NCBI GenBank assembly: GCA_019636655.1
Contig: JAHBXB010000001.1
Span: 744,001 to 808,000 of the forward strand
DNA from: Phycisphaeraceae bacterium
GTDB lineage: Bacteria; Planctomycetota; Phycisphaerae; Phycisphaerales; UBA1924
Length of the DNA: 64,000 bases
Direction of reading: 5' to 3'
Shown here: positions 1 through 64,000 of the stretch, piece by piece
How the letters are laid out: every line of letters starts with the position of its first letter
Position numbering within the stretch: the stretch's first letter is position 1
Made by a program: the position numbers and the translations under genes
The notes under the pieces: model-generated
Database searches by the model: none
Told to the model about the DNA's origin: nothing
Seen by the model: the letters and a program-made list of their open reading frames with translations, nothing else

Positions 1-251
1 CATGCCCACGATCTGTAGAATGACCGTGGCGCCCTGCACACAGGCGGTAGTGGGTATCGGCCCTGCTGGACCGAGGTCGCCACAATATCTCGGACCGGTA
101 TCGCTGGCAAGCCGGCTGTCAAGAATTGATCAAAGCGACCAGTTATCCACCGTTTGGCAGCCTACGACACCCCACAGGCCTGTCGCATCAATCACGGCAG
201 CTGGCTTGCCGTTTGCGTGCCAAATCGTCGATACACTTCGTTCAGCCACGC

Positions 252-611
252 ATGACGCACCCTTGTTCAAACCCGTTTGGAACTCGCCGCGCCGCCCCTG
301 CGCTTGGCGGCCTGACGATGCTGCTGCTTGCCACGCTCGTCGTGGCGCACGCGGCCGCGGGTGTTGACCCCGGATGCCTCGCCCCGGGCACCATGTCGCT
401 GACGGACCGCGTCCCGACGCGGGTGCTTCCGCTCCTGGCCCGCGCCGCGCGGCGGTCCGCCGCGCCGCTCGAAGCGCCGCGCCTGCCCGCTGCCGAAAGG
501 GCCGCCGCAAGCCGGTGGGCGTCGAGCATCCTTCGAACCAAGGCGCCACTCGATCCAGCTCGTTGCAGCGTGCGTGTTGAGCACCTGGACCTCCCCCCCC
601 CGCTGGCGTAA
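252..611 (+). CDS. Possible small secreted protein upstream of secA
   Basis: Not recognised. A 119-residue reading frame starts at an ATG and begins like an export signal: a short stretch with two arginines, a hydrophobic core (LTMLLLATLVVAHA) and small residues around AHAAAG that would suit cleavage. The rest is Arg/Ala/Pro rich with no visible domain, and it ends at a run of prolines. There is no convincing ribosome binding site. In DNA this rich in G and C, long open frames arise by chance on both strands, so the signal-like N-terminus is the only support. It is 190 bases upstream of secA on the same strand and could share its transcript. No gene is recognisable in bases 1-251. Confidence 0.3.
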   Translation: MTHPCSNPFGTRRAAPALGGLTMLLLATLVVAHAAAGVDPGCLAPGTMSLTDRVPTRVLPLLARAARRSAAPLEAPRLPAAERAAASRWASSILRTKAPLDPARCSVRVEHLDLPPPLA

Positions 612-801
612 TCCTGCGTCGGCCCCACGATTGCGGGCCGCCCGTCGCGCCAGCCCTCACCGCGGCCGCTTTAGCGGCTGCATCAAACCATCCAGTGCTC
701 CAGGCGCCGTCTCGTTGAGGTGGCGCATCCTTCGTTCCAGTCGGTTGAAGCCGGCGGCCCGTCTTCGCGGCCACGGCGTGCAGAAAGCGAACTGAATCAC
801 C

Positions 802-5070
<4,269 letters not shown>

Positions 5071-5229
5071 CCGTGGTTCCCCCGGCAGGCTCCGGGGTGC
5101 TGACGAAAGGCGAATCCGGAGGAGACCCGCGGGCGTATCGGATTGGGACAGGCCACGCGCCTCGGTGTATCCTGCCCTGCCGAGGCCCACGACGGTGCAA
5201 CCCTTCCCTGCGCGTCCGGAGAACGACCC

Positions 5230-6111
5230 ATGAAGACTCAGGCTGCTCAGGCAAGACGGAAGCTCGCCGCGTTCACGTTGATCGAGATGCTCGTGGTGCT
5301 GGTGATCATCGGCATCCTCGCGGCCATCACGGTGGCCGTCTCGGCTCATGTGATGGGAACCGGCAAGCAGCGAGCGACGGAGCAGGTACTCCGGGCCCTG
5401 GACCAGATGCTCACCTCCTACCAGGCGGAGAAGGAGGCCAACCCGCCGTCGGAGTTCGTGGACGGCCAGGGAAAGCGCTTTCCCATCATCGACGGCCGCG
5501 CGGTCGTGGCGGCACCGACCGACGCGGCGGAGCCGTCGCTGGCCCTGTTCGCCCTGGCTGTGAGCGACCAGAATCGCGCCGGCGACATCTTCAAGAGCAT
5601 CGATTCGAAGTTTATCGAGCGGGTGCCGTCGATAACGACGGCGTGGGGCCAGCCGCGGGACTCGGGCGGAACGGCGCTGGCGACGGTGATCGTGAAGGAC
5701 GCCTTTGGCCACCCGATCCGGTTTGTCCACCCCAAGTACGACGGCGGCTACGGCGAGTATTACTGGCTCCAGGACGGCGTCCCGACCGGCGAGCCGACCG
5801 CGGCCGACCCCTCGGGCAACCCGCTCTGGACGAACGCGGACAACCCGATCCACCCAAACCGGAACCCTCGGACGATCGATGGCGTGCAGGTTCGGCGCTC
5901 GTACCTTCCCTTCGCGCTCCGTCCGCCCGGCACGCCCGTCAAGGGCTCGGTGGGCGACGCCGATGAGGGCGTCTGCCCGGGGAAGCGCCCGTACTTCTAT
6001 TCGGTGGGCCCCGATGGTGATCCGGGCACCCGCGACGACAACATCTACGTGACGACGCCGACGTTCCCGGAAGAGAACGCCCGCGAGCCCAATACCTCCG
6101 GACGGCACTAG
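5230..6111 (+). CDS. Prepilin-type N-terminal cleavage/methylation protein (pseudopilin-like)
   Basis: Predicted type II secretion or type IV pilus-like pseudopilin of 293 residues. The N-terminus has a basic leader, then AAFTLIEMLVVLVIIGIL, the classical prepilin peptidase site and membrane helix with Glu at mature position +5. Residue -1 is Ala rather than the usual Gly. The soluble part has Trp/Tyr-rich segments typical of planctomycete pseudopilins and no other domain I can name. The ATG at 5230 is preferred over upstream in-frame starts because it gives a short leader and is preceded by GGAGAA about 8 bases upstream. It follows secA by 159 bases. The substrate or pilus it serves cannot be told from the sequence. 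Confidence 0.85.
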   Translation: MKTQAAQARRKLAAFTLIEMLVVLVIIGILAAITVAVSAHVMGTGKQRATEQVLRALDQMLTSYQAEKEANPPSEFVDGQGKRFPIIDGRAVVAAPTDAAEPSLALFALAVSDQNRAGDIFKSIDSKFIERVPSITTAWGQPRDSGGTALATVIVKDAFGHPIRFVHPKYDGGYGEYYWLQDGVPTGEPTAADPSGNPLWTNADNPIHPNRNPRTIDGVQVRRSYLPFALRPPGTPVKGSVGDADEGVCPGKRPYFYSVGPDGDPGTRDDNIYVTTPTFPEENAREPNTSGRH

Positions 6112-6234
6112 GGCCCGTGAGTCAGCAAGCAACGTCCAAGCCGCCCGGAAGACCGGTCGGAGAATTGCCGATAGTCCGTGGTCCGGTGTCGTGGAGCCCT
6201 GCCCGCACGGGGGCTACCATGACCGCACAGATTC

Positions 6235-6308
6235 CGGGGTGTAGCGCAGCTTGGTAGCGCGTCTCGTTCGGGACGAGAAGGTCGAAGGTTCAAATCCTTT
6301 CACCCCGA
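6235..6308 (+). tRNA. tRNA-Pro (anticodon CGG), integration target
   Basis: Complete cloverleaf. Acceptor CGGGGTG pairs with CACCCCG, the anticodon arm TCTCG/CGAGA encloses loop TTCGGGA (anticodon CGG), and the T arm GAAGG/CCTTT has loop TTCAAAT. The discriminator base is A, and CCA is not encoded. A -10-like TACCAT lies at 6215-6220. The last nine bases (TCACCCCGA) are the core shared with the att copies downstream, and a recombinase gene on the other strand ends inside the tRNA. The gene therefore looks regenerated by an integration event. Confidence 0.95.
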
Positions 6309-7780
6309 CTTGTTTCAGAGTAAAGCCCTTCGATGAGCACATCGAAGGGCTTTCTCGTTGAAAACACAGCACTTGCGCCATCCAGGGTGCAGTTCAAACA
6401 GACGATTTCGAGGATTCGCCGCTTCGTGGCGTAATCCGCAGAAACCCACGTGTTTTGCAGTGTTTGCGAGAGTTCAAACACCTTGGCCGCGAGCTCGGCC
6501 GTTTCGTCGTGGGAACGGTCCAGAACGTCCAGTTGCAGCTTGATGGACGCGAGCCGGTCCCGAAGCTCGGTGTGCTTGCGGGCGAAGGTGTCCTGATCCA
6601 CGTCATCGCCGAGCCGGAGGTTCAGGAGTCGGTCCTGCTGGGCCACCAGGAGCGAGGACTGCCGCAGGAGTTCCTCCCGCTGAGCCCGGGCGTCGGATTG
6701 GGCGTCCCGCGTCTGTGACGCGAGGACAGCCCGGAACCAGTCCCGAACGTCGGGATCGTCCACCTTCATACGAGCGAAGAGTTCCAGCACCTGGCGCTCA
6801 ATCTCGGATTCCGGCACCCGCACCCGCGGATGCCCGTCGGTGGTGTACCGGCTGCACCGGTAGTACACGTACCGACGATCGCCGGACTTGGCCCGCTTGA
6901 TGATTTGCTCACCCGTGATGGCGTGGCCGCAGTGCCCGCAGGTCATGAACTCGCTGGCGAAGGTCATCTGGTGGGCGTGGTAGACATGCCCGCCGAGGAG
7001 GGCTTGCACTCGATCCCAGGTTGAGCGTTCGGCCAGTGGCGTCTGCTTGCCCGGATACCACTGTCCCTTGAACGGGATTTCTCCGATGTACGCCCGATCG
7101 GTGAGAATCGCGTGCAGCTTGCTGCGGGTGAACTTCGGAGCCTCCGGCCGGTACGTCAAGCCCTCCGCATGGAGCCGGTCACGAAGGGCGTCAAGGGTCA
7201 GTGGCTCATAGGCGTAAAGGTGGAAGATCCGTTTGACGTTCTCGGCTGCCGCCGGATCAACTTCGGTGACGCACCGACCATCCCTGCGGACGTTGCGGTA
7301 GCCATAGGGAGCCTTGCCGACGAACCAACCCTCCTGAACCCGACGAGCGAGGCCTTCGCGGACATCGACTGACTGTTGCTCGGTGTAGAAGCTCGCCATG
7401 TTGGCGAGTGTCCGCCGCATCATGCGGCCGGCGGGGTTGTTCTCTGTCGGCTGCGAGACGGAGATGAACCTGACGTCGTACTCCGATTCCAGACGTTCCA
7501 GTTCAACCATGTCGTAGAGGTTGCGGACCGCACGGTCCACCTTATAGAAGAGCAGCCCGTCCAGCTCTTCTGCATGCTTCTTCGCATAGGCAATTAGCTC
7601 GCGGAATGTTGTTCGCTCGTCTGCCTTTGACGCAGTTTCCGCGACCCGAAACAAGCGAACGATTTCGCCGCCAGCGGATGCGGCATATCGACGGAGAGCA
7701 TCCTCCTGCACGGCAAGCGAGAAGCCTTCGCGTTCCTGTTCCCGGCTGCTGACACGTGCCAAGGCGACGAAGCGTTTCAT
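6290..7780 (-). CDS. Large serine recombinase (integrase of the tRNA-Pro element)
   Basis: Site-specific recombinase of 496 residues that would integrate and excise the element. An N-terminal resolvase-type catalytic domain (about 1-150) starts MKRFVALARVSS, with the nucleophile Ser about residue 11. A recombinase domain follows (VREGLARRVQEGWFVGKAPYGYR), then a zinc-ribbon-like segment (MTCGHCGH ... YYRCSRY) and a coiled-coil-like region with a DNA-facing tail. The start at 7780 gives the standard N-terminus; upstream codons are Arg/Ser-rich and not protein-like. The stop and final residues SRGERI lie within tRNA-Pro. Downstream att copies encode SRGD/NRGD-TPIELFLE in the same frame, so the protein probably has a different, longer C-terminus when the element is circular. 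It follows the small gene at 7785 by four bases. Confidence 0.93.
   Translation of the reverse strand: MKRFVALARVSSREQEREGFSLAVQEDALRRYAASAGGEIVRLFRVAETASKADERTTFRELIAYAKKHAEELDGLLFYKVDRAVRNLYDMVELERLESEYDVRFISVSQPTENNPAGRMMRRTLANMASFYTEQQSVDVREGLARRVQEGWFVGKAPYGYRNVRRDGRCVTEVDPAAAENVKRIFHLYAYEPLTLDALRDRLHAEGLTYRPEAPKFTRSKLHAILTDRAYIGEIPFKGQWYPGKQTPLAERSTWDRVQALLGGHVYHAHQMTFASEFMTCGHCGHAITGEQIIKRAKSGDRRYVYYRCSRYTTDGHPRVRVPESEIERQVLELFARMKVDDPDVRDWFRAVLASQTRDAQSDARAQREELLRQSSLLVAQQDRLLNLRLGDDVDQDTFARKHTELRDRLASIKLQLDVLDRSHDETAELAAKVFELSQTLQNTWVSADYATKRRILEIVCLNCTLDGASAVFSTRKPFDVLIEGLYSETSRGERI
6300..6308 (+). other. attL core at the tRNA-Pro 3' end
   Basis: TCACCCCGA is the tRNA 3' end including the discriminator base. 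The same nine bases occur at 38997-39005, 39686-39694 and 44217-44225, and with one change at 46280-46288 and 50120-50128. On the minus strand it encodes the last residues of the recombinase, so it is read here as the crossover region of attL. Confidence 0.7.
6322..6358 (+). terminator. Hairpin downstream of tRNA-Pro, probable terminator inside recombinase codons
   Basis: A perfect 13-bp inverted repeat (AAAGCCCTTCGAT / ATCGAAGGGCTTT, six-base loop) followed by CTCGTT begins 14 bases after the tRNA. It is well placed to end or trim the tRNA transcript. The same bases on the other strand encode KPFDVLIEGL near the recombinase C-terminus. A related hairpin at 39709-39738 keeps its pairing although bases differ. 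The trailing U tract is short, so termination strength is uncertain. Confidence 0.6.
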
Positions 7781-7784
7781 GGCG

Positions 7785-8000
7785 TCACTCCCGCTTGAGA
7801 AGCTCGAACAACCGTCCTGCCGTCTGGACAATTGTAATCGCTTCTTCGACGGAAAGGGGCTTTCCGTAGCGGGGTTCCCACACTTTTCGCGTGAGGAGCA
7901 CGAGCTCCGGCGTGATCCACTCGGGCGTACCGACAGGAAGCGACGCCGGGGCATCACGCCGCGCAACCAGTTCGTCAAGATGGAGCGTCCGTCTCGCCAT
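7785..8000 (-). CDS. Small protein coupled to the serine recombinase
   Basis: Conserved-looking 71-residue protein of unknown activity whose stop codon is four bases before the recombinase start, so the two are almost certainly co-transcribed and translationally coupled. The central motif TPEWITPELVLLTRKVWEP followed by PLSVEEAITIVQTAGRLFELL is helical. It resembles small proteins I recall beside serine recombinases in planctomycetes and other phyla; that recollection is unverified. No catalytic motif, signal peptide or membrane segment is present. A recombination directionality factor or recombinase accessory role is inferred from position only. The start codon is the first of the frame. Confidence 0.75.
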   Translation of the reverse strand: MARRTLHLDELVARRDAPASLPVGTPEWITPELVLLTRKVWEPRYGKPLSVEEAITIVQTAGRLFELLKRE

Positions 8001-8031
8001 GTGCTTGCCGGTTAGTCAGCGCCAACTCACT

Positions 8032-8733
8032 TCATGCAGCAGTCGCGGCGAATTTCGCCTTCTCACGCCTGTATGCCTCTGTCACCTGTTGGAACTTTCG
8101 GGATGCGGCTTCAACATCCGGCGGTGAAGCACCGGCGAGCCGATCGGGATGGAATCGCAGGCACGCCGCGCGGTACGCGGCCTGTACATCCTCCATCGAA
8201 GCGCCAGGCGATAAGCCGAGCAATTTCAGATCGTCAAACGATGCGTCTCCACCATCGGTCGTCGAAGGAATTGGTTCTGGCTGTTGCTCCGCCGCCACTG
8301 CTCGCATCCACGCTGCGATGCTGTCGCATTCGTCCGCCGCGCACTCGCAGAACGTATTCATGGCAGACGGTGAATAGGTCACGCACGAGACGGGCTCGAT
8401 CCGGAACTGGATGAACGTGCTGCGGCCGTCATCGCCGAAGCCCGCGACGGCCAGTGCCGGAATCTCTCGCCACGACAGCGGGCGCTGTGCAGGGACTTGC
8501 AGAACACTCGTGTCGCCTCGAAGGAATACGTCCATGATTTCGTCCGATGCTTTCAGCACGAACCCGCGCTCCGCCATGTTCTGGCGGAAAAGGCGACGGG
8601 TCGTCGGGCCGGGCACGGGGACGCTCAGAATCCGGGTCAATCGCAGTCGGACTTTCATGGTCTCGGTCTTTTTCAGCCAGCGGTGAAAATAGATCGCGGC
8701 AGCAATGAAGCCGACAAGGGCAAGCAGGTACAT
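8032..8733 (-). CDS. Membrane-anchored protein with C-terminal J domain
   Basis: 233 residues. The N-terminus (MYLLALVGFIAAAIYFHRWL) is one membrane helix. The middle has no recognised fold. Residues from about 168 to the end form a DnaJ-like domain (LGLSPGASMEDVQAAYRAA, then LRFHPDR with the invariant His-Pro-Asp), so the protein should stimulate a DnaK-type ATPase at the membrane. It leads a minus-strand series toward the recombinase and probably belongs to the element's transfer or maintenance set because it is flanked by coupling-protein and recombinase genes. A J domain at the C-terminus behind a membrane anchor is unlike the general chaperone DnaJ. Target unknown. Confidence 0.8.
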   Translation of the reverse strand: MYLLALVGFIAAAIYFHRWLKKTETMKVRLRLTRILSVPVPGPTTRRLFRQNMAERGFVLKASDEIMDVFLRGDTSVLQVPAQRPLSWREIPALAVAGFGDDGRSTFIQFRIEPVSCVTYSPSAMNTFCECAADECDSIAAWMRAVAAEQQPEPIPSTTDGGDASFDDLKLLGLSPGASMEDVQAAYRAACLRFHPDRLAGASPPDVEAASRKFQQVTEAYRREKAKFAATAA

Positions 8734-8760
8734 GGTGATCTCCTGGTACTCAAGTGACGC

Positions 8761-9054
8761 TCAATCCCTTTCGAGTTCCTGTTGTGGAGGCTGCGGCTCG
8801 CGCGACTCGACATCGCGCTCCGCCTGCTGCAATCGCTCACCGAGGATCGACGGCCGTTCGTCCGGATCGCGCGCCGCCTTTTCCTTGTCTTCCATGACTT
8901 CGCCCGGCGTCCGGGTGCCATAGATGCCATACTGCGGAGGCTGCGCGACGTTGGATGAGGGGTACATGGCGGCCCGCAGTTCCGCGAGGCCTTGCCTTGC
9001 CATAGCCGCCGCATGACCAGCACCGATCTTGGGAGTGGATTTCTCTTGCTTCAT
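8761..9054 (-). CDS. Hypothetical protein of the mobile element
   Basis: 97 residues, unrecognised. The N-terminus is Lys/Ala-rich and helical (KIGAGHAAAMARQGLAELRAAM), the middle contains a Pro/Gly/Tyr stretch (PPQYGIYGTRTPGEV), and the C-terminal third is strongly charged and may form a coiled coil (DERPSILGERLQQAERDVE). No signal peptide or membrane segment. A good Shine-Dalgarno (AAAGGAG) precedes the ATG. It lies 22 bases from the next gene on either side in a run of element genes on one strand, which supports a real gene. No function is proposed. Confidence 0.7.
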   Translation of the reverse strand: MKQEKSTPKIGAGHAAAMARQGLAELRAAMYPSSNVAQPPQYGIYGTRTPGEVMEDKEKAARDPDERPSILGERLQQAERDVESREPQPPQQELERD

Positions 9055-9076
9055 GACTGTCTCCTTTCAGGTTTGA

Positions 9077-9667
9077 TTACTCACCGCGCAGGTCGCGGAA
9101 TCGGTCCGACGCACCACGCTGTTCGATGAAGGCATCGTGCATGTCTAATGCCCGCTTCCGCTCGTATCCGAGCGTCAGGTTGGTTGAGACAAGAAGGCCG
9201 AGGCTTGCGAGGATCAGGTAGCAGCCGAGCGTCTGGCTCAGACCCAGCGCAAGAGCGCCGACCAGGAACGTGAGCAGCGGCTCCACGATCCCTTTGACCT
9301 TCTCTTCGGGCATTCGCCGAAACACCCGCATCAACCTTGGCGTGCCGGTGTACAGCGTGTGCGGCTGCGATCCGCCCCGCTTGCGGCGTAGATGCACGCG
9401 AGCGCGAACACAGATGCACATGAAGAGGAAGCACGCCAAGAAGAACAGCAGCGGCTCGGCGCTCTGGCCTTCGCAGCAGATCGGGAAAAAGAGCATCAGC
9501 AGCACCGCGGCGCCGGCTTGAAGTCCGATGTACCGCTCGCCGAACGATTCCAGTCGGTGAAGGAATACCTCCACCGACAGTGCCAATGCCCGGCACAGGA
9601 ACACGAAGATGCTGACGCCGTTCTGAAACTCCATCTTGCGGCTGCCGGGAAGAGGTTGCTGGTGCAT
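9077..9667 (-). CDS. Multi-pass membrane protein of the mobile element
   Basis: 196 residues with about four hydrophobic helices in two hairpins: VSIFVFLCRALALSV / GAAVLLMLFFPICC / LLFFLACFLFMCICV in the first half and LLTFLVGALALGL / CYLILASLGLLV in the second. A basic loop (HLRRKRGG ... RLMRVFRRMPEEK) lies between them and the tail is charged. Its place just downstream of the coupling protein suggests a membrane partner in transfer, since coupling proteins of this short type lack their own anchor. The family is not recognised. A Shine-Dalgarno-like AAGGAGA precedes the ATG. Confidence 0.75.
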   Translation of the reverse strand: MHQQPLPGSRKMEFQNGVSIFVFLCRALALSVEVFLHRLESFGERYIGLQAGAAVLLMLFFPICCEGQSAEPLLFFLACFLFMCICVRARVHLRRKRGGSQPHTLYTGTPRLMRVFRRMPEEKVKGIVEPLLTFLVGALALGLSQTLGCYLILASLGLLVSTNLTLGYERKRALDMHDAFIEQRGASDRFRDLRGE

Positions 9668-9737
9668 GTACGTCTCCTTGGGCGCGCAGTGATCGCGCCC
9701 GGTTTGTTCGTGCCGTCAATCCGCCATCCACTTGTCT

Positions 9738-11246
9738 TCAGGCTTTCTGCCTGAACGTCACGGGGAGCCAAGTGCGCCCCGAGCCTTCAAACACTCTTCC
9801 GTTCTGAAAGACGATCGCATCGACGACACCGCGATTGGCCGTGCCGCCAGTGCGAAGCCGTGTGAACTCCCTTGGTTGAACTTCGTACTCCCATGTTTCC
9901 GAGAAGCCGCCGCTGGTACTGCCCGATGCACCGAGCCACGAGAGGCCCAGCACGGCATTTGCCTGCTCTTCCGATGAATAGCTGCTGCTGCCGTTGGCCA
10001 GGCACTGCCGCGACCGCCCGATGAGGCCGGAGGCCCATTCGTTGGTTACGGGATCGCCGTTGGCGTGCAGAATCTTGGTGTTGAGATTGGCCAGAAGCGA
10101 ATCGGTTTCGGCCCGTGCCTTTTCTCCACCGCCCAGAGCCGCGATGAAGTTGCTGTAGTTCTGTGAGAGCAGGACCGTTGCCACGCGGGCAGCACGGCAA
10201 GTGGTCTGGAACTGCATGTCGTATGAGGTGACGAAGTGCTGTGCCTCGTCGGTCCACAGAAACGCCGGACGCGGGCTCTGCCTCACGTCGCGCCGCTCGA
10301 TGTCGCGCTGCACAGCGTATTTCCAGAGGACCTGCGCGAACTGGCCGACCTCGGCGTACTCCTTCACGGGCAGGTCGATCACGATCACCTTCCCGTGCGG
10401 GATCGCAGCAGGCGTGATGTTTGTCTCCGTGCAGAAGAGTTCACGCAGCAGGCCCCGATTCAGAACATCGACCATCGATGTGAACGTGGACACGATGACG
10501 CTGCGCGTCTTGTCGCTCAAGGCGGGGAACTCCTGCATGAAATAGTCGGCGACGATCTCGAAGTCTGTTTGCTGGCGAGATCCCTTGCCACGCCTATCTG
10601 CATCCGCCAAGCACTGGAAGCAGAACGAGGACTTTTTCCATTCTTCTGAGGCAAGCTGCTCGCGTGATGTGGGAGCCGACACCACCAGCCGGTACAGATC
10701 GGGAATGGTGACTCTGCCTTTCGCGAACACCAGCAGATCGACGAGATTGCGGCAGAGTTGACGGTTCGCTCGCTTCCAGTAGCCAGAGTCTTCACGGCCA
10801 TCCCCACCAGCGGCCGTGCTTCGCTCAGCCACTTCAAGCACGGTCGAGAGCAGATTGACGATGTTCTCAGTCAAACCAGCGCCGCCACCGTCACGCTTGA
10901 GTTCGTGATCCAGGAAGGAAAACCGCCAGGGAGACGACGGCCCGAAGACGATCAGGTCATCATGGCGTCCGGCTTCGCGGCAATATGTCTCCCAGAGTGC
11001 CCGTTCATCGGGCTTGGCGGTGAGTACAAGCCCACCGAAACCAGCGCGGAGCATCGCCAGGGCCAGCGTACGTCCGCTGCCGGATGACTTGCCTGATCCC
11101 GTAGCTCCGAGTATGAGCGTTCCTTCCACCGCGTCTCGCAGTGTCCAGAGATCGTGGTCGTTCCAGTGGAGCAGAGGTGACCCGAGATCCCATGAAGGTG
11201 CAGGCGCGGAGGATTTGCGGAATAGGCCAAACATCGGTGCCTCCAA
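9738..11246 (-). CDS. VirD4/TraD-like type IV coupling ATPase
   Basis: 502 residues. Hexameric ATPase family that hands relaxase-DNA complexes to a type IV secretion channel. Walker A is GATGSGKSSGSG near residue 50 and Walker B is AFLWTDEAQHFV near 320. The VLSQNYSNF and ILHANGDPVTNEW segments suit the TraD/VirD4 C-terminal half of the ATPase core. There is no N-terminal membrane anchor, unlike classic VirD4. The neighbouring multi-pass protein at 9077 may supply it. It is four bases downstream of a 28-residue membrane peptide and follows parB. No VirB ATPases or pore proteins are in the window. A second start four codons in (MFGLF) is equally possible. Confidence 0.88.
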   Translation of the reverse strand: MEAPMFGLFRKSSAPAPSWDLGSPLLHWNDHDLWTLRDAVEGTLILGATGSGKSSGSGRTLALAMLRAGFGGLVLTAKPDERALWETYCREAGRHDDLIVFGPSSPWRFSFLDHELKRDGGGAGLTENIVNLLSTVLEVAERSTAAGGDGREDSGYWKRANRQLCRNLVDLLVFAKGRVTIPDLYRLVVSAPTSREQLASEEWKKSSFCFQCLADADRRGKGSRQQTDFEIVADYFMQEFPALSDKTRSVIVSTFTSMVDVLNRGLLRELFCTETNITPAAIPHGKVIVIDLPVKEYAEVGQFAQVLWKYAVQRDIERRDVRQSPRPAFLWTDEAQHFVTSYDMQFQTTCRAARVATVLLSQNYSNFIAALGGGEKARAETDSLLANLNTKILHANGDPVTNEWASGLIGRSRQCLANGSSSYSSEEQANAVLGLSWLGASGSTSGGFSETWEYEVQPREFTRLRTGGTANRGVVDAIVFQNGRVFEGSGRTWLPVTFRQKA

Positions 11247-11249
11247 AGA

Positions 11250-11336
11250 TCAGTGACCCTGTTTGCGCTTCGCGTCCTGTCCCGCCTTCCAGGCGAGCGC
11301 GATGAGGAAGAGAATGAACACGCGAACGAGTTCCAT
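11250..11336 (-). CDS. 28-residue single-helix membrane peptide
   Basis: Very short gene with strong local support. The ATG is preceded by AGGAGA at five bases, one of the best ribosome binding sites here. The product is MELVRVFILFLIALAWKAG followed by the charged tail QDAKRKQGH, a textbook single membrane helix with a positively charged end. The stop is four bases before the coupling-protein start, so the two should be translated together. A role as regulator or anchor of the coupling ATPase is inference. Confidence 0.6.
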   Translation of the reverse strand: MELVRVFILFLIALAWKAGQDAKRKQGH

Positions 11337-11345
11337 GCCTGTCTC

Positions 11346-12176
11346 CTACTTGCGCTTTGAAGAGACCAGTGCTACTGCATCGCTCATCGCTGTTCCGTCG
11401 GCACTGACAGCCCGCAGGCGCTCGACGAGATCGGTGAGCCAGTTCACCACCGCATCGATCGAGAGCGTCGGCGCGGACACGATGACAGAGCGTCCTTCAC
11501 CGAGAGGAATCACAACTCGCTCACGCGGTGAAGCCGTTCGCCGACGGGGCATGTGGCCGCCCTTGGCCTGGCTTGCTGATCGAACTTTGGCGACCACCGC
11601 TTCTCGCGACAGATGACCGTTCACGGCCTCAGCGGTAAGCCGCTCACGTTCAGTCGAATCGGCGACCTTTGCGACTTCGTACGCGGTACTCATCGCGAGC
11701 CTGCCGGCAGTGAGATGTTCCTTTACGTCGGGCGGAAGGACGAGGAGAGCGAGGAGTTTGGAGATACTTGCCGGCGACAGGCCGAGCTTCACCGCGACTT
11801 GGGCCGCCGTCCATCCGGTTTCAGTCATCAGCCGATTGATCGAGGTCGCCCGTTCGATCGGGCTGAGGCCGACTCTCTGAGCGTCGATCACGAGTTGACG
11901 GTGAGTGACATCCGCTTCGGTCAAAGATTGCTCCTCGACGATGATCGGGACGGTGGTTAGACCGGCAAGCTTCGCAGCCCGCAACCGCCGTTCGCCGTCT
12001 AGAACTACGAGCAGGTCTCCGTCACGACGTACCAGGAGCGGTTGATGAATGCCGCCGGACTCCGCGATGCTGCGAGCAAGCCCCGTGATCTCTTGGTCCG
12101 AGTAGCCGGAGGACTGCCGTACCTGCGGGCGGCAGACGAGAGCGTCAACCGGCGCATGGGACAGTGTCGTGTTCAC
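11346..12176 (-). CDS. parB: ParB/Spo0J-like partition protein
   Basis: 276 residues. The N-terminal ParB nuclease-like/CTPase domain contains SIAESGGIHQPLLVRR and the diagnostic DGERRLRAAKLAG. A central helix-turn-helix follows (WTAAQVAVKLGLSPASISKLLAL), with a short basic linker and a C-terminal dimerisation-like segment. Known ParBs bind parS sequences and work with a ParA ATPase to segregate replicons. Here the ParA gene is 9 kb away at 21240, so this protein may act on a different site or as a regulator. The start codon overlaps the stop of the YkvA gene by four bases (ATGA), indicating one operon reading toward the recombinase. Confidence 0.88.
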   Translation of the reverse strand: MNTTLSHAPVDALVCRPQVRQSSGYSDQEITGLARSIAESGGIHQPLLVRRDGDLLVVLDGERRLRAAKLAGLTTVPIIVEEQSLTEADVTHRQLVIDAQRVGLSPIERATSINRLMTETGWTAAQVAVKLGLSPASISKLLALLVLPPDVKEHLTAGRLAMSTAYEVAKVADSTERERLTAEAVNGHLSREAVVAKVRSASQAKGGHMPRRRTASPRERVVIPLGEGRSVIVSAPTLSIDAVVNWLTDLVERLRAVSADGTAMSDAVALVSSKRK

Positions 12177-12517
12177 TGGCGCTCCCCCTTTCGCGCCTGA
12201 CCCTGGAGGTTGTTGAGTTCGATCTCTTCGTAGAGCTTCCGCTTCTTACCGTCAGCTATGGCTGACCGGGCTGCGGCTATGGCTGCGATAACGTAGCCAC
12301 AGTCATCGAGCCATCCGACCAACGGGATTGCGTCAGGCGCAAGGTCCAACGGGCTGATCGTCAGGAGGGCCAGACCGATGCACATCGCCCACTTGGATAT
12401 CTCTAGACCGACGCATCTCAATCTGCTGGCTGGGAGTGCGAGCAGGCCAAGCATGACGATGAACATCAGTGACCCACACAGGACGAAGACTTTCAGGAAC
12501 GAGAAGAACGCTTCCAT
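12173..12517 (-). CDS. YkvA-like (DUF1232) membrane protein
   Basis: 114 residues. Two membrane helices (FFSFLKVFVLCGSLMFIVML and WAMCIGLALLTI) are followed by the signature LAPDAIPLVGWLDDCGYVIAA of the YkvA/DUF1232 family, then a charged C-terminus. The biochemical role of the family is not established. It is first in an apparent operon with parB, the 28-residue peptide, the coupling protein and the downstream membrane genes. Its stop overlaps the parB start by four bases. Confidence 0.8.
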   Translation of the reverse strand: MEAFFSFLKVFVLCGSLMFIVMLGLLALPASRLRCVGLEISKWAMCIGLALLTISPLDLAPDAIPLVGWLDDCGYVIAAIAAARSAIADGKKRKLYEEIELNNLQGQARKGERQ

Positions 12518-12695
12518 GATGCACTCCGGTGAATGTCATGAGCACGGTCAGGTCACATAGCCCGACTCGTTGTGCTCTCACCGAAGTATGCGACACGTAG
12601 CGCTGCGATGATGCACTCAACCTTGCGCATAGTCTGCGTGCGCCTGAGGTACTTTGATGCAGTGTGCGGTAGTGTGCGAGAGTATGTACATGCAG

Positions 12696-13259
12696 TCACG
12701 CGCGCGTATGCGATTGGACGTGTTGGAGCCCTAGCGGAGCGGCGCGATATTGCCTCCAGCCTTTTCGAGGGCCATGATCACGCACGTGTACAAACTCGGC
12801 CGCGATCAACTCAGCAAAGAGTGTCTCTGCATCCTTTCGCTCACGGCGCAATCCAGCAAGTTCGAGCCATTCGCACTTGCCGATCCACGCCCGTTCGCGG
12901 GGACCGGACCGACACTTTGCGTAATGCGAAGCAATGGCCTCAAGCAACTCTTCGGCTTCGAAGGACAGATGCACGGGTGATGCATCCGGGGAAAGCGAGT
13001 GACAACTTCTTGCACCGTCTGGCGCCGTGCCATCTGCTGTGTTCTCAAGCAGGTTCGCGAGGCATCGCAAAGCAGCAGCGACATCGTGAACAGAAACGCT
13101 GCGGTTGTCGCCCGCTGTACTACTCGCGCACGGCACAAGAAGACCCGCGAGTACTTCAGCGAATGGAGGGAGGAACTCAGTTCGCGGATTGACGCTCAGA
13201 GAACGTGCGCGGTTCTGCGATGTCTGAAGCAAGTGCGCACCGTGAGTGGGGCCTGGCAT
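12696..13259 (-). CDS. Hypothetical protein, possible winged-helix C-terminus
   Basis: 187 residues, unrecognised. The C-terminal half has a protein-like pattern, ELLEAIASHYAKC ... KCEWLELAGLRRERKDAETLFAEL followed by VHVRDHGPRKGWRQYRAAPLG, resembling a winged helix with a basic wing. The N-terminal third is Ser/Arg-rich and less convincing, so the true start may be internal (for example near DVAAALRCLANLLE). An AAAGG precedes the ATG. It has the same strand as the parB operon but is separated by about 180 bases containing short TGCG-rich repeats. A DNA-binding role is inference. Confidence 0.5.
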   Translation of the reverse strand: MPGPTHGAHLLQTSQNRARSLSVNPRTEFLPPFAEVLAGLLVPCASSTAGDNRSVSVHDVAAALRCLANLLENTADGTAPDGARSCHSLSPDASPVHLSFEAEELLEAIASHYAKCRSGPRERAWIGKCEWLELAGLRRERKDAETLFAELIAAEFVHVRDHGPRKGWRQYRAAPLGLQHVQSHTRA

Positions 13260-13760
13260 AGAGCCGTGCCTTTCTGATCCCAGTCACGGCAAACCTCTTG
13301 CCGGTCTTCTGGGAACCACGTGCGGTGCTGATCGCACACAGGGTGCGACCGCAGTTCAGGTTGTCATGGGTGGCCACGACCCTTCGTCTGATCGGCAGGA
13401 GGACGTGGGTGCGGGACGGTTGGAGGCGTCATCCGACACCTCTAGCGAGTGCCTTCGCCAAACTGGCCGATCCACAAACTGACGGCGAAAGAGGACCACG
13501 CCCGTCACTGGAAGGCGACCGAAGATCTCAATCAAGTGTTTCTCATTCGAGAAGCAAGCCGCTTCTCCCCAAGGAGAAAATGCCGAACGCGAAGGCACTT
13601 CGATCCAGCCACTTCGGGCACTATGCATGTGTCGCATCCGGCCTCCTTGGGAACTGCTCCAAACAGCATACCGCTTCCTCGGCTCCAAGGTGTACGCCAG
13701 CAAACGGGTTGCCAGACATGGGCAAGCCGTGCTAGTCATTAGATTATTCTTGAACCACTC
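13260..13760. other. Gene-poor stretch
   Basis: Several overlapping open frames occur on both strands, but none has a ribosome binding site, a recognisable motif or amino-acid use like its neighbours. I see no structured repeat or RNA. It separates the minus-strand hypothetical gene from the plus-strand gene at 13761 and probably carries that gene's promoter (an AT-rich TTAGATTATTCTTGA lies at 13740-13754). Confidence 0.4.
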
Positions 13761-14072
13761 ATGAGTGAGCCTGTGTCCGGACGAGTCCTGGGGAATGTTG
13801 AAGTTGCCATCCTGACCAAACTGAACGAACTAGCGGAACGTCATGGGCTTTCGCCACTCGACATTGCTGCCGAATTTCACGGCCAAGACGAGAAGTCCAA
13901 GCTGGTCTTCTACACGCTGCCGCAGGAAGCGGTTCCCTTGGAGAGATTCGAGCGCATGATGCAAGGGCTCGGAATCACTGATCGCGAAACGCTGCACATC
14001 ACGGGCACCGAACAGCAGGTTTACGACACCATCCAGTGGGCCATCGAAAAGGCTCCCCGGCGTGTCCGTTAA
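13761..14072 (+). CDS. Hypothetical protein of the mobile element
   Basis: 103 residues, not recognised. The sequence is well behaved, with amphipathic helices (VAILTKLNELAERHGLSPLDIAAEF) that could be a small helical DNA-binding fold, a beta-like stretch (KSKLVFYTLPQ), and a second helical part (RFERMMQGLGI ... QQVYDTIQWAIEKAP). No signal or membrane segment. It stands alone on the plus strand and is followed by a minus-strand relic (14079-14120) that also occurs beside the XRE gene at 24 kb, hinting that both loci share a module. No function is proposed. Confidence 0.65.
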   Translation: MSEPVSGRVLGNVEVAILTKLNELAERHGLSPLDIAAEFHGQDEKSKLVFYTLPQEAVPLERFERMMQGLGITDRETLHITGTEQQVYDTIQWAIEKAPRRVR

Positions 14073-14078
14073 GCGCCT

Positions 14079-14120
14079 GTCACGCTCGACACGCACGCCG
14101 TCGATCCGATAGCGCAGACG
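14079..14120 (-). repeat. Repeat 1 of 2, encoding a YRIDGV-x2-ER segment on the minus strand
   Basis: The minus strand reads LRYRIDGVRVERDR. A related stretch at 24133-24175 reads HYRIDGVGIERVR, and the two match well at DNA level. Both lie just after the stop of a small plus-strand gene, in convergent orientation. They may be fragments of a lost gene or conserved 3' elements. Confidence 0.45.
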
Positions 14121-14186
14121 CACCCTGCGGCACACGTTTGGTCCCTACAAACACGTATTCCGCCGGGTTTCACCATCCCCAAGGCG

Positions 14187-14513
14187 TTATGCCAAAGTCG
14201 CCAATAGCAGCGGTGACACCCAGTCGGCCAACACGACATCACCAGCCACGCTGAGCTCGCGAACGGCGTACCTGCACCCGATGCGCTTCGGGGCGGATAA
14301 GCGCCGTCGCAGGCGGTGTTCTACAACGGCCTTGGCCTTTGCCACGTTCGCATCGCCCACACGTACCTCTCGAAGTGGCGCGCCGACGCGACCATATCGG
14401 ATGGTCACCACCCAGTGCTCCAAGAGGTCGCGATCCACCGACACCTCATACCGCCTGTGGTGATTCCGCTCTTCGCTATGAGCTTCCAGCCTGAGCACAA
14501 ATACCTCGATCAT
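14187..14513 (-). CDS. WGR-domain-like protein
   Basis: 108 residues. The segment RRYEVSVDRDLLEHWVVTIRYGRVGAPLREV matches the WGR fold (a Trp, then Gly-Arg in a beta-rich module), and the following helix AKAKAVVEHRLRRRLSAPKRIG is typical of its C-terminal half. WGR domains occur in PARPs and MolR-like bacterial proteins and are thought to bind nucleic acid. The start codon overlaps the resolvase stop by four bases, so this gene is translated after the resolvase. A standalone WGR protein coupled to a resolvase is unusual; a role in recombination accuracy or site choice would be speculation. Confidence 0.7.
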   Translation of the reverse strand: MIEVFVLRLEAHSEERNHHRRYEVSVDRDLLEHWVVTIRYGRVGAPLREVRVGDANVAKAKAVVEHRLRRRLSAPKRIGCRYAVRELSVAGDVVLADWVSPLLLATLA

Positions 14514-15145
14514 TTCTCCCCCCGTCTGCTGACTTCGCGAAGGTATTGGTACAGAGTCTCGCGACTGATACCGAACTCGCGGGCGAGCCGTGCCTTTTTC
14601 TCGCCCGCAACCGCCCGTAACCGAAGCTCCGTGACCCGATCCGGCGAGAGCTTACGGCTCCGTCCCCGATAAACGCCGCGCTGTTTCGCAAGGGCAATGC
14701 CATCCCGCTGGCGTTCCTTGATAAGGTCCCGCTCGAACTGCGCCACGGCTCCCAGCACCGTGAGCATCAAGTTCGCCATCGGCGACTCCTCGCCGGTGAA
14801 GAGCAGGTTCTCCTTGATGAACTGGACCCGTATGCCGCGTCGTGTCTGCTCCTGGACGAGCCGACGAAGGTCGTCCACGTTGCGGGCCAGCCGGTCCATG
14901 CTGTGAATGACGATCGTGTCGCCCTCGCGCGCATACGCAACCATCGCCCTGAGCTGCGGCCGATCCGTGTCTTTGCCGGATGCCGCCTCCGTGAACACGC
15001 GGTCGAGAGCGACGCCTTCGAGTTGCCTCTCTGTGCTTTGGTCGTGGGTGCTGATCCGCACGTATCCGATCCGCTGTCCTTTCCCCGTCACCCGCCCTCC
15101 ATGAACTGTCAGGTCAGGTCTAAAACTTCGCATCGCAACTGTCAA
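14510..15145 (-). CDS. Serine resolvase/invertase, Tn3-type
   Basis: 211 residues. The catalytic core has IGYVRISTHDQSTERQLEG with the nucleophilic Ser after the YVRI strand, then VFTEAASGKDTDRPQL, MDRLARNVDDLRRLV and the long helix ending VAQFERDLIKERQRDG. A C-terminal helix-turn-helix of Hin/Tn3 resolvase type follows (KKARLAREFGISRETLYQYLRE). It would resolve multimers or cointegrates of the element at a res site, most likely the repeat-rich stretch immediately upstream (15105-15290). The first residues before GKGQRIGYVRIS are probably not structured, and a later GTG start is possible. This is distinct from the large recombinase at 6290. Confidence 0.9.
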   Translation of the reverse strand: MTVAMRSFRPDLTVHGGRVTGKGQRIGYVRISTHDQSTERQLEGVALDRVFTEAASGKDTDRPQLRAMVAYAREGDTIVIHSMDRLARNVDDLRRLVQEQTRRGIRVQFIKENLLFTGEESPMANLMLTVLGAVAQFERDLIKERQRDGIALAKQRGVYRGRSRKLSPDRVTELRLRAVAGEKKARLAREFGISRETLYQYLREVSRRGEK

Positions 15146-15290
15146 GGAATTGTTGAAGCGACCTCAACCTGACGGACTGCGGCGGAACTGTCTGACATCA
15201 GGCTGGGGTACACCCCAACCTGACAGTCCAGATTGCACTGTCACACAACTGTCATACCGTCGCGCCTCGAATCGTGGTACGGTCGGGAAG
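15105..15290. promoter_or_regulatory. Candidate res site / operator region of the resolvase
   Basis: The intergenic stretch upstream of the resolvase is packed with copies of ACTGTCA and CAACCTGAC in both orientations (for example near 15107, 15139, 15168, 15192, 15220 and 15247). It includes an imperfect inverted repeat TCAGGCTGGGGT / ACCCCAACCTGA around 15200-15226. Clustered short inverted motifs beside a resolvase gene are how res sites and their promoters are organised. Sub-site boundaries cannot be assigned by eye. Confidence 0.5.
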
Positions 15291-15304
15291 GAGTACACAC
15301 AGTC

Positions 15305-15523
15305 ATGACCGCACCGAACCCGCTGCACCTAGCCAACGCCGCTCAACAGATGGCCCGCAACGCACCATCCGCGGACGCCGCTGTGTTCAACAAGGTCGCG
15401 ATGATCTCGATGGGTGTCATGGCCGCCGCCTCCGTGCTGCAACTCTTGCAGCCGCTGTTGAAGGAGCTCAACGCGAAACACACCAAGCAGATGTATCGCG
15501 ATGATCACGGCCGAGGCCGGTAG
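15305..15523 (+). CDS. Small hypothetical protein with one hydrophobic helix
   Basis: 72 residues, unrecognised. The ATG at 15305 is preferred to an upstream one because GGAAGGAG precedes it by about ten bases. The product is Ala-rich at the N-terminus (LANAAQQMARNAPSADAAVF). It has a membrane-like helix (VAMISMGVMAAASVLQLLQPLL) and a short basic tail rich in Lys, His and Arg. It is divergent from the resolvase and shares its intergenic repeat region, so both could be regulated by resolvase binding. Confidence 0.6.
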   Translation: MTAPNPLHLANAAQQMARNAPSADAAVFNKVAMISMGVMAAASVLQLLQPLLKELNAKHTKQMYRDDHGRGR

Positions 15524-15928
15524 TCACCACTTTATCTGCTCGACAACTGTGGCCTCTTCCGGTGACTCCAAGCTCTCTGGTTGGTCGGCCTCTTGCACCC
15601 ACGACACCCTGTGCCGCGCGATCCCCTCGAACAGTCGGACCGTCGATCGTACTTCCGAGTTGAGGTTACGCCCTTTGACTTGGATCTTCCGGCCGGCAAC
15701 GGAGAGCGTGATTCCATCAGATGGATTGAACTCGACATGGTCGAGGTAGCCATATCCGACGGCAAGGATGTTCCCATCCTTCTTGCGAAGTTCGAGCATC
15801 ACGGCACGATCGCGGATTCCGCGGAGCCAGCCGAAGCACCCGCAGTCCTCCGTTGTGTCTGACTCCGAACCGTGTGGCGTGTCTTCATTCTTGCCGGAGT
15901 ACCGCTGAAGAATCGATCTATCGGTCAT
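15524..15928 (-). CDS. Hypothetical protein downstream of the relaxase
   Basis: 134 residues, unrecognised. The central beta-rich part (DRAVMLELRKKDGNILAVGYGYLDHVEFNPSDGITLSV) ends in GRKIQVKGRNL and FEGIARHRVSWVQEAD, which looks like a compact all-beta domain. The N-terminus is polar and the C-terminus acidic. Its start lies inside the relaxase gene (11-base overlap), so it is translated from the relaxase message. Being paired with the relaxase suggests an accessory role in mobilisation; the sequence gives no direct evidence. Confidence 0.75.
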   Translation of the reverse strand: MTDRSILQRYSGKNEDTPHGSESDTTEDCGCFGWLRGIRDRAVMLELRKKDGNILAVGYGYLDHVEFNPSDGITLSVAGRKIQVKGRNLNSEVRSTVRLFEGIARHRVSWVQEADQPESLESPEEATVVEQIKW

Positions 15929-18563
15929 ACGTCATCCCTTCTCTTTCGTGCGGCTGATCCGTCAGAATCGGCAGCAATCGCTCAAGCCGCCATTGGTGCC
16001 GGCCCCGCTCACGAAGGTCGGCCCCCATCAGGTCGCTGGCCGCCAGCTTGTCGTCTGAGTGGCTGACCGCTTCGAGGAGCGCCTCCTTGTCGTCCGTGTA
16101 GATGGTCGCGCCAACGCGACCGCGCGACACAGACACGTAGAACTGCTCTCGCGATGATGCTGGAAGTGAATGGGACGACTGAGCGATGAACACTCGCTTC
16201 ACTGTCTTTCCCTGGGAAGCGTGCGAGGTCACGACATAGCCGTGCGAGAGATGCCCGAATGCCCTGCAGATGGTCCACTTGTTCGTGAGCCGGATGTCGC
16301 CGCTGCTCGTGAATCCCGCGACGGTATAGAGCGTGCCATTGTTCAGGTCATGCAACCCGTCAGCCGTCTTGCCGTTCCGCGTGATGCGTATCCGGTCGCC
16401 GGGAGCAAGCGGCAGAACGCTTCGCCTGAAGACCTGGAACTTGCTCGCGTCGGCAAATGGAATCGCGTCAACTCCGACCGTGAGCCGCTGACCCTTCCGT
16501 ACGCCCTTTGCATTCTGGTGAAACACCAGCACGTCACCGGGGGCATAGTTGAGCGGGTCCATTCGCTCGGCCTCTGTGAAATTGACGGCCTCCAGGGATT
16601 CCACGCGATGCTCGCCGCTTCCGAGCTTGCCCATAGTCTTGAGCCGTGATCGAATCTCATCGGTGATCCACTCGCCCTCCAAGTGTGTCGGCGAGACGAC
16701 GAGAGCGGCCTTGTCAGACGGGTCCTCCGACACTGCCTTCACGTAGTCTTCCGCGAGCACCCTATACCGATCCACATCGGACACTTCCTTGATCCATCCC
16801 AGGTCATCCAGTTGCCGGAACCCGGCGGGCGTGTTTCCGCTGCTCAAGGCCTGGACGGCGTCCCGGTATTCACCGCTCTGCCTCTGAATCTCGCGAAGTT
16901 CCGCAGGAACCAAGCCAGCTTGGTCCTCCAGGAGACGCAAAGCGGCCCCGCGTTCCACCGATCCGTGCTGCCGACGGTCGCCCGAGAGGATGACGCGGGT
17001 GTGCAGACGATCAGCCAGGTCGAACACCCGACCCATCGTGCGAGTCCCGAGCAACCCCGCTTCGTCGATCCATATCACCTGGTCGCGAAGCTCTGCCTGC
17101 ATGCGATCGTCGGTCAGCAGCCGGGCAACGGTCTCTGCCTTGCTGAATCCCTCCTCTTCTCGGAGCACGCCGCGGCTTGCGCCGGCCGACGGAGCGAACG
17201 TGAAGACCTCCTTGCCCGTCGCCTCAATGGCCTCGATGGTCTCTTTCATCATGGTCGTCTTGCCGGTTCCAGCACCGCCACGAACCAGAATGACACGGTC
17301 TCGCGAATGGAGCACATGCTCGACAGCGCGGCGCTGGTCATGGCTGAGGTGTTGACGCTTGAAGGCGTGGATGCCTCGCACCAACTGACGGCACGCGCCG
17401 CGACCATTGCGGGCAAACACGATCATGTCTCGCTCCTCGGAGAGCACGCGCCGCGTCGTGACAAGACGACGCCCATCTCGCTGCGCAGTCAGCACGTCCG
17501 CGACCGCGACCTTGGCTACGACTGTTTCCGGAGATGCCGCGCCGACCGCCCGCCGCAGAGCCTCTGTCAGCAGTCGGCGCTCCGGCACAACGGAAGCCCG
17601 TTCGAAGGTGTGGTCGAGAGCGTTCCGCACCGCCTCACTCGCCAGACGATCGTCTTCGGCCATCTCCTCGCGCCCGATCCGCGCTCGGACGGACTGCATG
17701 GCCGTGAGTTCTTCCGCCGACATCCGCGCCGTCCACTGCTCTTGCAACTCATCGAACCGAAGGTTCTTCTGCTTCTTCTCCCTCGTCTTCGCGCCCAGCT
17801 CGCCCTTAGCGTCCGGGTCGGTAATGCCGAGCTCTTTCGCGAGTTCCTCAATCTGCCTCGTGCGCCGCGAGAACTTTGTGATCGCCGAGGATGGCACTCC
17901 GCACAGATCCCACCCTTGTTTCGTGCGTTCAACCGCCAGCCCGAGTTCCTCGAGCCGGCGAGCCAGCCGCGAGTGAAAGACCGCCTCAAAGAACGGAGCA
18001 TCGCGCTTGATGCCGGCGAACTGTCCGGCCTTCCAGCGCTGTTCGACCGGGTCCCATGTGGAGTTGAAGACGAAGCAATGGACGTGCAGCTGCGGATCAG
18101 GCAATCCATCGACCGGCCTGCCGGTCGTGTGCAGGTACTGGCCGTAGACCATGTTGCCGGTTGTCCGATCCTCGTTCCGACCCCCGGACCGCACGCGTGT
18201 CTGCATCTCCGCTTCGATGTCTTCCATCGTCGCGTCTACAGAATCACGGATCGCGTCGGCAATCCGCTGATCTTTAGACACCGCGTAAAGGAGCGAGACG
18301 CTCTTGGGCACGTTGAACGTGAAGTCGTAGCCCACTCGCCTGTCTCTCTTGATGCGCTGCGTAAGCGGCTCCCCGCTCCATGGGTCGCGATTGTCGCACA
18401 GCGCGTCCCATTGCTCCTGTCGAATCACACCGCCCAATCCCAGTCGCCTTGCACCCTCGCCCCGCCAAAGGCCGACAAGCTCCTGACCTTCGCTGTAGTA
18501 GTCAGCCGTACTGAAGTACGACTGCGCGCCGGCGGACGACGTGTTCTGGATGATGCGCAGCAT
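15918..18563 (-). CDS. MobF-family relaxase-helicase (TrwC/TraI-like)
   Basis: 881 residues. The N-terminal relaxase domain has tyrosines in SYFSTADYYSEG (catalytic candidates near residues 16-23) and the metal-binding histidine motif PDPQLHVHCFVFN near residue 165. The C-terminal part is a RecD-like superfamily 1 helicase with Walker A VRGGAGTGKTT near 430, IWIDEAGLL and LSGDRRQHGSVERG. Later helicase motifs GYVVTSHASQGKT and SVSRGRVG are also present. Such proteins nick oriT, stay linked to the 5' end and unwind the transferred strand. It is shorter than F TraI. The nick site should be in the 526-base region upstream (18564-19089). With the coupling protein at 9738 it makes the element mobilisable. 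Confidence 0.95.
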   Translation of the reverse strand: MLRIIQNTSSAGAQSYFSTADYYSEGQELVGLWRGEGARRLGLGGVIRQEQWDALCDNRDPWSGEPLTQRIKRDRRVGYDFTFNVPKSVSLLYAVSKDQRIADAIRDSVDATMEDIEAEMQTRVRSGGRNEDRTTGNMVYGQYLHTTGRPVDGLPDPQLHVHCFVFNSTWDPVEQRWKAGQFAGIKRDAPFFEAVFHSRLARRLEELGLAVERTKQGWDLCGVPSSAITKFSRRTRQIEELAKELGITDPDAKGELGAKTREKKQKNLRFDELQEQWTARMSAEELTAMQSVRARIGREEMAEDDRLASEAVRNALDHTFERASVVPERRLLTEALRRAVGAASPETVVAKVAVADVLTAQRDGRRLVTTRRVLSEERDMIVFARNGRGACRQLVRGIHAFKRQHLSHDQRRAVEHVLHSRDRVILVRGGAGTGKTTMMKETIEAIEATGKEVFTFAPSAGASRGVLREEEGFSKAETVARLLTDDRMQAELRDQVIWIDEAGLLGTRTMGRVFDLADRLHTRVILSGDRRQHGSVERGAALRLLEDQAGLVPAELREIQRQSGEYRDAVQALSSGNTPAGFRQLDDLGWIKEVSDVDRYRVLAEDYVKAVSEDPSDKAALVVSPTHLEGEWITDEIRSRLKTMGKLGSGEHRVESLEAVNFTEAERMDPLNYAPGDVLVFHQNAKGVRKGQRLTVGVDAIPFADASKFQVFRRSVLPLAPGDRIRITRNGKTADGLHDLNNGTLYTVAGFTSSGDIRLTNKWTICRAFGHLSHGYVVTSHASQGKTVKRVFIAQSSHSLPASSREQFYVSVSRGRVGATIYTDDKEALLEAVSHSDDKLAASDLMGADLRERGRHQWRLERLLPILTDQPHEREGMTYDR

Positions 18564-19089
18564 CCACTGAATCTACGTCGCAAAGGTTGAAAAAGCGTTA
18601 CTGCCTGCACGTGCCGCGCGCTTCTTTCACCGTTTCACGATGCCCTCGCGACGATTCCCGGAATCTGCGGCTCGCCCGTAGTAAGTCAGTCGAGCCATCG
18701 AATCGCCGCAACGCCCGCGGCAACCTGTCGCGGCAGAACAGTGCGACGGGTCCATTGCCGTTTCGCGTGCTCCAGGGTCAACGCCCTGCGCCACGGAGTG
18801 CTCTCCGCAGTCGATGTAACGGCATTGGGCGTTGGGCGGTACGTGTCCCGGCTCGCCCCTTTCCTTCGTGTTTCCTGCACCCACTCACGGCCTGATTCAC
18901 GGCACTGCTACAGCCGTCGCCGGGCCAGTCAAGCAGAAAAGCGGTTCCTCCCAATCTTCACTGCGTTGCAGACCGGGTCCCTCCCATTTTCCGCTGTGAC
19001 CGGTGCGCTTCGCCCCGTCTTGCCCGGCTGTTCTCCGCGTGCCATCAGGCCGCGATGGGCGCGGCCGGAAACAAGAAAAGGAGACTCAC
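18564..19089. other. Non-coding region between relaxase and divergent genes, oriT candidate
   Basis: No convincing gene. It holds the divergent promoters for the relaxase and the plus-strand set from 19090, and by position in MobF systems the transfer origin. The best hairpin seen is CCTGTCGC (18724-18731) against GCGACGGG (18743-18750), with one mismatch. A TTTCACCGTTTCACG doublet lies at 18624-18638. The nick site cannot be identified by eye. Confidence 0.35.
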
Positions 19090-19293
19090 ATGACTGACAC
19101 GAACAACACCGCCTCCAAGGCTCCCACGCACATCGCCTACCAGGTGCGCGACCGGGAAGGACGCAAGGGCTTCTGGACCCGTATCGGGGCCGCATGGCAG
19201 CACGCCGACGGCAAGGGCTTCAACGTCCAGCTCGAAGTTGTGCCACTCGACGGCCGCATCACGCTCCGCGTTGCCACCGAGAAGAAGGACTGA
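19090..19293 (+). CDS. Small conserved-looking hypothetical protein
   Basis: 67 residues. Preceded by AAAAGGAGACTCAC, a strong ribosome binding site, which fixes the ATG. The product has a beta-rich pattern: THIAYQVRDREGRKGFWTRIG, AWQHADGKGFNVQLEVVP and LDGRITLRVATEKKD. Small proteins with this FWTRIG/W-x-H-x-DGKGF pattern are, as I recall, widespread on plasmids and integrative elements and of unknown function; this is not checked. First of a plus-strand set with the genes at 19356-20645. A GC-rich hairpin lies between it and the next gene. Confidence 0.7.
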   Translation: MTDTNNTASKAPTHIAYQVRDREGRKGFWTRIGAAWQHADGKGFNVQLEVVPLDGRITLRVATEKKD

Positions 19294-19355
19294 TTTACAA
19301 CCGCGGGCGGGCGGGCCGCAAGGCTCGCCCGTCCATTCATCGAAAGGAGATCGAC

Positions 19356-19571
19356 ATGACCCACGAACCAACCAACAACGACCGCGCCAAGCGTTTCGGC
19401 CGTCTGCTTCAACTGTACGACACCGACGATTCGAATCACTACCGCCTCATCGACCTGCTCGCCGACGCGCGCCATTGGTGCGATCGTCACAACAAGTGCT
19501 ATGGCGACCTCGACCGTATGGCCTACGACCATTACGTCGCGGAACTCTGGGACGAACGGAGGGCATCATGA
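19356..19571 (+). CDS. Small hypothetical protein upstream of the methylase
   Basis: 71 residues, unrecognised. GAAAGGAGATCGAC precedes the ATG. The product is polar and aromatic/His-rich (LLQLYDTDDSNHYRLIDLLADARHWCDRH, NKCYGDLDRMAYDHYVAELW), consistent with a small helical protein. Its stop overlaps the methylase start by four bases (ATGA), so the two are coupled. Small proteins of this type commonly accompany conjugative-element genes; function unknown. Confidence 0.65.
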   Translation: MTHEPTNNDRAKRFGRLLQLYDTDDSNHYRLIDLLADARHWCDRHNKCYGDLDRMAYDHYVAELWDERRAS

Positions 19572-20311
19572 TCCACTCCGTCAATCCGTTCTATGCTGCC
19601 CGATCGACGGTTCGAGCGTCTCGGACACCATCGCTTCCCACGGGTATTACGAAGCGCGTCATCGGTGATGCCACGCTCTACCGCGCCGACTGCTTTGACG
19701 TGCTTCCCATGCTGGAACCCGTCGGCGCCGTCATTACAGACCCGCCGTACGGGATCGGATTTCGCTACCGAACCTGCGACGACAGCCCGCGCGACTATGA
19801 CGGCCTCATGACCCGACTCGTGCCGGAACTCACGCGCCTTGCCCGTGGCGGGCCGTGTCTCGTGTGGCAGAGCCTTCTCACCCTCCCTCTCTGGCCCCGG
19901 TACTTTCCCAAAGGATTCCGTGTCATCGCCGCGTGCAAGGCCTACTCCCGCTACGGGTCGCCCGCCTGCCTGAGCTGGGACCCGGTGATCTTCTGGTCGG
20001 AAAGCAACGTCATCCGCGAGCACCTGCCGCGGAACTGGCACATGCAGGAACTCGGCCCGGCATATCTGGACCTGAACGTGCGGGGCAATCCCGTGCCATG
20101 CCCAAAGGCACTGCCGCAGATTCGCTACTTCTGCGACCAGGTCCGGTCCGACGCCATTCTCGACCCGTTCATGGGCAGCGGGACCACCGGCGTCGCGACG
20201 ATCCTTGCGGGAAAGCGCTTCGTCGGAATCGAGCGCGATCCGGTGTATTTCGAGTATGCCTGCAAGCGCATCGAGGCAGCATGGAAGGAGCGGAGCCATG
20301 CGGAACACTGA
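19568..20311 (+). CDS. Site-specific DNA methyltransferase, orphan
   Basis: 247 residues. Adenine-N6 or cytosine-N4 methyltransferase using S-adenosylmethionine. The catalytic motif DPPYGIGF lies near residue 58 and the AdoMet-binding motif DPFMGSGTTGVA near 200, so the order is that of the beta group. The protein is short, with no obvious target-recognition domain beyond the central region. No restriction endonuclease is nearby, which suggests host-mark mimicry or regulation by an element-borne orphan methylase. It is coupled by overlaps to genes on both sides. Confidence 0.9.
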   Translation: MIHSVNPFYAARSTVRASRTPSLPTGITKRVIGDATLYRADCFDVLPMLEPVGAVITDPPYGIGFRYRTCDDSPRDYDGLMTRLVPELTRLARGGPCLVWQSLLTLPLWPRYFPKGFRVIAACKAYSRYGSPACLSWDPVIFWSESNVIREHLPRNWHMQELGPAYLDLNVRGNPVPCPKALPQIRYFCDQVRSDAILDPFMGSGTTGVATILAGKRFVGIERDPVYFEYACKRIEAAWKERSHAEH

Positions 20312-20645
20312 CCAAGACAACCACCACGATGTTGAGGCCGGACACCGAGAGATCGTCGCCACATCGGGAGCCCGTGCTTATGCCGCCATCACCGTCGCGC
20401 TCTGCGACGACAAGCTGTTTCGCTATGGCCTCGACATGCACTACTCGTACGGCGGGTGCGGCTTTCCGATCTTTGCACAGAGTCTTGGCTATGCGACCCT
20501 TGAGGCCGCCCGCACGGCCGCGCTGGAGCACCTGCTCAGAGCATGGCACAAACCGTTTCCTTCCGACCCAGAAAGCGTGCAGCGCGAACTGAACGAAATG
20601 CGCCGCCAGATTGAAGCACGTTTGGCTCAGCCGACACTCTTCTAA
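20298..20645 (+). CDS. Hypothetical protein following the methylase
   Basis: 115 residues, unrecognised. The ATG at 20298 overlaps the methylase end by 14 bases and is preferred over an upstream start inside that gene. The product has a central aromatic patch (LFRYGLDMHYSYGGCGFPIF) and a helical end (TAALEHLLRAWHKPF ... VQRELNEMRRQIEARL). No signal, membrane segment or catalytic motif. It is the last gene of the plus-strand set; no clear terminator follows. Confidence 0.6.
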   Translation: MRNTDQDNHHDVEAGHREIVATSGARAYAAITVALCDDKLFRYGLDMHYSYGGCGFPIFAQSLGYATLEAARTAALEHLLRAWHKPFPSDPESVQRELNEMRRQIEARLAQPTLF

Positions 20646-21239
20646 CCGATGTGTGCCTGAAACGGCACGCTGAGGTGTGCCCTCTTTACTTGCTCCAGGT
20701 TCAGAACATCCGGGCACGCATTCCGGAAGTCGCCTGATGTTCACCGGCGCACGCTCCGCGCCAGTCGTGGCATCGCCTGTCACGTCCCGTGCTGATGCAC
20801 CAAAGAGCTTCCCACCGGCCAAGAACCTTGCCGGCAGATGTATCGCTGACCGGATGCCCGGCCTTTCGCATCGGGTTCCGGCTCATGCGAGAACCCGACG
20901 GCGACGGCCTTATACGGCAGATTCTTCCGAGCCTGTAACCCTGCTTTGACTCCACAGCAGTTTGTGTGCGCACAACTACGCCGAGACAGAAAGTGCCAGC
21001 AGACGTCTCCCCTAAGCTCTGCTTAGGCCAAGTTTCACCGTGAAAGCCTGCATGACAGCTTGCCAGCCATCCAGCTTGCTGTCCGTCATGATTGCTGGCA
21101 TGACGGACAGCCTGAATGCGTGCATGACAGCTTGCAGGCCAGCAAGCTGGAAAGACAGCATGCCAGCTTGAAGGCTTGCTGGCGTGCCCACAAGAAATAC
21201 TGCTTGCCAGCCAGCATGAAATCGTGCTAGCAGTCAAGC
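20646..21239. promoter_or_regulatory. Repeat-dense non-coding region upstream of parA, candidate centromere (parS-like)
   Basis: Bases 20646-21000 hold nothing I can name. From 21011 to 21239 the DNA is full of repeats. There is an inverted repeat CCTAAGC/GCTTAGG at 21011-21027, the palindrome TTTCACCGTGAAA at 21032-21044, and a perfect 13-bp inverted repeat GCTGTCCGTCATG / CATGACGGACAGC at 21078-21111. CATGNCAGCTTG recurs at 21051, 21123 and 21159 (spacings 72 and 36). TGCTTG/CAAGCA spans the parA start. This layout suits a centromere and operator for ParA and the small protein at 21930. Confidence 0.5.
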
Positions 21240-21920
21240 ATGATCATCGCCGTCGCGAACTCGAAAGGAGGAGTCGGGAAATCGACCCTCGCCGTTCACC
21301 TCGCCGCGTGGCTCCACAAGCAGGGCCACCGCGTCACGCTCGCCGACTGCGATACCCAGCAGTCATCCTCGCAATGGGCTCGCGAGGCGGCGCCGCAGGT
21401 CAAGGCCCTGTGCCTCCGCGACCCGGACGAGATCATCAACGAACTCCCCATGCTCGCCCAAGACACTGACTACGTCGTGGCCGATGGCCCAGGTAGCCTC
21501 GCCGAGACGAGCCGAGCCCTGCTCCTGGTCGCTGATTCGGCCATCGTGCCGTGCAAGGCGTCGATGCTGGAGATACGCGCTCTTGACGCGGCAACCAAGG
21601 TGCTCCGCCAGGCGCAGAAAATCCGAATGGGAATGCCCAAGGCCAAGATCGTGCTGAGCATGGTGGGGCGGCACTACCGGCTGACACAGGACATGCGGGA
21701 GGCCGCGGCGCTGCTCGCGCTTCCAATTTCACCGACCTTCATGACACTCCGGCAGATTTACGCCGACGCGCCGGGCCAGGCGGCGGTCGTGTGGAACATG
21801 GGCTCCCGAGCCCGCGAGGCCGCCGATGAGGTTGACAGGCTCTTCCACGAGCTCGTCCCGGAAGCTATCGCAAAAGCGGCGAAACCGTCAGGTCTACGCC
21901 GACAGAACACCGCAACGTAG
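21240..21920 (+). CDS. parA: ParA-family partition ATPase
   Basis: 226 residues. The deviant Walker A KGGVGKST lies at the N-terminus (MIIAVANSKGGVGKST), with switch motif LADCDTQQSSSQW and VVADGPGSLAETS as the Walker B region. Being short, without an N-terminal helix-turn-helix, it resembles type Ib ParA/ParF proteins, which pair with small ribbon-helix-helix partners; such a partner candidate follows at 21930. The start codon is part of an inverted repeat, suggesting autoregulation by the partner. Together with the upstream repeats it forms a plasmid-like partition cassette. Confidence 0.93.
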   Translation: MIIAVANSKGGVGKSTLAVHLAAWLHKQGHRVTLADCDTQQSSSQWAREAAPQVKALCLRDPDEIINELPMLAQDTDYVVADGPGSLAETSRALLLVADSAIVPCKASMLEIRALDAATKVLRQAQKIRMGMPKAKIVLSMVGRHYRLTQDMREAAALLALPISPTFMTLRQIYADAPGQAAVVWNMGSRAREAADEVDRLFHELVPEAIAKAAKPSGLRRQNTAT

Positions 21921-21929
21921 GGAAGGGGC

Positions 21930-22241
21930 ATGGCCGATCGACGTTCACTTACCGAAGGACTCAAGGCAACGCCGGCTGTAGATCCGGCCATCGCCCGGGA
22001 GTTCATACACAACGGGAAGCCTCCCGCCGAGGTCGGGCGCACACAGCCACCAGTTTCCGATGCTTCCCCGCCAGCGGTGAGCCGCGTATCCATCAGCACG
22101 CGCATCCGCACCGACTACGCGGCAGCTTTGAAACGGGCTTCGTTGGAACGCCAGTTGAAAGGCATCGAACCCAACACGCTCCAGGACATCCTGGAGCAGG
22201 CCATCGAGCCGTGGCTCCGCTCGAACGGTTATCTTCCCTGA
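21930..22241 (+). CDS. Small partition partner / ribbon-helix-helix-like protein
   Basis: 103 residues with a disordered Pro/Ala-rich N-terminal half and a compact C-terminus (SRVSISTRIRTDYAAALKRASLERQLKG then PNTLQDILEQAIEPWLRSNGY). The strand-helix-helix spacing fits a ribbon-helix-helix DNA-binding protein such as ParG, the usual partner of short ParA proteins. GGGAAGGGG precedes the ATG and the gene starts ten bases after parA. It should bind the repeats upstream of parA. Its 3' end overlaps the convergent repL-like gene by 13 bases. Confidence 0.7.
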   Translation: MADRRSLTEGLKATPAVDPAIAREFIHNGKPPAEVGRTQPPVSDASPPAVSRVSISTRIRTDYAAALKRASLERQLKGIEPNTLQDILEQAIEPWLRSNGYLP

Positions 22242-22873
22242 TCGCTATCGTCGCTGCCTCGATCGGCTTCCGCGAGAGGAGGCGAGAGGAGCGATGGCGT
22301 ATCCCCAAGTTGAAGCTCCTGCTGCCGGCTCGCACCTTTGAGGTGGTAGGTCCTTACGAACGCCAGACGATCGCCGTTAAACATGAAGCGGATGTTGACG
22401 AAAAACACGCCGTCGCTCGGGCTTCGGAATAGGAACTGTTTTTCGAGAAGCTCGCGGACCCCGCGCTGGTAAGTCCGGTCGCTGATCCCGTGATCCTTGG
22501 CCAGATACTGGTTGAGCTTGATCTCGTCAGAGCCGGGATTCGCCCGCATCTCGTGATACACGAGTTCGAACACCTGCATGCCCGTTTTGGAGAGGTCGGC
22601 GGCCTGCTTGATCCCGTCGAGAAAGAGCTTCACGAACCGGCTGCTGTCCACCTCCTCTTCCCACCAGAAGCCCATGCCGCCGATCCCCTTGATCTCGCCG
22701 CTGCTGTTGTCCACGATCACCGATGCCTTGCCGCCAGGAACTTGGAACCGCTTTGTTCGCGTTGTGATACCGGTCGCCGCTGGCACGCTCGGGTTTGTCC
22801 GGTACACAGGGAATCCACGTTTGGTACTGACCTGGTTCGCGGGCAAAGCCGCAATCTGTCGCGCTTCCGTCAT
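22229..22873 (-). CDS. RepL-like replication initiator
   Basis: 214 residues. The core from FVKLFLDGIKQAADLSKTGMQVFEL through IKLNQYLAKDHGISDRTYQRGVREL to FFVNIRFMFNGDRLAFVRTY is a winged helix with the FNGDRL ending that I associate with the RepL plasmid replication family. The N-terminal third is basic and probably contacts DNA; the C-terminus is acidic. Iteron-like repeats lie directly upstream (22890-23000). The presence of an initiator implies that the element can replicate after excision. Family assignment rests on pattern recognition and is moderately sure; a transcriptional regulator is the alternative. Confidence 0.7.
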   Translation of the reverse strand: MTEARQIAALPANQVSTKRGFPVYRTNPSVPAATGITTRTKRFQVPGGKASVIVDNSSGEIKGIGGMGFWWEEEVDSSRFVKLFLDGIKQAADLSKTGMQVFELVYHEMRANPGSDEIKLNQYLAKDHGISDRTYQRGVRELLEKQFLFRSPSDGVFFVNIRFMFNGDRLAFVRTYHLKGASRQQELQLGDTPSLLSPPLAEADRGSDDSDQGR

Positions 22874-22889
22874 TTTGTGCCTCCGATTT

Positions 22890-23000
22890 TGTCACTCGAC
22901 AGACAGCACTTTGACAGGCAACCGACAAAGGCGCAAGCGGTTTCTGTCGGTCGCCCGACGCACTCTGACGGTTGTCCGACACATCGTGACGGTCCGGATT
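22890..23000. promoter_or_regulatory. Iteron-like repeats upstream of the repL-like gene
   Basis: The motif TGAC/TGTC-(G/R)G-x(4)-CCGAC recurs: TTGACAGGCAACCGAC (22911-22926), TGTCGGTCGCCCGAC (22945-22959), TGACGGTTGTCCGAC (22966-22980) and a partial TGACGGTCCGG (22987-22997). Spacing is about 33 then 21 bases. Repeats immediately upstream of an initiator gene are typical of iteron origins or operators. An AT-richer stretch follows near 23030-23045. The rest of the 379-base gap up to 23252 holds nothing recognisable. Confidence 0.45.
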
Positions 23001-23252
23001 CAGCGAGTTCAATGGGTTGCGCCCATCCTCTTTCTTATACTAAAAGGATCGAATCGAGTGACCGCCGTCGGAGCGCGCCACACGGCACGCTAGCGACGAC
23101 GGCGGGAGCAGGGCTCCTCAAGACACCGCCCAGCACTTCAACCGAGAGGAGAAGGCGAGGCGTAGCACGCACGTCGAGCGCGACGAATGAGTCGCTGTGG
23201 CTTCGAGTTTTCGGTTATGCCCTCAGGCATTCAAGGATCATTCGGCATAGCT

Positions 23253-23618
23253 TCAATCCTTGCGGACAAGGCGATAGCCGGATTGTTCTCCTTCCCGAGT
23301 CAGTATCAGACCGACCCCATCGAAGCTGTAGACGTACCGGATGGACCCAAGGCCCCTGGTGGAAATATCGATGCGACCGCCGGGTAAGAGCGAGTAGGTG
23401 CCTTCAATGGACATCAGCGACTCGTTGAGAAACGTGCCGTCACTTCCGAATCGCCAGTTCTCCATCGTGCCGTCCACATGCCAGAGACCAGCAAAGCGAT
23501 GCCGATCAATGGCTCGCAAGGCACCAGGAAGAACGAGAGACCCGACGATGAGGACAACCGCGGCGATGCCGACGACGTACATCGCGTCCTTGCTCCACGT
23601 CTTGACCTTTGCAAGCAT
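23253..23618 (-). CDS. Membrane-anchored hypothetical protein
   Basis: 121 residues. One N-terminal membrane helix (MYVVGIAAVVLIVGSLVLPGAL) is followed by a beta-rich extracytoplasmic domain (FAGLWHVDGTMENWRFGSDGTFLN ... GTYSLLPGGRIDIS) that resembles lipocalin-like 'GxW...F..dG' domains seen in small secreted proteins. The ATG is preceded by AAAGGAGCAGTG. It reads away from the XRE gene, second after the small membrane protein at 23630. Function unknown. Confidence 0.7.
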   Translation of the reverse strand: MLAKVKTWSKDAMYVVGIAAVVLIVGSLVLPGALRAIDRHRFAGLWHVDGTMENWRFGSDGTFLNESLMSIEGTYSLLPGGRIDISTRGLGSIRYVYSFDGVGLILTREGEQSGYRLVRKD

Positions 23619-23629
23619 CACTGCTCCTT

Positions 23630-23785
23630 TCACCTTTGGGGATTGACCTTGGATTCGCGTTGAATCGCATACTCGCGAGCGCACTTGGACAGGAACCGAC
23701 TCGCGGCGATGATGAGGACACTGACCCCGATGCCGATGAGGATCTTCCTTCCGAGGCCATCTGGTTGAGCGGGCTTGGTTGACAT
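23630..23785 (-). CDS. 51-residue single-pass membrane protein
   Basis: Product MSTKPAQPDGLGRKIL followed by the membrane helix IGIGVSVLIIAASRFL and a basic, Glu/Arg-rich tail. The ATG at 23785 is preferred over one at 23845 because AAAGGAGG lies nine bases upstream of it. It is 11 bases upstream of the membrane protein at 23253, so they form a two-gene unit divergent from the XRE regulator, with the palindrome at 23849-23862 between them. Unrecognised. Confidence 0.6.
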   Translation of the reverse strand: MSTKPAQPDGLGRKILIGIGVSVLIIAASRFLSKCAREYAIQRESKVNPQR

Positions 23786-23848
23786 GCCGTCTGCCTCCTT
23801 TGGCTCCAGTAGCGCCCGCTCCAAGCGGGATTGAACCTGGGCCATATT

Positions 23849-23862
23849 CCAACTATAGTTGG
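23849..23862. promoter_or_regulatory. Perfect palindrome, probable XRE operator
   Basis: CCAACTATAGTTGG is a perfect 14-bp palindrome in the divergent region between the small membrane genes and the XRE regulator. It contains TATAGT, a likely -10 element for the XRE gene, so binding there would block transcription. This is how controller-type XRE proteins autoregulate. Confidence 0.5.
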
Positions 23863-23898
23863 CAGACTGCCCCGAGGGCGACCTTTAGCCTTCAGGCG

Positions 23899-24105
23899 GT
23901 GCTAGGCGATGAACTGCGTACAGAGCGAGTCCGGGCGAAATTGACGCAGGAGACCCTTGCGGCCAAGGCGGGGATTTCGCGCAACTACGTCAGCCTGCTG
24001 GAACAAAACGCCAAATCGCCGACCGTCCACATGCTCTTCAAACTCTGCAAGGTCCTCAAAGTTCGCCCGTCTGTTCTGATCGCCCGTGTCGAGGCGGAGC
24101 AGTAG
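23899..24105 (+). CDS. XRE-family transcriptional regulator
   Basis: 68 residues, almost entirely one helix-turn-helix domain: LRTERVRAKLTQETLAAKAGISRNYVSLLEQNAKSPTVHMLF. This size and pattern match the small Cro/C1-type and restriction-controller regulators. GTG at 23899 is chosen because it is the first plausible start after the likely -10 (TATAGT, 23854-23859). Longer readings have a Pro/Ser-rich, unlikely N-terminus that overlaps the divergent genes. It probably binds the palindrome at 23849. The genes it controls are most likely the divergent membrane pair. Confidence 0.85.
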   Translation: MLGDELRTERVRAKLTQETLAAKAGISRNYVSLLEQNAKSPTVHMLFKLCKVLKVRPSVLIARVEAEQ

Positions 24106-24132
24106 TCGGCCGGCACTGCCGTCGTCAGGGAA

Positions 24133-24175
24133 TCTCACGCGCTCGATGCCCACGCCGTCAATCCGGTAGTGCGGT
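24133..24175 (-). repeat. Repeat 2 of 2, encoding a YRIDGV-x2-ER segment on the minus strand
   Basis: The minus strand reads HYRIDGVGIERVRF, matching the copy at 14079-14120. It sits just after the XRE stop, as the first copy does after the gene at 13761. The remainder of the gap 24106-24396 shows no other gene. Confidence 0.45.
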
Positions 24176-24396
24176 CGTATTCCGTCAAACTCAGCGTGGG
24201 GTGACATCGGGATAGGGTCGGATGCTGTGGCACCGTAATGCCGACAGCCGTGTTATGCGGCGAGCTTCGTCGAGCCAATCGTGCGGACGTGCAGCTGGGT
24301 CTTTCCGAGGCTCGATGGTTTGCTCTTGCACTTCTCTCTACCGCGTGCCATACCAAGCTGCATGATTGACCATGCTCACATCCCGCCGTTTGGCCT

Positions 24397-25608
24397 GTGA
24401 ACCAATCCCGTGAACACCTGCCCTACCTGACAGGGGCTCGGGCTATCGCAGCGTACTTGGTGCTGCTCTCCCACAGCGCTGACACGGCGTTCGTCTACGG
24501 CGGGGTGTCAATCGCCCATCCCTATGTCGAGTGCCTTGCCTACCTGGGCATGTCTCTGTTCTTTGTACTGAGCGGCTTCGTAATCACCTACACGTACCAG
24601 GACCTATTCAGCACGAACCCATGGCATCGGGCATCTTGGTCGTTCTTCGTCGCACGCTTTGCCCGGCTGTATCCGCTGTACTTCCTCTTCGTGATGGGCG
24701 AGGTGCACAATCGAAGCGCCCTCCTGAGCGGCAGCTTCCTGGAGCAGGTCAGCTTCCTGACACTCACCCAGAGTTGGTGGAACATGCAGATGCTGACGTT
24801 CCCTCCCGGTTGGTCGATCAGCACGGAGTGCTTCTTCTATGCCTGTTTCGCGCTCTGGATGCTGTCTGGTCGCACAACCTCGCGCGGTAGTCCGTCGGTC
24901 CACGCGGTCATCACGTGCGCTGGCATCTTCGCGCTGCTGACTCTCGCATTTCTGAATGAGGCGTGGCTGACACAACTGATGCAGCCAGTGGCCGGGCGAT
25001 CATCAAGCCCCAACGTCTGGGGCTGGTTTCAGTACTTCTCACCCTATGTCCGGATCGGTGAGTTCATCGCCGGTGCTTGTGCCGCCAAGGTCTTCATGGC
25101 AAAGAGGTATGAGCCTGTCACAAGCGAGCAATGGGGACGTGCCCGCGCCCTGAGCCTGTTCTGCTGCCTTGTTGTGGGTCTGCTGACGATCGGCAACGCC
25201 GCGGGCTGGTGGTCGGCCGCGCCTTTTGTAGCCTTCCTTGCCAAGAACTTCGGCTATGCACCCTTCCTGGCGTACCTGCTGTACGCGTCTGGGCGATATC
25301 CGGGCAGACTCGCGGCATGGTGCAGCACGCGCTGGATGCAGAGCGCGGGCGAGATCAGCTACTCCGTCTACATCCTCCAGTTCTGGGTGTTCCGCCTTTA
25401 CCAGTCGCTCGCCTCTCCACCGATCGCTGATGAGCCAACGGTCGCGCTGCTCGTCGCGTCGGCGTCACGCGTCATTGTCTATGTGCTTGCCACCACAGCC
25501 ATCGCGTGGGTGAGCTACCGCGTGATCGAAGTTCCGTGCCGTCGTTGGCTCCGAAGACGACTTGATCCGCGGCCTGCAAGTCCGGTGCCGACACTGCTCC
25601 CTGCATGA
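24397..25608 (+). CDS. Acyltransferase 3 family membrane protein (OafA/YrhL-like)
   Basis: 403 residues. Integral membrane O-acyltransferase that modifies surface polysaccharides or lipids, with about ten membrane helices. Diagnostic features are the start LPYLTGARAIAAYLVLLSHS with the conserved His in the first helix, FFVLSGFVITYTYQ, and ARFARLYPLYFLF (an R-x-x-R-L-x-P motif). The C-terminal GEISYSVYILQFWVFRLY is also typical. The GTG start gives the standard N-terminus; no good ribosome binding site is visible. It stands alone among element genes as surface-modification cargo, which could alter receptors for phages. The substrate is unknown. Confidence 0.9.
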   Translation: MNQSREHLPYLTGARAIAAYLVLLSHSADTAFVYGGVSIAHPYVECLAYLGMSLFFVLSGFVITYTYQDLFSTNPWHRASWSFFVARFARLYPLYFLFVMGEVHNRSALLSGSFLEQVSFLTLTQSWWNMQMLTFPPGWSISTECFFYACFALWMLSGRTTSRGSPSVHAVITCAGIFALLTLAFLNEAWLTQLMQPVAGRSSSPNVWGWFQYFSPYVRIGEFIAGACAAKVFMAKRYEPVTSEQWGRARALSLFCCLVVGLLTIGNAAGWWSAAPFVAFLAKNFGYAPFLAYLLYASGRYPGRLAAWCSTRWMQSAGEISYSVYILQFWVFRLYQSLASPPIADEPTVALLVASASRVIVYVLATTAIAWVSYRVIEVPCRRWLRRRLDPRPASPVPTLLPA

Positions 25609-26065
25609 GCGCCATCGGCCGTCTCACTTCGTCCGCATCGAGTGAGGCGAAGCTCTCGCCCTTGACTGGCCCGTAGCTTCCAGTGAACTGGGCGCACCTC
25701 GTGTGTGATGAGGGATGTTGCGAAGCGGCACAAGCCGCCATCACGAGTCCTCGCCCCGAGAGTGCCGCTGCATGGCTCGGGTTCACTGCGGCAGCCGGCT
25801 CCTAGGCCTATCGGCTTTCAATCGCTTCGCTCCCGCCGTCACCGCTGCGCTTCCGGTCTCCGGGCCTTGCACACCTCACGCCAGACCCGCCGAAGACGGC
25901 GCCGCCACCTTGAGGGCTGGCGGGAAGGTCTGTCATTCGTTTGTGCAGCTTCGCTGGCCCTCCAACCTGCTGCCGTCTCCGCTCCGCTCGCTCCATTGCA
26001 CCCGCGAGTGGCCCCTGTCTGTGCGAAGGGGCCGCACGTCGCGGGACCCGCAAAGGAGCAAAGAC
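25609..26065. other. Leader/intergenic region before the ArdC-like gene
   Basis: 457 bases with open frames but no convincing gene. The composition (many CGCTTCGC, GCTCCGCT and CCGCCG runs) resembles the long leader before the gene at 19090, and both end in a strong ribosome binding site (AAAGGAGCAAAGAC here). It may be a long 5' untranslated leader or promoter region shared by early-expressed element genes. Confidence 0.35.
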
Positions 26066-26890
26066 ATGAAAGCCGAAGAAGCCAAGAAGATCGCCGACCA
26101 AGCCTTGCAGAACCTCACCGATGCCCTCAAGAGCGGCAAGAGCGAGCGACTCACACAGTACCTCGCGATGCTCGCCAAGTTTCACCGCTACAGCTTCGGC
26201 AACGTCCTCCTCATCCTCTCGCAGATGCCCGCGGCGACCCACGTCGCCGGGTTCAGCACATGGAAGCAGATGGGCCGCTTCGTCAAGAAGGGCGAGAAGG
26301 GCATCGTCATCATCGCCCCGATGAGCATACGTCCGAAAGAGGACAAGCCTGAAGATCAGGAGCAGTCCGACCGAGCAAAGCCCATCCTCCGATTCCGCGG
26401 CGTATACGTCTTTGACGTGAGCCAGACCGACGGCCAGCCGCTCCCGGAGCCGGCACGAGTCAGCGGCGATCCGCAGTATTACCTCGCCGCGCTCAAAGCA
26501 CAGATCGCGGAGCGAGGCATCAAGCTTGATAGTGACGACCTTCCGCGAGGAGCCGACGGCGTTTCGCGCGGCGGACGGATCAGCATCCGCCCCGGCTTGG
26601 AGCCGGCCAACGAGTTCTCAGTCATCGTCCATGAACTCGCCCACGAGCTTCTGCACCGTGGCGATCAGCGTCCCGGCAGCAAGACCGTCCGCGAAACCGA
26701 GGCCGAGGCCGTCGCGTTCGTCGTATGCCAGGCGATCGGACTTGAGACCGGTACCGCCGCGAGCGACTACATTCAGCTCTATGACGGCAAGAGCGAGACG
26801 CTCGCCGCATCTCTGGATCGAATCCAGCACGTCGCCGCGGACATCATCACCGCCATCCAGTGCCCCAACGAGCAGGCGATTGCAGCCTGA
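26066..26890 (+). CDS. ArdC-like antirestriction protein
   Basis: 274 residues. The N-terminal ssDNA-binding domain (KIADQALQNLTDALKSGKSERLTQYLAML, FHRYSFGNVLLILSQMP, FSTWKQMGRFVKKGEKGI) is followed by a zinc metallopeptidase-like domain with VHELAHELLH and ETEAEAVAFVVCQAIG. This is the domain order of ArdC, which protects incoming conjugated DNA from restriction. The ATG at 26066 follows AAAGGAGC. A strong hairpin terminator follows, so it is a single-gene unit. In a mobilisable element it would act early in a new host. Confidence 0.88.
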   Translation: MKAEEAKKIADQALQNLTDALKSGKSERLTQYLAMLAKFHRYSFGNVLLILSQMPAATHVAGFSTWKQMGRFVKKGEKGIVIIAPMSIRPKEDKPEDQEQSDRAKPILRFRGVYVFDVSQTDGQPLPEPARVSGDPQYYLAALKAQIAERGIKLDSDDLPRGADGVSRGGRISIRPGLEPANEFSVIVHELAHELLHRGDQRPGSKTVRETEAEAVAFVVCQAIGLETGTAASDYIQLYDGKSETLAASLDRIQHVAADIITAIQCPNEQAIAA

Positions 26891-26900
26891 CTCATCGGCA

Positions 26901-26930
26901 CCCCGGCGGGAAACCGCCGGGGTTTCTTTC
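26901..26930 (+). terminator. Rho-independent terminator after the ArdC-like gene
   Basis: Perfect 9-bp stem CCCCGGCGG / CCGCCGGGG with a GAAA loop, followed by TTTCTTTC, 11 bases after the stop codon. Confidence 0.85.
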
Positions 26931-26950
26931 CATTCAGGCGTGAAACCCAC

Positions 26951-27019
26951 CGCGTTGATGGAGCGAGAGACGCGCCCCCTTTCCCGCTGCAATCCTCACC
27001 ATCTACCCCAACGAGCAGG
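26951..27019 (+). repeat. Direct repeat R1, left border of the cargo block
   Basis: About 69 bases that recur at 38756-38825 in the same orientation, with roughly 60 positions identical by eye and one gap. R1 lies just after the ArdC terminator and just before the promoter of the IetAS operon; the second copy lies just outside the metal efflux operon. The pair brackets both cargo modules. Confidence 0.7.
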
Positions 27020-27033
27020 ACTGCAAATCCTCC

Positions 27034-27062
27034 TTGACAAGTCTATCATGTGCCGATAGAGA
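27034..27062 (+). promoter_or_regulatory. Promoter and inverted-repeat operator of the regulator-ietAS operon
   Basis: TTGACA at 27034-27039 is followed after 17 bases by TAGAGA (27057-27062). A perfect inverted repeat TCTATC (27042-27047) / GATAGA (27055-27060) sits between and over the -10 element. The ATG of the regulator is six bases after the -10, so the message would be leaderless or start at a later codon. An operator here suggests autoregulation. Confidence 0.6.
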
Positions 27063-27068
27063 CGGAGG

Positions 27069-27362
27069 ATGCCCCCAAGGAGCCTTGCCGTGCTGTACGC
27101 GAGATCTCTCGGAATCGAGCAACGACTGCAATCTGTGTTGGACCTCATCCGGTCCGGTCGCTACTCCACACCCGTCATCGCTGAAAAGCTCGGGGTGTCG
27201 GTACCCACAGTGTCACGCGACGTGACTGCTCTCCGAGAGCGAGGCCACGACATTCGTGCCGAACGGCGGGGTGATGGCTGGCGATTCGTGTTGGACGAGC
27301 GAGGTGCTGGCAATCGACGCGGAACCACCCACTCCAGAGGTCGAAAGGCGGTGACAGCATGA
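27069..27362 (+). CDS. HTH regulator of the ietAS operon
   Basis: 97 residues. A winged helix-turn-helix of the DeoR/BirA type fills the middle: IEQRLQSVLDLIRSGRYSTPVIAEKLGVSVPTVSRDVTALRERGHDI, then a basic wing (RAERRGDGWRFVLDERG). The tail is basic. It lacks any ligand domain. Its stop overlaps the ATPase start by four bases (ATGA), so it is the first gene of a three-gene operon. It likely binds the TCTATC/GATAGA operator in its own promoter and so controls the protease pair. Confidence 0.8.
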   Translation: MPPRSLAVLYARSLGIEQRLQSVLDLIRSGRYSTPVIAEKLGVSVPTVSRDVTALRERGHDIRAERRGDGWRFVLDERGAGNRRGTTHSRGRKAVTA

Positions 27363-28369
27363 ACGCAGAAATCCTCAAGAGACTCGTTCGTGCCATCGCA
27401 GAAGGTTCTCAGCCTGATCTGGATCGCCTTGCACAGAAGGTTGTGGAGACGGAACGCAAGACTGGCCACACACGCTTGGCTGATCAACTCGAATCGATTC
27501 TCGGTGAATCCAAGCGGCGTTCGACGGGAAATGGGCACCACGCAGCGGACAAGGCTGGATCGCTCCGTGAACTACCACAGAGCAAGCGTAACGGCGAGCA
27601 ACTCGCCACGCTGATCCCTCGCGACGAACTAGAGCACGACATGGTGCTTCCACCCGAGATTGAGGCTCGCTTTGCACGCATCGAATGTGAATACGCCGCT
27701 AGGGAGAGGCTCGGTGCCTACGGGCTTCGACCGCGGAAAACGATTCTCTTGCACGGTTTACCCGGTTGTGGAAAGTCGCTTGGTGCCAAGCGTCTAGCCT
27801 GGAACACCGGCCTACCACTCATGAAGGTCAGGTTCGACGCACTGCTTTCGTCGTACTTCGGGGAGTCGGCATGGAATCTCCGCAGCATTTTCGTCGCTGC
27901 TAAGGAGCGACCTTGCGTGTTGCTCTTAGACGAGTGTGACTTCATCGCTCGTTCGCGAGCAGGCAGCAAGGACATTGGCGAGGCAAGCCGAATCGTCAAT
28001 TCCCTTCTCCAACTGATGGAGGAGTACGACGCCCCAGGATTGCTCGTGGCGACGACGAACGTGGAATCCTCACTGGACGAAGCGCTTTTCCGCCGCTTCG
28101 ATGACGTGTTCTTGGTGCCGCCTCCGGGACCGGACGAAATATCTCGCCTGCTCCGAATGACGCTGGCGGCCGTCGCGGTGGACGAACACTTGCCTTGGCA
28201 GGCTATGACGGATGCGCTTGCGGGTGCATCGGCCGCGATGGTGGTCAAATCCGCGCGTGATGCGGCAAAGGCAGCAGTGCTCAAGGGCCGCAAGACCGTC
28301 ACAGAGTCCCACCTTCGTGAGGCAATCGCAGAAGCACGTCGCCACAGATCGAGCGAAACCAAGGTGTAA
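27359..28369 (+). CDS. ietA: AAA+ ATPase of an IetAS-type defence pair
   Basis: 336 residues. The N-terminal helical region (MNAEILKRLVRAIAEG) is linked to an AAA+ module with Walker A HGLPGCGKSLGAKRLA near 132-142 and Walker B CVLLLDECDFIA near 190. A sensor-type ATTNVESSLDEALFRRFDDVF and a C-terminal helical lid follow. It is three bases upstream of a subtilisin-like protease gene. The ATPase-subtilase pair is the composition of IetAS, known first as a plasmid stability/exclusion locus and later as an anti-phage system. The ATPase presumably controls or delivers substrates to the protease. Confidence 0.85.
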   Translation: MNAEILKRLVRAIAEGSQPDLDRLAQKVVETERKTGHTRLADQLESILGESKRRSTGNGHHAADKAGSLRELPQSKRNGEQLATLIPRDELEHDMVLPPEIEARFARIECEYAARERLGAYGLRPRKTILLHGLPGCGKSLGAKRLAWNTGLPLMKVRFDALLSSYFGESAWNLRSIFVAAKERPCVLLLDECDFIARSRAGSKDIGEASRIVNSLLQLMEEYDAPGLLVATTNVESSLDEALFRRFDDVFLVPPPGPDEISRLLRMTLAAVAVDEHLPWQAMTDALAGASAAMVVKSARDAAKAAVLKGRKTVTESHLREAIAEARRHRSSETKV

Positions 28370-28372
28370 TCC

Positions 28373-31048
28373 ATGCCAGGAGCCCACCAATTCGAGCATC
28401 TTCCGCTTTTGCTTCGCTATCGGGGGCGTGCCAAGCTGCGCGGCGGTGGCAGTACATCCCCGCAAACCGTCGCCAACCGGGCCGCGAGAGCGACGCACAG
28501 TGCCACGCTCGGCTCATCCGCAACCACCCTTTCCGCGAGCTGGAAGGCTCAGCAGACGTTACGGGAGCAGCAGAACCTTCCTGTCCTGCCAGCAGGGAAG
28601 CCGATTCTCGTCAAGGTTGATCCGGGCCTTGACCTCGACGTGCTCCGCGACAAGTTTGATTTCGAGATCGTCGCGGAACAGGAGGAAGGGTTCGTCCTTG
28701 TCGCCTCCGAGGACATCGACCTTACCGAGTTTGCCAACATGGTCAGGGCGTTCGCGGTGAAGGTACACGGATCGGCGACGATTGCTTCCGTTCACAAGTT
28801 GTACGACGATCCCAATCAGGCCGACCGCTTGCAGCGAGTGCTCTCCGAACGGTTGCTTCAGCAGTGGCCGATGATCCAAGACAATCAGATGTTCGTGGTG
28901 GATGTGGGCATCGCGTGCACGGGAACGAAGGAGATCCCGGACATGCCGGTGCGCGGCAAGCGGGACTCGGATGCGGCTTGGGCGAGGAAAGAGAGCGAGT
29001 GGGCTCAGCGACGGACTGATGCGTACAACACCTGGGAAACGCTGTGCTCGGAGCGTCAGTCAGAAGTCATCACGTTTGTTCGAGCCTACGGCGCCGACAT
29101 TTTGAACATGGTGCAGGATGATCTGTCCGGCGCTGTGATGCCAGACAGTTTCACGGTCCGGCTTAAGATTAGGGGCGTTGGTTTCAAGGACCTCATCCTC
29201 AACTACCCGTATGTGTTCGAAGCCGTTGAACCGGAAGACATTGCCTTACCGCAATACGCAGACGCTGGCGGTGCGGCACCTTTACGCGCGGTTACTCCGG
29301 TCGCGCCGCCTGCGGATGCTCCCACTGTTTGCGTGATTGACAGTGGTATTCAGGAAGGGCACGCTTGGCTCGCGCCGGCGATCGACACCACCAGTTCGCA
29401 GTGCTTCTTGCCCGGCAAGGCCCCGACCGATATCGGTGACTTTGTCGCCCCTGGCGGTCATGGCACACGCGTGGCCGGTGCTGTCGCATACGGAGAGTCG
29501 GTTCCCCCGGATGGATCACCGCAGTTGCCGGTCTGGGTGCAAAATGGTCGGGTGCTTGACGAGCACTGCCGCATGCCCGAGGAACTGTTCCCTGCTGCCG
29601 CGACGCGTGCGGCGGTCGAGCACTTCCACCTTGATGGCAGACGGACCCGCATTTTTAACCAGTCGATCAACTCGGCGGGCACATCCCGCACACGGTACAT
29701 GTCTTCCTGGGCTGCGGAGATCGACCTCCTGAGCAGTGAGCACGATGTCCTCATCGTTCAGAGCGCCGGCAACCTTCCGACCTCTGGCAACCCCCCGTTC
29801 ATCGGACCGAAGGAGCACCTCGCTGCTGACCGTCAGTATCCACGCTATTTGAGTGAGGACTCCTGCCGCGTTGCCAATCCTGCGCAGAGCCTTCAAGCAC
29901 TTACCGTGGGGTCTGTTGCCTACGGCGCATTCGACGCGGCCGGTTGGAAGTCGTTCGCCGAGCACAGAGGACACCCCTCTGCGTTTTCGCGCAGCGGGTT
30001 TGGGATCTGGGGCGTGATCAAGCCCGAGGTGGTGGAGTATGGCGGCGACGCCGTTCGCACCGACGCGCATCCGCCCGACGTGATTGTCGGAAGCCGCGTA
30101 CCTGGTGTTTGTCCCGAGCTTGTCAGATCAACGATGCATCCGCCATCCCCGGCGTACGCACGCGATGATGCTGGCACGTCTTACGCAGCCCCCAAGGTGT
30201 GCCGCACGGCGGCTGCAGCACAGCGGGTCCTTCCTGACGAGCCTGCGCTGCTCTACCGGGCACTCGTGGTCCAGTCTGCTCAGTGGCCGGAGTGGGCCGA
30301 GAGCATCCTTTCCGAGCTGCGCAACCCAGAAACGCGCCGCAACGCCGCGCGACGACAAGCACTCTTGGATCAAGCCGGAGAAATCGTCCGTTGGATTGGC
30401 TTCGGCATCCCCGATGAGGTCAGGGCGTCAACGAATTCAGACCATCGAACCACACTTATCACAGCCGGAACAACCGCTATTCGGGCCCGGGAATGCCACA
30501 TCTACCAGATACCCATTCCCGCGCAGCTTCGCCGCCCAGCCGATGAGTTCGACGTGCGGATAGATGTGACCTTGTCGTACGTGGCCCAACCGCGCCGCAC
30601 GCGTCGCAACCTTCGTCGTTACCTGTCCACATGGGTGGACTGGAAGAGCAGCAAGCTCGGTGAGTCCATCGACAGCTTCCGCGTCCGCGTGATGAGGGAC
30701 GATGAGTTGGATGGCGCGGCGAATGATGGCAGCGTTTTGCCCTGGACGCTTCATGAAAAGGAGAGCGACGGGCTCGTTCGCAGTGCGCGCCGCAACAGCG
30801 GCACGGTTCAGAAGGACTGGGCGGTCGTCAAATCCAACACGCTTCCCGAGCATTTCTGTATTGCGGTAGTCGGACATGAGGGTTGGAACCACGACCCCGA
30901 TGCCACGGCGCATTACTGTCTTGCCGTGACGTTGGAGATTCAAGGACAGGAGATCGTGATCTATGACCCGCTCCGCGTCGCGATCGAAGAGCTGCGGGCC
31001 GAGGTCGAGGAAGTCGAGACAGAAGCCACCGTCGAAGTGGAGGAGTGA
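28373..31048 (+). CDS. ietS: Subtilisin-like serine protease of an IetAS-type defence pair
   Basis: 891 residues, S8 family. The catalytic triad can be placed: Asp323 in VCVIDSGIQ, His363 in GGHGTRVAGAVA and Ser603 in AGTSYAAPKV. The N-terminal about 300 residues (HLPLLLRYRGRAKLRGGG ...) are of the type found in ATPase-linked cytoplasmic subtilases, with no signal peptide, so it acts inside the cell. The C-terminal about 250 residues are beta-rich with an acidic Glu-rich tail. It follows the ATPase by three bases. In IetAS the protease is thought to be toxic or effector-like when released; substrate unknown. Confidence 0.88.
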   Translation: MPGAHQFEHLPLLLRYRGRAKLRGGGSTSPQTVANRAARATHSATLGSSATTLSASWKAQQTLREQQNLPVLPAGKPILVKVDPGLDLDVLRDKFDFEIVAEQEEGFVLVASEDIDLTEFANMVRAFAVKVHGSATIASVHKLYDDPNQADRLQRVLSERLLQQWPMIQDNQMFVVDVGIACTGTKEIPDMPVRGKRDSDAAWARKESEWAQRRTDAYNTWETLCSERQSEVITFVRAYGADILNMVQDDLSGAVMPDSFTVRLKIRGVGFKDLILNYPYVFEAVEPEDIALPQYADAGGAAPLRAVTPVAPPADAPTVCVIDSGIQEGHAWLAPAIDTTSSQCFLPGKAPTDIGDFVAPGGHGTRVAGAVAYGESVPPDGSPQLPVWVQNGRVLDEHCRMPEELFPAAATRAAVEHFHLDGRRTRIFNQSINSAGTSRTRYMSSWAAEIDLLSSEHDVLIVQSAGNLPTSGNPPFIGPKEHLAADRQYPRYLSEDSCRVANPAQSLQALTVGSVAYGAFDAAGWKSFAEHRGHPSAFSRSGFGIWGVIKPEVVEYGGDAVRTDAHPPDVIVGSRVPGVCPELVRSTMHPPSPAYARDDAGTSYAAPKVCRTAAAAQRVLPDEPALLYRALVVQSAQWPEWAESILSELRNPETRRNAARRQALLDQAGEIVRWIGFGIPDEVRASTNSDHRTTLITAGTTAIRARECHIYQIPIPAQLRRPADEFDVRIDVTLSYVAQPRRTRRNLRRYLSTWVDWKSSKLGESIDSFRVRVMRDDELDGAANDGSVLPWTLHEKESDGLVRSARRNSGTVQKDWAVVKSNTLPEHFCIAVVGHEGWNHDPDATAHYCLAVTLEIQGQEIVIYDPLRVAIEELRAEVEEVETEATVEVEE

Positions 31049-31093
31049 TGGGCTGTCGAGTACCGTGAACTTTGTACCCAAGACTGAACACGC

Positions 31094-31720
31094 TTATGCC
31101 TTCAGTTCCCGTAGCTCACGACTGGCGCCTTTGAGGATTTCGAGAGCCGATGCTAGGAACAATCCAGCAATCAACGCGGCGGTGACGATGTCCGGCCACG
31201 GACTCCGCGTCCAGTACACGAGCCCGGAAGCGAGAACGACCGCGAGGTTCCCGATCGCGTCATTGCGGCTGAATAACCAGACGGCTCGCACATTCGCATC
31301 ACCCTTGCGATGAGGAACCAGTAGCAGTGCCGCCCCGACGTTCACCACAAAGCCGATGAGACCGAGTGTGGTCATGACGCCGGCTTCGGGGAGTCGCTGC
31401 TCGAACGCTCGGTACGCGGCGGCGCCGAGGACGCCGAGCGACAGCAGGACGAGGAACACCCCTTGAAGCATGGCTGTGCGGGCCCGCCATCGCGGCGTGT
31501 GCGAGACGGACAGCAGGCCCAGGAGCGTGATCGCACCATCGCCGAGAAAGTCGAGGGCATCCGCCTTGAGGGCTTGGGACATCCCGAAGACTCCGCCCGC
31601 AAGTTCAATGACGCCCATGCCAAGGTTGAGCGCCACCACCCACGCTAAAGCGCGGCGATAGCTCTTCGTGGCGTGCGTCAGGTCGCCCGTTTCGCAGCAG
31701 TCCTTGCAGCCGATGCTCAT
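31094..31720 (-). CDS. Cation diffusion facilitator-type metal efflux protein, short form
   Basis: 208 residues with about six membrane helices. ALKADALDFLGDGAITLLGLL and WLFSRNDAIGNLAVVLASGLV carry the two Asp/His-type metal-site helices of the CDF family (D-x-x-x-D patterns). The usual C-terminal cytoplasmic metal-sensing domain is absent, giving about two thirds of the typical length. The N-terminus SIGCKDCCETGD is Cys-rich. Such short cation transporters are common near Czc systems. It is 20 bases downstream of the metal-binding lipoprotein and last in the minus-strand efflux cluster. Confidence 0.85.
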   Translation of the reverse strand: MSIGCKDCCETGDLTHATKSYRRALAWVVALNLGMGVIELAGGVFGMSQALKADALDFLGDGAITLLGLLSVSHTPRWRARTAMLQGVFLVLLSLGVLGAAAYRAFEQRLPEAGVMTTLGLIGFVVNVGAALLLVPHRKGDANVRAVWLFSRNDAIGNLAVVLASGLVYWTRSPWPDIVTAALIAGLFLASALEILKGASRELRELKA

Positions 31721-31739
31721 GCTTGCTCCGTCGCGGTGT

Positions 31740-32054
31740 TCACTTGCCGTCCTTGGGTTTCATAGCCTCAAACTTCTCCTTCAGTTCCGGGTTGCACAGG
31801 ATGCACTGTGATTCGGGCAGATCGTGCTCCTTGCACCAATCGCCCTTTTTCTTGAACTCCGCAATCAGTTTCTTGTTGCATCGGGTGCAGATCGACTCTG
31901 GCACGCCGTGCTCCCCGCACCAGTCGGGCTCTGCCGCGGCCGTCTGTTGGGTGGTACCGGCCTTGCTCTGCTCGGCCGGCTGTTTCTTGTCGCACGACGA
32001 GAGAGCCAGAAGGCAGGGGAGGACGAGAAGAGAGGCAAATCGGGTGTACTTCAT
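31740..32054 (-). CDS. Metal-binding lipoprotein with two WC-x-EH-x2-PES-x-C-x2-C motifs
   Basis: 104 residues. Signal peptide with lipobox LLALSSC, so it is anchored in the envelope. The mature part has two copies of a Cys/His motif, WCGEHGVPESICTRCN and WCKEHDLPESQCILCN, separated by a Lys-rich linker. The same motif appears once in the CzcB-like protein of this operon (DWCMEHGVPESQCLIC). Cys and His spacing fits a periplasmic metal site. It sits between the RND pump gene and the CDF gene, so a metal chaperone or buffer for the efflux system is the likely role; the motif family is not one I can name. Confidence 0.75.
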   Translation of the reverse strand: MKYTRFASLLVLPCLLALSSCDKKQPAEQSKAGTTQQTAAAEPDWCGEHGVPESICTRCNKKLIAEFKKKGDWCKEHDLPESQCILCNPELKEKFEAMKPKDGK

Positions 32055-32068
32055 GACACGATGCTCCT

Positions 32069-35000
32069 TTACAGGGTTGAGGGAACAGGAACCGCAGGAC
32101 CACCCGCTGTGGTCGAACCGTTCTGCGGAGGGACTGGGTTATGGACGAGCGGCCGGTGTGAGTCCGCCTCCTCAACGGATGCGTCGGGCACGACGCGGGG
32201 CTCGAACCACCGGTAGAGCACGGGGAGAACAAACAGCGTCAGGAATGTGCTGCTGACCACACCCCCGATGACCACCGTGGCTAGTGGCCGCTGCACTTCG
32301 GCACCCATGCCCGTGGCAATCGCCATCGGAATGAAGCCGAAGGCGGCCACCAAGGCAGTCATCAACACCGGGCGAAGTCGAACCAGGCTCCCGGAGATGA
32401 CCGCCTCATCGACCGCCGTGCCTTGCTGCCGAAGCTGCCGAATAAAAGTCACCATCACGAGACCGTTCAGCACCGCGACGCCGGAAAGTGCGATGAATCC
32501 GACCGCCGCGGAGATCGAGAACGGCATGCCCCGCAGCCACAGTGCGGCTACGCCGCCAGTCATCGCGAGCGGAACCGCCGTAAAGACCAGGATCGCCAGC
32601 CGCACGGACCCGAAGGACAGGTACAGGAGAAGGAAGATGAGCAAGAGGGCGACCGGCACGACCACCAGCAGGCGCGTGCGGGCACGTTCCAGATTCTCAA
32701 ACTGCCCGCCCCATTCCAGCCGGTACCGGCCCTCTGGCAGGCGAATGTCCTGGGCAATCACCCGCTTGGCTTCATCGACGAACGAAGCCACGTCGCGCCC
32801 GCGGATGTTGGCCTGAACGGTGGTTCGTCTTTGTCCCCATTCACGGGTAATCGTGGAGGGGCCTTCAACCTCTCGGATTGTGGCGAGCCGGGCAAGCGGG
32901 ATGCGCTCGCCGTGCGGCGTCGGCAAGAGGATCGCACCGACCGCGGCAGGGTCACGACGGAGCCGCTCCGGGAGACGAACCGTGAGCGGAAAGCGGAGTT
33001 GCCCTTCGGTCACTTCCCCAAGCTCCATGCCGCCGATCGATTCAACAAGATCCAACACCGACCGCGCCGGGATGCCGTACCGGGCAATGGCTTCCTGATC
33101 AATCTGCACCTGGAGAATCGGTTGCCCGGTCAATTGCTCGGTGCTCACGTCTTCCGCTCCGTCAAGGCCCGTAACGAGGTCAGCAATCTCGGTACCCTTC
33201 TCCGTGAGCACCGCCAAGTCGTCACCGAACAGTTTGATCGCCACATCCGCCCTCACGCCCGAGCCCATCTCGTTCATCCGCATCTCAATGGGCTGAGTGA
33301 ACGCGATTCGCTGACCCGGAAGGTCCCGGAGTTCCTTGTTCATGGCCTCAATGAGCTCGCCTTGCGTCGATGCCTTGGTCCACCGGTCTCTGGGATGCAG
33401 CATGATGAATACGTCGGTCAGTTCGGTGCCCATCGGGTCTGTGGCGACTTCGGCCGAGCCGATGCGGCTCCAGACGTGCTTCACTTCGTCCGGGAAGGCT
33501 TTGAGAATGGCCCGCTCCATGAGCGTGTTGTACCGCACAGATTCGTCTAGGTCGGTGCCGGCCAATCGCACCACGTTCGCGATGATCGAGCCCTCAGTAA
33601 GCTTCGGCACAAACTCGGAGCCGAGTCCGTGGGCGACGATCAACGTGAGCAGCAGCAGCGCGACGGCTCCGATGACGACTGCGGCTCGCGCCCGCATCGC
33701 CAGCCGGAGCGCCGGTGCGTAAAGACGCTGGGCAAGCCGGACAACAAGCGGCTCTGTCTCTTTGACCCGCTTAGGGAGAAGGAGGCTCGCAAGCACTGGC
33801 ATGAGGGTGAGCGAGAGGACGAGCGACCCGACCAGGGCGAAGATGAACGTCAACGCCATCGGGCGGAACATTTTCCCTTCGATACCCTCCAGCGTCAGGA
33901 TCGGTAGGAAGACGATGATGATGATGAGTTCGCCGAACATCGTCGGCTTCCGCACCTCGATTGCCGCATCCCGGATCACGTCAATCCGACTCCGGCCCGT
34001 CGTGTTGTGGGAAAGCTGGCGTACGCAGTTCTCGACCATGATGACGGAACTGTCTACAACCAGGCCGAAGTCAATGGCGCCGAGGCTCAGCAGACTGCCG
34101 GCGATGCCGAACCGCAGCATCGAGTCGAACGCGAAGAGCATCGAGAGCGGGATCGCGGCGGCGACGATGAGCCCGGCTCGAAGGTTCCCGAGGAACACGA
34201 ACAGGACGGCGATCACGAAGAGGCCGCCCTCAAAGAGATTGGCTTTCACCGTTCCAATGACCTCATCGACAAGCTCGGTCCGGTCATAGACCGTTTCGAC
34301 CGTGACGCCGGCCGGAAGCGACGGCCGCAGTTCCTCGAGCTTGGCCTTGAGCCGCGAGGTCACTTCGTGACTGTTCTGGCCCATGAGCATGAAGCCGAGG
34401 CCCAGGACCGCCTCGCCCTTGCCGTCCGCTGTGACGGCACCGCGGCGAATCTCGTACCCGAGTGTCACCTCAGCAACGTCCTTGACCCGGATAGGCACGC
34501 CGTCTCGCGCTGCGATCGGGACGTTGGCTATCTGCTCGATGCCCGACACGCGGCCAAGACCATGCACCAGCAGCGTTCCCCCGCCGCGAGCCATGTTGCC
34601 GCCGCCGACGTTCGCGTTGTTCGCTCGGAGCGCGTCCGTCACTTCGCCAAACGAAAACGCGTGTTTGACGAGACGGTCGGGATCGACTTGGACTTCATAG
34701 ACCTTTTCATAGCCGCCCCAACTGTTAACCTCCGCCACTCCGGGCACGGCCCTCAGTGCGGGCTTGATCGACCAATCGTGGAGTGTCCGAAGTTCGGTCA
34801 GGTCATGGCGATCGCTCCGTACGACGTAGTGAAACACTTCCCCCAAGCCGGTAGCGATAGGACCCATCTGCGGTCGCGACAGGCCTTCCGGCAGTTCAAC
34901 CGTCGAGAGCCGCTCCGCCACAAGCTGACGAGCGAAGTAGATGTCGGTGCCGTCGGCAAACGTGACGACCACCTGTGAGAACCCGAACTTGGAGACGGAG

Positions 35001-35248
35001 CGGAGGTTCTCCAGCCGTGGGATGCCTGAGAGCGATTGCTCAACCGGGAACGTGATCTGCCGTTCGACCTCTTCAGGCGAGAGCGAGGGAGCGATGGTGT
35101 TGATTTGCACCTGCGCCGGCGTCGTGTCGGGGAAGGCGTCGATATCGAGTTGCCGGAGTGCCAGCACTCCGAGGCCCGCGAACAACAGCGATCCCACGAT
35201 GACGAGGAAGCGGTTCTTGAGCGACCAGGTGATGATCCAGTTCAGCAT
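32069..35248 (-). CDS. czcA: Heavy-metal RND efflux pump (CzcA-like)
   Basis: 1059 residues. Proton-driven inner-membrane pump of the HME-RND family with two sets of membrane helices and periplasmic loops. The opening WSLKNRFLVIVGSLLFAGLGVLAL and the proton-relay helix DFGLVVDSSVIMVEN match the Zn/Co/Cd type (D-x(5)-D-x(6)-E) rather than the Cu/Ag CusA type. VLFVFLGNLRAGLIVAAAIPLSMLFAF and IALSGVAVLNGLVMV are typical membrane segments. Works as a complex with the periplasmic adaptor and outer-membrane factor encoded just upstream; spacing to the adaptor gene is 12 bases. Metal specificity is inferred from the motif only. Confidence 0.95.
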   Translation of the reverse strand: MLNWIITWSLKNRFLVIVGSLLFAGLGVLALRQLDIDAFPDTTPAQVQINTIAPSLSPEEVERQITFPVEQSLSGIPRLENLRSVSKFGFSQVVVTFADGTDIYFARQLVAERLSTVELPEGLSRPQMGPIATGLGEVFHYVVRSDRHDLTELRTLHDWSIKPALRAVPGVAEVNSWGGYEKVYEVQVDPDRLVKHAFSFGEVTDALRANNANVGGGNMARGGGTLLVHGLGRVSGIEQIANVPIAARDGVPIRVKDVAEVTLGYEIRRGAVTADGKGEAVLGLGFMLMGQNSHEVTSRLKAKLEELRPSLPAGVTVETVYDRTELVDEVIGTVKANLFEGGLFVIAVLFVFLGNLRAGLIVAAAIPLSMLFAFDSMLRFGIAGSLLSLGAIDFGLVVDSSVIMVENCVRQLSHNTTGRSRIDVIRDAAIEVRKPTMFGELIIIIVFLPILTLEGIEGKMFRPMALTFIFALVGSLVLSLTLMPVLASLLLPKRVKETEPLVVRLAQRLYAPALRLAMRARAAVVIGAVALLLLTLIVAHGLGSEFVPKLTEGSIIANVVRLAGTDLDESVRYNTLMERAILKAFPDEVKHVWSRIGSAEVATDPMGTELTDVFIMLHPRDRWTKASTQGELIEAMNKELRDLPGQRIAFTQPIEMRMNEMGSGVRADVAIKLFGDDLAVLTEKGTEIADLVTGLDGAEDVSTEQLTGQPILQVQIDQEAIARYGIPARSVLDLVESIGGMELGEVTEGQLRFPLTVRLPERLRRDPAAVGAILLPTPHGERIPLARLATIREVEGPSTITREWGQRRTTVQANIRGRDVASFVDEAKRVIAQDIRLPEGRYRLEWGGQFENLERARTRLLVVVPVALLLIFLLLYLSFGSVRLAILVFTAVPLAMTGGVAALWLRGMPFSISAAVGFIALSGVAVLNGLVMVTFIRQLRQQGTAVDEAVISGSLVRLRPVLMTALVAAFGFIPMAIATGMGAEVQRPLATVVIGGVVSSTFLTLFVLPVLYRWFEPRVVPDASVEEADSHRPLVHNPVPPQNGSTTAGGPAVPVPSTL

Positions 35249-35260
35249 GGTGTATCTCGC

Positions 35261-36685
35261 TTAGTCGTCGGTGCAGCCGGCCCCGAGCTTTTCATGGTTG
35301 AGTTGCGCGACCAGGACATAGCTGCCCGCCGTGGCGATCTGCTCGCCGGACCGAAGGCCCGACCGAATCTCAACACGGCCATCCTCTTGAGCACCGATCG
35401 ACACAGTTCTCGCGGCGAAGACGGTGCTGTTCACTCGCACGAAGACCACGTTGGACGTGCCATCCCATTGGACCGCCTCGCTCGGTACTACGACCGCGGC
35501 TTCCGCTCGGGCGACCGCAATACGAGCACGCCCGAACGTGTGGGCCAGGACGCGGCCATCCGCGTTCGGAATCTCGGCACGCACCTGGACGGTTCGGGTC
35601 TTCTCATCTACCTCCGTGCTTGTCCACACCACGCGACCGCTCACCGTCTCATCAACAACGCCGTCCGGCGTGAACGTCAGTTCCTGTCCGACGACCACGC
35701 GCCGTGCGTCCGGGGGCGCGAGCGACGCCGTCACCCACATCCGCGACGTGTCGGCGACGACGAAGAGTGCCTTGCCGGATTCGACCAGTTCACCAGGGAC
35801 TACGCCTCGTGAGATCACCACGCCGTCAAGCGGCGACACGATCGGAAGCAGGTTTGCTGTAGTGCGGTCAGCGTCTAGGTCCGCGACGATCGCGGACGGA
35901 AGGCCGAGCAGCCGAAGGTCCTTCGCCGACGAGACGGCGCCGGCGGCGAGCGCCGGCGGCGTGAATCCAAGGTTGATGAGGGTCTGCTGAGTGTTGAAGA
36001 GGCGAATCTCGGCTTCCTTCAATTCCGCCTCCGCGGTTACCAGGTCCGCTTGGTTGCGGAAACCCGCCGTCGTGGACGTGCGAAGCCGCTCCACTGCTAC
36101 CCCGCGAGCTGAAACCTGTGCCGCCGCTTGGAGGTACTCGGTCTTGGCCGTCCCGACCGCTGCGGAGTCGATCAAGGCCAGCAGGTCGCCGGCTTTCACC
36201 CTGTCACCCGCCTGGACACGCACCATCGTGACGCTGCCGGCCGCACGTGAGCCGACCTGCGCGTAACGGGTCATGTCGTAGCCCACCTCCGCGTTTGCTG
36301 TGACGACAGAAGCGATGGGGCGGCTCTCTGCTTTCGCCGTAACGATGCCGGCCTTGCTCACGGACTCGGGCGTAGCGAACTGCACCGGCCGGGGTTTCTC
36401 TGGCGTCCCGTCCGCAGAACCCGCTTGGAGGGTCGGAGAGCTCCCTTCGCTATCTGGGACCGCCGCCTTCCCGCGGCAGATCAAGCACTGCGATTCGGGC
36501 ACGCCGTGCTCCATGCACCAGTCCGCACGAGCGGGCTTCTCACTGGAGACCAGCGATGCCGCTGGCGGCATCTTCCAGTGCAGTCTGTGGCCCACCACAG
36601 CCACAACCCCGAGGAGGCCGAGCGTGAGAACGGTTGGAAGGCCATGCAGGAGTGACCGAGCGGTCTGAGTTGCGATTCGTTTCAT
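35261..36685 (-). CDS. czcB: RND periplasmic adaptor (CzcB-like) with extra Cys motif
   Basis: 474 residues. Membrane fusion protein linking pump and outer-membrane channel. The N-terminal membrane helix (LTLGLLGVVAVVGHRLHW) is followed by DWCMEHGVPESQCLIC, the same Cys/His motif found twice in the lipoprotein at 31740. Then come the standard lipoyl-like halves (VGSRAAGSVTMVRVQAGDRVKAGDLLALI and VSPLDGVVISRGVVPGELV), an alpha-hairpin between them and beta-barrel domains (RAEIPNADGRVLAHTFGRARI). The start overlaps the outer-membrane factor stop by four bases. The motif suggests direct metal loading onto the adaptor. Confidence 0.93.
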   Translation of the reverse strand: MKRIATQTARSLLHGLPTVLTLGLLGVVAVVGHRLHWKMPPAASLVSSEKPARADWCMEHGVPESQCLICRGKAAVPDSEGSSPTLQAGSADGTPEKPRPVQFATPESVSKAGIVTAKAESRPIASVVTANAEVGYDMTRYAQVGSRAAGSVTMVRVQAGDRVKAGDLLALIDSAAVGTAKTEYLQAAAQVSARGVAVERLRTSTTAGFRNQADLVTAEAELKEAEIRLFNTQQTLINLGFTPPALAAGAVSSAKDLRLLGLPSAIVADLDADRTTANLLPIVSPLDGVVISRGVVPGELVESGKALFVVADTSRMWVTASLAPPDARRVVVGQELTFTPDGVVDETVSGRVVWTSTEVDEKTRTVQVRAEIPNADGRVLAHTFGRARIAVARAEAAVVVPSEAVQWDGTSNVVFVRVNSTVFAARTVSIGAQEDGRVEIRSGLRSGEQIATAGSYVLVAQLNHEKLGAGCTDD

Positions 36686-38211
36686 GGGTTGCTCCCATTG
36701 TGCAGAGGTGTTGGAGACTCTGATTCTGGTTCTTTCGCGATGAGCCGCCAGACCGGAAAGCCGCTGAGTGCTTCAAGGTCAAGGAGCGCACGCCGGTACG
36801 CCGTGAGCGTGTCGAGATACGCGCGACGTGTTCGCAACGACCGTTGCTGAGCCGTTACCCAGTCGAGAACGTTTAGCTCGCGGGCCTGGAACGCCGAGCG
36901 AAAGAGCGTCTGATTCCGCTCCAGAAGCGGAATGACTTCGCGGTCCTGAATATCAATCTCTGCCTTCGATGCACGAACGCGCGCGAGGGTGGAGGCGGCC
37001 TCTGACCGCAAGCGGTGAAGCTCCGCAACGTACTCTGCCCGCACGTGATCGCGAGCCGCCGTTCTTTCGGCGATCTCTCCCTGATTGCGGTCGAAGATCG
37101 GGACTTCGATCGATGCGCTCACCCCGGCATAGTTGTCGCTCGCGCCCTCATGGCTGTAGAGGGGGCCGGCTTTCAGTTTCGCATACTGCCGGGACACCGC
37201 GAGCATTAACTCATCCTCCGCGACCTGGTATTGTGCTTCCCGGGCCTTCAAGTCGAGCCGGCTCGTCAAGAGCCGTTCACCAAGGGTGTCGTCATCGGGG
37301 AGCTCGACCAGCGGAATCTCAAGCGGCTTTCCAGACGCTTCAAGCCTCACGGTGGTGGGAGGGGGAAGTCCCATTGCTCTATTGAGTGCAATCCTCGCCT
37401 GTTCCAGTTCTGCTAGGCCAAGTCGCCGGTCACGCTGGACTTCAACCAACTCCAGATCGACAGCCGACACATCAAGGTCGTTGGCCTCGCCGACGACGCG
37501 TCTTTGCCGAAGCAGGTCCGATGCTTGCTGCCGCAACGCGACTTCCGAGTCCAAGATAGCGACGGCCTGCTCAGCGACCAGGACATCGAAAGCGAGGCGT
37601 CGCACATCGGCCGCGAGCGAGTATTCCTTCGCGAGAACCTCCGCGCGCGAGAGCTCGATCCGCGATGCCGCCACAGCTTGCCGCGCCGACCGTTCACCAG
37701 GTTTGAGCAACTCAAATAGCAGGTCGGTGTCGAGCTTGAACCCATTGGTTCCGACGATACCGAGGCCGAATCCGACACCAATCTCTGGATTCGGCAGCGT
37801 CTTGGCCTTGATGAGTAATGCTTCTGACTCGCCGATACCGGCTCTCGCTGCCCGGAGATCCGGGCTGAGAACAACAGCGACGGCCATGAGTTCGCGGTCG
37901 CTCAAGCCGTCTGTGGGGTCAAAGACATCCGAGCCGTCTGCGGCTTCCGACGCGCCCATTTCGACTTTGGTCGCCGCGGGGATCGTGTGACTATTCAACG
38001 CGGCAAGTTCGGCGCGCGGGTCCAGGGGCCGCGGGCTATAGCTGACGCAACCGGAGAGGAGGCCAACGGCCGCGAGGCTCAGGCCGAGGATGATCGGGCT
38101 TCGCAAAGGAGTTCTCGTTCTAGATGCTGAGTGACGTAGACGCCGCTGCAAAGGCAGACAGCACGCGTGACCGTCAAATCCGTCCAGCGGGACAGATCGG
38201 CGGACCATCAC
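36682..38211 (-). CDS. czcC: Outer-membrane efflux lipoprotein (CzcC-like, TolC family)
   Basis: 509 residues. Signal peptide ending in lipobox LLSGC, then two repeated OEP domains with long coiled-coil helices (LVAEQAVAILDSEVALRQQASDLLRQR and LLERNQTLFRSAFQARELNVLDW). TolC-type outer-membrane factors form the exit duct of tripartite efflux pumps. The gene is first of the pump genes and overlaps czcB by four bases. The annotated start gives a rather long N-region before the hydrophobic core (IILGLSLAAVGLL), so an internal start is possible. Preceded by the small Cys-rich protein gene at 38216. Confidence 0.92.
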   Translation of the reverse strand: MMVRRSVPLDGFDGHACCLPLQRRLRHSASRTRTPLRSPIILGLSLAAVGLLSGCVSYSPRPLDPRAELAALNSHTIPAATKVEMGASEAADGSDVFDPTDGLSDRELMAVAVVLSPDLRAARAGIGESEALLIKAKTLPNPEIGVGFGLGIVGTNGFKLDTDLLFELLKPGERSARQAVAASRIELSRAEVLAKEYSLAADVRRLAFDVLVAEQAVAILDSEVALRQQASDLLRQRRVVGEANDLDVSAVDLELVEVQRDRRLGLAELEQARIALNRAMGLPPPTTVRLEASGKPLEIPLVELPDDDTLGERLLTSRLDLKAREAQYQVAEDELMLAVSRQYAKLKAGPLYSHEGASDNYAGVSASIEVPIFDRNQGEIAERTAARDHVRAEYVAELHRLRSEAASTLARVRASKAEIDIQDREVIPLLERNQTLFRSAFQARELNVLDWVTAQQRSLRTRRAYLDTLTAYRRALLDLEALSGFPVWRLIAKEPESESPTPLHNGSNP

Positions 38212-38215
38212 CGTT

Positions 38216-38692
38216 CTAGATGCGCAGGATTACCGTCGCGATATGATCACGCGGAGGAGCGTGGTATGTCGGCAGAAAAGCCAAAGGCCGGAAGTCGGTG
38301 GCGAAGTCCGGGAGGACTGCAACGACCGTTAAGACCGCGACGAACACGTGCGTTGCCAGCTGGTCATTCACCCGCTTCGAGTCGTCTAGCCGAACCACAG
38401 AATCGTCCGCGGCCGGAACGTCCACACAGCCACAGCCACCATCAGTAAGCTGCGCATGGTCGGTCGGCACGGCCCGGTCTTGGTCGCATCCTTCAGACCC
38501 GTGGCAGCCCGGACAGTGCTCCGCGGGTTTCTGAGACCCCCCCGTGTCCAGCGTGCAGCAGGACAACGCCGCCCACTCCAAGTTCTGTGTCCCGTCCGCG
38601 TCCGTGCAAACCATCCGCGGCCCCAATAGGCCCACGGTCATGAGCTGGAGCACCAGCATCATCATGGAGATGTACGGGGAAATGGCTCGCAC
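38216..38692 (-). CDS. Cys-rich envelope protein leading the metal efflux operon (CzcI-like role)
   Basis: 158 residues. An N-terminal hydrophobic signal (MMMLVLQLMTVGLLGP) is followed by a Cys/His-rich middle (CTDADGTQNLEWAALSCCTLD, HCPGCHGSEGCDQD, GGCGCVDV). A second hydrophobic stretch (HVFVAVLTVVAVLPDF) precedes a tail ending IATVILRI. I do not recognise a named family, but a small exported Cys-rich protein just ahead of czcC, four bases from it, resembles CzcI and other periplasmic metal sensors/modulators of Czc operons. It is the first gene of the operon, so the promoter should lie between 38693 and 38830. Confidence 0.7.
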   Translation of the reverse strand: MRAISPYISMMMLVLQLMTVGLLGPRMVCTDADGTQNLEWAALSCCTLDTGGSQKPAEHCPGCHGSEGCDQDRAVPTDHAQLTDGGCGCVDVPAADDSVVRLDDSKRVNDQLATHVFVAVLTVVAVLPDFATDFRPLAFLPTYHAPPRDHIATVILRI

Positions 38693-38755
38693 TGCCCACT
38701 AGCTTAGGTCAACGCTTGGCAACCCGCCATTTGCGTTCAGCCAGCGCCCGACCAC

Positions 38756-38825
38756 TACGTTGATGAAGCGGGAGACGTGCCCCCTCTCCCGCTCCAAACC
38801 TCACCCTCTACCCCCAACGAGCAGG
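38756..38825 (+). repeat. Direct repeat R2, right border of the cargo block
   Basis: Second copy of the approximately 70-base repeat at 26951-27019. It lies between the start of the metal operon and the att arm, about 11.8 kb from the first copy. Confidence 0.7.
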
Positions 38826-38970
38826 TTCAGATCGATCCGGCAATGTCGATAGACGGGTCAATCACCGTGACGCGCGGCGTCAGTGCCTGTGGGCTTTGCA
38901 CCCTATCTGCCTTTCACGGTTTCACGGGTGAGCAAAGCCCGGATTCCGGGTTCCCAGTCCCCTATCCCCG

Positions 38971-39007
38971 CCACAAAAAGTTCAACTGGCGTACTGTCAC
39001 CCCGATT
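38971..39007 (+). repeat. att copy A, right end (attR) of the element
   Basis: Arm AAAAAGTTCAACTGGCGTACTG followed by core TCACCCCGA (38997-39005). Read on the minus strand it encodes NRGDSTPVELFVAGIG, the recombinase C-terminal extension seen at the other att copies. The reading frame then ends after RETVKGR. With the tRNA core at 6300-6308 it defines the element. Confidence 0.75.
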
Positions 39008-39016
39008 GACGATCTA

Positions 39017-39056
39017 AACGCCCGCAGGCGAACACCCTGCGGGCGTTCTCGTTTTG
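39017..39056 (+). terminator. Terminator hairpin immediately right of attR
   Basis: Perfect 12-bp stem AACGCCCGCAGG / CCTGCGGGCGTT with a seven-base loop, then CTCGTTTT. Its position relative to the core is the same as the hairpin after the tRNA, so it probably served as the tRNA terminator before the current element inserted. Confidence 0.75.
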
Positions 39057-39125
39057 GGGCTTGACTGATCGCTTGTTCGGCAGCACGTTCTTGCACAGCA
39101 TTCAATGGCGTGATACACCGGTGGT

Positions 39126-39590
39126 ATGGGTGAGTACACGGCCGTCATTCAATGGAAACGAGCCGGTGCGGCCTTCACAGATAACCGCTACAGCCGTGAG
39201 CACCTCTGGCGATTCGATGGCGGGATTGAAGTGCCCGCCTCATCCTCACCGCAAGTTGTTCCGGTTCCCATGTCGGCTGTTGCGGCGGTAGATCCGGAGG
39301 AGGCGTTTATTGCCAGCCTGTCCAGTTGCCACATGCTCTGGTTTCTGTCCATTGCTGCCAAGCGCGGATTTGTGGTCGACAGTTACCGTGACGAGGCGCT
39401 CGGAGTTATGGCCCGGAACTCGGCCGGCAGAATGGCCATGACGCTCGTCACGCTCCGTCCCGCGGTCGAGTTCGGCGGCGAGAGACTCCCCGCGGCGGAC
39501 GACCTCATCACCCTGCACCACGAGGCGCACGAGCAGTGCTTCATTGCCAACTCTGTGCAAACCGAGGTCAGGTGCGAACCGATCCAATAG
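39126..39590 (+). CDS. OsmC-family peroxiredoxin-like protein
   Basis: 154 residues. OsmC/Ohr proteins detoxify organic hydroperoxides with paired cysteines. The segment FIASLSSCHMLWFLSIAAKRGFVVDSY holds the conserved first Cys, and HHEAHEQCFIANSV holds the second Cys, both with standard spacing. The N-terminal half is beta-rich (YTAVIQWKRAGAAF). There is no ribosome binding site. TTGCAC (39091-39096) and TACACC (39114-39119, spacer 17) lie just before the ATG, so the message may be leaderless. It is the only gene of the first accreted segment. Confidence 0.88.
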   Translation: MGEYTAVIQWKRAGAAFTDNRYSREHLWRFDGGIEVPASSSPQVVPVPMSAVAAVDPEEAFIASLSSCHMLWFLSIAAKRGFVVDSYRDEALGVMARNSAGRMAMTLVTLRPAVEFGGERLPAADDLITLHHEAHEQCFIANSVQTEVRCEPIQ

Positions 39591-39603
39591 GCGGCCGTCT
39601 TTG

Positions 39604-39750
39604 TCATGCACTCTTGATCATCACAGCGGAGATCGCCAGGCTCCACTCGCTAACGCTCTCCAAGAAAAGTTCTATTGGTGTCCTGTCACCCCGACTTTTC
39701 GAGAGATCAAGCCCTTCGACGAGCGTGTCGGAGGGCTTTTTCGTTGTGGG
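39604..39750 (-). pseudogene. Relic of a serine recombinase 3' end with att copy B
   Basis: On the minus strand the frame reads KPSDTLVEGLDLSKSRGDRT, then PIELFLESVSEW and a stop. The first part aligns with the end of the live recombinase (KPFDVLIEGLYSETSRG), so about 17 codons of an older recombinase remain joined to the extension arm. No catalytic domain is left upstream. Confidence 0.7.
39649..39697 (+). repeat. att copy B
   Basis: Arm TCCAAGAAAAGTTCTATTGG then core TCACCCCGA at 39686-39694. It is followed by a hairpin AAGCCCTTCGAC / GTCGGAGGGCTT (39709-39738) with TTTTCGTT, matching in place and shape the hairpin after the tRNA. Confidence 0.75.
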
Positions 39751-39962
39751 GACATGAGTTGCAGCGCAGTTCTGATGGTTCAAATACCTGCGCCGCACGG
39801 GCGAAGAATCACCTGAAATCGGCTGACTCATGAGAGGATTTGAACTCTCCACCCCAGCGCACAGAGCAGTTTCGGTGCTGGACGGCTGCGGCCACCATCG
39901 GGGGTGCTCCCGGCGGTTGCAGCGCGGGATACGCCCGCTCCGGTCTCGTATCCTCCAGTGCA

Positions 39963-41363
39963 ATGCTGCTTGAGATCTCCACGACGCATACCCCTGCCGG
40001 CGACCTGGGTTACCTGCTTCACAAGCATCCGGGCCGGGTCCAGACCTTCAAGCTGGCGTTTGGCGATGCGCACGTCTTCTACCCAGAAGTGACCGCCGAG
40101 CGCTGCGTCGCAGCCCTTCTCATCGATGTCGACCCGGTGGCGCTTGTTCGAGGCAAAGGTCGCGAGCGAACGCTTGACCAGTACGTCAACGATCGTCCCT
40201 ATGTGGCTTCGTCAATGCTCGCAGTGGCCATCGCCCAAGTATTCGGAACCGCTTTGGCCGGGAACTGCAAAGACCGCCCGGAGCTGGTGACCACGCCGAT
40301 CCCCTTGTCCGCTCGGATCGCATCGATTCCGTGCCACGGAGGCGAAGATTTGCTCAAGCGGCTCTTCGAGCCGCTGGGTTATCGCTTGGCCGTCACCTCG
40401 CATCTCCTCGATGAGCAGGTTCCAGAGTGGGGAGCGTCGTCGCTATTCGCGGTCACAATCGATGCAACGAAGACGCTGTCGGACCTACTAAGCCATCTGT
40501 ACGTACTGGTCCCTGTTCTCGACAACGAGAAGCACTATTGGGTAGGCGACGACGAGGTTGCCAAACTCCTCCGTCACGGTGAGGGGTGGCTGGCGGGGCA
40601 TCCGGAGCGAGATCTCATCGCCACCAGGTACCTGAAGTACCGACGCAATCTTGCGGACGACGCGATCAAGCAGTTGCGTGAACAGGACGGCGAAGGACCC
40701 GAGGAAATCGAAGCCGATTCGCCAGATGACCCCCGCGAGGAGGCGGCGGAGCGCCGGCTCAGCCTGCATCAACAGCGGCACGGCACTGTGCTCTCGGTGC
40801 TCCAGGCCAAGGAAGCCAAACGCGTCATCGACCTGGGGTGCGGCGAAGGCAAGCTGGTTCGCGAACTGCTCAAGCACCGGGCCTTCGAGAGGATCGTCGG
40901 GATGGATGTTTCCCACCGAACCCTGGAGATCGCCGCGGACCGTCTCAGGCTGGAGCAGCTTCCGCCGCTGGTGCGCCAGCGTGTGGAACTCTTCCACGGC
41001 TCGCTGATGTATCGAGACAAGCGGCTGGAGGGATTCGATGCCGCTGTGCTGTGCGAAGTGATCGAGCACATGGACGAGCCGCGGTTGTTGGCGATGGAAC
41101 GTGTCGTGTTCGAGTTTGCCAAACCCGGGGTCGTGATCGTGACCACGCCCAACAGCGAATACAACGTGATGTGGGAGAGCCTCGACGCAGGGGCTATGCG
41201 CCATCGGGATCATCGTTTCGAGTGGACGCGTGAGCAATTCCGCACTTGGGCAAGCGCGGTCTGCGCTCGCTTCGGATACGGGGTGGAGCTACGGCCAGTC
41301 GGTCCGGAAGAGCCGAATGTTGGATCCCCTACGCAGATGGGGGTGTTCACCCGTGGCCGTTGA
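39963..41363 (+). CDS. hen1: Bacterial Hen1 RNA 3'-terminal 2'-O-methyltransferase
   Basis: 466 residues. Methylates the terminal ribose of cleaved RNA at the repair junction so that it cannot be cut again. The N-terminal domain (LLEISTTHTPAGDLGYLLHK, FKLAFGDAHVFYPEV) is specific to bacterial Hen1. The C-terminal AdoMet domain has RVIDLGCGEGKLVREL and the Hen1 metal motif CEVIEHMDEPRL, then VIVTTPNSEYNV. The ATG at 39963 gives the canonical start; upstream codons are not protein-like. TATCCT just ahead (39949-39954) suggests a near-leaderless message. It overlaps pnkp by 11 bases, the conserved arrangement. Confidence 0.95.
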   Translation: MLLEISTTHTPAGDLGYLLHKHPGRVQTFKLAFGDAHVFYPEVTAERCVAALLIDVDPVALVRGKGRERTLDQYVNDRPYVASSMLAVAIAQVFGTALAGNCKDRPELVTTPIPLSARIASIPCHGGEDLLKRLFEPLGYRLAVTSHLLDEQVPEWGASSLFAVTIDATKTLSDLLSHLYVLVPVLDNEKHYWVGDDEVAKLLRHGEGWLAGHPERDLIATRYLKYRRNLADDAIKQLREQDGEGPEEIEADSPDDPREEAAERRLSLHQQRHGTVLSVLQAKEAKRVIDLGCGEGKLVRELLKHRAFERIVGMDVSHRTLEIAADRLRLEQLPPLVRQRVELFHGSLMYRDKRLEGFDAAVLCEVIEHMDEPRLLAMERVVFEFAKPGVVIVTTPNSEYNVMWESLDAGAMRHRDHRFEWTREQFRTWASAVCARFGYGVELRPVGPEEPNVGSPTQMGVFTRGR

Positions 41364-43974
41364 GATCAAGGTTCCTGAACTCTCCCTTGTGGTGATGATC
41401 GGCGTCTCCGGCTCCGGAAAGAGCACGCTCGCTCGCCGACTATTCAGGCCGACAGAGATCCTCTCCTCCGACACTTGCCGGGGCTGGGTGTCTGACGACG
41501 ACAACAATCAAGAGGCCACCGGCGACGCCTTTGATGTGCTCCACTATGTAGCTCGCAAGCGGCTCGCACGGGGCCTGCTGACAGTGGTCGATGCCACGAA
41601 TGTCCGAGCCGAGGATCGCAAGCCGCTGGTCCAGTGTGCGCGGGAGTTTCATTGCCTCCCCGTCGCCATCGTGGTCGATACTCCCGAGCGTACCTGCCAC
41701 GATCGCAACGCGATCCGACCAGATCGCAGCTTCGGGCCTCACGTTATCCGCAACCAGAAGATGGCCCTTCGTCAGGGGATGCGTACGCTGGAACGTGAGG
41801 GGTTCCGTCATGTATTCTTCGTGAGCACGCCAGAGGATTGCGACGCCGCGACGCTCGTTCGCGAACCACTCTGGAACAACCTCAAGCACGAATCCGGACC
41901 GTTCGATATCATCGGTGACGTTCATGGCTGTTACGACGAGCTGGTCGAACTGCTCATGAAACTTGGGTACGGCCTGACGCAGATCCCCGGCGATCCAGAG
42001 GGACTTTGTGATCTGCTCGGCCCGCCAGGCATGTCGCGGAAGCTAGTGTTTGTCGGGGACCTGGTCGACCGCGGCCCCAAGACACCGTCTGTCCTTCGGC
42101 TGGTGATGAAGCTGGTTCAAGAGGGCAAGGCCCTGTGCGTACCCGGTAATCACGACATCAAGTTGCTCCGAGCTCTGCGTGGCAAGAACGTGCAGATCAC
42201 GCATGGGCTGGCGGAATCACTGGCACAACTTGGGGCCGAGTCCGAGGAGTTTCGGAGGCAGGCTGCAACTTTCATTGACGATCTGGTGAGCCACTATGTC
42301 CTCGACGGCGGTCGCCTTGTGGTGGCACACGCGGGAATGAAGGAGTCCATGCAAGGACGGGGCTCGGGGGCAGTTCGAGAGTTCGCCCTCTTCGGCGAGA
42401 CCACCGGAGAAACCGACGAGTTCGGCCTACCCGTTCGGTACAACTGGGCCGGCGAGTATCGGGGCAAGGCTGCCGTGGTGTACGGACACACCCCCGTGCC
42501 CGAGCCCGAGTGGCTCAACAACACCGTGTGTATCGACACCGGATGCGTGTTCGGCGGATCACTGACGGCGCTTCGCTGGCCGGAGAGAAAGTTCATCAGG
42601 GTCCAGGCTCACGCGAAGTACGCTGAGTCGAAGAAACCCTTCCTTCCCGAAGAGCAGCTTGCCCCGCTGTCGCTGCAACAGCAGCACGACGATGTGCTCG
42701 ACCTTGACGACATCTCGGGCAAGCGGCATATCGAGTCCCGGTTGATGCGAACCATCACGGTGCGTCAGGAGAACGCCGCAGCAGCCCTGGAGATCATGAG
42801 CCGTTTTGCGGCCGATCCACGATGGGTCATCTACTTGCCTCCCACGATGTCGCCGTGCGAAACCAGTCGGGAACCGGGGATGCTTGAGCATCCGCGGGAA
42901 GCATTCGAGTATTTCCGAACCAACGGCGTTGGTCGCGTGATCTGCGAAGAAAAACACATGGGATCGCGAGCGGTGACGATCGTCTGTCGCGAGCCCGAGG
43001 TTGCCTGGAAGCGGTTCGGTGTCGCCCCGCCTGTGACCACGTCGAAACTGTTGGGGGCTGACGCGGCAGCAGACACGCTTGGCCTGATTTACACTCGCAC
43101 TGGCAGGCCATTCTTCAACGACCGCCTGACCGAGCAAACCCTCATGCGGCGCCTTCGTAATTCGATCACACAGTCAGGACTGTGGGATGAACTCCAGACA
43201 GACTGGATGTGCCTTGATTGTGAGCTCATGCCTTGGTCTGCCAAGGCTCAGTCGCTGATTAGGGAGCAGTACGCCGCCGTGGGCGTTGCCGCCATGACCG
43301 GCCTCCAAGGCAGTGTCGCCGCGCTCGAACAGGCACAGGCCCGGCTTCCGGAGGTGAGGTCGCTGCTTGACCGCCATCGCGAGCGACTGGAGCTAGTCCG
43401 AAAGTACACGGCCGCGTACCGGCAGTATTGCTGGAACGTCACCACTGTTGACGACCTTCGGCTCGCCCCATTCCACCTTCTCGCGAGCGAGGGGAAGGTT
43501 CACATGGACCGCGACCATGTCTGGCACATGGAGTCGCTCGCCCGCATCGCCGCCGCCGGAGATCCGGTGTTTCTCGCCACACCCTCCAGGATCGTGGACT
43601 TGTCGAGCCAGGAGAGCGAGGATGAAGCCACGAGTTGGTGGACAGCCCTCACGTCTCGCGGGGGTGAGGGCATGGTGGTCAAACCGCTGGAGTTCATCGC
43701 CAAAGGACCCCGTGGCCTGCTCCAGCCAGCGATCAAGGTCCGGGGACCGGAGTACCTGCGGATCATCTATGGGCCGGAGTACACGCTGCCGACCAACCTC
43801 GACCGCCTTCGATCGCGCGGGCTTGGGGCAAAGCGGTCGCTCGCTATGAAGGAGTTTTCGCTCGGAGTAGAGTCCCTCGAACGGTTTGTGCGGCGGGAGC
43901 CTCTACGACGGGTTCACGAGTGTGTATTCGCGGTGCTCGCGATGGAGAGCGAACCTGTTGATCCGCGGCTGTGA
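41353..43974 (+). CDS. pnkp: Polynucleotide kinase-phosphatase-ligase (bacterial Pnkp)
   Basis: 873 residues, three enzymes in one chain. Kinase: P-loop GVSGSGKSTLARRLF near residue 18. Phosphatase: FDIIGDVHGCYDEL, GDLVDRGPKTPSVL and GNHD near 200-280. Nucleotidyltransferase (ligase half): EEKHMGSRAV with the adenylated Lys near residue 535, and a long C-terminal part. Together with Hen1 it heals and seals RNA ends after ribotoxin cleavage. The GTG at 41353 gives a short N-terminus before the P-loop; an ATG at 41317 inside hen1 is possible. The pair occupies its own segment between att copies B and C. Confidence 0.95.
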   Translation: MAVEIKVPELSLVVMIGVSGSGKSTLARRLFRPTEILSSDTCRGWVSDDDNNQEATGDAFDVLHYVARKRLARGLLTVVDATNVRAEDRKPLVQCAREFHCLPVAIVVDTPERTCHDRNAIRPDRSFGPHVIRNQKMALRQGMRTLEREGFRHVFFVSTPEDCDAATLVREPLWNNLKHESGPFDIIGDVHGCYDELVELLMKLGYGLTQIPGDPEGLCDLLGPPGMSRKLVFVGDLVDRGPKTPSVLRLVMKLVQEGKALCVPGNHDIKLLRALRGKNVQITHGLAESLAQLGAESEEFRRQAATFIDDLVSHYVLDGGRLVVAHAGMKESMQGRGSGAVREFALFGETTGETDEFGLPVRYNWAGEYRGKAAVVYGHTPVPEPEWLNNTVCIDTGCVFGGSLTALRWPERKFIRVQAHAKYAESKKPFLPEEQLAPLSLQQQHDDVLDLDDISGKRHIESRLMRTITVRQENAAAALEIMSRFAADPRWVIYLPPTMSPCETSREPGMLEHPREAFEYFRTNGVGRVICEEKHMGSRAVTIVCREPEVAWKRFGVAPPVTTSKLLGADAAADTLGLIYTRTGRPFFNDRLTEQTLMRRLRNSITQSGLWDELQTDWMCLDCELMPWSAKAQSLIREQYAAVGVAAMTGLQGSVAALEQAQARLPEVRSLLDRHRERLELVRKYTAAYRQYCWNVTTVDDLRLAPFHLLASEGKVHMDRDHVWHMESLARIAAAGDPVFLATPSRIVDLSSQESEDEATSWWTALTSRGGEGMVVKPLEFIAKGPRGLLQPAIKVRGPEYLRIIYGPEYTLPTNLDRLRSRGLGAKRSLAMKEFSLGVESLERFVRREPLRRVHECVFAVLAMESEPVDPRL

Positions 43975-44180
43975 GGCCCCTTGCCGCTTTCACGGTTTCA
44001 CGGCGAGCAAAACCCGCGTTTCTAGCAGGCCGTTGAAGAATGGCGGCGAAGACCGGCAATGTCGATAAACGGTCTGACACCGTGAGGAGTGCATCGGTGC
44101 CTGTCGGCCTTACGACTATCGCACAACTCTTCGAAACCACCTTGGCGATCAGCAAACGGCATATCCTCGGCTCCCAGAGC

Positions 44181-44227
44181 CTAACGCCCTCCAGGAAAAG
44201 CTCTATTGGTGTACTGTCACCCCGATT
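44181..44227 (+). repeat. att copy C
   Basis: Arm GGAAAAGCTCTATTGGTGTA then core TCACCCCGA at 44217-44225. The minus strand stays open and encodes NRGDSTPIELFLEGVRLWEP, and further along RPTGTDA and RLSTLPVFAAILQRPA, the longest preserved extension. A GGCAATGTCGATA block and a TTTCACGGTTTCACGG block upstream are shared with copy A, in swapped order. Confidence 0.75.
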
Positions 44228-44288
44228 CAACTCAGTAGAATCACGACCAGGCCACCGCACTATCTCACCCGCTCGAGGAGCACTCGCC

Positions 44289-44584
44289 GTGAAGCTGCTC
44301 GCATTGGAGGTCGAAGAACCCGGCACCTCGCCAGAGGCGTTTCGCCCTCACCTCAGGGAAGAAGCTAAGGCCCTCTGGGAACTCTACCTCTCCGGCATCG
44401 TGCGCGAGCGTACTTCCGCCCGGACCTTCACACCGCGGTGCTTGTTCTGGAATGCCCCGACGCGGAGCGTGCGAGAGAAGCCTTCGCGTCTTTGCCGCTG
44501 GTTCGTCACAATCTCATCCACTTCGAGGTCGTCCCGCTCACTCCCTACTCTGGGTTTGAAAGGCTATTTACGTCGAGCGCGTAA
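44289..44584 (+). pseudogene. Frameshifted small protein gene (alpha/beta dimeric barrel-like)
   Basis: Starts with GTG after a good GAGGAG site and reads VKLLALEVEEPGTSPEAF, then ALWELYLSGIVRE. One base appears to be missing near 44408. In the next frame the protein resumes YFRPDLHTAVLVLECPD and continues to NLIHFEVVPLTPYSGFERLF before a stop. Rejoined, it gives about 98 residues resembling muconolactone-isomerase-like (YciI/MIase) folds. The break could be a real mutation or a sequencing error. The 130 bases after it, to 44714, show no gene. Confidence 0.65.
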
Positions 44585-44732
44585 GCCTATCAGTTTGTTC
44601 GTCGCTTAGCCCCGCTGCCAAGCAGATGGCGAGGAACAGAGACAGAACAGATCTCGCGACCTGCAATCCGTTTACCGGACTGATTCAAATCTCTGTCGAT
44701 GGGGCCAGTACGTTGTGGAGAATACTGAAGCC

Positions 44733-45290
44733 ATGCCTGACGCGAAGGCACGAACCCCGATCAGTGAATCCGTCACCATCACACCATGTTCCCACGACGA
44801 TTGGCCAGCTGTGACACGACTGCTTTCCGAAGTCTATGTCGGCGAGGGTTTCACCTCGGCGGAACGCGCCAACACGTTTTTTTGTCAAGAGCAGCTTGAG
44901 CCCGCGGGGGCAGTCCTTTGTGCGAAGATAGGAACGAGTACGGTTGGCGTCGTGATCCTGCTCCACCGCGACAGCCCGCTCAAGCAGGTCTCGCTGGATG
45001 AAGAGGCGGAGTTCAGGCTGCTTGCCGTGCATCGGTCGGCCCGCGGGAGGGGCGTTGGTGAGGCGTTGGTCGCCGAGTGCATTCGGCGATCCGCGGCGCC
45101 GCCGCTGGCCGCTCGATCGCTCGTGCTTTGGACGCAGCCGCGAATGACCGCCGCGCAGCGGCTCTACGAGCGGACCGGCTTCCGTCGCGCTCCGGAACGG
45201 GATGCGCTGCTTCCTCCGTATCCCCACGGCCCGGACGGATCGCTTGTGGAGCGATGGGTGTATTGCCGCGGTCTTTGGGGCCCGCGCTAG
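44733..45290 (+). CDS. GNAT family N-acetyltransferase
   Basis: 185 residues. The acetyl-CoA loop is seen in FRLLAVHRSARGRGVGEALVAECI (R/Q-x-x-G-x-G/A pattern), then the helix TAAQRLYERTGFRRAP typical of GNAT enzymes. N-terminal VTITPCSHDDWPAVTRLLSEVY is the usual first strand-helix. Substrate unknown. The ATG at 44733 is uncertain, since a GTG at 44715 in the same frame is also possible. It overlaps the convergent second acetyltransferase by four bases. Confidence 0.85.
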   Translation: MPDAKARTPISESVTITPCSHDDWPAVTRLLSEVYVGEGFTSAERANTFFCQEQLEPAGAVLCAKIGTSTVGVVILLHRDSPLKQVSLDEEAEFRLLAVHRSARGRGVGEALVAECIRRSAAPPLAARSLVLWTQPRMTAAQRLYERTGFRRAPERDALLPPYPHGPDGSLVERWVYCRGLWGPR

Positions 45291-45946
45291 CCCATCCTGC
45301 TCAGCCGTCTCTCGAGTTGCGCCTTCACCCCCAGCCATTCGTCGTCCACGATGCTGTAGTGGACCCAATCGCGTACCGCCGGTTCCGTTCGATCCAAGGC
45401 CGCCGGCATGATCCTGGCCTTTCTGAGAACACCTTCCCGCACGGCTCCAAGCTTGGCAATGGCCGCCTGGCTGTGCATATTCGTGCCATTGGTGGTCAGT
45501 TGCACACGGATTGCGGTGGGTGAAAGTGACTCAAAGGCATGTCGCAGCATCAGATACTTGGCCTCGGGATTAGCGCGCGTGCCGTGATAGGCGCGTCCGA
45601 TCCACGTCCGGCCGATCTCCAGTCCCCGATGCTCTGGCTTGATGTCCATGAACGTCGTTCGTCCGATCGCCTGTCCCGCTCGCTTGTCCCGGTCATCGCA
45701 GGCCAAGACGATCGCGAACGCCACGGTGCCTGGAAGAGAGATGACTTTCGTCAATTCCAGCTCAAAGCCTCGAACGGACCACTCCGGCGGCGCCTGCATG
45801 CTGTGCCGGAAAAGCTCCTTGTCAGCCACCGTGAAGAGATCGACTGCGTGATGGGCCTCCAGTGGAACCAAGCGAATTGTGCGAACCAAGCCAGGGCAAT
45901 CGAGCGTCATCGGAGTGATCCACGAGACCGAGTTCGTCTGCGTCAT
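45287..45946 (-). CDS. GNAT acetyltransferase, RimJ/RimL type
   Basis: 219 residues. The pattern LVRTIRLVPLEAHHAVDL, IGRTTFMDIKPEHRGLEIGRTWIG, KYLMLRHAFESL and GTNMHSQAAIAKLGAVREGVLRK matches the RimJ/RimL-like subgroup that acetylates protein N-termini or small amines. It is close to a group I recall as annotated for GNAT proteins acting on amino groups of peptides; exact substrate unknown. Convergent with the other acetyltransferase. The first few residues before LVRTIRL are loose, so the start may be internal. Confidence 0.85.
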   Translation of the reverse strand: MTQTNSVSWITPMTLDCPGLVRTIRLVPLEAHHAVDLFTVADKELFRHSMQAPPEWSVRGFELELTKVISLPGTVAFAIVLACDDRDKRAGQAIGRTTFMDIKPEHRGLEIGRTWIGRAYHGTRANPEAKYLMLRHAFESLSPTAIRVQLTTNGTNMHSQAAIAKLGAVREGVLRKARIMPAALDRTEPAVRDWVHYSIVDDEWLGVKAQLERRLSRMG

Positions 45947-46377
45947 GCTTGCAGTCCTGATCTGAACTGATCGACTCCAACGGTTGTCGCTTCGTCACCG
46001 ACGCTCCGTACTCCTCGCGACATGGCTCTCGCAGAGGCTCAATAAGATACAACTCATACCAAGATGCTGCAAAGCGTATCGTCGGTGGGCGAGATGACCC
46101 AGTTGTCGAAGCAATCGCCGCGCATCAACGGGCCAATCGAACGCACTCCAAGCCCAAAGGTCAGCGGGAGTCCGGGTATCCCGTTTTTTGCGAGTCCACG
46201 GACGGCTCAGATCGGCTGGGTTCCGGGTGTATTCGGCCCGAAACTGTCGCCCTCCAAGAAAAGTCCTGTTGGCGTACTGCCACCCCGATTAGCACACGAG
46301 CGCCTGTGAGCTTCGGCTTACGGAGTCTTTTGTTTGACTGATGCCCAGCTGGAGCCGGGTTGCAGAAAACTCGATGG
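45947..46377. other. Intergenic stretch containing att copy D
   Basis: No gene recognised. It contains the promoter region of the minus-strand acetyltransferase and att copy D (46250-46290). No other repeat or hairpin stands out. Confidence 0.4.
46250..46290 (+). repeat. att copy D
   Basis: Arm CCTCCAAGAAAAGTCCTGTT and core CCACCCCGA at 46280-46288 (one change from the tRNA core). The minus strand encodes NRGGSTPTGLFLEGDS, a decayed extension that soon ends. Confidence 0.7.
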
Positions 46378-49188
<2,811 letters not shown>

Positions 49189-49466
49189 GGGTGGCGAGTG
49201 TACGGGTCCGAGGGATCACCGTGCCGATTGAACCCTTGCGGAGATCACCAAACGCCGGGTCCGCGACTCCCATACCCCAACGCGTCCATGAGAATGCGAG
49301 TGGGCCCTATCGCCCAGACTCATCCCTAAAGCCCATCGAATCAAGGACTTGCGAGGCCATGTTTTCTTGAGAGTTTTGACTCTTGCCCTTGCGCGTTGCT
49401 CTCGGTGTGACCACAGTACCGCTCGGCGATGACGAAACCGGCGCCTCTATCGGTAGCATTCATCAC

Positions 49467-49967
49467 ATGAGCACGCGCGACACGATCGGCACAATCCTGG
49501 ACATTCACGCGATGGTCCAGCGATTCCTCGTCGAGGCCGTCGAGGACGTTCCGGACTCCCGCATGACCAAGCAGCCAGGCTCGATCGTCAACCACCCGGC
49601 CTGGACGCTCTCGCATCTCAACGCGTACGCGGGCGTGTTGCTCTCGATGCTCGATGACCCGAGCGTACCGACGGCCGACACCGAGATGGAGCGGTTTGGG
49701 TATGGCACGACGCCTGTATCCGACCGCGCTGCCTATGCGACGAAGCTCGAACTCCTTGAACGGTTCAGAGATCGGAACTCGCGGCTTGCGGCGGTCGTCG
49801 CCGAGAGGCACTCAGACTACTTCCCGAGACCCTCGCCGGAGAAGTTCCATCCCTACTCGCCGACCATCGGACACATCGCCATTACGCTGCTTGTGGTGCA
49901 CCCTCCGCATCACCTGGGCCAACTTAGACAATGGCGCCGCGCCGCCGGAATCGCGGAACGGGTGTGA
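49467..49967 (+). CDS. DinB-like putative metal-dependent hydrolase/transferase
   Basis: 166 residues, four-helix DinB/YfiT fold. Candidate metal ligands are His in VNHPAWTLSHLNAYAG and the HPPHHLGQLRQWRR motif near the C-terminus. Roles of the superfamily include thiol-S-transferases; the substrate here is unknown. The ATG at 49467 gives the typical start (TRDTIGTILDIHAMVQRF); longer forms add non-protein-like residues. TAGCAT is close upstream, and there is no Shine-Dalgarno, so a leaderless message is possible. Confidence 0.85.
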   Translation: MSTRDTIGTILDIHAMVQRFLVEAVEDVPDSRMTKQPGSIVNHPAWTLSHLNAYAGVLLSMLDDPSVPTADTEMERFGYGTTPVSDRAAYATKLELLERFRDRNSRLAAVVAERHSDYFPRPSPEKFHPYSPTIGHIAITLLVVHPPHHLGQLRQWRRAAGIAERV

Positions 49968-50085
49968 AACGGTGAGTGACAAAAGAGAATCTCTTCAATG
50001 AAGACGACGTGTGCTGATTTCACCCACAGATGGGACGCTGGAGAAGTAGATGGCAAAGACGCCGGAGTTCAATCATCCACACCCG

Positions 50086-50130
50086 AACGCTCGCCAAGAG
50101 CGGTTTTATTGGTGTACTGCCACCCCGATC
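50086..50130 (+). repeat. att copy E, outermost
   Basis: Arm CGCCAAGAGCGGTTTTATTG with core CCACCCCGA at 50120-50128. The minus strand encodes DRGGSTPIKPLLASVRVW and later LLQRP. To its right begins the backbone with thyX, so this may be the oldest insertion boundary. Confidence 0.7.
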
Positions 50131-50220
50131 CGAACGGAAGTCCTTGGATGACAGAGCTTCCGCTTGTTGTTGCGCTCGGGTGGAGCGGTAGACCAAGGCC
50201 AAACTCTCTGAACCTAGCGC

Positions 50221-51204
50221 CTAGAGGCCGAGTCGGGCCCGCTTCTGGTCCCACTCGGCGGCTTCTCGCTTGTTGTCCGTCGCGATGCCGCCGCCGCGAC
50301 CGGCCATCTGGCCGCGGATTGCTTCGATCTCGAGGCGGGTGAGGTGGACGCTGTCGAGCTCGTAGTCCCGCCAGGCCTCCATGGTGATGGGGACAATGGG
50401 GCTGATGAGCGCCGCCATGGCGCCGGCGTACTCGCGGATTTCGGACTGCGCGTGGGCATCCATCCGGAGCGAGAGGAACCGGAGGATGTTGTGCAGGTCG
50501 CACTTCCAGTACCACTCGGTGTAGACGCTGACGGGGAGGGCGATGCGGGCCATCTCGCGGGACACGCCCTTCTCGGTGAGGCCGAGGTACTTCTGGTACA
50601 GCGCCTCGGATTCGTCAAGGAAGGTCAGGAACTCCTCCGCGGTGCGCACCTCGTCGGCGGGAGCCTCGGGGGAAACGACGAACTTCTCCTCGCCGCCCTG
50701 GCGGTTGCTGCGGCTCTGCTTGCGGACGTTCTCCAGGGAGGGCCGGTAGAAGCGATCCGGGAGAATGGAATACCTGGCCGAGTACTCGTTAACGTTCGCT
50801 GTTCGGTGGCGGATCCACTGGCGGGCGATGAAGATCGGCATCGCGATGTGGAACTTGAACTCCACCATCTCGAAGGGGGTCGTGTGGCGGTGGCGGAGGA
50901 GGTAGCGGATCAGCCCGCGGTCCTCGGAGACCTTCTTAGTGCCCTGTCCGTAGGAAACGCGGGCGGCCTGGACGATGGCCGCGTCGGCGGTCTGGCCCTG
51001 CGGGACCAATCGGGGCATGGCGTCGATCAGCGCGACGAACCCGTGCTCGTGGATTCTCACCTCGCGGCGGGCGGCGCCGTTCATGACGTCGATGAACGGG
51101 GGTCCTTCGGCGGGGATATCCCGGATCTCAACGCCGTCGGCGGGCGTCCCGGGGAGTTGAGGATGTGGCACCGGTTGCTTCCCTTCAACCAGACTGTGGC
51201 TCAT
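50221..51204 (-). CDS. thyX: FAD-dependent thymidylate synthase ThyX
   Basis: 327 residues. Makes dTMP from dUMP with methylene-tetrahydrofolate and FAD. The signature QWIRHRTANVNEYSARY matches the ThyX motif (RHR-x(7)-S-x-R), and the C-terminal KCDLHNILRFLSLRMDAHAQ is also diagnostic. It is longer than typical ThyX (about 220-250) because of an N-terminal extension of about 60 residues and a basic C-terminal tail. The ATG at 51204 is chosen; upstream in-frame residues are not protein-like. First backbone gene after the accreted stack. Confidence 0.95.
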   Translation of the reverse strand: MSHSLVEGKQPVPHPQLPGTPADGVEIRDIPAEGPPFIDVMNGAARREVRIHEHGFVALIDAMPRLVPQGQTADAAIVQAARVSYGQGTKKVSEDRGLIRYLLRHRHTTPFEMVEFKFHIAMPIFIARQWIRHRTANVNEYSARYSILPDRFYRPSLENVRKQSRSNRQGGEEKFVVSPEAPADEVRTAEEFLTFLDESEALYQKYLGLTEKGVSREMARIALPVSVYTEWYWKCDLHNILRFLSLRMDAHAQSEIREYAGAMAALISPIVPITMEAWRDYELDSVHLTRLEIEAIRGQMAGRGGGIATDNKREAAEWDQKRARLGL

Positions 51205-51293
51205 GGTCCGTCCTTGTAGGCCGCCCGCCGGTGGGTGTGTACCACAACGGCCAACCGACAGCAACCGACACGGTCTGCGGTGCACGCGGGCAG

Positions 51294-52841
51294 TCAGCGA
51301 GCGGTCACGAGCTTGAGCCTTGCGGTTCCGGTGAGCGTGCCGCGGCGGTAGGCGACTTCGACCTCATCGCCGGCGTGGTACTGGGAGAGGACGCGGACGA
51401 GTTCCGACATCTCCCGGACGGGCTTGTCGTCGACCGACATGATGACGTCCCGCATACGGAGCCCGCCGGTATCGGGCCGTGCCTGCGGACGCTGGCCTCG
51501 GCGCTGCGAGAACCCCCCACCGGTGGGCCCGGCGCTCACCAACGAAGTGATCACGATGCCGTCGCCGTCGCCCGCATCCATCTGGAACGGGAAGGTCGCC
51601 ATCCCCGGCTGGATCTCCTCCGGGACTTCGGGCAGCACGCGCAGCCACGCGCGGTAGTCCCGCTCGACCTGGTCGACCGGCTTGCCGAAGACCCGCTCGA
51701 AAGCAAGGCGGCCTGATGGATCCTCGTCGTACCCACTGGTGTACTGCGCGTACCACTCCGCGAGTTTCTTCTTGTGGGCCAGGTAGAGGAAGATGGCCCG
51801 CGACTCGGCGTACCGCGAGAGTGGTTCGCCCATCACGAAGCGCTTCTGGCTCATCTCAAACAGGCGACTCCAGGGCATGAGAGACCCGGCTCGGGCACGC
51901 TTCTTCGCCTTGTTTGTCCGCCAGGACGGGAGCACGACCATCTCGCCGTCGGGGCCAACATCGACATCCTCGACGAGGCTGCAGAGGCCTTCCATGATCC
52001 AGGTCGGGTGCAGCTGGCCGCGGGCCCGCATGTCCCGCCAGTGGAGGACATGCCAGAACTCGTGGCGGATTGTGGGACCGAGGTCCTGGGCGACAAGCTG
52101 CTTCTCGTCGTCGCTGTAGGCGCCGCCGACGTTCTGCCAGATGGCACCGTACCGGTTCACCGCCCACTGCTGAAAATCGGCCCGTGTCGGGAGGACGACG
52201 AGCACCCACGGGGCCGGACGGTTGGCGGCCAGCGGGTCGTCGGGGCCGCGAACATCATCGATCCACCACTTCGCAAGCCGGTTCACTTCCAGCTTGGCCT
52301 GGGCGAAGGTCTTCGCGTTGAACGCCGAGGCGTACTGCAGCCGGAGTGACGGATCGGTCTCGAAGGTGTACGCCGGGCCAAACTGGGTGCGGGCCTGTTC
52401 GAGGCGTGCCTCGGCGCGGGCGTCGATGATCTCGTCCCATGAGCGGACAATTGTCTCGTAGAGATCGGTGCCGTGGAGGGCCCTGAGGTTCGGGTCGGAC
52501 TTGAGTTGCCGGATGTCGCTGAACCCACGGGCGACGGACTCCTTGAGGAACTCGCCGGCCTCATCGAGCTTGCTCTGCATCGAAAGGGCGCACGCCAGGT
52601 TGTAGGGCGGGACGAAGTTGTCCTTGTCGATCGTGGTCAGGCGGCGGAGGGTGACCTCGGCGCCCGCCCAGTCGCCGGCGTCGTACTGGGCGTCAAACTC
52701 CCGCTCGAGCCGGCGGATTTCCGCCTTGGTCGAGCTGTCGGGGCCGGCTGCTGCCGGGAGAACCGCAGCATTCAAGGCGATTGCCGCGAACGCCAGGACG
52801 AGCCATCTGCTCCATCGGCGTGCGCATGCCTGCGGGTCCAT
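51294..52841 (-). CDS. Secreted TPR / HExxH-like metalloprotease-like / PDZ protein
   Basis: 515 residues. Signal peptide (WLVLAFAAIALNAAVLPAAAG), then a short TPR region (EFDAQYDAGDWAGAEVTLRRLTTIDKDNFVPPYNLACAL). The central domain has IRHEFWHVLHW, which reads H-E-F-W-H and so has the zincin core, and a downstream SLVEDV Glu candidate. A C-terminal PDZ domain (GLRMRDVIMSVDDKPVREMSEL) ends the protein. Similar DUF1570-like proteins are common in planctomycetes. Whether it is an active protease is not known. The ATG at 52841 shares a base with the purN stop, so the two are coupled. Confidence 0.85.
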   Translation of the reverse strand: MDPQACARRWSRWLVLAFAAIALNAAVLPAAAGPDSSTKAEIRRLEREFDAQYDAGDWAGAEVTLRRLTTIDKDNFVPPYNLACALSMQSKLDEAGEFLKESVARGFSDIRQLKSDPNLRALHGTDLYETIVRSWDEIIDARAEARLEQARTQFGPAYTFETDPSLRLQYASAFNAKTFAQAKLEVNRLAKWWIDDVRGPDDPLAANRPAPWVLVVLPTRADFQQWAVNRYGAIWQNVGGAYSDDEKQLVAQDLGPTIRHEFWHVLHWRDMRARGQLHPTWIMEGLCSLVEDVDVGPDGEMVVLPSWRTNKAKKRARAGSLMPWSRLFEMSQKRFVMGEPLSRYAESRAIFLYLAHKKKLAEWYAQYTSGYDEDPSGRLAFERVFGKPVDQVERDYRAWLRVLPEVPEEIQPGMATFPFQMDAGDGDGIVITSLVSAGPTGGGFSQRRGQRPQARPDTGGLRMRDVIMSVDDKPVREMSELVRVLSQYHAGDEVEVAYRRGTLTGTARLKLVTAR

Positions 52842-53470
52842 CAGGGTCGGATCCTTGCTCGGGCTCCCTCCAGTTGGACGCGGCCGGAAAGGAGCAGTTC
52901 CAAGGCTTCCGGGTACGCCTCGCATTCGAGCCGGAAGACGCGTTCGGCAAGCGACTCGGGGGAGTCGTCCTCGCGCACTTCGCAGGCCCGCTGCACCAGG
53001 ATCGGGCCGTGGTCGAACTCCTCGTCGACGATGTGCACCGTGCATCCGGAGACCCGGCAACCCGCCGCGAGGACCGCCTCGTGAACCCGGTGGCCGTACA
53101 TTCCCTGACCGCCGAAGGCGGGGAGCAGGGCGGGGTGGATGTTGACGACGCGGCCGCGGTATTCAATCGGGACGTTGATGTACTTGAGGTACCCGGCCAG
53201 GACGGCCCACTGGGCTTGTGCCGACTGAAGCAAGGAGGCGAGATCAGCGCCGGGAATCACGCCCGGAACGATCCGGGTGTCGAGGCCGCGGTCGCGGGCC
53301 CTCTGCGCGCCGAGGCACTCCCGCGAAGCGATCACGATCGAGACGTGGGCGTTCAGTCGGCCGGATTCGATCCGATCAAGGATGTTGATCAGGGTCCGTC
53401 CGGAGCCCGAGAGCAGGATCCCGAGCCGCGGCGGCGTGCTTGGACCGAGTGTGTGAGATGGTCCGGTCAT
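52841..53470 (-). CDS. purN: Phosphoribosylglycinamide formyltransferase
   Basis: 209 residues, the usual length. Transfers a formyl group from 10-formyl-tetrahydrofolate to GAR in purine synthesis. LGILLSGSGRTLINIL binds the substrate phosphate. VVNIHPALLPAFGG holds the catalytic Asn and His, and CTVHIVDEEFDHGPIL holds the catalytic Asp. The first 13 residues (MTGPSHTLGPSTP) may be non-native, and a later start is possible. Overlaps the following gene by one base. Confidence 0.95.
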   Translation of the reverse strand: MTGPSHTLGPSTPPRLGILLSGSGRTLINILDRIESGRLNAHVSIVIASRECLGAQRARDRGLDTRIVPGVIPGADLASLLQSAQAQWAVLAGYLKYINVPIEYRGRVVNIHPALLPAFGGQGMYGHRVHEAVLAAGCRVSGCTVHIVDEEFDHGPILVQRACEVREDDSPESLAERVFRLECEAYPEALELLLSGRVQLEGARARIRP

Positions 53471-53486
53471 GCGGGCACACCCGGTG

Positions 53487-53849
53487 CTAACTCAGGGAAC
53501 CCATCGCCTTGGCGCGGTCCGGGGCGATCGGGATGACCTTGTCGAGGTGCGTGAGTTTGAGCAGGTCCTTGAGTTCGGGGCGGAGGGCGTAGACGACCAT
53601 CTTGCCCCCGTTCGCCTTCGCGCTCTTCATGACGGTGACGAGCATTCCGAGGCCGACCGAAGTCAGGAATGTCACGGCTGAGAAGTCGACGCAGAGGCGC
53701 CAGCCGTTCTTGGCGCCCGCGGCCGAGAGTTCCTCCTGGATGATCTCGGCCTCGCGGGTGCTGATCTTCGGGCAGTTCACGACCGCCGCGGCGATTGGCC
53801 CTTTAGCGGTGTGGACGGTTTCGACCGTAGTAAACGTGTGTTCGCTCAT
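53487..53849 (-). CDS. Anti-sigma factor antagonist (STAS domain)
   Basis: 120 residues, a single STAS domain. The phosphorylation segment VDFSAVTFLTSVGLGMLV has the conserved D-x-S ... S/T-S pattern, where Ser in LTSVGLG would be phosphorylated by an anti-sigma kinase. It would take part in partner switching that releases a sigma factor. No cognate kinase or sigma gene is in the window. It reads toward purN with a 16-base gap. Confidence 0.9.
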   Translation of the reverse strand: MSEHTFTTVETVHTAKGPIAAAVVNCPKISTREAEIIQEELSAAGAKNGWRLCVDFSAVTFLTSVGLGMLVTVMKSAKANGGKMVVYALRPELKDLLKLTHLDKVIPIAPDRAKAMGSLS

Positions 53850-53861
53850 GAAGGAATGCTC

Positions 53862-54290
53862 TTATGCAATCGGTCCGCCGGCGCCTTCCAACCCGGCCGG
53901 GGGCTGGGCAAAGGGAACGGGCCTCCCGTGGTCGTCCACGGAGACCATGGTGAGCGTGGCCTCCGTCACCGGTACCACCGTGCCGGAATCGACCCGCTCG
54001 GACTCGACCTCGACATGCACCGTGACGCTGGTGCGGCCGACCCGGATAGTGCGCGTGTAGAGGGTGACACAGTCGCCGACGAAGACCGGCTGCTTGAAGA
54101 TCACGCGATCCAGCGCGACCGTCACCCAGCGGTGGCGCCTGTGGCGCTGCGCCTCGACGAAGCCGGCCTGGTCAATTGCGGAAAGGATGACGCCACCGAA
54201 GATCGTTCCGTAGTGGTTGGTATCGCGCGGCAGCATTACCGTGCGCAGGGCCAGGTTGCGGGGATCGGCGTTTGGCGGACTACCGGACAT
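53862..54290 (-). CDS. Hotdog-fold acyl-CoA thioesterase (YciA/BACH-like)
   Basis: 142 residues. DTNHYGTIFGGVILSAIDQAGF holds the catalytic motif of YciA-type thioesterases (N-x-x-G-x-x-F-G-G then Asp). VTVALDRVIFKQPVFVGDCVTLYTR and VTEATLTMVSVDDHGRPVPF complete the fold. Hydrolyses acyl-CoA; chain-length preference is unknown. The ATG at 54290 is chosen over a GC-rich extension. It is divergent from the DinB gene at 54385. Confidence 0.9.
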   Translation of the reverse strand: MSGSPPNADPRNLALRTVMLPRDTNHYGTIFGGVILSAIDQAGFVEAQRHRRHRWVTVALDRVIFKQPVFVGDCVTLYTRTIRVGRTSVTVHVEVESERVDSGTVVPVTEATLTMVSVDDHGRPVPFAQPPAGLEGAGGPIA

Positions 54291-54349
54291 GATGCAAGGG
54301 TACACGAACGGGCATGGGCGGGCGGAAGGTGGCGACGGGGACATGGCGA

Positions 54350-54379
54350 TTGAACCCGCGGCGGCGCGGCCGGTACGAT
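54350..54379 (+). promoter_or_regulatory. Promoter for the DinB-like gene, probably leaderless
   Basis: TTGAAC (54350-54355), 18-base spacer, TACGAT (54374-54379). The ATG of the next gene starts six bases after the -10, about where transcription should start, so the message would have no leader. No Shine-Dalgarno is present. Confidence 0.6.
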
Positions 54380-54384
54380 CCGGG

Positions 54385-54972
54385 ATGGCAGGCACCCCCA
54401 CGGCATCCGGTTCGATCGAGGCGGTCAAACTTGACCAGGTCATGGCGCTGAGCCAGCCGGAGCTTGTCGCCAGATTCGGTGCGGGCGTTGAGGCCTTTGA
54501 TCGACGGGTGTTTGAACTGGATGACGCCGGTCTGGACACGGCGTTCCTTCCCTCTGCGGGGGTGGGGCGGTGGCCCTGCCGCGTGCTTCTCGGGCACCTT
54601 GCGGATGCCGAGTTGTCGTTTGTGCAGCGGCTTCGGCGGATCGTGGCGGAGGACGGGCCGGTGCTGGAGGCATGGGACGAGAACGCGTTCATCGACCGCG
54701 CCGTGATGTACGGAACCCCCCAGACGGGGTCGCGGTTCCCCATCGGGGCATTTGTCGCAACGGTCCACACCCTGCGCAAGTGGACGCACGAGTGGCTGGC
54801 GGGGCTTCCCCCGGAGGCTTGGGCGAGGACCGGAATGCACACGGTCCGTGGGGAGATGACATTCCGAACGGTCCTGGAATATGACGTGTGGCACCTCGAG
54901 CACCACGCGTGGTACCTGAATCGCAAGGTGGAGCGGCTGCTGGGACCCGGGGCGGTCGCACCGCCTCCCTAG
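54385..54972 (+). CDS. DinB-like protein
   Basis: 195 residues, DinB/YfiT four-helix fold with three histidines at plausible metal positions: LLGHLADAELSF, KWTHEWLAGLP and YDVWHLEHHAWYLN. Enzymatic role unknown. The ATG at 54385 is favoured by the promoter immediately ahead; an ATG at 54343 lies upstream of that promoter. It is followed by nadB after ten bases, so the two could be co-transcribed, although a TAGACT before nadB may be a separate -10. Confidence 0.85.
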   Translation: MAGTPTASGSIEAVKLDQVMALSQPELVARFGAGVEAFDRRVFELDDAGLDTAFLPSAGVGRWPCRVLLGHLADAELSFVQRLRRIVAEDGPVLEAWDENAFIDRAVMYGTPQTGSRFPIGAFVATVHTLRKWTHEWLAGLPPEAWARTGMHTVRGEMTFRTVLEYDVWHLEHHAWYLNRKVERLLGPGAVAPPP

Positions 54973-54982
54973 ACTTGCCCGA

Positions 54983-56704
54983 ATGGACCCGATCTTCGAT
55001 CAGCGCCGGTACTTGATTCCCTTCCGATCGTCGCTGCTGCCCCAGATCTTCACTGACGTTCTCGTGATCGGAGCGGGGGTCGCCGGGCTGCGGGCGGCCA
55101 TTGCCGCGGCCGAGTCGCCCGAGTCGGGCTTGAACGGTGCAACGGCTGGCGCGGACGTCATTGTTCTTTCCAAGGAAGAGCCGTCGCTGTCGAACACCGC
55201 CTGGGCTCAGGGGGGCATCAGCACGGTTCTCGATTCGCAGGACTCCTTCGACGCCCACGTGCGCGACACGCTTGATGCGGGCGCCGGGTTGTGCGACGAG
55301 GCCGTGGTGCGGCGCGTCGTCGAGGGGGCGCCGAGCGGTTTTCGGGACCTCACGCGATGGGGCATGCGATTCGATGTTGATGAGACCGGCAGCCCCCGGC
55401 TCGGGCGAGAGGGCGGGCACTCGGCTCATCGCGTGCTCCACGCGGGCGGCGATGCGACGGGGCTCGAGTTGGAACGGTGCCTGCTTCAGCGGGCCCGGTC
55501 GCTGAGCACAATCCGGCTCTTCACCAAGTGCTTCTCGCTCGACCTGCTGACGCCATCACCGGAAGTCGGCTCTCCTGTGCTGGGGGCGATCACCCATCAC
55601 CCGAGGTACGGCCTGCAGGTGATCTGGGCCAAGGCAACGATCGTGGCCTCGGGCGGATCGGGGCAGTTGTACCGCGAGACGACCAATCCGCGTGTTGCGA
55701 CCGCAGACGGGATCGCGATGGCGTACAGGGCCGGGGCCAGCGTGGCCGACATGGCGTTCGTTCAGTTTCACCCGACCACACTGTACCTGGCGGGCGCGCC
55801 GCGATCGCTGATTACCGAGGCAATCCGGGGGGAGGGCGCCCACCTGGTCGACGAGTCCGGCCACCGCTTCATGCTCGAGTCGCACCCGCTGGCCGAGCTC
55901 GCCCCGCGGGATGTTGTCTCTCGCGCCATTGTCCGGCGGTTGTCGAAGCACGGGGGATCTCATGTCTTCCTTGATGTCCGCCATATCCGCGAGTTTTCGG
56001 CGCGGTTCCCATCGATCAGCGCAATGCTTCGACGCTTTGACCTCGATCCCGCGACCGACCTGATCCCCGTCAACCCGGCCGCCCACTACATGGTGGGAGG
56101 CGTGCTGACGGATTTGGACGGCCGAACCGACGTGCCCGGCCTCTATTCCGTCGGCGAAACCGCCTGCTCGGGGCTTCACGGCGCCAATCGCCTGGCGAGC
56201 AACTCGCTGCTCGAGGGACTGGTTCTTGGAGAAGCAGCGGGCCGTGCCGCGGCCGGCGTGGCCCGATCCGGACGCACGCCCAGCGCCCCTGTGCCGCTGG
56301 TGTCCGATATCCGGCCGTCGGATCACGGCGAGTTGGACCTTGGCGATGTGGTCTCGTCGCTCCGCTCGGCGATGTGGCGGAACGTGGGGGTCGAACGGAG
56401 CGGGTCGAGACTGTCAGACGTCGGCGACATGATCAACTTCTGGGCCCGGTACACGCTGGACAAGATCTTCGATGATCCCACGGGATGGCAGGCGCAGAAC
56501 ATGCTCCTGGTCGGCACGCTGATCGCCAAGTCCGCCGCGTGGCGGGAGGAATCCCGCGGCTGTCACACGCGTACAGACTTCCCGGAGCCCCGCGAGGGCT
56601 TCCGAGTGCACGACGCCTGGCAGCGTGGCGCCAGCAACCCTGAGTTGCGGCCGGCCGGGTCGGCGCCCGCAGTGCTCGAAGGGAGTAGCCGTGAGGATCG
56701 GTAG
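54983..56704 (+). CDS. nadB: L-aspartate oxidase
   Basis: 573 residues. First step of de novo NAD synthesis: L-aspartate to iminoaspartate with FAD. The dinucleotide fold is VLVIGAGVAGLRAAIAAAE. SNTAWAQGGIS, GHSAHRVLHAGGDATG and VQFHPTTLYLAGAPRSLITEA are specific to the NadB/succinate dehydrogenase flavoprotein group. SLLEGLVLGEAAGRAAA and the C-terminal helical domain with RYTLDKIFDDPTGW complete it. NadA and NadC are not in the window. Its end overlaps the next gene by 14 bases. Confidence 0.96.
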   Translation: MDPIFDQRRYLIPFRSSLLPQIFTDVLVIGAGVAGLRAAIAAAESPESGLNGATAGADVIVLSKEEPSLSNTAWAQGGISTVLDSQDSFDAHVRDTLDAGAGLCDEAVVRRVVEGAPSGFRDLTRWGMRFDVDETGSPRLGREGGHSAHRVLHAGGDATGLELERCLLQRARSLSTIRLFTKCFSLDLLTPSPEVGSPVLGAITHHPRYGLQVIWAKATIVASGGSGQLYRETTNPRVATADGIAMAYRAGASVADMAFVQFHPTTLYLAGAPRSLITEAIRGEGAHLVDESGHRFMLESHPLAELAPRDVVSRAIVRRLSKHGGSHVFLDVRHIREFSARFPSISAMLRRFDLDPATDLIPVNPAAHYMVGGVLTDLDGRTDVPGLYSVGETACSGLHGANRLASNSLLEGLVLGEAAGRAAAGVARSGRTPSAPVPLVSDIRPSDHGELDLGDVVSSLRSAMWRNVGVERSGSRLSDVGDMINFWARYTLDKIFDDPTGWQAQNMLLVGTLIAKSAAWREESRGCHTRTDFPEPREGFRVHDAWQRGASNPELRPAGSAPAVLEGSSREDR

Positions 56705-57263
56705 CACATGCCGGGTGGTCCTGGTGGTCGCCTCGGCGGTGCTTGCCGGGTGCGGCCAGGAGGAGCGGGTCGTCCAGTACAAGCCGTTCTTTGCGGGCCT
56801 GGAAGGGGCCAAGACCGGTGAGCCGGCGGTGCTCGGGAACGGATCGTCGGCCGCCGCGCCGACCGATGAGAGCGACCTGATCAAGACGCTCCCGGACGGG
56901 CGAAAGACGGTCAACGCGAGGACCGTCCGACAGTTGATCCTGGTGATCGAGCAGCTGCTGGCCGAGCCCGATGACGAGTTGATGTTTGACCAGGTGATCT
57001 CCGAGACCACCAAGCAGCACCTCATCTCCCAAGGGCGGGACCCGAAGGCCTACGTCCAGTATCTCCACGCCCAGCGCCGCGAGATCGCGAGGCTCTTTGC
57101 CCGCATGCCGCTGGGCGAGCACTCCCCGACCGTGATCTTCGAGGCGACCGACAAGAACCAGTTTGTGGTGCGTCTGACGGGCGCGGCGGCCAACGGCCTG
57201 TATTTCACCAGGATCTGGGTCGCGATGGACCGCGGGCGGTACCGGCTGGTGTGGATCTCGTAG
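56691..57263 (+). CDS. Hypothetical lipoprotein
   Basis: 190 residues. GTG at 56691 follows GGGAG and gives a lipoprotein signal (RVVLVVASAVLAGC). The mature part has a polar linker, then a helical/beta domain (RTVRQLILVIEQLLAEPDDELMFDQVIS ... VVRLTGAAANGLYFTRIWVAM) that I cannot assign. Coupled to nadB by a 14-base overlap. Ends 13 bases before the convergent M28 peptidase gene. Confidence 0.8.
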   Translation: MRIGSTCRVVLVVASAVLAGCGQEERVVQYKPFFAGLEGAKTGEPAVLGNGSSAAAPTDESDLIKTLPDGRKTVNARTVRQLILVIEQLLAEPDDELMFDQVISETTKQHLISQGRDPKAYVQYLHAQRREIARLFARMPLGEHSPTVIFEATDKNQFVVRLTGAAANGLYFTRIWVAMDRGRYRLVWIS

Positions 57264-57276
57264 CGAGCGATTGGCG

Positions 57277-59259
57277 TTACTGACGGCCGGATGAACGGGC
57301 CCTGAGCGTCACCGGGAGCACCATTTCCTTGCCGTCCCGATCAACGGTGACCGTTACGACGTCGCCGGGCTTGTGCTGCTTGAGCATCTCGGTCCAGGCC
57401 TCGACCGAGTCGATCAACTCGCCGTTCCACTTCATAAGGCGATCACCCTTCTTGATGCCCGCATCGGCCGCCGACGTGCCCGGAAAGACGTCCCCAACCG
57501 GCACACCGGGGTCGGTGTCTCCGTAGGAATCGGGCATGATGCCGAAGCGGATGCGTGTGCCGGAGACCGAGGAGCCCGCGGCCGGATCGGCGCCGGGGAG
57601 TGCCCCGTGGTCAACGGGCGCGCGTGCCTCGGTCTCCCTGAACGGGAGGCCATCATGGCGCATCGCGAGCGTCGTCGCGATCTTCTGCACGAGATCCGCG
57701 ACTTGAACGCCGCCCTCGAAGTTGATGAGACGGCTGACATCTCGCGGCGTGTGGTACTCGGGGTGGAACCCCGTGAAGAAGAAGAGCACCGGGATGCCCC
57801 CCGCGTAGAAGGAGGCGTGATCCGATGGCCCGCGCCCGCCCGGGAGGATCTTGATATCCAGCCCCGAGGAGTCGAACAGTGGCTTGAGGATGGCGTCGAA
57901 GCCGTCGGCCGTGCCGGTGCCGTTGACCTCCAGCTTGGAATCCCTGAGCCGCCCGATCATGTCCATGTTGAGCATCGCGTAGATGGACGCGGCCTCGAGA
58001 GGAGAGTTCCTGACGAAGTACCTGGAACCGACCAGCCCGATCTCTTCGCCGCTGAATCCCATGAAGAGGATCGATCTGGCATTGGCGGTCTCCGGCAGCG
58101 CGGCGTACTCGCTCGCGATCCGCTCGGCGAGCAGCAGCATGCCGGCGGTGCCCGAGGCGTTGTCGTCGGCGCCCGGGTGGGTGGGCCCCTCCTCGTTGAG
58201 CCTTGAACCGCCGAGCGAGCCGTCTCCAAGGTGATCAAAGTGGGCGCCGATCACAACGTATTCCTTCGCCAACGAGCCCTTCCCGGCGAGGACTCCGGCT
58301 ACGTTGGCCGACGACCGTGCCGGCCGATCAATCCGAGTCAACACCTTGGCGGTGACGCCGTTGAGAGGGATGACCCCGTTCCCCGCATCGGCGAGGGCAC
58401 GCAGCGCGGCCAGCGAGCGGCCCTGCTCATCGCCCGCGCGGACGAGGGCCTCCGCGGTCTGCGTCGACAGCATCATGACCGGAATGTCGAGGGGCCGCCC
58501 GAGCCGGCGTGTTGACGCCGCGGTCTCGATCGTCTTTGACCTGGGATCGTCGACACCCGGGGGCGCCGCCACGAGGATCGCCGCCGCGCCCCGCTTCGCA
58601 AGCGCCGCCAGCCGGGGGTAGAGCGCCGCGGACGGGCTCCACTCTCCCCCGTCAGTAAAGGCGCTCTTGCCCACGGCATTGAGAGGCTCGAATCGCAGGA
58701 CGAGCACGACCTTGCCGGCGACATCGTCACCCTCTCCGAACGATGAGAACGACTCATGGCCCGGCGGCCCCGATTCGATGCCGTAGCCGACGAACACCAC
58801 CGGGGCCTCGAGCGACGCCGAGCCCGATACGGCAAGAGCCTGGAACGCGCCGGTGTCGCCCGCGGCATCGGCAAAGAGCACCGGGGAGTCGTCGGTCGCG
58901 CGCGTAATTGCGAGCGACTGCTCCGCGACCACCGTGTCTCGTCCGAACTCAAACGACTGCCGGAAGGATCCCCTCGGGGTGACGACCTCGGTGCCGTCGT
59001 GCGCGGTCTCGGTTACGGGAAAGGCCGGGGCCAGCCCGAACTGCCTGAACCAGAACTCGATGTAGTCCGCGGCGAGTTCGTTGCCCCTGGTACCGGAGCC
59101 CCGGCCCTCCATGAAGGGGTTGGCAAGGGTCGTGACATGCTCTCGATATCGGGCCACCGCGTCGTCGTGCGAGGCCATCGGGCTCGGAGGGGCGCTGAAT
59201 GCGGCCGACGCGGGAACGGCCCACAGGACCAAAACGAGCGAAATGCGATACGGGTTCAT
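57277..59259 (-). CDS. Secreted M28-family zinc aminopeptidase with PDZ domain
   Basis: 660 residues. Signal peptide ([18 protein letters not shown]). A PA-like insert precedes the M28 catalytic domain with zinc ligands in [10 protein letters not shown] (His), [10 protein letters not shown] (Asp), [13 protein letters not shown] (Glu pair), LNMDMIGRL (Asp) and [10 protein letters not shown] (His). A C-terminal PDZ domain ([26 protein letters not shown]) follows. It would trim peptides outside the cytoplasm. Convergent with the lipoprotein gene. Confidence 0.94.
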
Positions 59260-59491
59260 TGGGGGTCCTCGTGGCGCGGGGAGTCATCCGAGACACGGTA
59301 GGTCCTCCAGGGAGCTGCCCCGGCGGCGGGGGCGGCACGGATCACCGTCCAGACCCCTTCCATTTCTAGCAATCGAAGGGCCCCGGCGCTACGATGGGGG
59401 TGTCGCCGGAACAACCCTGTTCCCGGCCTCGCATGCACCGCTCCACCCCCGATATAGGTCGCCAAGAACGACCCCACGCGAGCACCCATCG

Positions 59492-62479
59492 ATGCCCGAG
59501 ACCACAACCTCCGTCGGACGTTCGGCCGTTTCCAATGGATCGCACGTGCCGACGGCGACGAGTGCCGCCGCGCCGCCGCAGTCGGAGTGCTTTGCCGATC
59601 GCCACATCGGACCGAGCGACGACGAGATCGTGCAGATGCTGGGGGTGCTCGGGTACGGCTCGCTGGATGAGCTCACCAGCGCGACGGTGCCGGGGTCTAT
59701 CCGCCTGGACCGGCCGCTGAACGTCGGCCCGGCCGCGGGGGAGTTTGAACTGATCGCCGAATTGAAGCGTACCGCGTCGAAGAACAGGGTGATGCGCTCG
59801 ATGATCGGCATGGGCTACTCCGACACAATCACGCCGCCGGTCATCCAGCGCAACATCCTGGAGAACCCGGGGTGGTACACGCAGTACACCCCCTACCAGG
59901 CCGAGATCGCCCAGGGCCGGCTCGAAGCGCTCCTGAACTTCCAGACCATGGTGGCCGATCTGACGGGGCTTCCGCTCGCCGGCGCCTCGCTGCTGGATGA
60001 GGCGACCGCCGCGGCGGAAGCGATGGCCATGTGCTACGCCATTGCGGGCGGGAACGAAGGATCGAAGCGCGTGTTTGTCGTGGCGGAGGACTGTCACCCG
60101 CAGAACATCGCGGTCTGCCGGACGCGGGCGGAGTCATTGGGGATCACGCTCGTCGTCAGCGGCGTTTCAGCGATCGATTTCTCTCGCAGCGATGTCTGCG
60201 GCGTCCTTGTGCAGTACCCGACAACCGACGGACGAGTGATCGACTACTCGGGGGTGTGCGAAGCGGCGCACAGGGCCGGAGCCCAGGTCGTTGCTTCGGC
60301 CGACCTGCTGGCGCTCACGCTCATCACGCCTCCCGGGGAGTGGGGCGGGGGCGGGGCGGACATCGCCGTCGGCTCGGCGCAGCGGTTCGGGATTCCGATG
60401 GGGTTCGGTGGACCGCACGCGGCCTACATCGCGACACGCTCCGAACACGCCCGCAAGATGCCGGGCCGGATCATCGGGGTCTCGAGGGATGCCCACGGCA
60501 ACCCCGCGCTCCGGATGGCGATCCAGACCCGCGAGCAGCACATCAAGAGGGAGCGGGCGACAAGCAACATCTGCACGGCCCAGGCCCTGCTGGCCATCAT
60601 GGCGAGCATGTACGCCGTGTATCACGGTCCGGACGGCCTGAAGCGCATCGCGATGCGGGTCCACTCGAACACGTCGGCGCTTGCCTCAGGGCTCCGCGGG
60701 CTCGGGCACGACACAGGTTCGGCCCCCTTCTTCGACACGCTGAGGGTTCGGCTGGGCGCGGGCGTCGCCGCGGCCGACGTCCATGCTCGCGCTGTGGCCC
60801 GAGGGATCAACCTCCGACCGTACGAGGACGGGACCGTCGGCGTCTCGCTCGATGAGACCACCTCCGCGGCGGATGTCGCCGCGACGCTCGCGTGCTTCGG
60901 CGGCGATGGAGCGGCGGCGGCACCGGGGACCCGCGCCGAATACCCCCGGGGGCTCTCCAGGACATCGTCCTACCTCGCCCATCCTGTGTTCAACACGCAC
61001 CATTCCGAATCGGAGATGCTCCGCTACATCTTCAAGCTGCAGAACCGCGACCTCTCGCTGGCGCACAGCATGATCCCGCTCGGATCCTGCACGATGAAAC
61101 TCAACGCGACGAGCGAGATGCTGCCGGTCACGTGGCCCGAGTTCGGCCGGCTGCACCCCTTCGCGCCCGCGGACCAGACCCTCGGCTACGCGGAACTCTT
61201 CGCCTCACTCGAATCGTGGCTCGCGGAGATTACCGGGTTCGCCGCGGTCTCCCTCCAGCCCAACGCCGGCTCGCAGGGGGAATACGCGGGGCTCATGGTG
61301 ATCCGGGCGTACCACCAGTCTCGCGGCCAGGGGAAGCGAGATGTCTGCCTGATTCCCGATTCGGCGCACGGGACCAACCCGGCATCGGCGGTCATCGCGG
61401 GAATGAAGGTGGTGGCCGTTGCGTGCGACGATCATGGGAACGTCGACATCGCGGACCTGCGGGCCAAGGCGAAGGAGCACGCCGCGGATCTGTCCTGCCT
61501 GATGATCACCTACCCGTCGACCCACGGCGTCTTTGAGGAGGGGATCCGCGACATCTGCAAGGTGGTGCACGACCACGGCGGACAGGTGTACATGGACGGG
61601 GCAAACATGAACGCCCAGGTGGGGCTCACCAGCCCCGGGGTGATCGGCGCCGATGTCTGCCACCTGAACCTGCACAAGACGTTCTGCATCCCCCACGGCG
61701 GCGGCGGGCCCGGCATGGGGCCCATCGGCGTTGCCGCGCACCTGGCGCCGTTCCTGCCGGGCCACCCGGTGCGTCCGCCGGCCGACACCCTCGCACCGAT
61801 GCGGCACCGGCGCGGCATCGACGGGGTTGGCTCCAAGTCCATCGGACCCGTCTCCGCGGCTCCGTTCGGCTCGGCCTCGATCCTGACCATCTCCTGGGTG
61901 TATATCGCGCTCATGGGCGGGGAGGGCCTCAGGAGGGCCACCCAGGTCGCGATCCTGAACGCGAACTACATGGCCAAGCGGCTGGAGTCGCACTACCAGG
62001 TGCTCTACCGCGGCAAGGCCGGCACGTGCGCGCACGAGTTCATCCTGGATTGCCGCCCGTTCGAGAAGTCGGCGGGCATCAAGGTCGACGATATCGCCAA
62101 GCGTTTGATGGACTTCGGATTCCACGCCCCGACCATGTCGTTCCCGGTTCCTGGGACGCTCATGATCGAACCGACCGAGTCGGAGCCGAAGGCCGAACTC
62201 GACCGGTTCGTCGAGGCGATGGTCGCGATCCGCGAGGAGATCCGTGCCATCGAACAGGGCCGCATGGACCGGGCCGATAACCCGCTGAAGCACGCACCGC
62301 ACACCGCCGCGGCGGTAGCGTCGGACACGTGGCCGCACGGGTATTCGCGCGAACAGGGCGCGTTCCCCGCTCCGTGGGTGCGGGAGCACAAGTTCTGGCC
62401 GATCGTCGGGCGCATCGACAACCCGTTCGGCGACCGCAACCTGGTCTGCGTGTGCCCGCCGATGAGCGAGTACGCCTGA
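59492..62479 (+). CDS. gcvP: Glycine dehydrogenase (decarboxylating), P protein
   Basis: 995 residues in one chain, as in alpha/beta-fused GcvP. Decarboxylates glycine with pyridoxal phosphate and passes the aminomethyl group to Gcv[14 protein letters not shown] is the conserved start. [37 protein letters not shown] and the PLP-lysine region [20 protein letters not shown] are diagnostic. The ATG at 59492 adds a Ser/Ala-rich lead of about 30 residues before the conserved start. A -10-like TACGAT lies at 59393-59398. The other gcv genes are not in the window, and no glycine riboswitch is seen in the leader. Confidence 0.97.
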
Positions 62480-62735
62480 GGCAGCGGGTCCGAGAACGTT
62501 GACAGGCATCTCATCGAGACATCGCCTTGGTGGGGCGATACGTGAAGCCATTCCGCAGAGTCGGATGGGGCGAGTTGCGCAATCTATCTCCGGGCCAATC
62601 CCGTCATCCGGCAGGACTCGGCTCCTCCCGTGGCCGATGGTGATAACGGACCTGGTGTCGTTCCCGCATTGCGGCCGCCCTTGAACCAGGCTTCGCAGCG
62701 CCGCCGGGAATCGAGACCCCAACGGAGCACACTTC

Positions 62736-63410
62736 ATGATTCTGAACCGCGCCACGCTTGCCATCGTTCTGGCCGCCGGGCTCGCCGCGACTGCATCGGC
62801 CGCCGAACCCCCGGGCTGCAAGAGCCAGGACCAGACGACGGAGCGTCTGCAGCCGTGCAACTCGATGTTCAGCCGCCTCGTCGGCGAATGGGAAGGCCAG
62901 ATCCAGACTCGCAACAGCGACGGGCGCGTGTCGACCTCGATGGCCAGCGTTTCGAACCGCCTCGAGAACAACGACAAGTCACTTGTGTCCTGCTTCGAGG
63001 GCTTCGCCTTCGGTCGCCCGGTCCACGGCGCCTCGGTGATCCGCATGAACCCCGGCGCCCAGGCCGAGCGGTCGTGGTACACCAACCTGACGAACGCGAC
63101 CATGACGATGCCAATGAAGGCCTCGAGCAGCGAGAACTCGATCGCGTTCGCCGGCGAGGGCGTTGATCCCTCCACCGGCAAGACGGTGAGCATCGAGCAG
63201 GTGCTCCGCGTTGTCGATAGCAACAACTACGTCTTCGAGTCGTTCTCGATCGAGAGCAGCGGCGAGAAGGTCATGCTGATGCGCCTCGAGATGAGCCGGC
63301 TGCCCGAGGGCCGCCTCGCCCAGGCTGCCGAAAAGTTCAGCGACGCCAAGCTCCTGGCCAAGGTCCGGCTGAACTCGCCGGCGCAGACCGCCGACGCCAA
63401 CGGTCACTGA
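62736..63410 (+). CDS. Exported DUF1579-like protein
   Basis: 224 residues. Signal peptide (LAIVLAAGLAATASAAEPP). The mature domain FSRLVGEWEGQIQTRNSDGR ... SFEGFAFGRPVHGASVIRMN ... ITY-like strands (FAGEGVDPSTGKTVSIEQVLRVV) fits the beta-barrel DUF1579 pattern, in which G-x-W-x-G opens the fold. Family function is unknown. Two cysteines near the mature N-terminus (CKSQDQTTERLQPCN) could form a disulfide. The 256 bases before it hold no gene. A strong bidirectional terminator follows. Confidence 0.8.
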   Translation: MILNRATLAIVLAAGLAATASAAEPPGCKSQDQTTERLQPCNSMFSRLVGEWEGQIQTRNSDGRVSTSMASVSNRLENNDKSLVSCFEGFAFGRPVHGASVIRMNPGAQAERSWYTNLTNATMTMPMKASSSENSIAFAGEGVDPSTGKTVSIEQVLRVVDSNNYVFESFSIESSGEKVMLMRLEMSRLPEGRLAQAAEKFSDAKLLAKVRLNSPAQTADANGH

Positions 63411-63446
63411 TAACCGCCTCCACTCACGCGGCTCGTCCCTGCTCTG

Positions 63447-63484
63447 AACGGCGGCGCCGGTCTCGACCGGCGCCGCCGTTTTTC
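63447..63484. terminator. Bidirectional Rho-independent terminator
   Basis: Perfect 14-bp stem AACGGCGGCGCCGG / CCGGCGCCGCCGTT with six-base loop TCTCGA and a T run on the right (A pair on the left), between two convergent genes. Confidence 0.85.
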
Positions 63485-63487
63485 TCG

Positions 63488-64000
63488 CTACCCCGGCGGA
63501 GGAAGCGGGCGGAGCCGCTCGGGGTGCCTGCTGCGGGCACGGACGAGATACGCCTCCAGCCAGCCGCGGGCGCGATCGGGGCGGCTCCTCGCGGCGAGAA
63601 TCTGCTCGTGGTCCAGAACGCCGATCCAGTCGATCGCCGAGCGGATCGCGTCCATGGAAATCCGGAGGGCCGTCTGCACGGGCATCCGCTCGGGATTGAT
63701 ATCGATCCCGAAGTGCCCGGTGTAGCCGTGCATCGCGAGCGTGTACAGAGCCGCATCAAGCTGCTCGGGCGACACGCTCCCGACGGGGAGGTCCTGGTCA
63801 TAGTTTCCCAGCGGCTGGCTGTTCCAGTGGCTGTGCGCAAGCCGGCCCTCGGAGAGAGGCCAAGAGAACGCGTAGGCCAAGTCCTCAAATCCCATCAGCA
63901 CGTGACCGACCTCGGGGTTCATGCACACCAGGGCGTGACCATCCCCCAGCAGCCGAGTATTGGGTTCCGCCCTGAGCCTGGACTCGACAAGCCGTCCGAG
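63488..64000 (-). CDS. Sugar isomerase, xylose isomerase-like TIM barrel (5' end cut by window)
   Basis: The C-terminal 170 residues are visible; the start lies beyond the window. CMNPEVGHVLMGFEDLAYAFSW, AHSHWNSQPLGNYDQDLPVGS and GHFGIDINPERMPVQTALR match the metal-binding C-terminal half of xylose isomerase-like proteins (H-x-N ... G-x-x-D-Q-D). Some members isomerise other sugars, so the substrate is not certain. It is convergent with the DUF1579-like gene and shares its terminator. Confidence 0.8.
   Translation of the reverse strand, partial: LGRLVESRLRAEPNTRLLGDGHALVCMNPEVGHVLMGFEDLAYAFSWPLSEGRLAHSHWNSQPLGNYDQDLPVGSVSPEQLDAALYTLAMHGYTGHFGIDINPERMPVQTALRISMDAIRSAIDWIGVLDHEQILAARSRPDRARGWLEAYLVRARSRHPERLRPLPPPG

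Follow-up and report, generated by a model that had tools for sequence, protein, structure and literature searches.

The window analysed here is a stretch of 64,000 nucleotides from a Phycisphaeraceae bacterium, near the start of which a recombinase gene on the minus strand reads into the antisense strand of a tRNA-Pro(cgg) gene. The open reading frame spans 6290-7978, with the ATG at 7780 as its likely, inferred start. The product carries the Pfam domains Resolvase, Recombinase and Zn_ribbon_recom in that order, all three above the cut-off, and is therefore a large serine recombinase. Its C-terminus reads ...YSETSRGERI and is followed by a TGA at 6292-6290, in the T loop of the tRNA. The proposal from which this analysis started, that the stop codon and last residues of the recombinase are supplied by the tRNA, was borne out. 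The features of the left junction and of the element attached to it are as follows.

6235-6309, plus strand: tRNA-Pro(cgg), the integration target and attB side of the left junction (ARAGORN)
6290-6292, minus strand: TGA stop of the recombinase, supplied by the tRNA T loop (sequence; identical stop in 21 of 27 relatives)
6290-7780, minus strand: large serine recombinase, 496 aa in the integrated form (open reading frame and Pfam)
6300-6308, plus strand: common core TCACCCCGA at the left junction (sequence)
6309-39005, no strand assigned: integrated element of about 32.7 kb (junctions)
6322-6353, plus strand: hairpin resembling a tRNA terminator (inverted repeat), inside the recombinase codons KPFDVLIEGL
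15918-18563, minus strand: TrwC-type relaxase of the element (Pfam TrwC, 3e-69)

A 14-bp stem occurs at the matching place in the left ends of relatives. Across numerous units, a terminator-like hairpin is found within the first 45 nt after the core in roughly half of the left ends; in units with a recombinase it sits in the codons KPFDVLxEGL and could terminate transcription of the tRNA.

The right end of the element and the units beyond it

The core TCACCCCGA is found on the plus strand at 6300, 38997, 39686 and 44217, and a variant, CCACCCCGA, occurs twice, at 46280 and 50120, and both copies share the same upstream arm. This 30-bp arm, AAAAGTTCTATTGGTGTACTGTCACCCCGA, is present in three copies with 1-3 mismatches, compared to 0.00 expected by chance. 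The right-end arms (R-arms) and the coding sequence across them are listed below.

38903-39004, minus strand: tail codons of arm A, RGDSTPVELFVAGIGDWEPGIRALLTRETVKGR, and stop (translation; reading frame of the circle)
38976-39005, plus strand: R-arm A, right end of the element and attP half-site (core 38997-39005)
39604-39768, minus strand: arm B joined to a C-terminal remnant of a recombinase, KKPSDTLVEGLDLSKS-RGDRTPIELFLESVSEWSLAISAVMIKSA, and stop (translation)
44196-44225, plus strand: R-arm C
46259-46288, plus strand: R-arm D, core CCACCCCGA
50099-50128, plus strand: R-arm E, core CCACCCCGA

Translated in the recombinase frame, the five arms give RGDSTPVELF, RGDRTPIELF, RGDSTPIELF, RGGSTPTGLF and RGGSTPIKPL, in close agreement with the NRGD/SRGD-S/R-TPIELFLE type of peptide that the earlier note had ascribed to them. 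Joining the ends at 6300 and 38997 in silico, the check proposed in that note, produced a longer in-frame C-terminus: the reconstructed circle encodes a recombinase of 524 aa that ends SETSRGDSTPVELFVAGIGDWEPGIRALLTRETVKGR, with 31 residues in place of the final three of the 496-aa form. An extension of 27 to 60 residues had been predicted, which holds roughly for arms A, B, D and E (517-526 aa) and fails for arm C, where the frame stays open for more than 80 codons. The junctions lie at the positions that had been claimed for them. In one relative (G256), tRNA-Pro is followed directly by TTGACGATTGAAACGCCCGC..., of which 54 of 64 positions, core included, are identical to the window sequence past arm A, as expected for an empty site. 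The G256 junction fits such a site, and because the match ends after the terminator hairpin it may represent a shared left end instead of chromosome.

Genes of the element encode ParB, the relaxase, an ArdC-like protein and RND efflux (Pfam). From 38997 to 50128 the window contains an array of cassette-like units, each closed by the same R-arm and most of them lacking a recombinase; similar arrays were seen in four other genomic contigs (L092-L093 in G007:C128, L105 in G024:C10, L106 in G020:C51 and L099-L100 in G023:C1). Of 174 arm junctions, 23 have a recombinase-type left end. Between arms B and C, the unit at 39840-43974 encodes a PNKP-ligase protein (Pfam), and the open reading frame upstream of it is read as a Hen1-like methyltransferase, a pair that would constitute bacterial RNA-repair genes as mobile cargo. 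The arrays were also considered as integron-like, an interpretation abandoned in view of the serine type of the recombinase and the tRNA-like site.

Variable endings and a conserved tail among relatives

A scan of 84,980 species genomes for relatives of the recombinase yielded 27 loci that are 67-98% identical to it. In each of the 27, the recombinase reads into tRNA-Pro (cgg, ggg or tgg) from the same codon, the tRNA being either complete or reduced to a 21-44 nt 3' fragment. Relatives at a greater distance (43-46% identity) have the same layout, with one reading into tRNA-Ala (L136) and two into the 3' ends of tmRNA genes (L135, L137). Overlap of the recombinase with an RNA gene is therefore a trait of the family. 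The T loop is TTCAAAT in 21 of the 27 relatives, which places a TGA after Ile; in the remaining six it is TTCGAAT, and the frame continues for 12 to 39 or more antisense-tRNA residues. Given that endings differ with the T loop and with the choice of tRNA-Pro, tRNA-Ala or tmRNA as target, the tRNA-encoded ending is whatever the target supplies, and is not conserved. At four loci with the TTCGAAT tRNA (L019, L029, L031 and L035) the frame traverses the antisense tRNA, for example as RGERIRTSDLLVPNETRYQAALHP, and such run-ons would show up as spurious C-terminal ends in protein databases. Two IMG/VR viral contigs (L325, L326) terminate precisely where such a recombinase has its T-loop TGA; IMG/VR seems to trim proviruses at this tRNA-derived stop.

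In most relatives examined, tRNA-Pro sits behind a pilin-like gene. The pilin-like gene and tRNA-Pro(cgg) together (L290-L314; 5143-6309 in the window) form a syntenic integration hot spot in the family, and the left end behind them differs in almost every genome. Six junctions (L017, L018, L023, L027, L033 and L034) carry only part of a tRNA. Partial tRNAs were considered as attP sites with a built-in TGA, a reading that would have overturned the proposal and was rejected for those that were traced: G008 (L023) and G003 (L017) have an intact tRNA-Pro further out, followed by an open reading frame with tyrosine-integrase motifs, and in a viral contig (L327) a protein of the Phage_integrase family lies alongside. 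We read the traced partial tRNAs as leftovers of tyrosine integrases that would serve the serine element as secondary targets. Elements with tyrosine integrases (L331, L332 and L327) share this tRNA-Pro as their site, and the 44-nt piece of tRNA that they leave behind becomes a target for the serine element. The junctions at L027, L033 and L034 suggest that 21 nt of tRNA may be enough for the left attB half-site.

R-arms were present in 80 of 163 genomes of the family, and a reversed control pattern gave no match. We chose 157 non-redundant arms by the DNA near the core, mostly by pattern, with a minority of the loci searched coming from a profile that includes the tail. Their consensus in the recombinase frame is RGD[SR]TP[VI]ELFxxG[IV]RxWxxxxRxLL, with a variant position at ELF[LVA]xG. 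Of the 157 arms, 139 keep this frame open for 27 codons; the remaining frames are open in 4-111 arms, and shuffled sequences in no more than 103. Most tails end at codons 27-34. The peptide and the open frame also appear in an initial collection of 46 arms that a DNA pattern had retrieved.

Patterns of substitution point to selection on the encoded peptide. In independent sister pairs, pN/pS of the tail was 0.54 (0.48-0.62), compared to 0.69 or higher in the other five frames, and it was 0.43 in the most recent pairs. Past the binding-site region, in the distal tail, differences at the three codon positions numbered 258/197/305 (p=9e-6), while a control region downstream of the tail gave 653/653/676 (p=0.77). 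Taken by itself, the distal tail did not reach significance in information content (p 0.31 for 46 arms and 0.09 for 157), and we therefore relied on the sister-pair tests. By these measures the tail is under moderate constraint at the protein level. The constraint is as strong in arms whose units lack a recombinase (distal pN/pS 0.59). The claim that the other end of the element carries a longer in-frame C-terminus thus extends to many genomes, in which this C-terminus is conserved and constrained.

At the DNA level, the first 30 bp of the R-arm are strongly conserved and contain a likely zinc-ribbon motif. GTTCAA of the tRNA T loop starts 21 bases from the end of the core, and GTTCAA or GTTCTA in the arm starts 26 away. 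In LI integrase, attB and attP differ by a 5-bp shift (Rutherford and colleagues, PMC3783163). The 5-bp offset seen here may be an attB-attP shift of the LI type, which we take as support and not as proof because it was noticed post hoc and on the right half-site alone.

What integration would do to the recombinase

The reading that attP lies within the recombinase gene, so that integration would exchange a conserved tail for antisense-tRNA residues, has strong evidence in the sequences, because the far end of the element encodes the missing 3' end in frame. The gene is very probably split, with its body at the left end of the element and an in-frame tail at the right. In the integrated state, the body would read into the antisense strand of tRNA-Pro instead of a tail of about 27-33 codons, and the full protein would be encoded only in a circular or tandem form.

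Searches of plasmids, phages and viral contigs revealed no circular form, and those of plasmids and phages no recombinase bearing a tail. A class-wide search did not find an intact recombinase body with a tail: the full-length reading frames listed all ended at tRNA-type sites, and tails were attached solely to remnants or to one C-terminal half (L095). At L095, at least 319 recombinase codons are fused in frame to a tail; it was rejected as an intact full-length gene, with its N-terminal part missing and stops upstream. A 435-codon frame fused to a tail in another genome (G157, L149) was also rejected, as an antisense frame with a mere fragment of a recombinase. The earlier note had named two outcomes as speaking against its proposal, circular relatives whose recombinase stops before the core and integration junctions lying elsewhere. 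Both were looked for, and no attP-type junction with the recombinase frame closed ahead of the core came to light. An AlphaFold2 model of L095 predicts the tail with low confidence; this C-terminal half is structurally similar to solved serine integrases (4kis, 9dxd and others), with Foldseek E-values down to 6e-10 and low TM-scores.

The favoured and simplest functional reading is a one-way latch, which we propose tentatively and would put somewhat below an even chance. The full-length form made from the circle would be the enzyme competent for integration, and loss of the tail upon integration would lower or alter its activity; the tRNA-encoded end would be arbitrary and have no role of its own. 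Since excision would join the recombinase body to whichever arm participates, the R-arms would together amount to a stock of exchangeable 3' ends for the gene. The equal constraint on arms of units without a recombinase counts against a role confined to units that have one, so that reassortment is needed; if frequent, reassortment of arms and bodies would explain it. The whole explanation, comprising split gene, latch and arm pool, has in our estimate slightly better than an even chance. We are more hesitant about the broader formulation in which the att site of a serine recombinase would be a built-in protein switch, the tail swap altering activity or direction and the units sharing a pool of 3' ends; this is possible, and we consider it slightly less probable than the latch.

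The main rival is a compact layout without a switch, in which attP overlaps the 3' end of the gene as the gene abuts the end of the element. The tail would then slightly aid folding or stability, and both forms would recombine. The persistence of intact recombinase bodies in integrated elements despite very different tRNA-derived endings favours this account, as do the low confidence of the tail model and the only moderate reduction in pN/pS; however, recent pairs are as constrained as old ones (0.43), which argues that the tail matters for something. We consider both the layout explanation and the minor stabilizing role it assigns to the tail unlikely, if serious, contenders. A direction switch ranks next: the full-length enzyme would perform attP x attB recombination, and the truncated form would excise, whether or not it needs an accessory factor. 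Integration is the very step at which the tail is lost, and directionality is influenced by the C-terminal regions of serine integrases (PMC3783163), but the truncated ends range from 3 to more than 39 residues, and we regard such a switch as improbable. The earlier argument from the coiled coils that control directionality in large serine integrases does not transfer directly to this case, because the tail lies C-terminal to both the coiled coil and the recombinase's terminal strand.

Conservation of the first 30 bp, with their likely zinc-ribbon motif, and the fact that most arms adjoin units without a recombinase would also be expected if the R-arm were kept purely as an attP binding site, the open frame being a by-product of common descent. 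The codon-position and pN/pS signals, however, reach to about codon 25, past the expected binding site, and are equally strong in recent pairs, which makes this explanation very improbable. Least probable, and in our view barely credible, is that the tail acts as a degradation tag that destabilizes the circle form, as in mycobacteriophage BPs, with integration stabilizing the enzyme. The sizes are similar (33 residues in BPs; PMC4557955), hydrophobic LL occurs near the end of the tail, and one tail (L113) ends LLLAA. Unlike such a tag, the tail is most conserved at its start and middle, and its last residues vary (VSP, VKP, KRD, LEG).

What stops serine integrases from undoing integration is a central question, and genome engineering makes use of these enzymes. 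A C-terminus that changes naturally upon integration makes a direct test available, with two forms of one enzyme acting on four att pairs.

Relation to known systems

Staphylococcal cassette chromosome elements (SCC), with the large serine recombinases CcrAB, form tandem arrays with repeated att sites and enter the 3' end of a protein gene. DsiB of Dehalococcoides is reportedly a homolog of CcrB. The family described here shares with SCC the large serine recombinase and the tandem arrays with repeated att sites, but it inserts at a tRNA gene, and its att site falls within the recombinase gene.

The nearest precedent is DsiB. The dsiB gene overlaps attL and ssrA, and its authors suggested that it may be functional solely on the circle or beside an island that carries a 3' fragment (McMurdie and colleagues 2011, PMC3146451). 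In both systems a serine recombinase lies at the left end, with its 3' end overlapping attL and an antisense RNA gene (here in 27 of 27 relatives), and islands occur in tandem, some without a recombinase (PMC3146451). DsiB targets tmRNA, whereas the element in the window is in tRNA-Pro and its family is mainly found there, with tmRNA as the target at L135 and L137. The 3' fragment was not identified for dsiB, for which divergent ends were reported; here the fragment was found, and it evolves as coding sequence. As far as the open-access literature shows, this is the first identified 3' fragment of a split serine recombinase gene that evolves in this way, and it supplies, in a related system, the kind of missing piece that was merely suspected for dsiB. 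A serine recombinase family aimed at tRNA genes is also now seen, whereas the Islander study of 2014 stated that none was known (PMC4383910).

Integration within a gene has been described in two other settings. In mycobacteriophage BPs, as here, attP lies inside a gene and C-terminal residues are removed upon integration, about 33 of them from the repressor (PMC4557955). The BPs site is in the repressor gene and the tail lost there contains an ssrA-like tag; the gene interrupted in the present family is that of the recombinase, and no such tag is evident. The suicidal integrases of archaea are tyrosine recombinases split through attP and have been called exclusively archaeal (PMC8371274). The SSV-type enzymes among them share with the present family an integrase gene that contains attP and is split upon integration (PMC8371274), so that gene-splitting integrases would extend from archaeal tyrosine recombinases to bacterial serine recombinases. 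In the SSV-type tyrosine recombinase the catalytic part is severed, whereas in the serine recombinase described here the loss is confined to the tail, and the catalytic and DNA-binding parts are retained.

Follow-up and report, generated by a model that had tools for sequence, protein, structure and literature searches.

What is the role of a 71-residue protein whose gene ends immediately ahead of that of a large serine recombinase (LSR)? An LSR alone catalyses the recombination of attP with attB, and a bound recombination directionality factor (RDF) reverses the reaction. Few LSRs have a known RDF, and the known ones are mutually unrelated and escape recognition from sequence, so that LSRs are of limited use for reversible genome engineering. 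The question is raised by a window of 64,000 nt (the whole stretch of DNA that was analysed) from a Phycisphaeraceae bacterium, in which the following features lie on the reverse strand:

7785 to 8000, reverse strand: 71-aa recombinase partner, defined by the translation of its open reading frame, family alignments and an AlphaFold2 model, with a hairpin of residues 31-45 and 51-70
7781 to 7795, reverse strand: 3′ end of the partner gene with what is probably the ribosome-binding site for the recombinase, CGGGAG TGA CGCC ATG
6290 to 7780, reverse strand: LSR of 496 aa with catalytic, recombinase and zinc-ribbon domains (PF00239, PF07508, PF13408) and a coiled coil

The translation of positions 7785-8000 is MARRTLHLDELVARRDAPASLPVGTPEWITPELVLLTRKVWEPRYGKPLSVEEAITIVQTAGRLFELLKRE (71 aa) and contains the motifs PEWITPELVLLT and PLSVEEAI-TIVQTA-GRLFELL. 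Its TGA (7787-7785) is followed by CGCC (7784-7781) and then by the ATG of the recombinase at 7780; the protein, both motifs and the distance of four bases had been claimed in a sequence-only reading of this locus and were confirmed from the sequence. The same reading had called the protein conserved, and this was borne out by an alignment of 122 partner sequences, in which W28 is invariant and T37, W41, Y45 and A54 are nearly so, all of them being retained in homologues down to about 21-25% identity. Purifying selection was evident in informative pairs, those of homologues at moderate divergence (e.g. L020/L146 with 30 synonymous versus 11 non-synonymous changes, dN/dS 0.09), and dN/dS was below 1 in 1527 of 1569 pairs with a median of 0.55, the pairs being non-independent. 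Because of these conserved residues and the purifying selection, the partner is a real gene and not a chance reading frame. Acidic proteins prevail in the family (pI below 6.5 in 90 of 127 members), the protein of the window having a pI of 8.2.

In the AlphaFold2 model of the partner, residues 31-45 and 51-70 form two helices that pair as a hairpin, the mean pLDDT being 80.8 and the pTM 0.62. Block values of pLDDT amount to 87-94 over residues 21-70, except for the last block, and to 52-55 over the first 20 residues. The predicted fold is all-helical, includes a further helix at residues 3-14 with low confidence, has no strands, and lacks the winged helix-turn-helix of excisionases of the winged-helix Xis/RdfS type. 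Searches with the protein of the window gave no Pfam, NCBIfam or meaningful PHROG match (one PHROG tail family, E 0.52), and no match was found in plasmid and phage collections. The 122 members compared with Pfam gave scattered weak matches, among them DUF7706 in 7 of 122 (best E 0.009), which were taken as chance. A profile search of PDB chains with the partner family returned no match, and the predicted fold had a best E of 2.9 in Foldseek (none of 56 matches at E <= 0.001) and a best Z of 3.0 in VIA-align, which does not amount to a demonstration of a new fold. An impression by eye that the partner is homologous to the first hairpin of the recombinase domain was rejected (profile-profile probability 0.7%, BLASTP E 1.1). 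Full-text searches of mostly subscription-free literature, directed at RDFs of LSRs, at planctomycetes, at tRNA genes and at the neighbourhood of LSR genes including upstream and overlapping ones, brought up no description of the partner family, which is weak evidence of absence; the main text of Durrant et al. 2022 (PMC10083194) contains neither the word tRNA nor the stem Planctomyc-.

The recombinase itself matches the N-terminal resolvase domain PF00239 with an E of 2e-21, PF07508 with 5e-11 and PF13408 with 3e-10. An earlier start (TTG at 7978) would also be in frame, but relatives align from the ATG at 7780. In a model of a relative (L084), two long helices, H424-471 and H477-515, are predicted to form the C-terminal coiled coil. 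The best structural matches of this model are the full-length integrases of SPbeta, Bxb1 and phiC31 (E 8e-19 to 8e-15), with TM-scores of only about 0.3 against solved LSRs because the domains are placed differently. At the level of the model, these matches confirmed the LSR architecture of the recombinase.

The spacing of both genes is tight in most of the family. Overlaps were found in 95 of 137 non-redundant pairs, 65 of them by exactly 4 bases (often ATGA), and gaps of 0-10 bases in a further 33, so that 128 of 137 pairs overlap or lie at most 10 bases apart; of the remainder, three have distances of 11-300 bases and six are without a measurable neighbour. Of 128 recombinase starts, 111 have a Shine-Dalgarno-like motif ahead of them, compared to a background of 14%. 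The corresponding figure for partner starts, 58 of 137, is no clean count, since the start codons of the partner were chosen partly by such a motif. Tight spacing together with the recombinase's own Shine-Dalgarno-like motif indicates that partner and recombinase are co-translated, and a shorter transcript could yield the recombinase alone via its own ribosome site.

Linkage between partner and recombinase was surveyed in both directions. Among 200 relatives, 27 genomes had a partner match at E <= 0.01. The 33 places (window included) gave 30 loci, and in 29 of these the partner directly precedes this kind of recombinase; only the weakest match, L029 (E 0.009), departs from the pattern. A profile search of a draw from the phylum detected the partner in 43 of 392 genomes at 54 places, and examination of all 54 loci placed it directly upstream of an LSR at 46. 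The other eight comprise one locus with recombinase fragments 1.9 kb away (L237), one with a recombinase remnant (L241), one at a contig end (L244), one weak match (L247) and four without a recombinase nearby (L215, L233, L234, L263). A draw at the level of the order had the partner in 31 of 170 genomes and immediately upstream of an LSR at 44 of 53 places; the nine others include one at a contig start that was counted without its locus sequence. A further draw from the organism's own order had it in 40 of 400 genomes. Whether homologues adjoin this type of recombinase was the check proposed by the sequence-only reading, and at most places (46 of 54 and 44 of 53) they do. The refuting condition named there, a majority of homologues apart from recombinases, did not hold. 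In L233, a partner-like segment (2992-3204) forms the end of a longer reading frame, beside a frame resembling an excisionase-type helix-turn-helix by eye, with no serine recombinase nearby.

Conversely, the partner accompanies 73 of 80 recombinases from named genomes (72 strong matches and a weak one, L104); these are the best 80 of 315 confirmed candidates, with 57-98% identity. As deposited, the labels are mostly Planctomycetota, with others naming, for example, Synechococcus, Anaerolineales and Alphaproteobacteria. In L063 and L105 the strong partner match lies upstream on the same strand at a distance, with DNA between. No partner match was found upstream in seven of the 80 named loci (L051, L062, L066, L083, L098, L100, L102). 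L098 starts inside the recombinase and therefore misses the upstream side, and L051, L062, L066, L100 and L102 hold full-length recombinases. Two of these, L066 and L102, stand at an intact tRNA; they may be trapped elements unable to leave, or may indicate a dispensable partner. L102 carries a tandem pair of recombinase genes at a tRNA-Pro.

Among the 80 retained of 109 confirmed relatives in IMG/VR, the partner was found upstream in 33 loci (L113-L143, L145, L146) and a fragment (L153), and fused in L144; the remaining 45, more distant recombinases are without it. Its presence with near and absence with distant recombinases indicates that the partner marks one LSR clade. It goes with two recombinase subfamilies, each comprising about 70 members.

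The surroundings of the pair are formed by a tRNA gene on one side and by the genes of a mobile element on the other:

6235 to 6309, forward strand: tRNA-Pro(CGG), into whose 3′ end the recombinase gene runs with its final codons and stop; int-side attachment site
8032 to 8733, reverse strand: DnaJ-domain protein (PF00226), next upstream of the partner, an element gene outside the conserved pair
9738 to 11246, reverse strand: TraG/TrwB-type coupling ATPase of the element (PF12696, PF10412)
11346 to 12176, reverse strand: ParB-like protein of the element (PF02195, PF17762)
15918 to 18563, reverse strand: TrwC relaxase with helicase (PF08751, E 3e-69)

Since the recombinase stop (6290) lies inside the tRNA-Pro gene, the locus represents the int end of an element that has inserted into this tRNA gene. 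In 60 of the 78 named loci with a full recombinase, a tRNA begins 12-15 bases past the end of the recombinase profile (47 Pro, 7 Ser, 6 Ala), and in the IMG/VR loci a tRNA, always Pro, was found at the recombinase end in 13 of 30, with 11 of the 17 others too short. The last recombinase codons are thus tRNA sequence, because in most clade members the 3′ end of the gene lies within the tRNA gene. In most loci without a full tRNA, its 3′ half is still present as far as the anticodon loop, beyond which the sequences diverge, as judged by eye; they suggest that the crossover falls in this loop and that the 3′ half of the tRNA belongs to the element. The far end of the element was not located, and a second copy of this half was not found in the window or its own genome, and no clear one in the genome of L034. 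Genome G842 holds three copies that are not at tRNA genes, two of them interrupted.

Beyond the pair, the order is the DnaJ-domain gene, two genes without assigned family, the coupling protein and the ParB-like gene, followed further on by the TrwC relaxase, a ParA-like ATPase and an ArdC-type gene. Judged by these genes, the element is mobilisable or conjugative with its integrase end at the tRNA gene, the TrwC relaxase marking the type. Directly ahead of the ParA-like gene at 21240, a 41-nt repeat with the core CATGACAGCTTGC occurs three times (21036-21240), possibly as partition or operator sites. A 42-nt repeat with TGTACTGYCACCCCGAT is present in five copies over 11 kb (38965-50129). The region 32069-38211 with an RND efflux transporter (PF00873), a CusB/HlyD-type fusion protein and a 509-aa reading frame (36682-38211) is possible cargo. 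A Hen1-type RNA repair protein (PF12623, PF08242 and related) is encoded at 39840-41363, then a 914-aa reading frame at 41230-43974.

The partner recurs in 72 of the 80 named loci. By comparison, the coupling ATPase recurs in 24, the ParB-like gene in 17 and the DnaJ-like gene in 15, with an undercount of genes further away because no locus includes more than 4 kb of flank. The partner is the only constant neighbour, and the next upstream genes are kept only in close relatives. The argument of the sequence-only reading that no other candidate for a directionality factor lies near stands in so far as these upstream genes are unconserved (DnaJ-like in 15 of 80). It falls short in that an RDF need not adjoin int; excision of PLE 1 of Vibrio cholerae is reportedly driven by a phage-encoded directionality factor (PMC6002521).

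A natural fusion bears on the question of contact between both proteins. On a viral contig, L144 (4001-6007) encodes a 668-aa serine recombinase whose last part is DGWITHDMIAWAQTLWAAPQNRTPTEDEVIEMHRNVKRLVELV with a short tail behind it. This hairpin resembles the partner, with an E of 7.7e-6 in the whole set of reading frames and of 3.9e-8 within the locus. The partner-like domain is at the recombinase C-terminus, with about 130 extra residues between (L144, P0003). This single case argues for a physical association and is silent on the direction of action. No further fusion of this kind was recognised from match ranges and frame lengths at 33 viral loci and 39 places in the 392 genomes. An apparent in-frame fusion in G258 (L223/L253) was discarded as a frameshift, the first 29 recombinase residues lying in another frame. 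A single-chain read-through model of partner and recombinase (L084) showed both folds with a pTM of 0.47; no docking is visible because the partner N-terminus and the linker are disordered and the pTM is low. The model is no test against binding. Taken over all 144 non-redundant pairs, a domain distance regression singled out the catalytic and recombinase domains; by subfamily, it singled out the coiled coil in one recombinase subfamily and not in the other. Mean-field DCA with an effective number of 103 gave a top inter-protein score of 1.27, compared to 1.03-1.24 in six permuted sets. Neither approach to coevolution yielded an interface between partner and recombinase.

The observation is thus confirmed, and the partner is conserved and goes specifically with one LSR clade. 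It is well supported that the 71-aa protein is the dedicated partner of this clade, mainly in Planctomycetota; linkage, spacing, conservation and fusion together indicate a dedicated and probably physically interacting LSR partner, the binding being probable on account of the natural fusion. Very probably, it is a helper which controls the insertion or removal of the element. The sequence-only reading had proposed an RDF or a recombinase stabiliser. Its claim of a recombinase partner is upheld by the counts in both directions (46 of 54, 44 of 53 and 73 of 80), and of the two roles our best guess is that of a putative RDF acting in excision, to which we assign a probability of about one half, stabilisation being the less probable one. 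The partner has the RDF trait of being small and encoded by the same element (71 aa, adjacent gene, 73 of 80 loci). Nothing resembling the partner in sequence or fold appeared in the phiC31 record, the phi3T ends, the PDB profile search, Foldseek or VIA-align, the direct comparison with phiC31 sequences and phi3T ends giving no similarity. As known RDFs are unrelated to each other, likeness to one is not required.

The clade inserts mobile elements into tRNA-Pro and also tRNA-Ser or tRNA-Ala genes. According to the RDF proposal, the helical hairpin of the partner would dock on the recombinase and alter the setting of its coiled coil, and the altered coiled coil would favour excision (attL x attR) over integration (attP x attB). 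In the SPbeta complex, the RDF is seen on the integrase together with the coiled coil (PMC12412911). A shorter transcript would supply the recombinase alone for integration and a longer one both proteins for excision. Against an RDF stands the observation, stated in PMC6957869, that int is often constitutive and rdf tightly regulated apart from it, whereas here the genes are translationally coupled; the recombinase's own ribosome site may reconcile coupling with such regulation. A permanent fusion as in L144 is odd for a switch, and the full-length recombinases without partner (L051, L062, L066, L100, L102) and the 8 of 54 family members not beside an intact recombinase also speak against it. 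On the same side count the lack of similarity to phiC31 sequences, phi3T ends and PDB chains, of visible docking in the read-through model and of an interface from coevolution.

The main rival, which we hold to be possible though doubtful, is an obligate co-factor or stabiliser, i.e. a subunit or folding partner that the recombinase would need for integration and excision alike, e.g. to keep its dimer stable or to bind tRNA-derived sites, with excision controlled otherwise. Translational coupling with 4-base overlaps fits a fixed stoichiometry, the permanent fusion in L144 agrees with a subunit, and the partner accompanies nearly every member of the clade. The same five full-length recombinases without partner are hard to reconcile with an obligate role, and the recombinase carries all standard LSR domains. 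Moreover, characterised LSRs integrate alone, CD1231 for example being sufficient for integration according to PMC5025042. Tentatively, and with doubts of a similar kind, both genes may constitute a two-gene module spread across the phylum on viral contigs and mobilisable elements. Such a module would combine an LSR clade that targets anticodon loops (Pro/Ser/Ala) with an obligate hairpin subunit, and direction would be set by the ratio of partner to recombinase with no separately regulated factor.

The remaining alternatives place the effect of the gene outside the recombination reaction. An autoregulator, in which the hairpin acts on transcription or the recombinase promoter and limits the integrase level, would be in keeping with a small helical protein at the head of an operon. 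We consider it improbable, as there is no match to a known DNA-binding domain, 90 of 127 members are acidic (though not the protein of the window) and a fusion at the recombinase C-terminus would be unexpected. That the gene is only a leader frame, whose translation opens the recombinase start while its product is irrelevant, would explain the tight spacing and ATGA overlaps; the conservation of W28, T37, W41, Y45 and A54 across 122 sequences, the confident hairpin fold, purifying selection and the L144 fusion make this very improbable. An unrelated passenger travelling by linkage only, to which the few solitary copies (L215, L263, L234) could point, is scarcely credible, since all other neighbours are exchanged while the partner stays and tracks both recombinase subfamilies.

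Returning to the partner as a putative RDF, a clade-wide family of this kind would supply well over a hundred recombinase-partner pairs with predictable tRNA targets and would allow comparative tests of LSR partner roles. In addition, the pair provides a way into one class of planctomycete mobile elements, namely those that insert in tRNA genes.

Among known systems, conjugative elements with tyrosine integrases such as pSAM2 and Tn916 have Xis encoded by a small gene directly upstream of int and co-expressed with it. These belong to another recombinase family and fold, and the partner model is without their winged helix. The RDF of the C. difficile skin element, CD1234, is characterised in PMC5025042 as an LSR-specific, acidic excision factor with no similar proteins; it differs in having its own sigma-E/SpoIIID promoter, uncoupled from the recombinase gene. 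SprB, the RDF of SPbeta, is likewise a small acidic LSR helper, the gene of which lies in a unit attL-sprB-sprA-attR according to PMC6957869, and its system offers a structure of the integrase-RDF complex (9DXD). In contrast to the pair described here, SprB has a separate promoter, with int and rdf at opposite ends of the prophage, and the partner family has no sequence or fold match to PDB chains. The closest tested layout is found in the skin element of B. subtilis, whose RDF Skr (64 aa) is required for excision as reported in PMC6957869. Skin does not lie in a tRNA gene, unlike the partner elements, and the overlap of its genes is 101 nt instead of the 4-base overlaps or short gaps typical of the partner family. 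The likeness is one of layout: in both cases a small protein is encoded upstream of an LSR gene and overlapping it, the skr frame lying immediately upstream of the LSR gene spoIVCA and extending over its 5′ end (PMC6957869).
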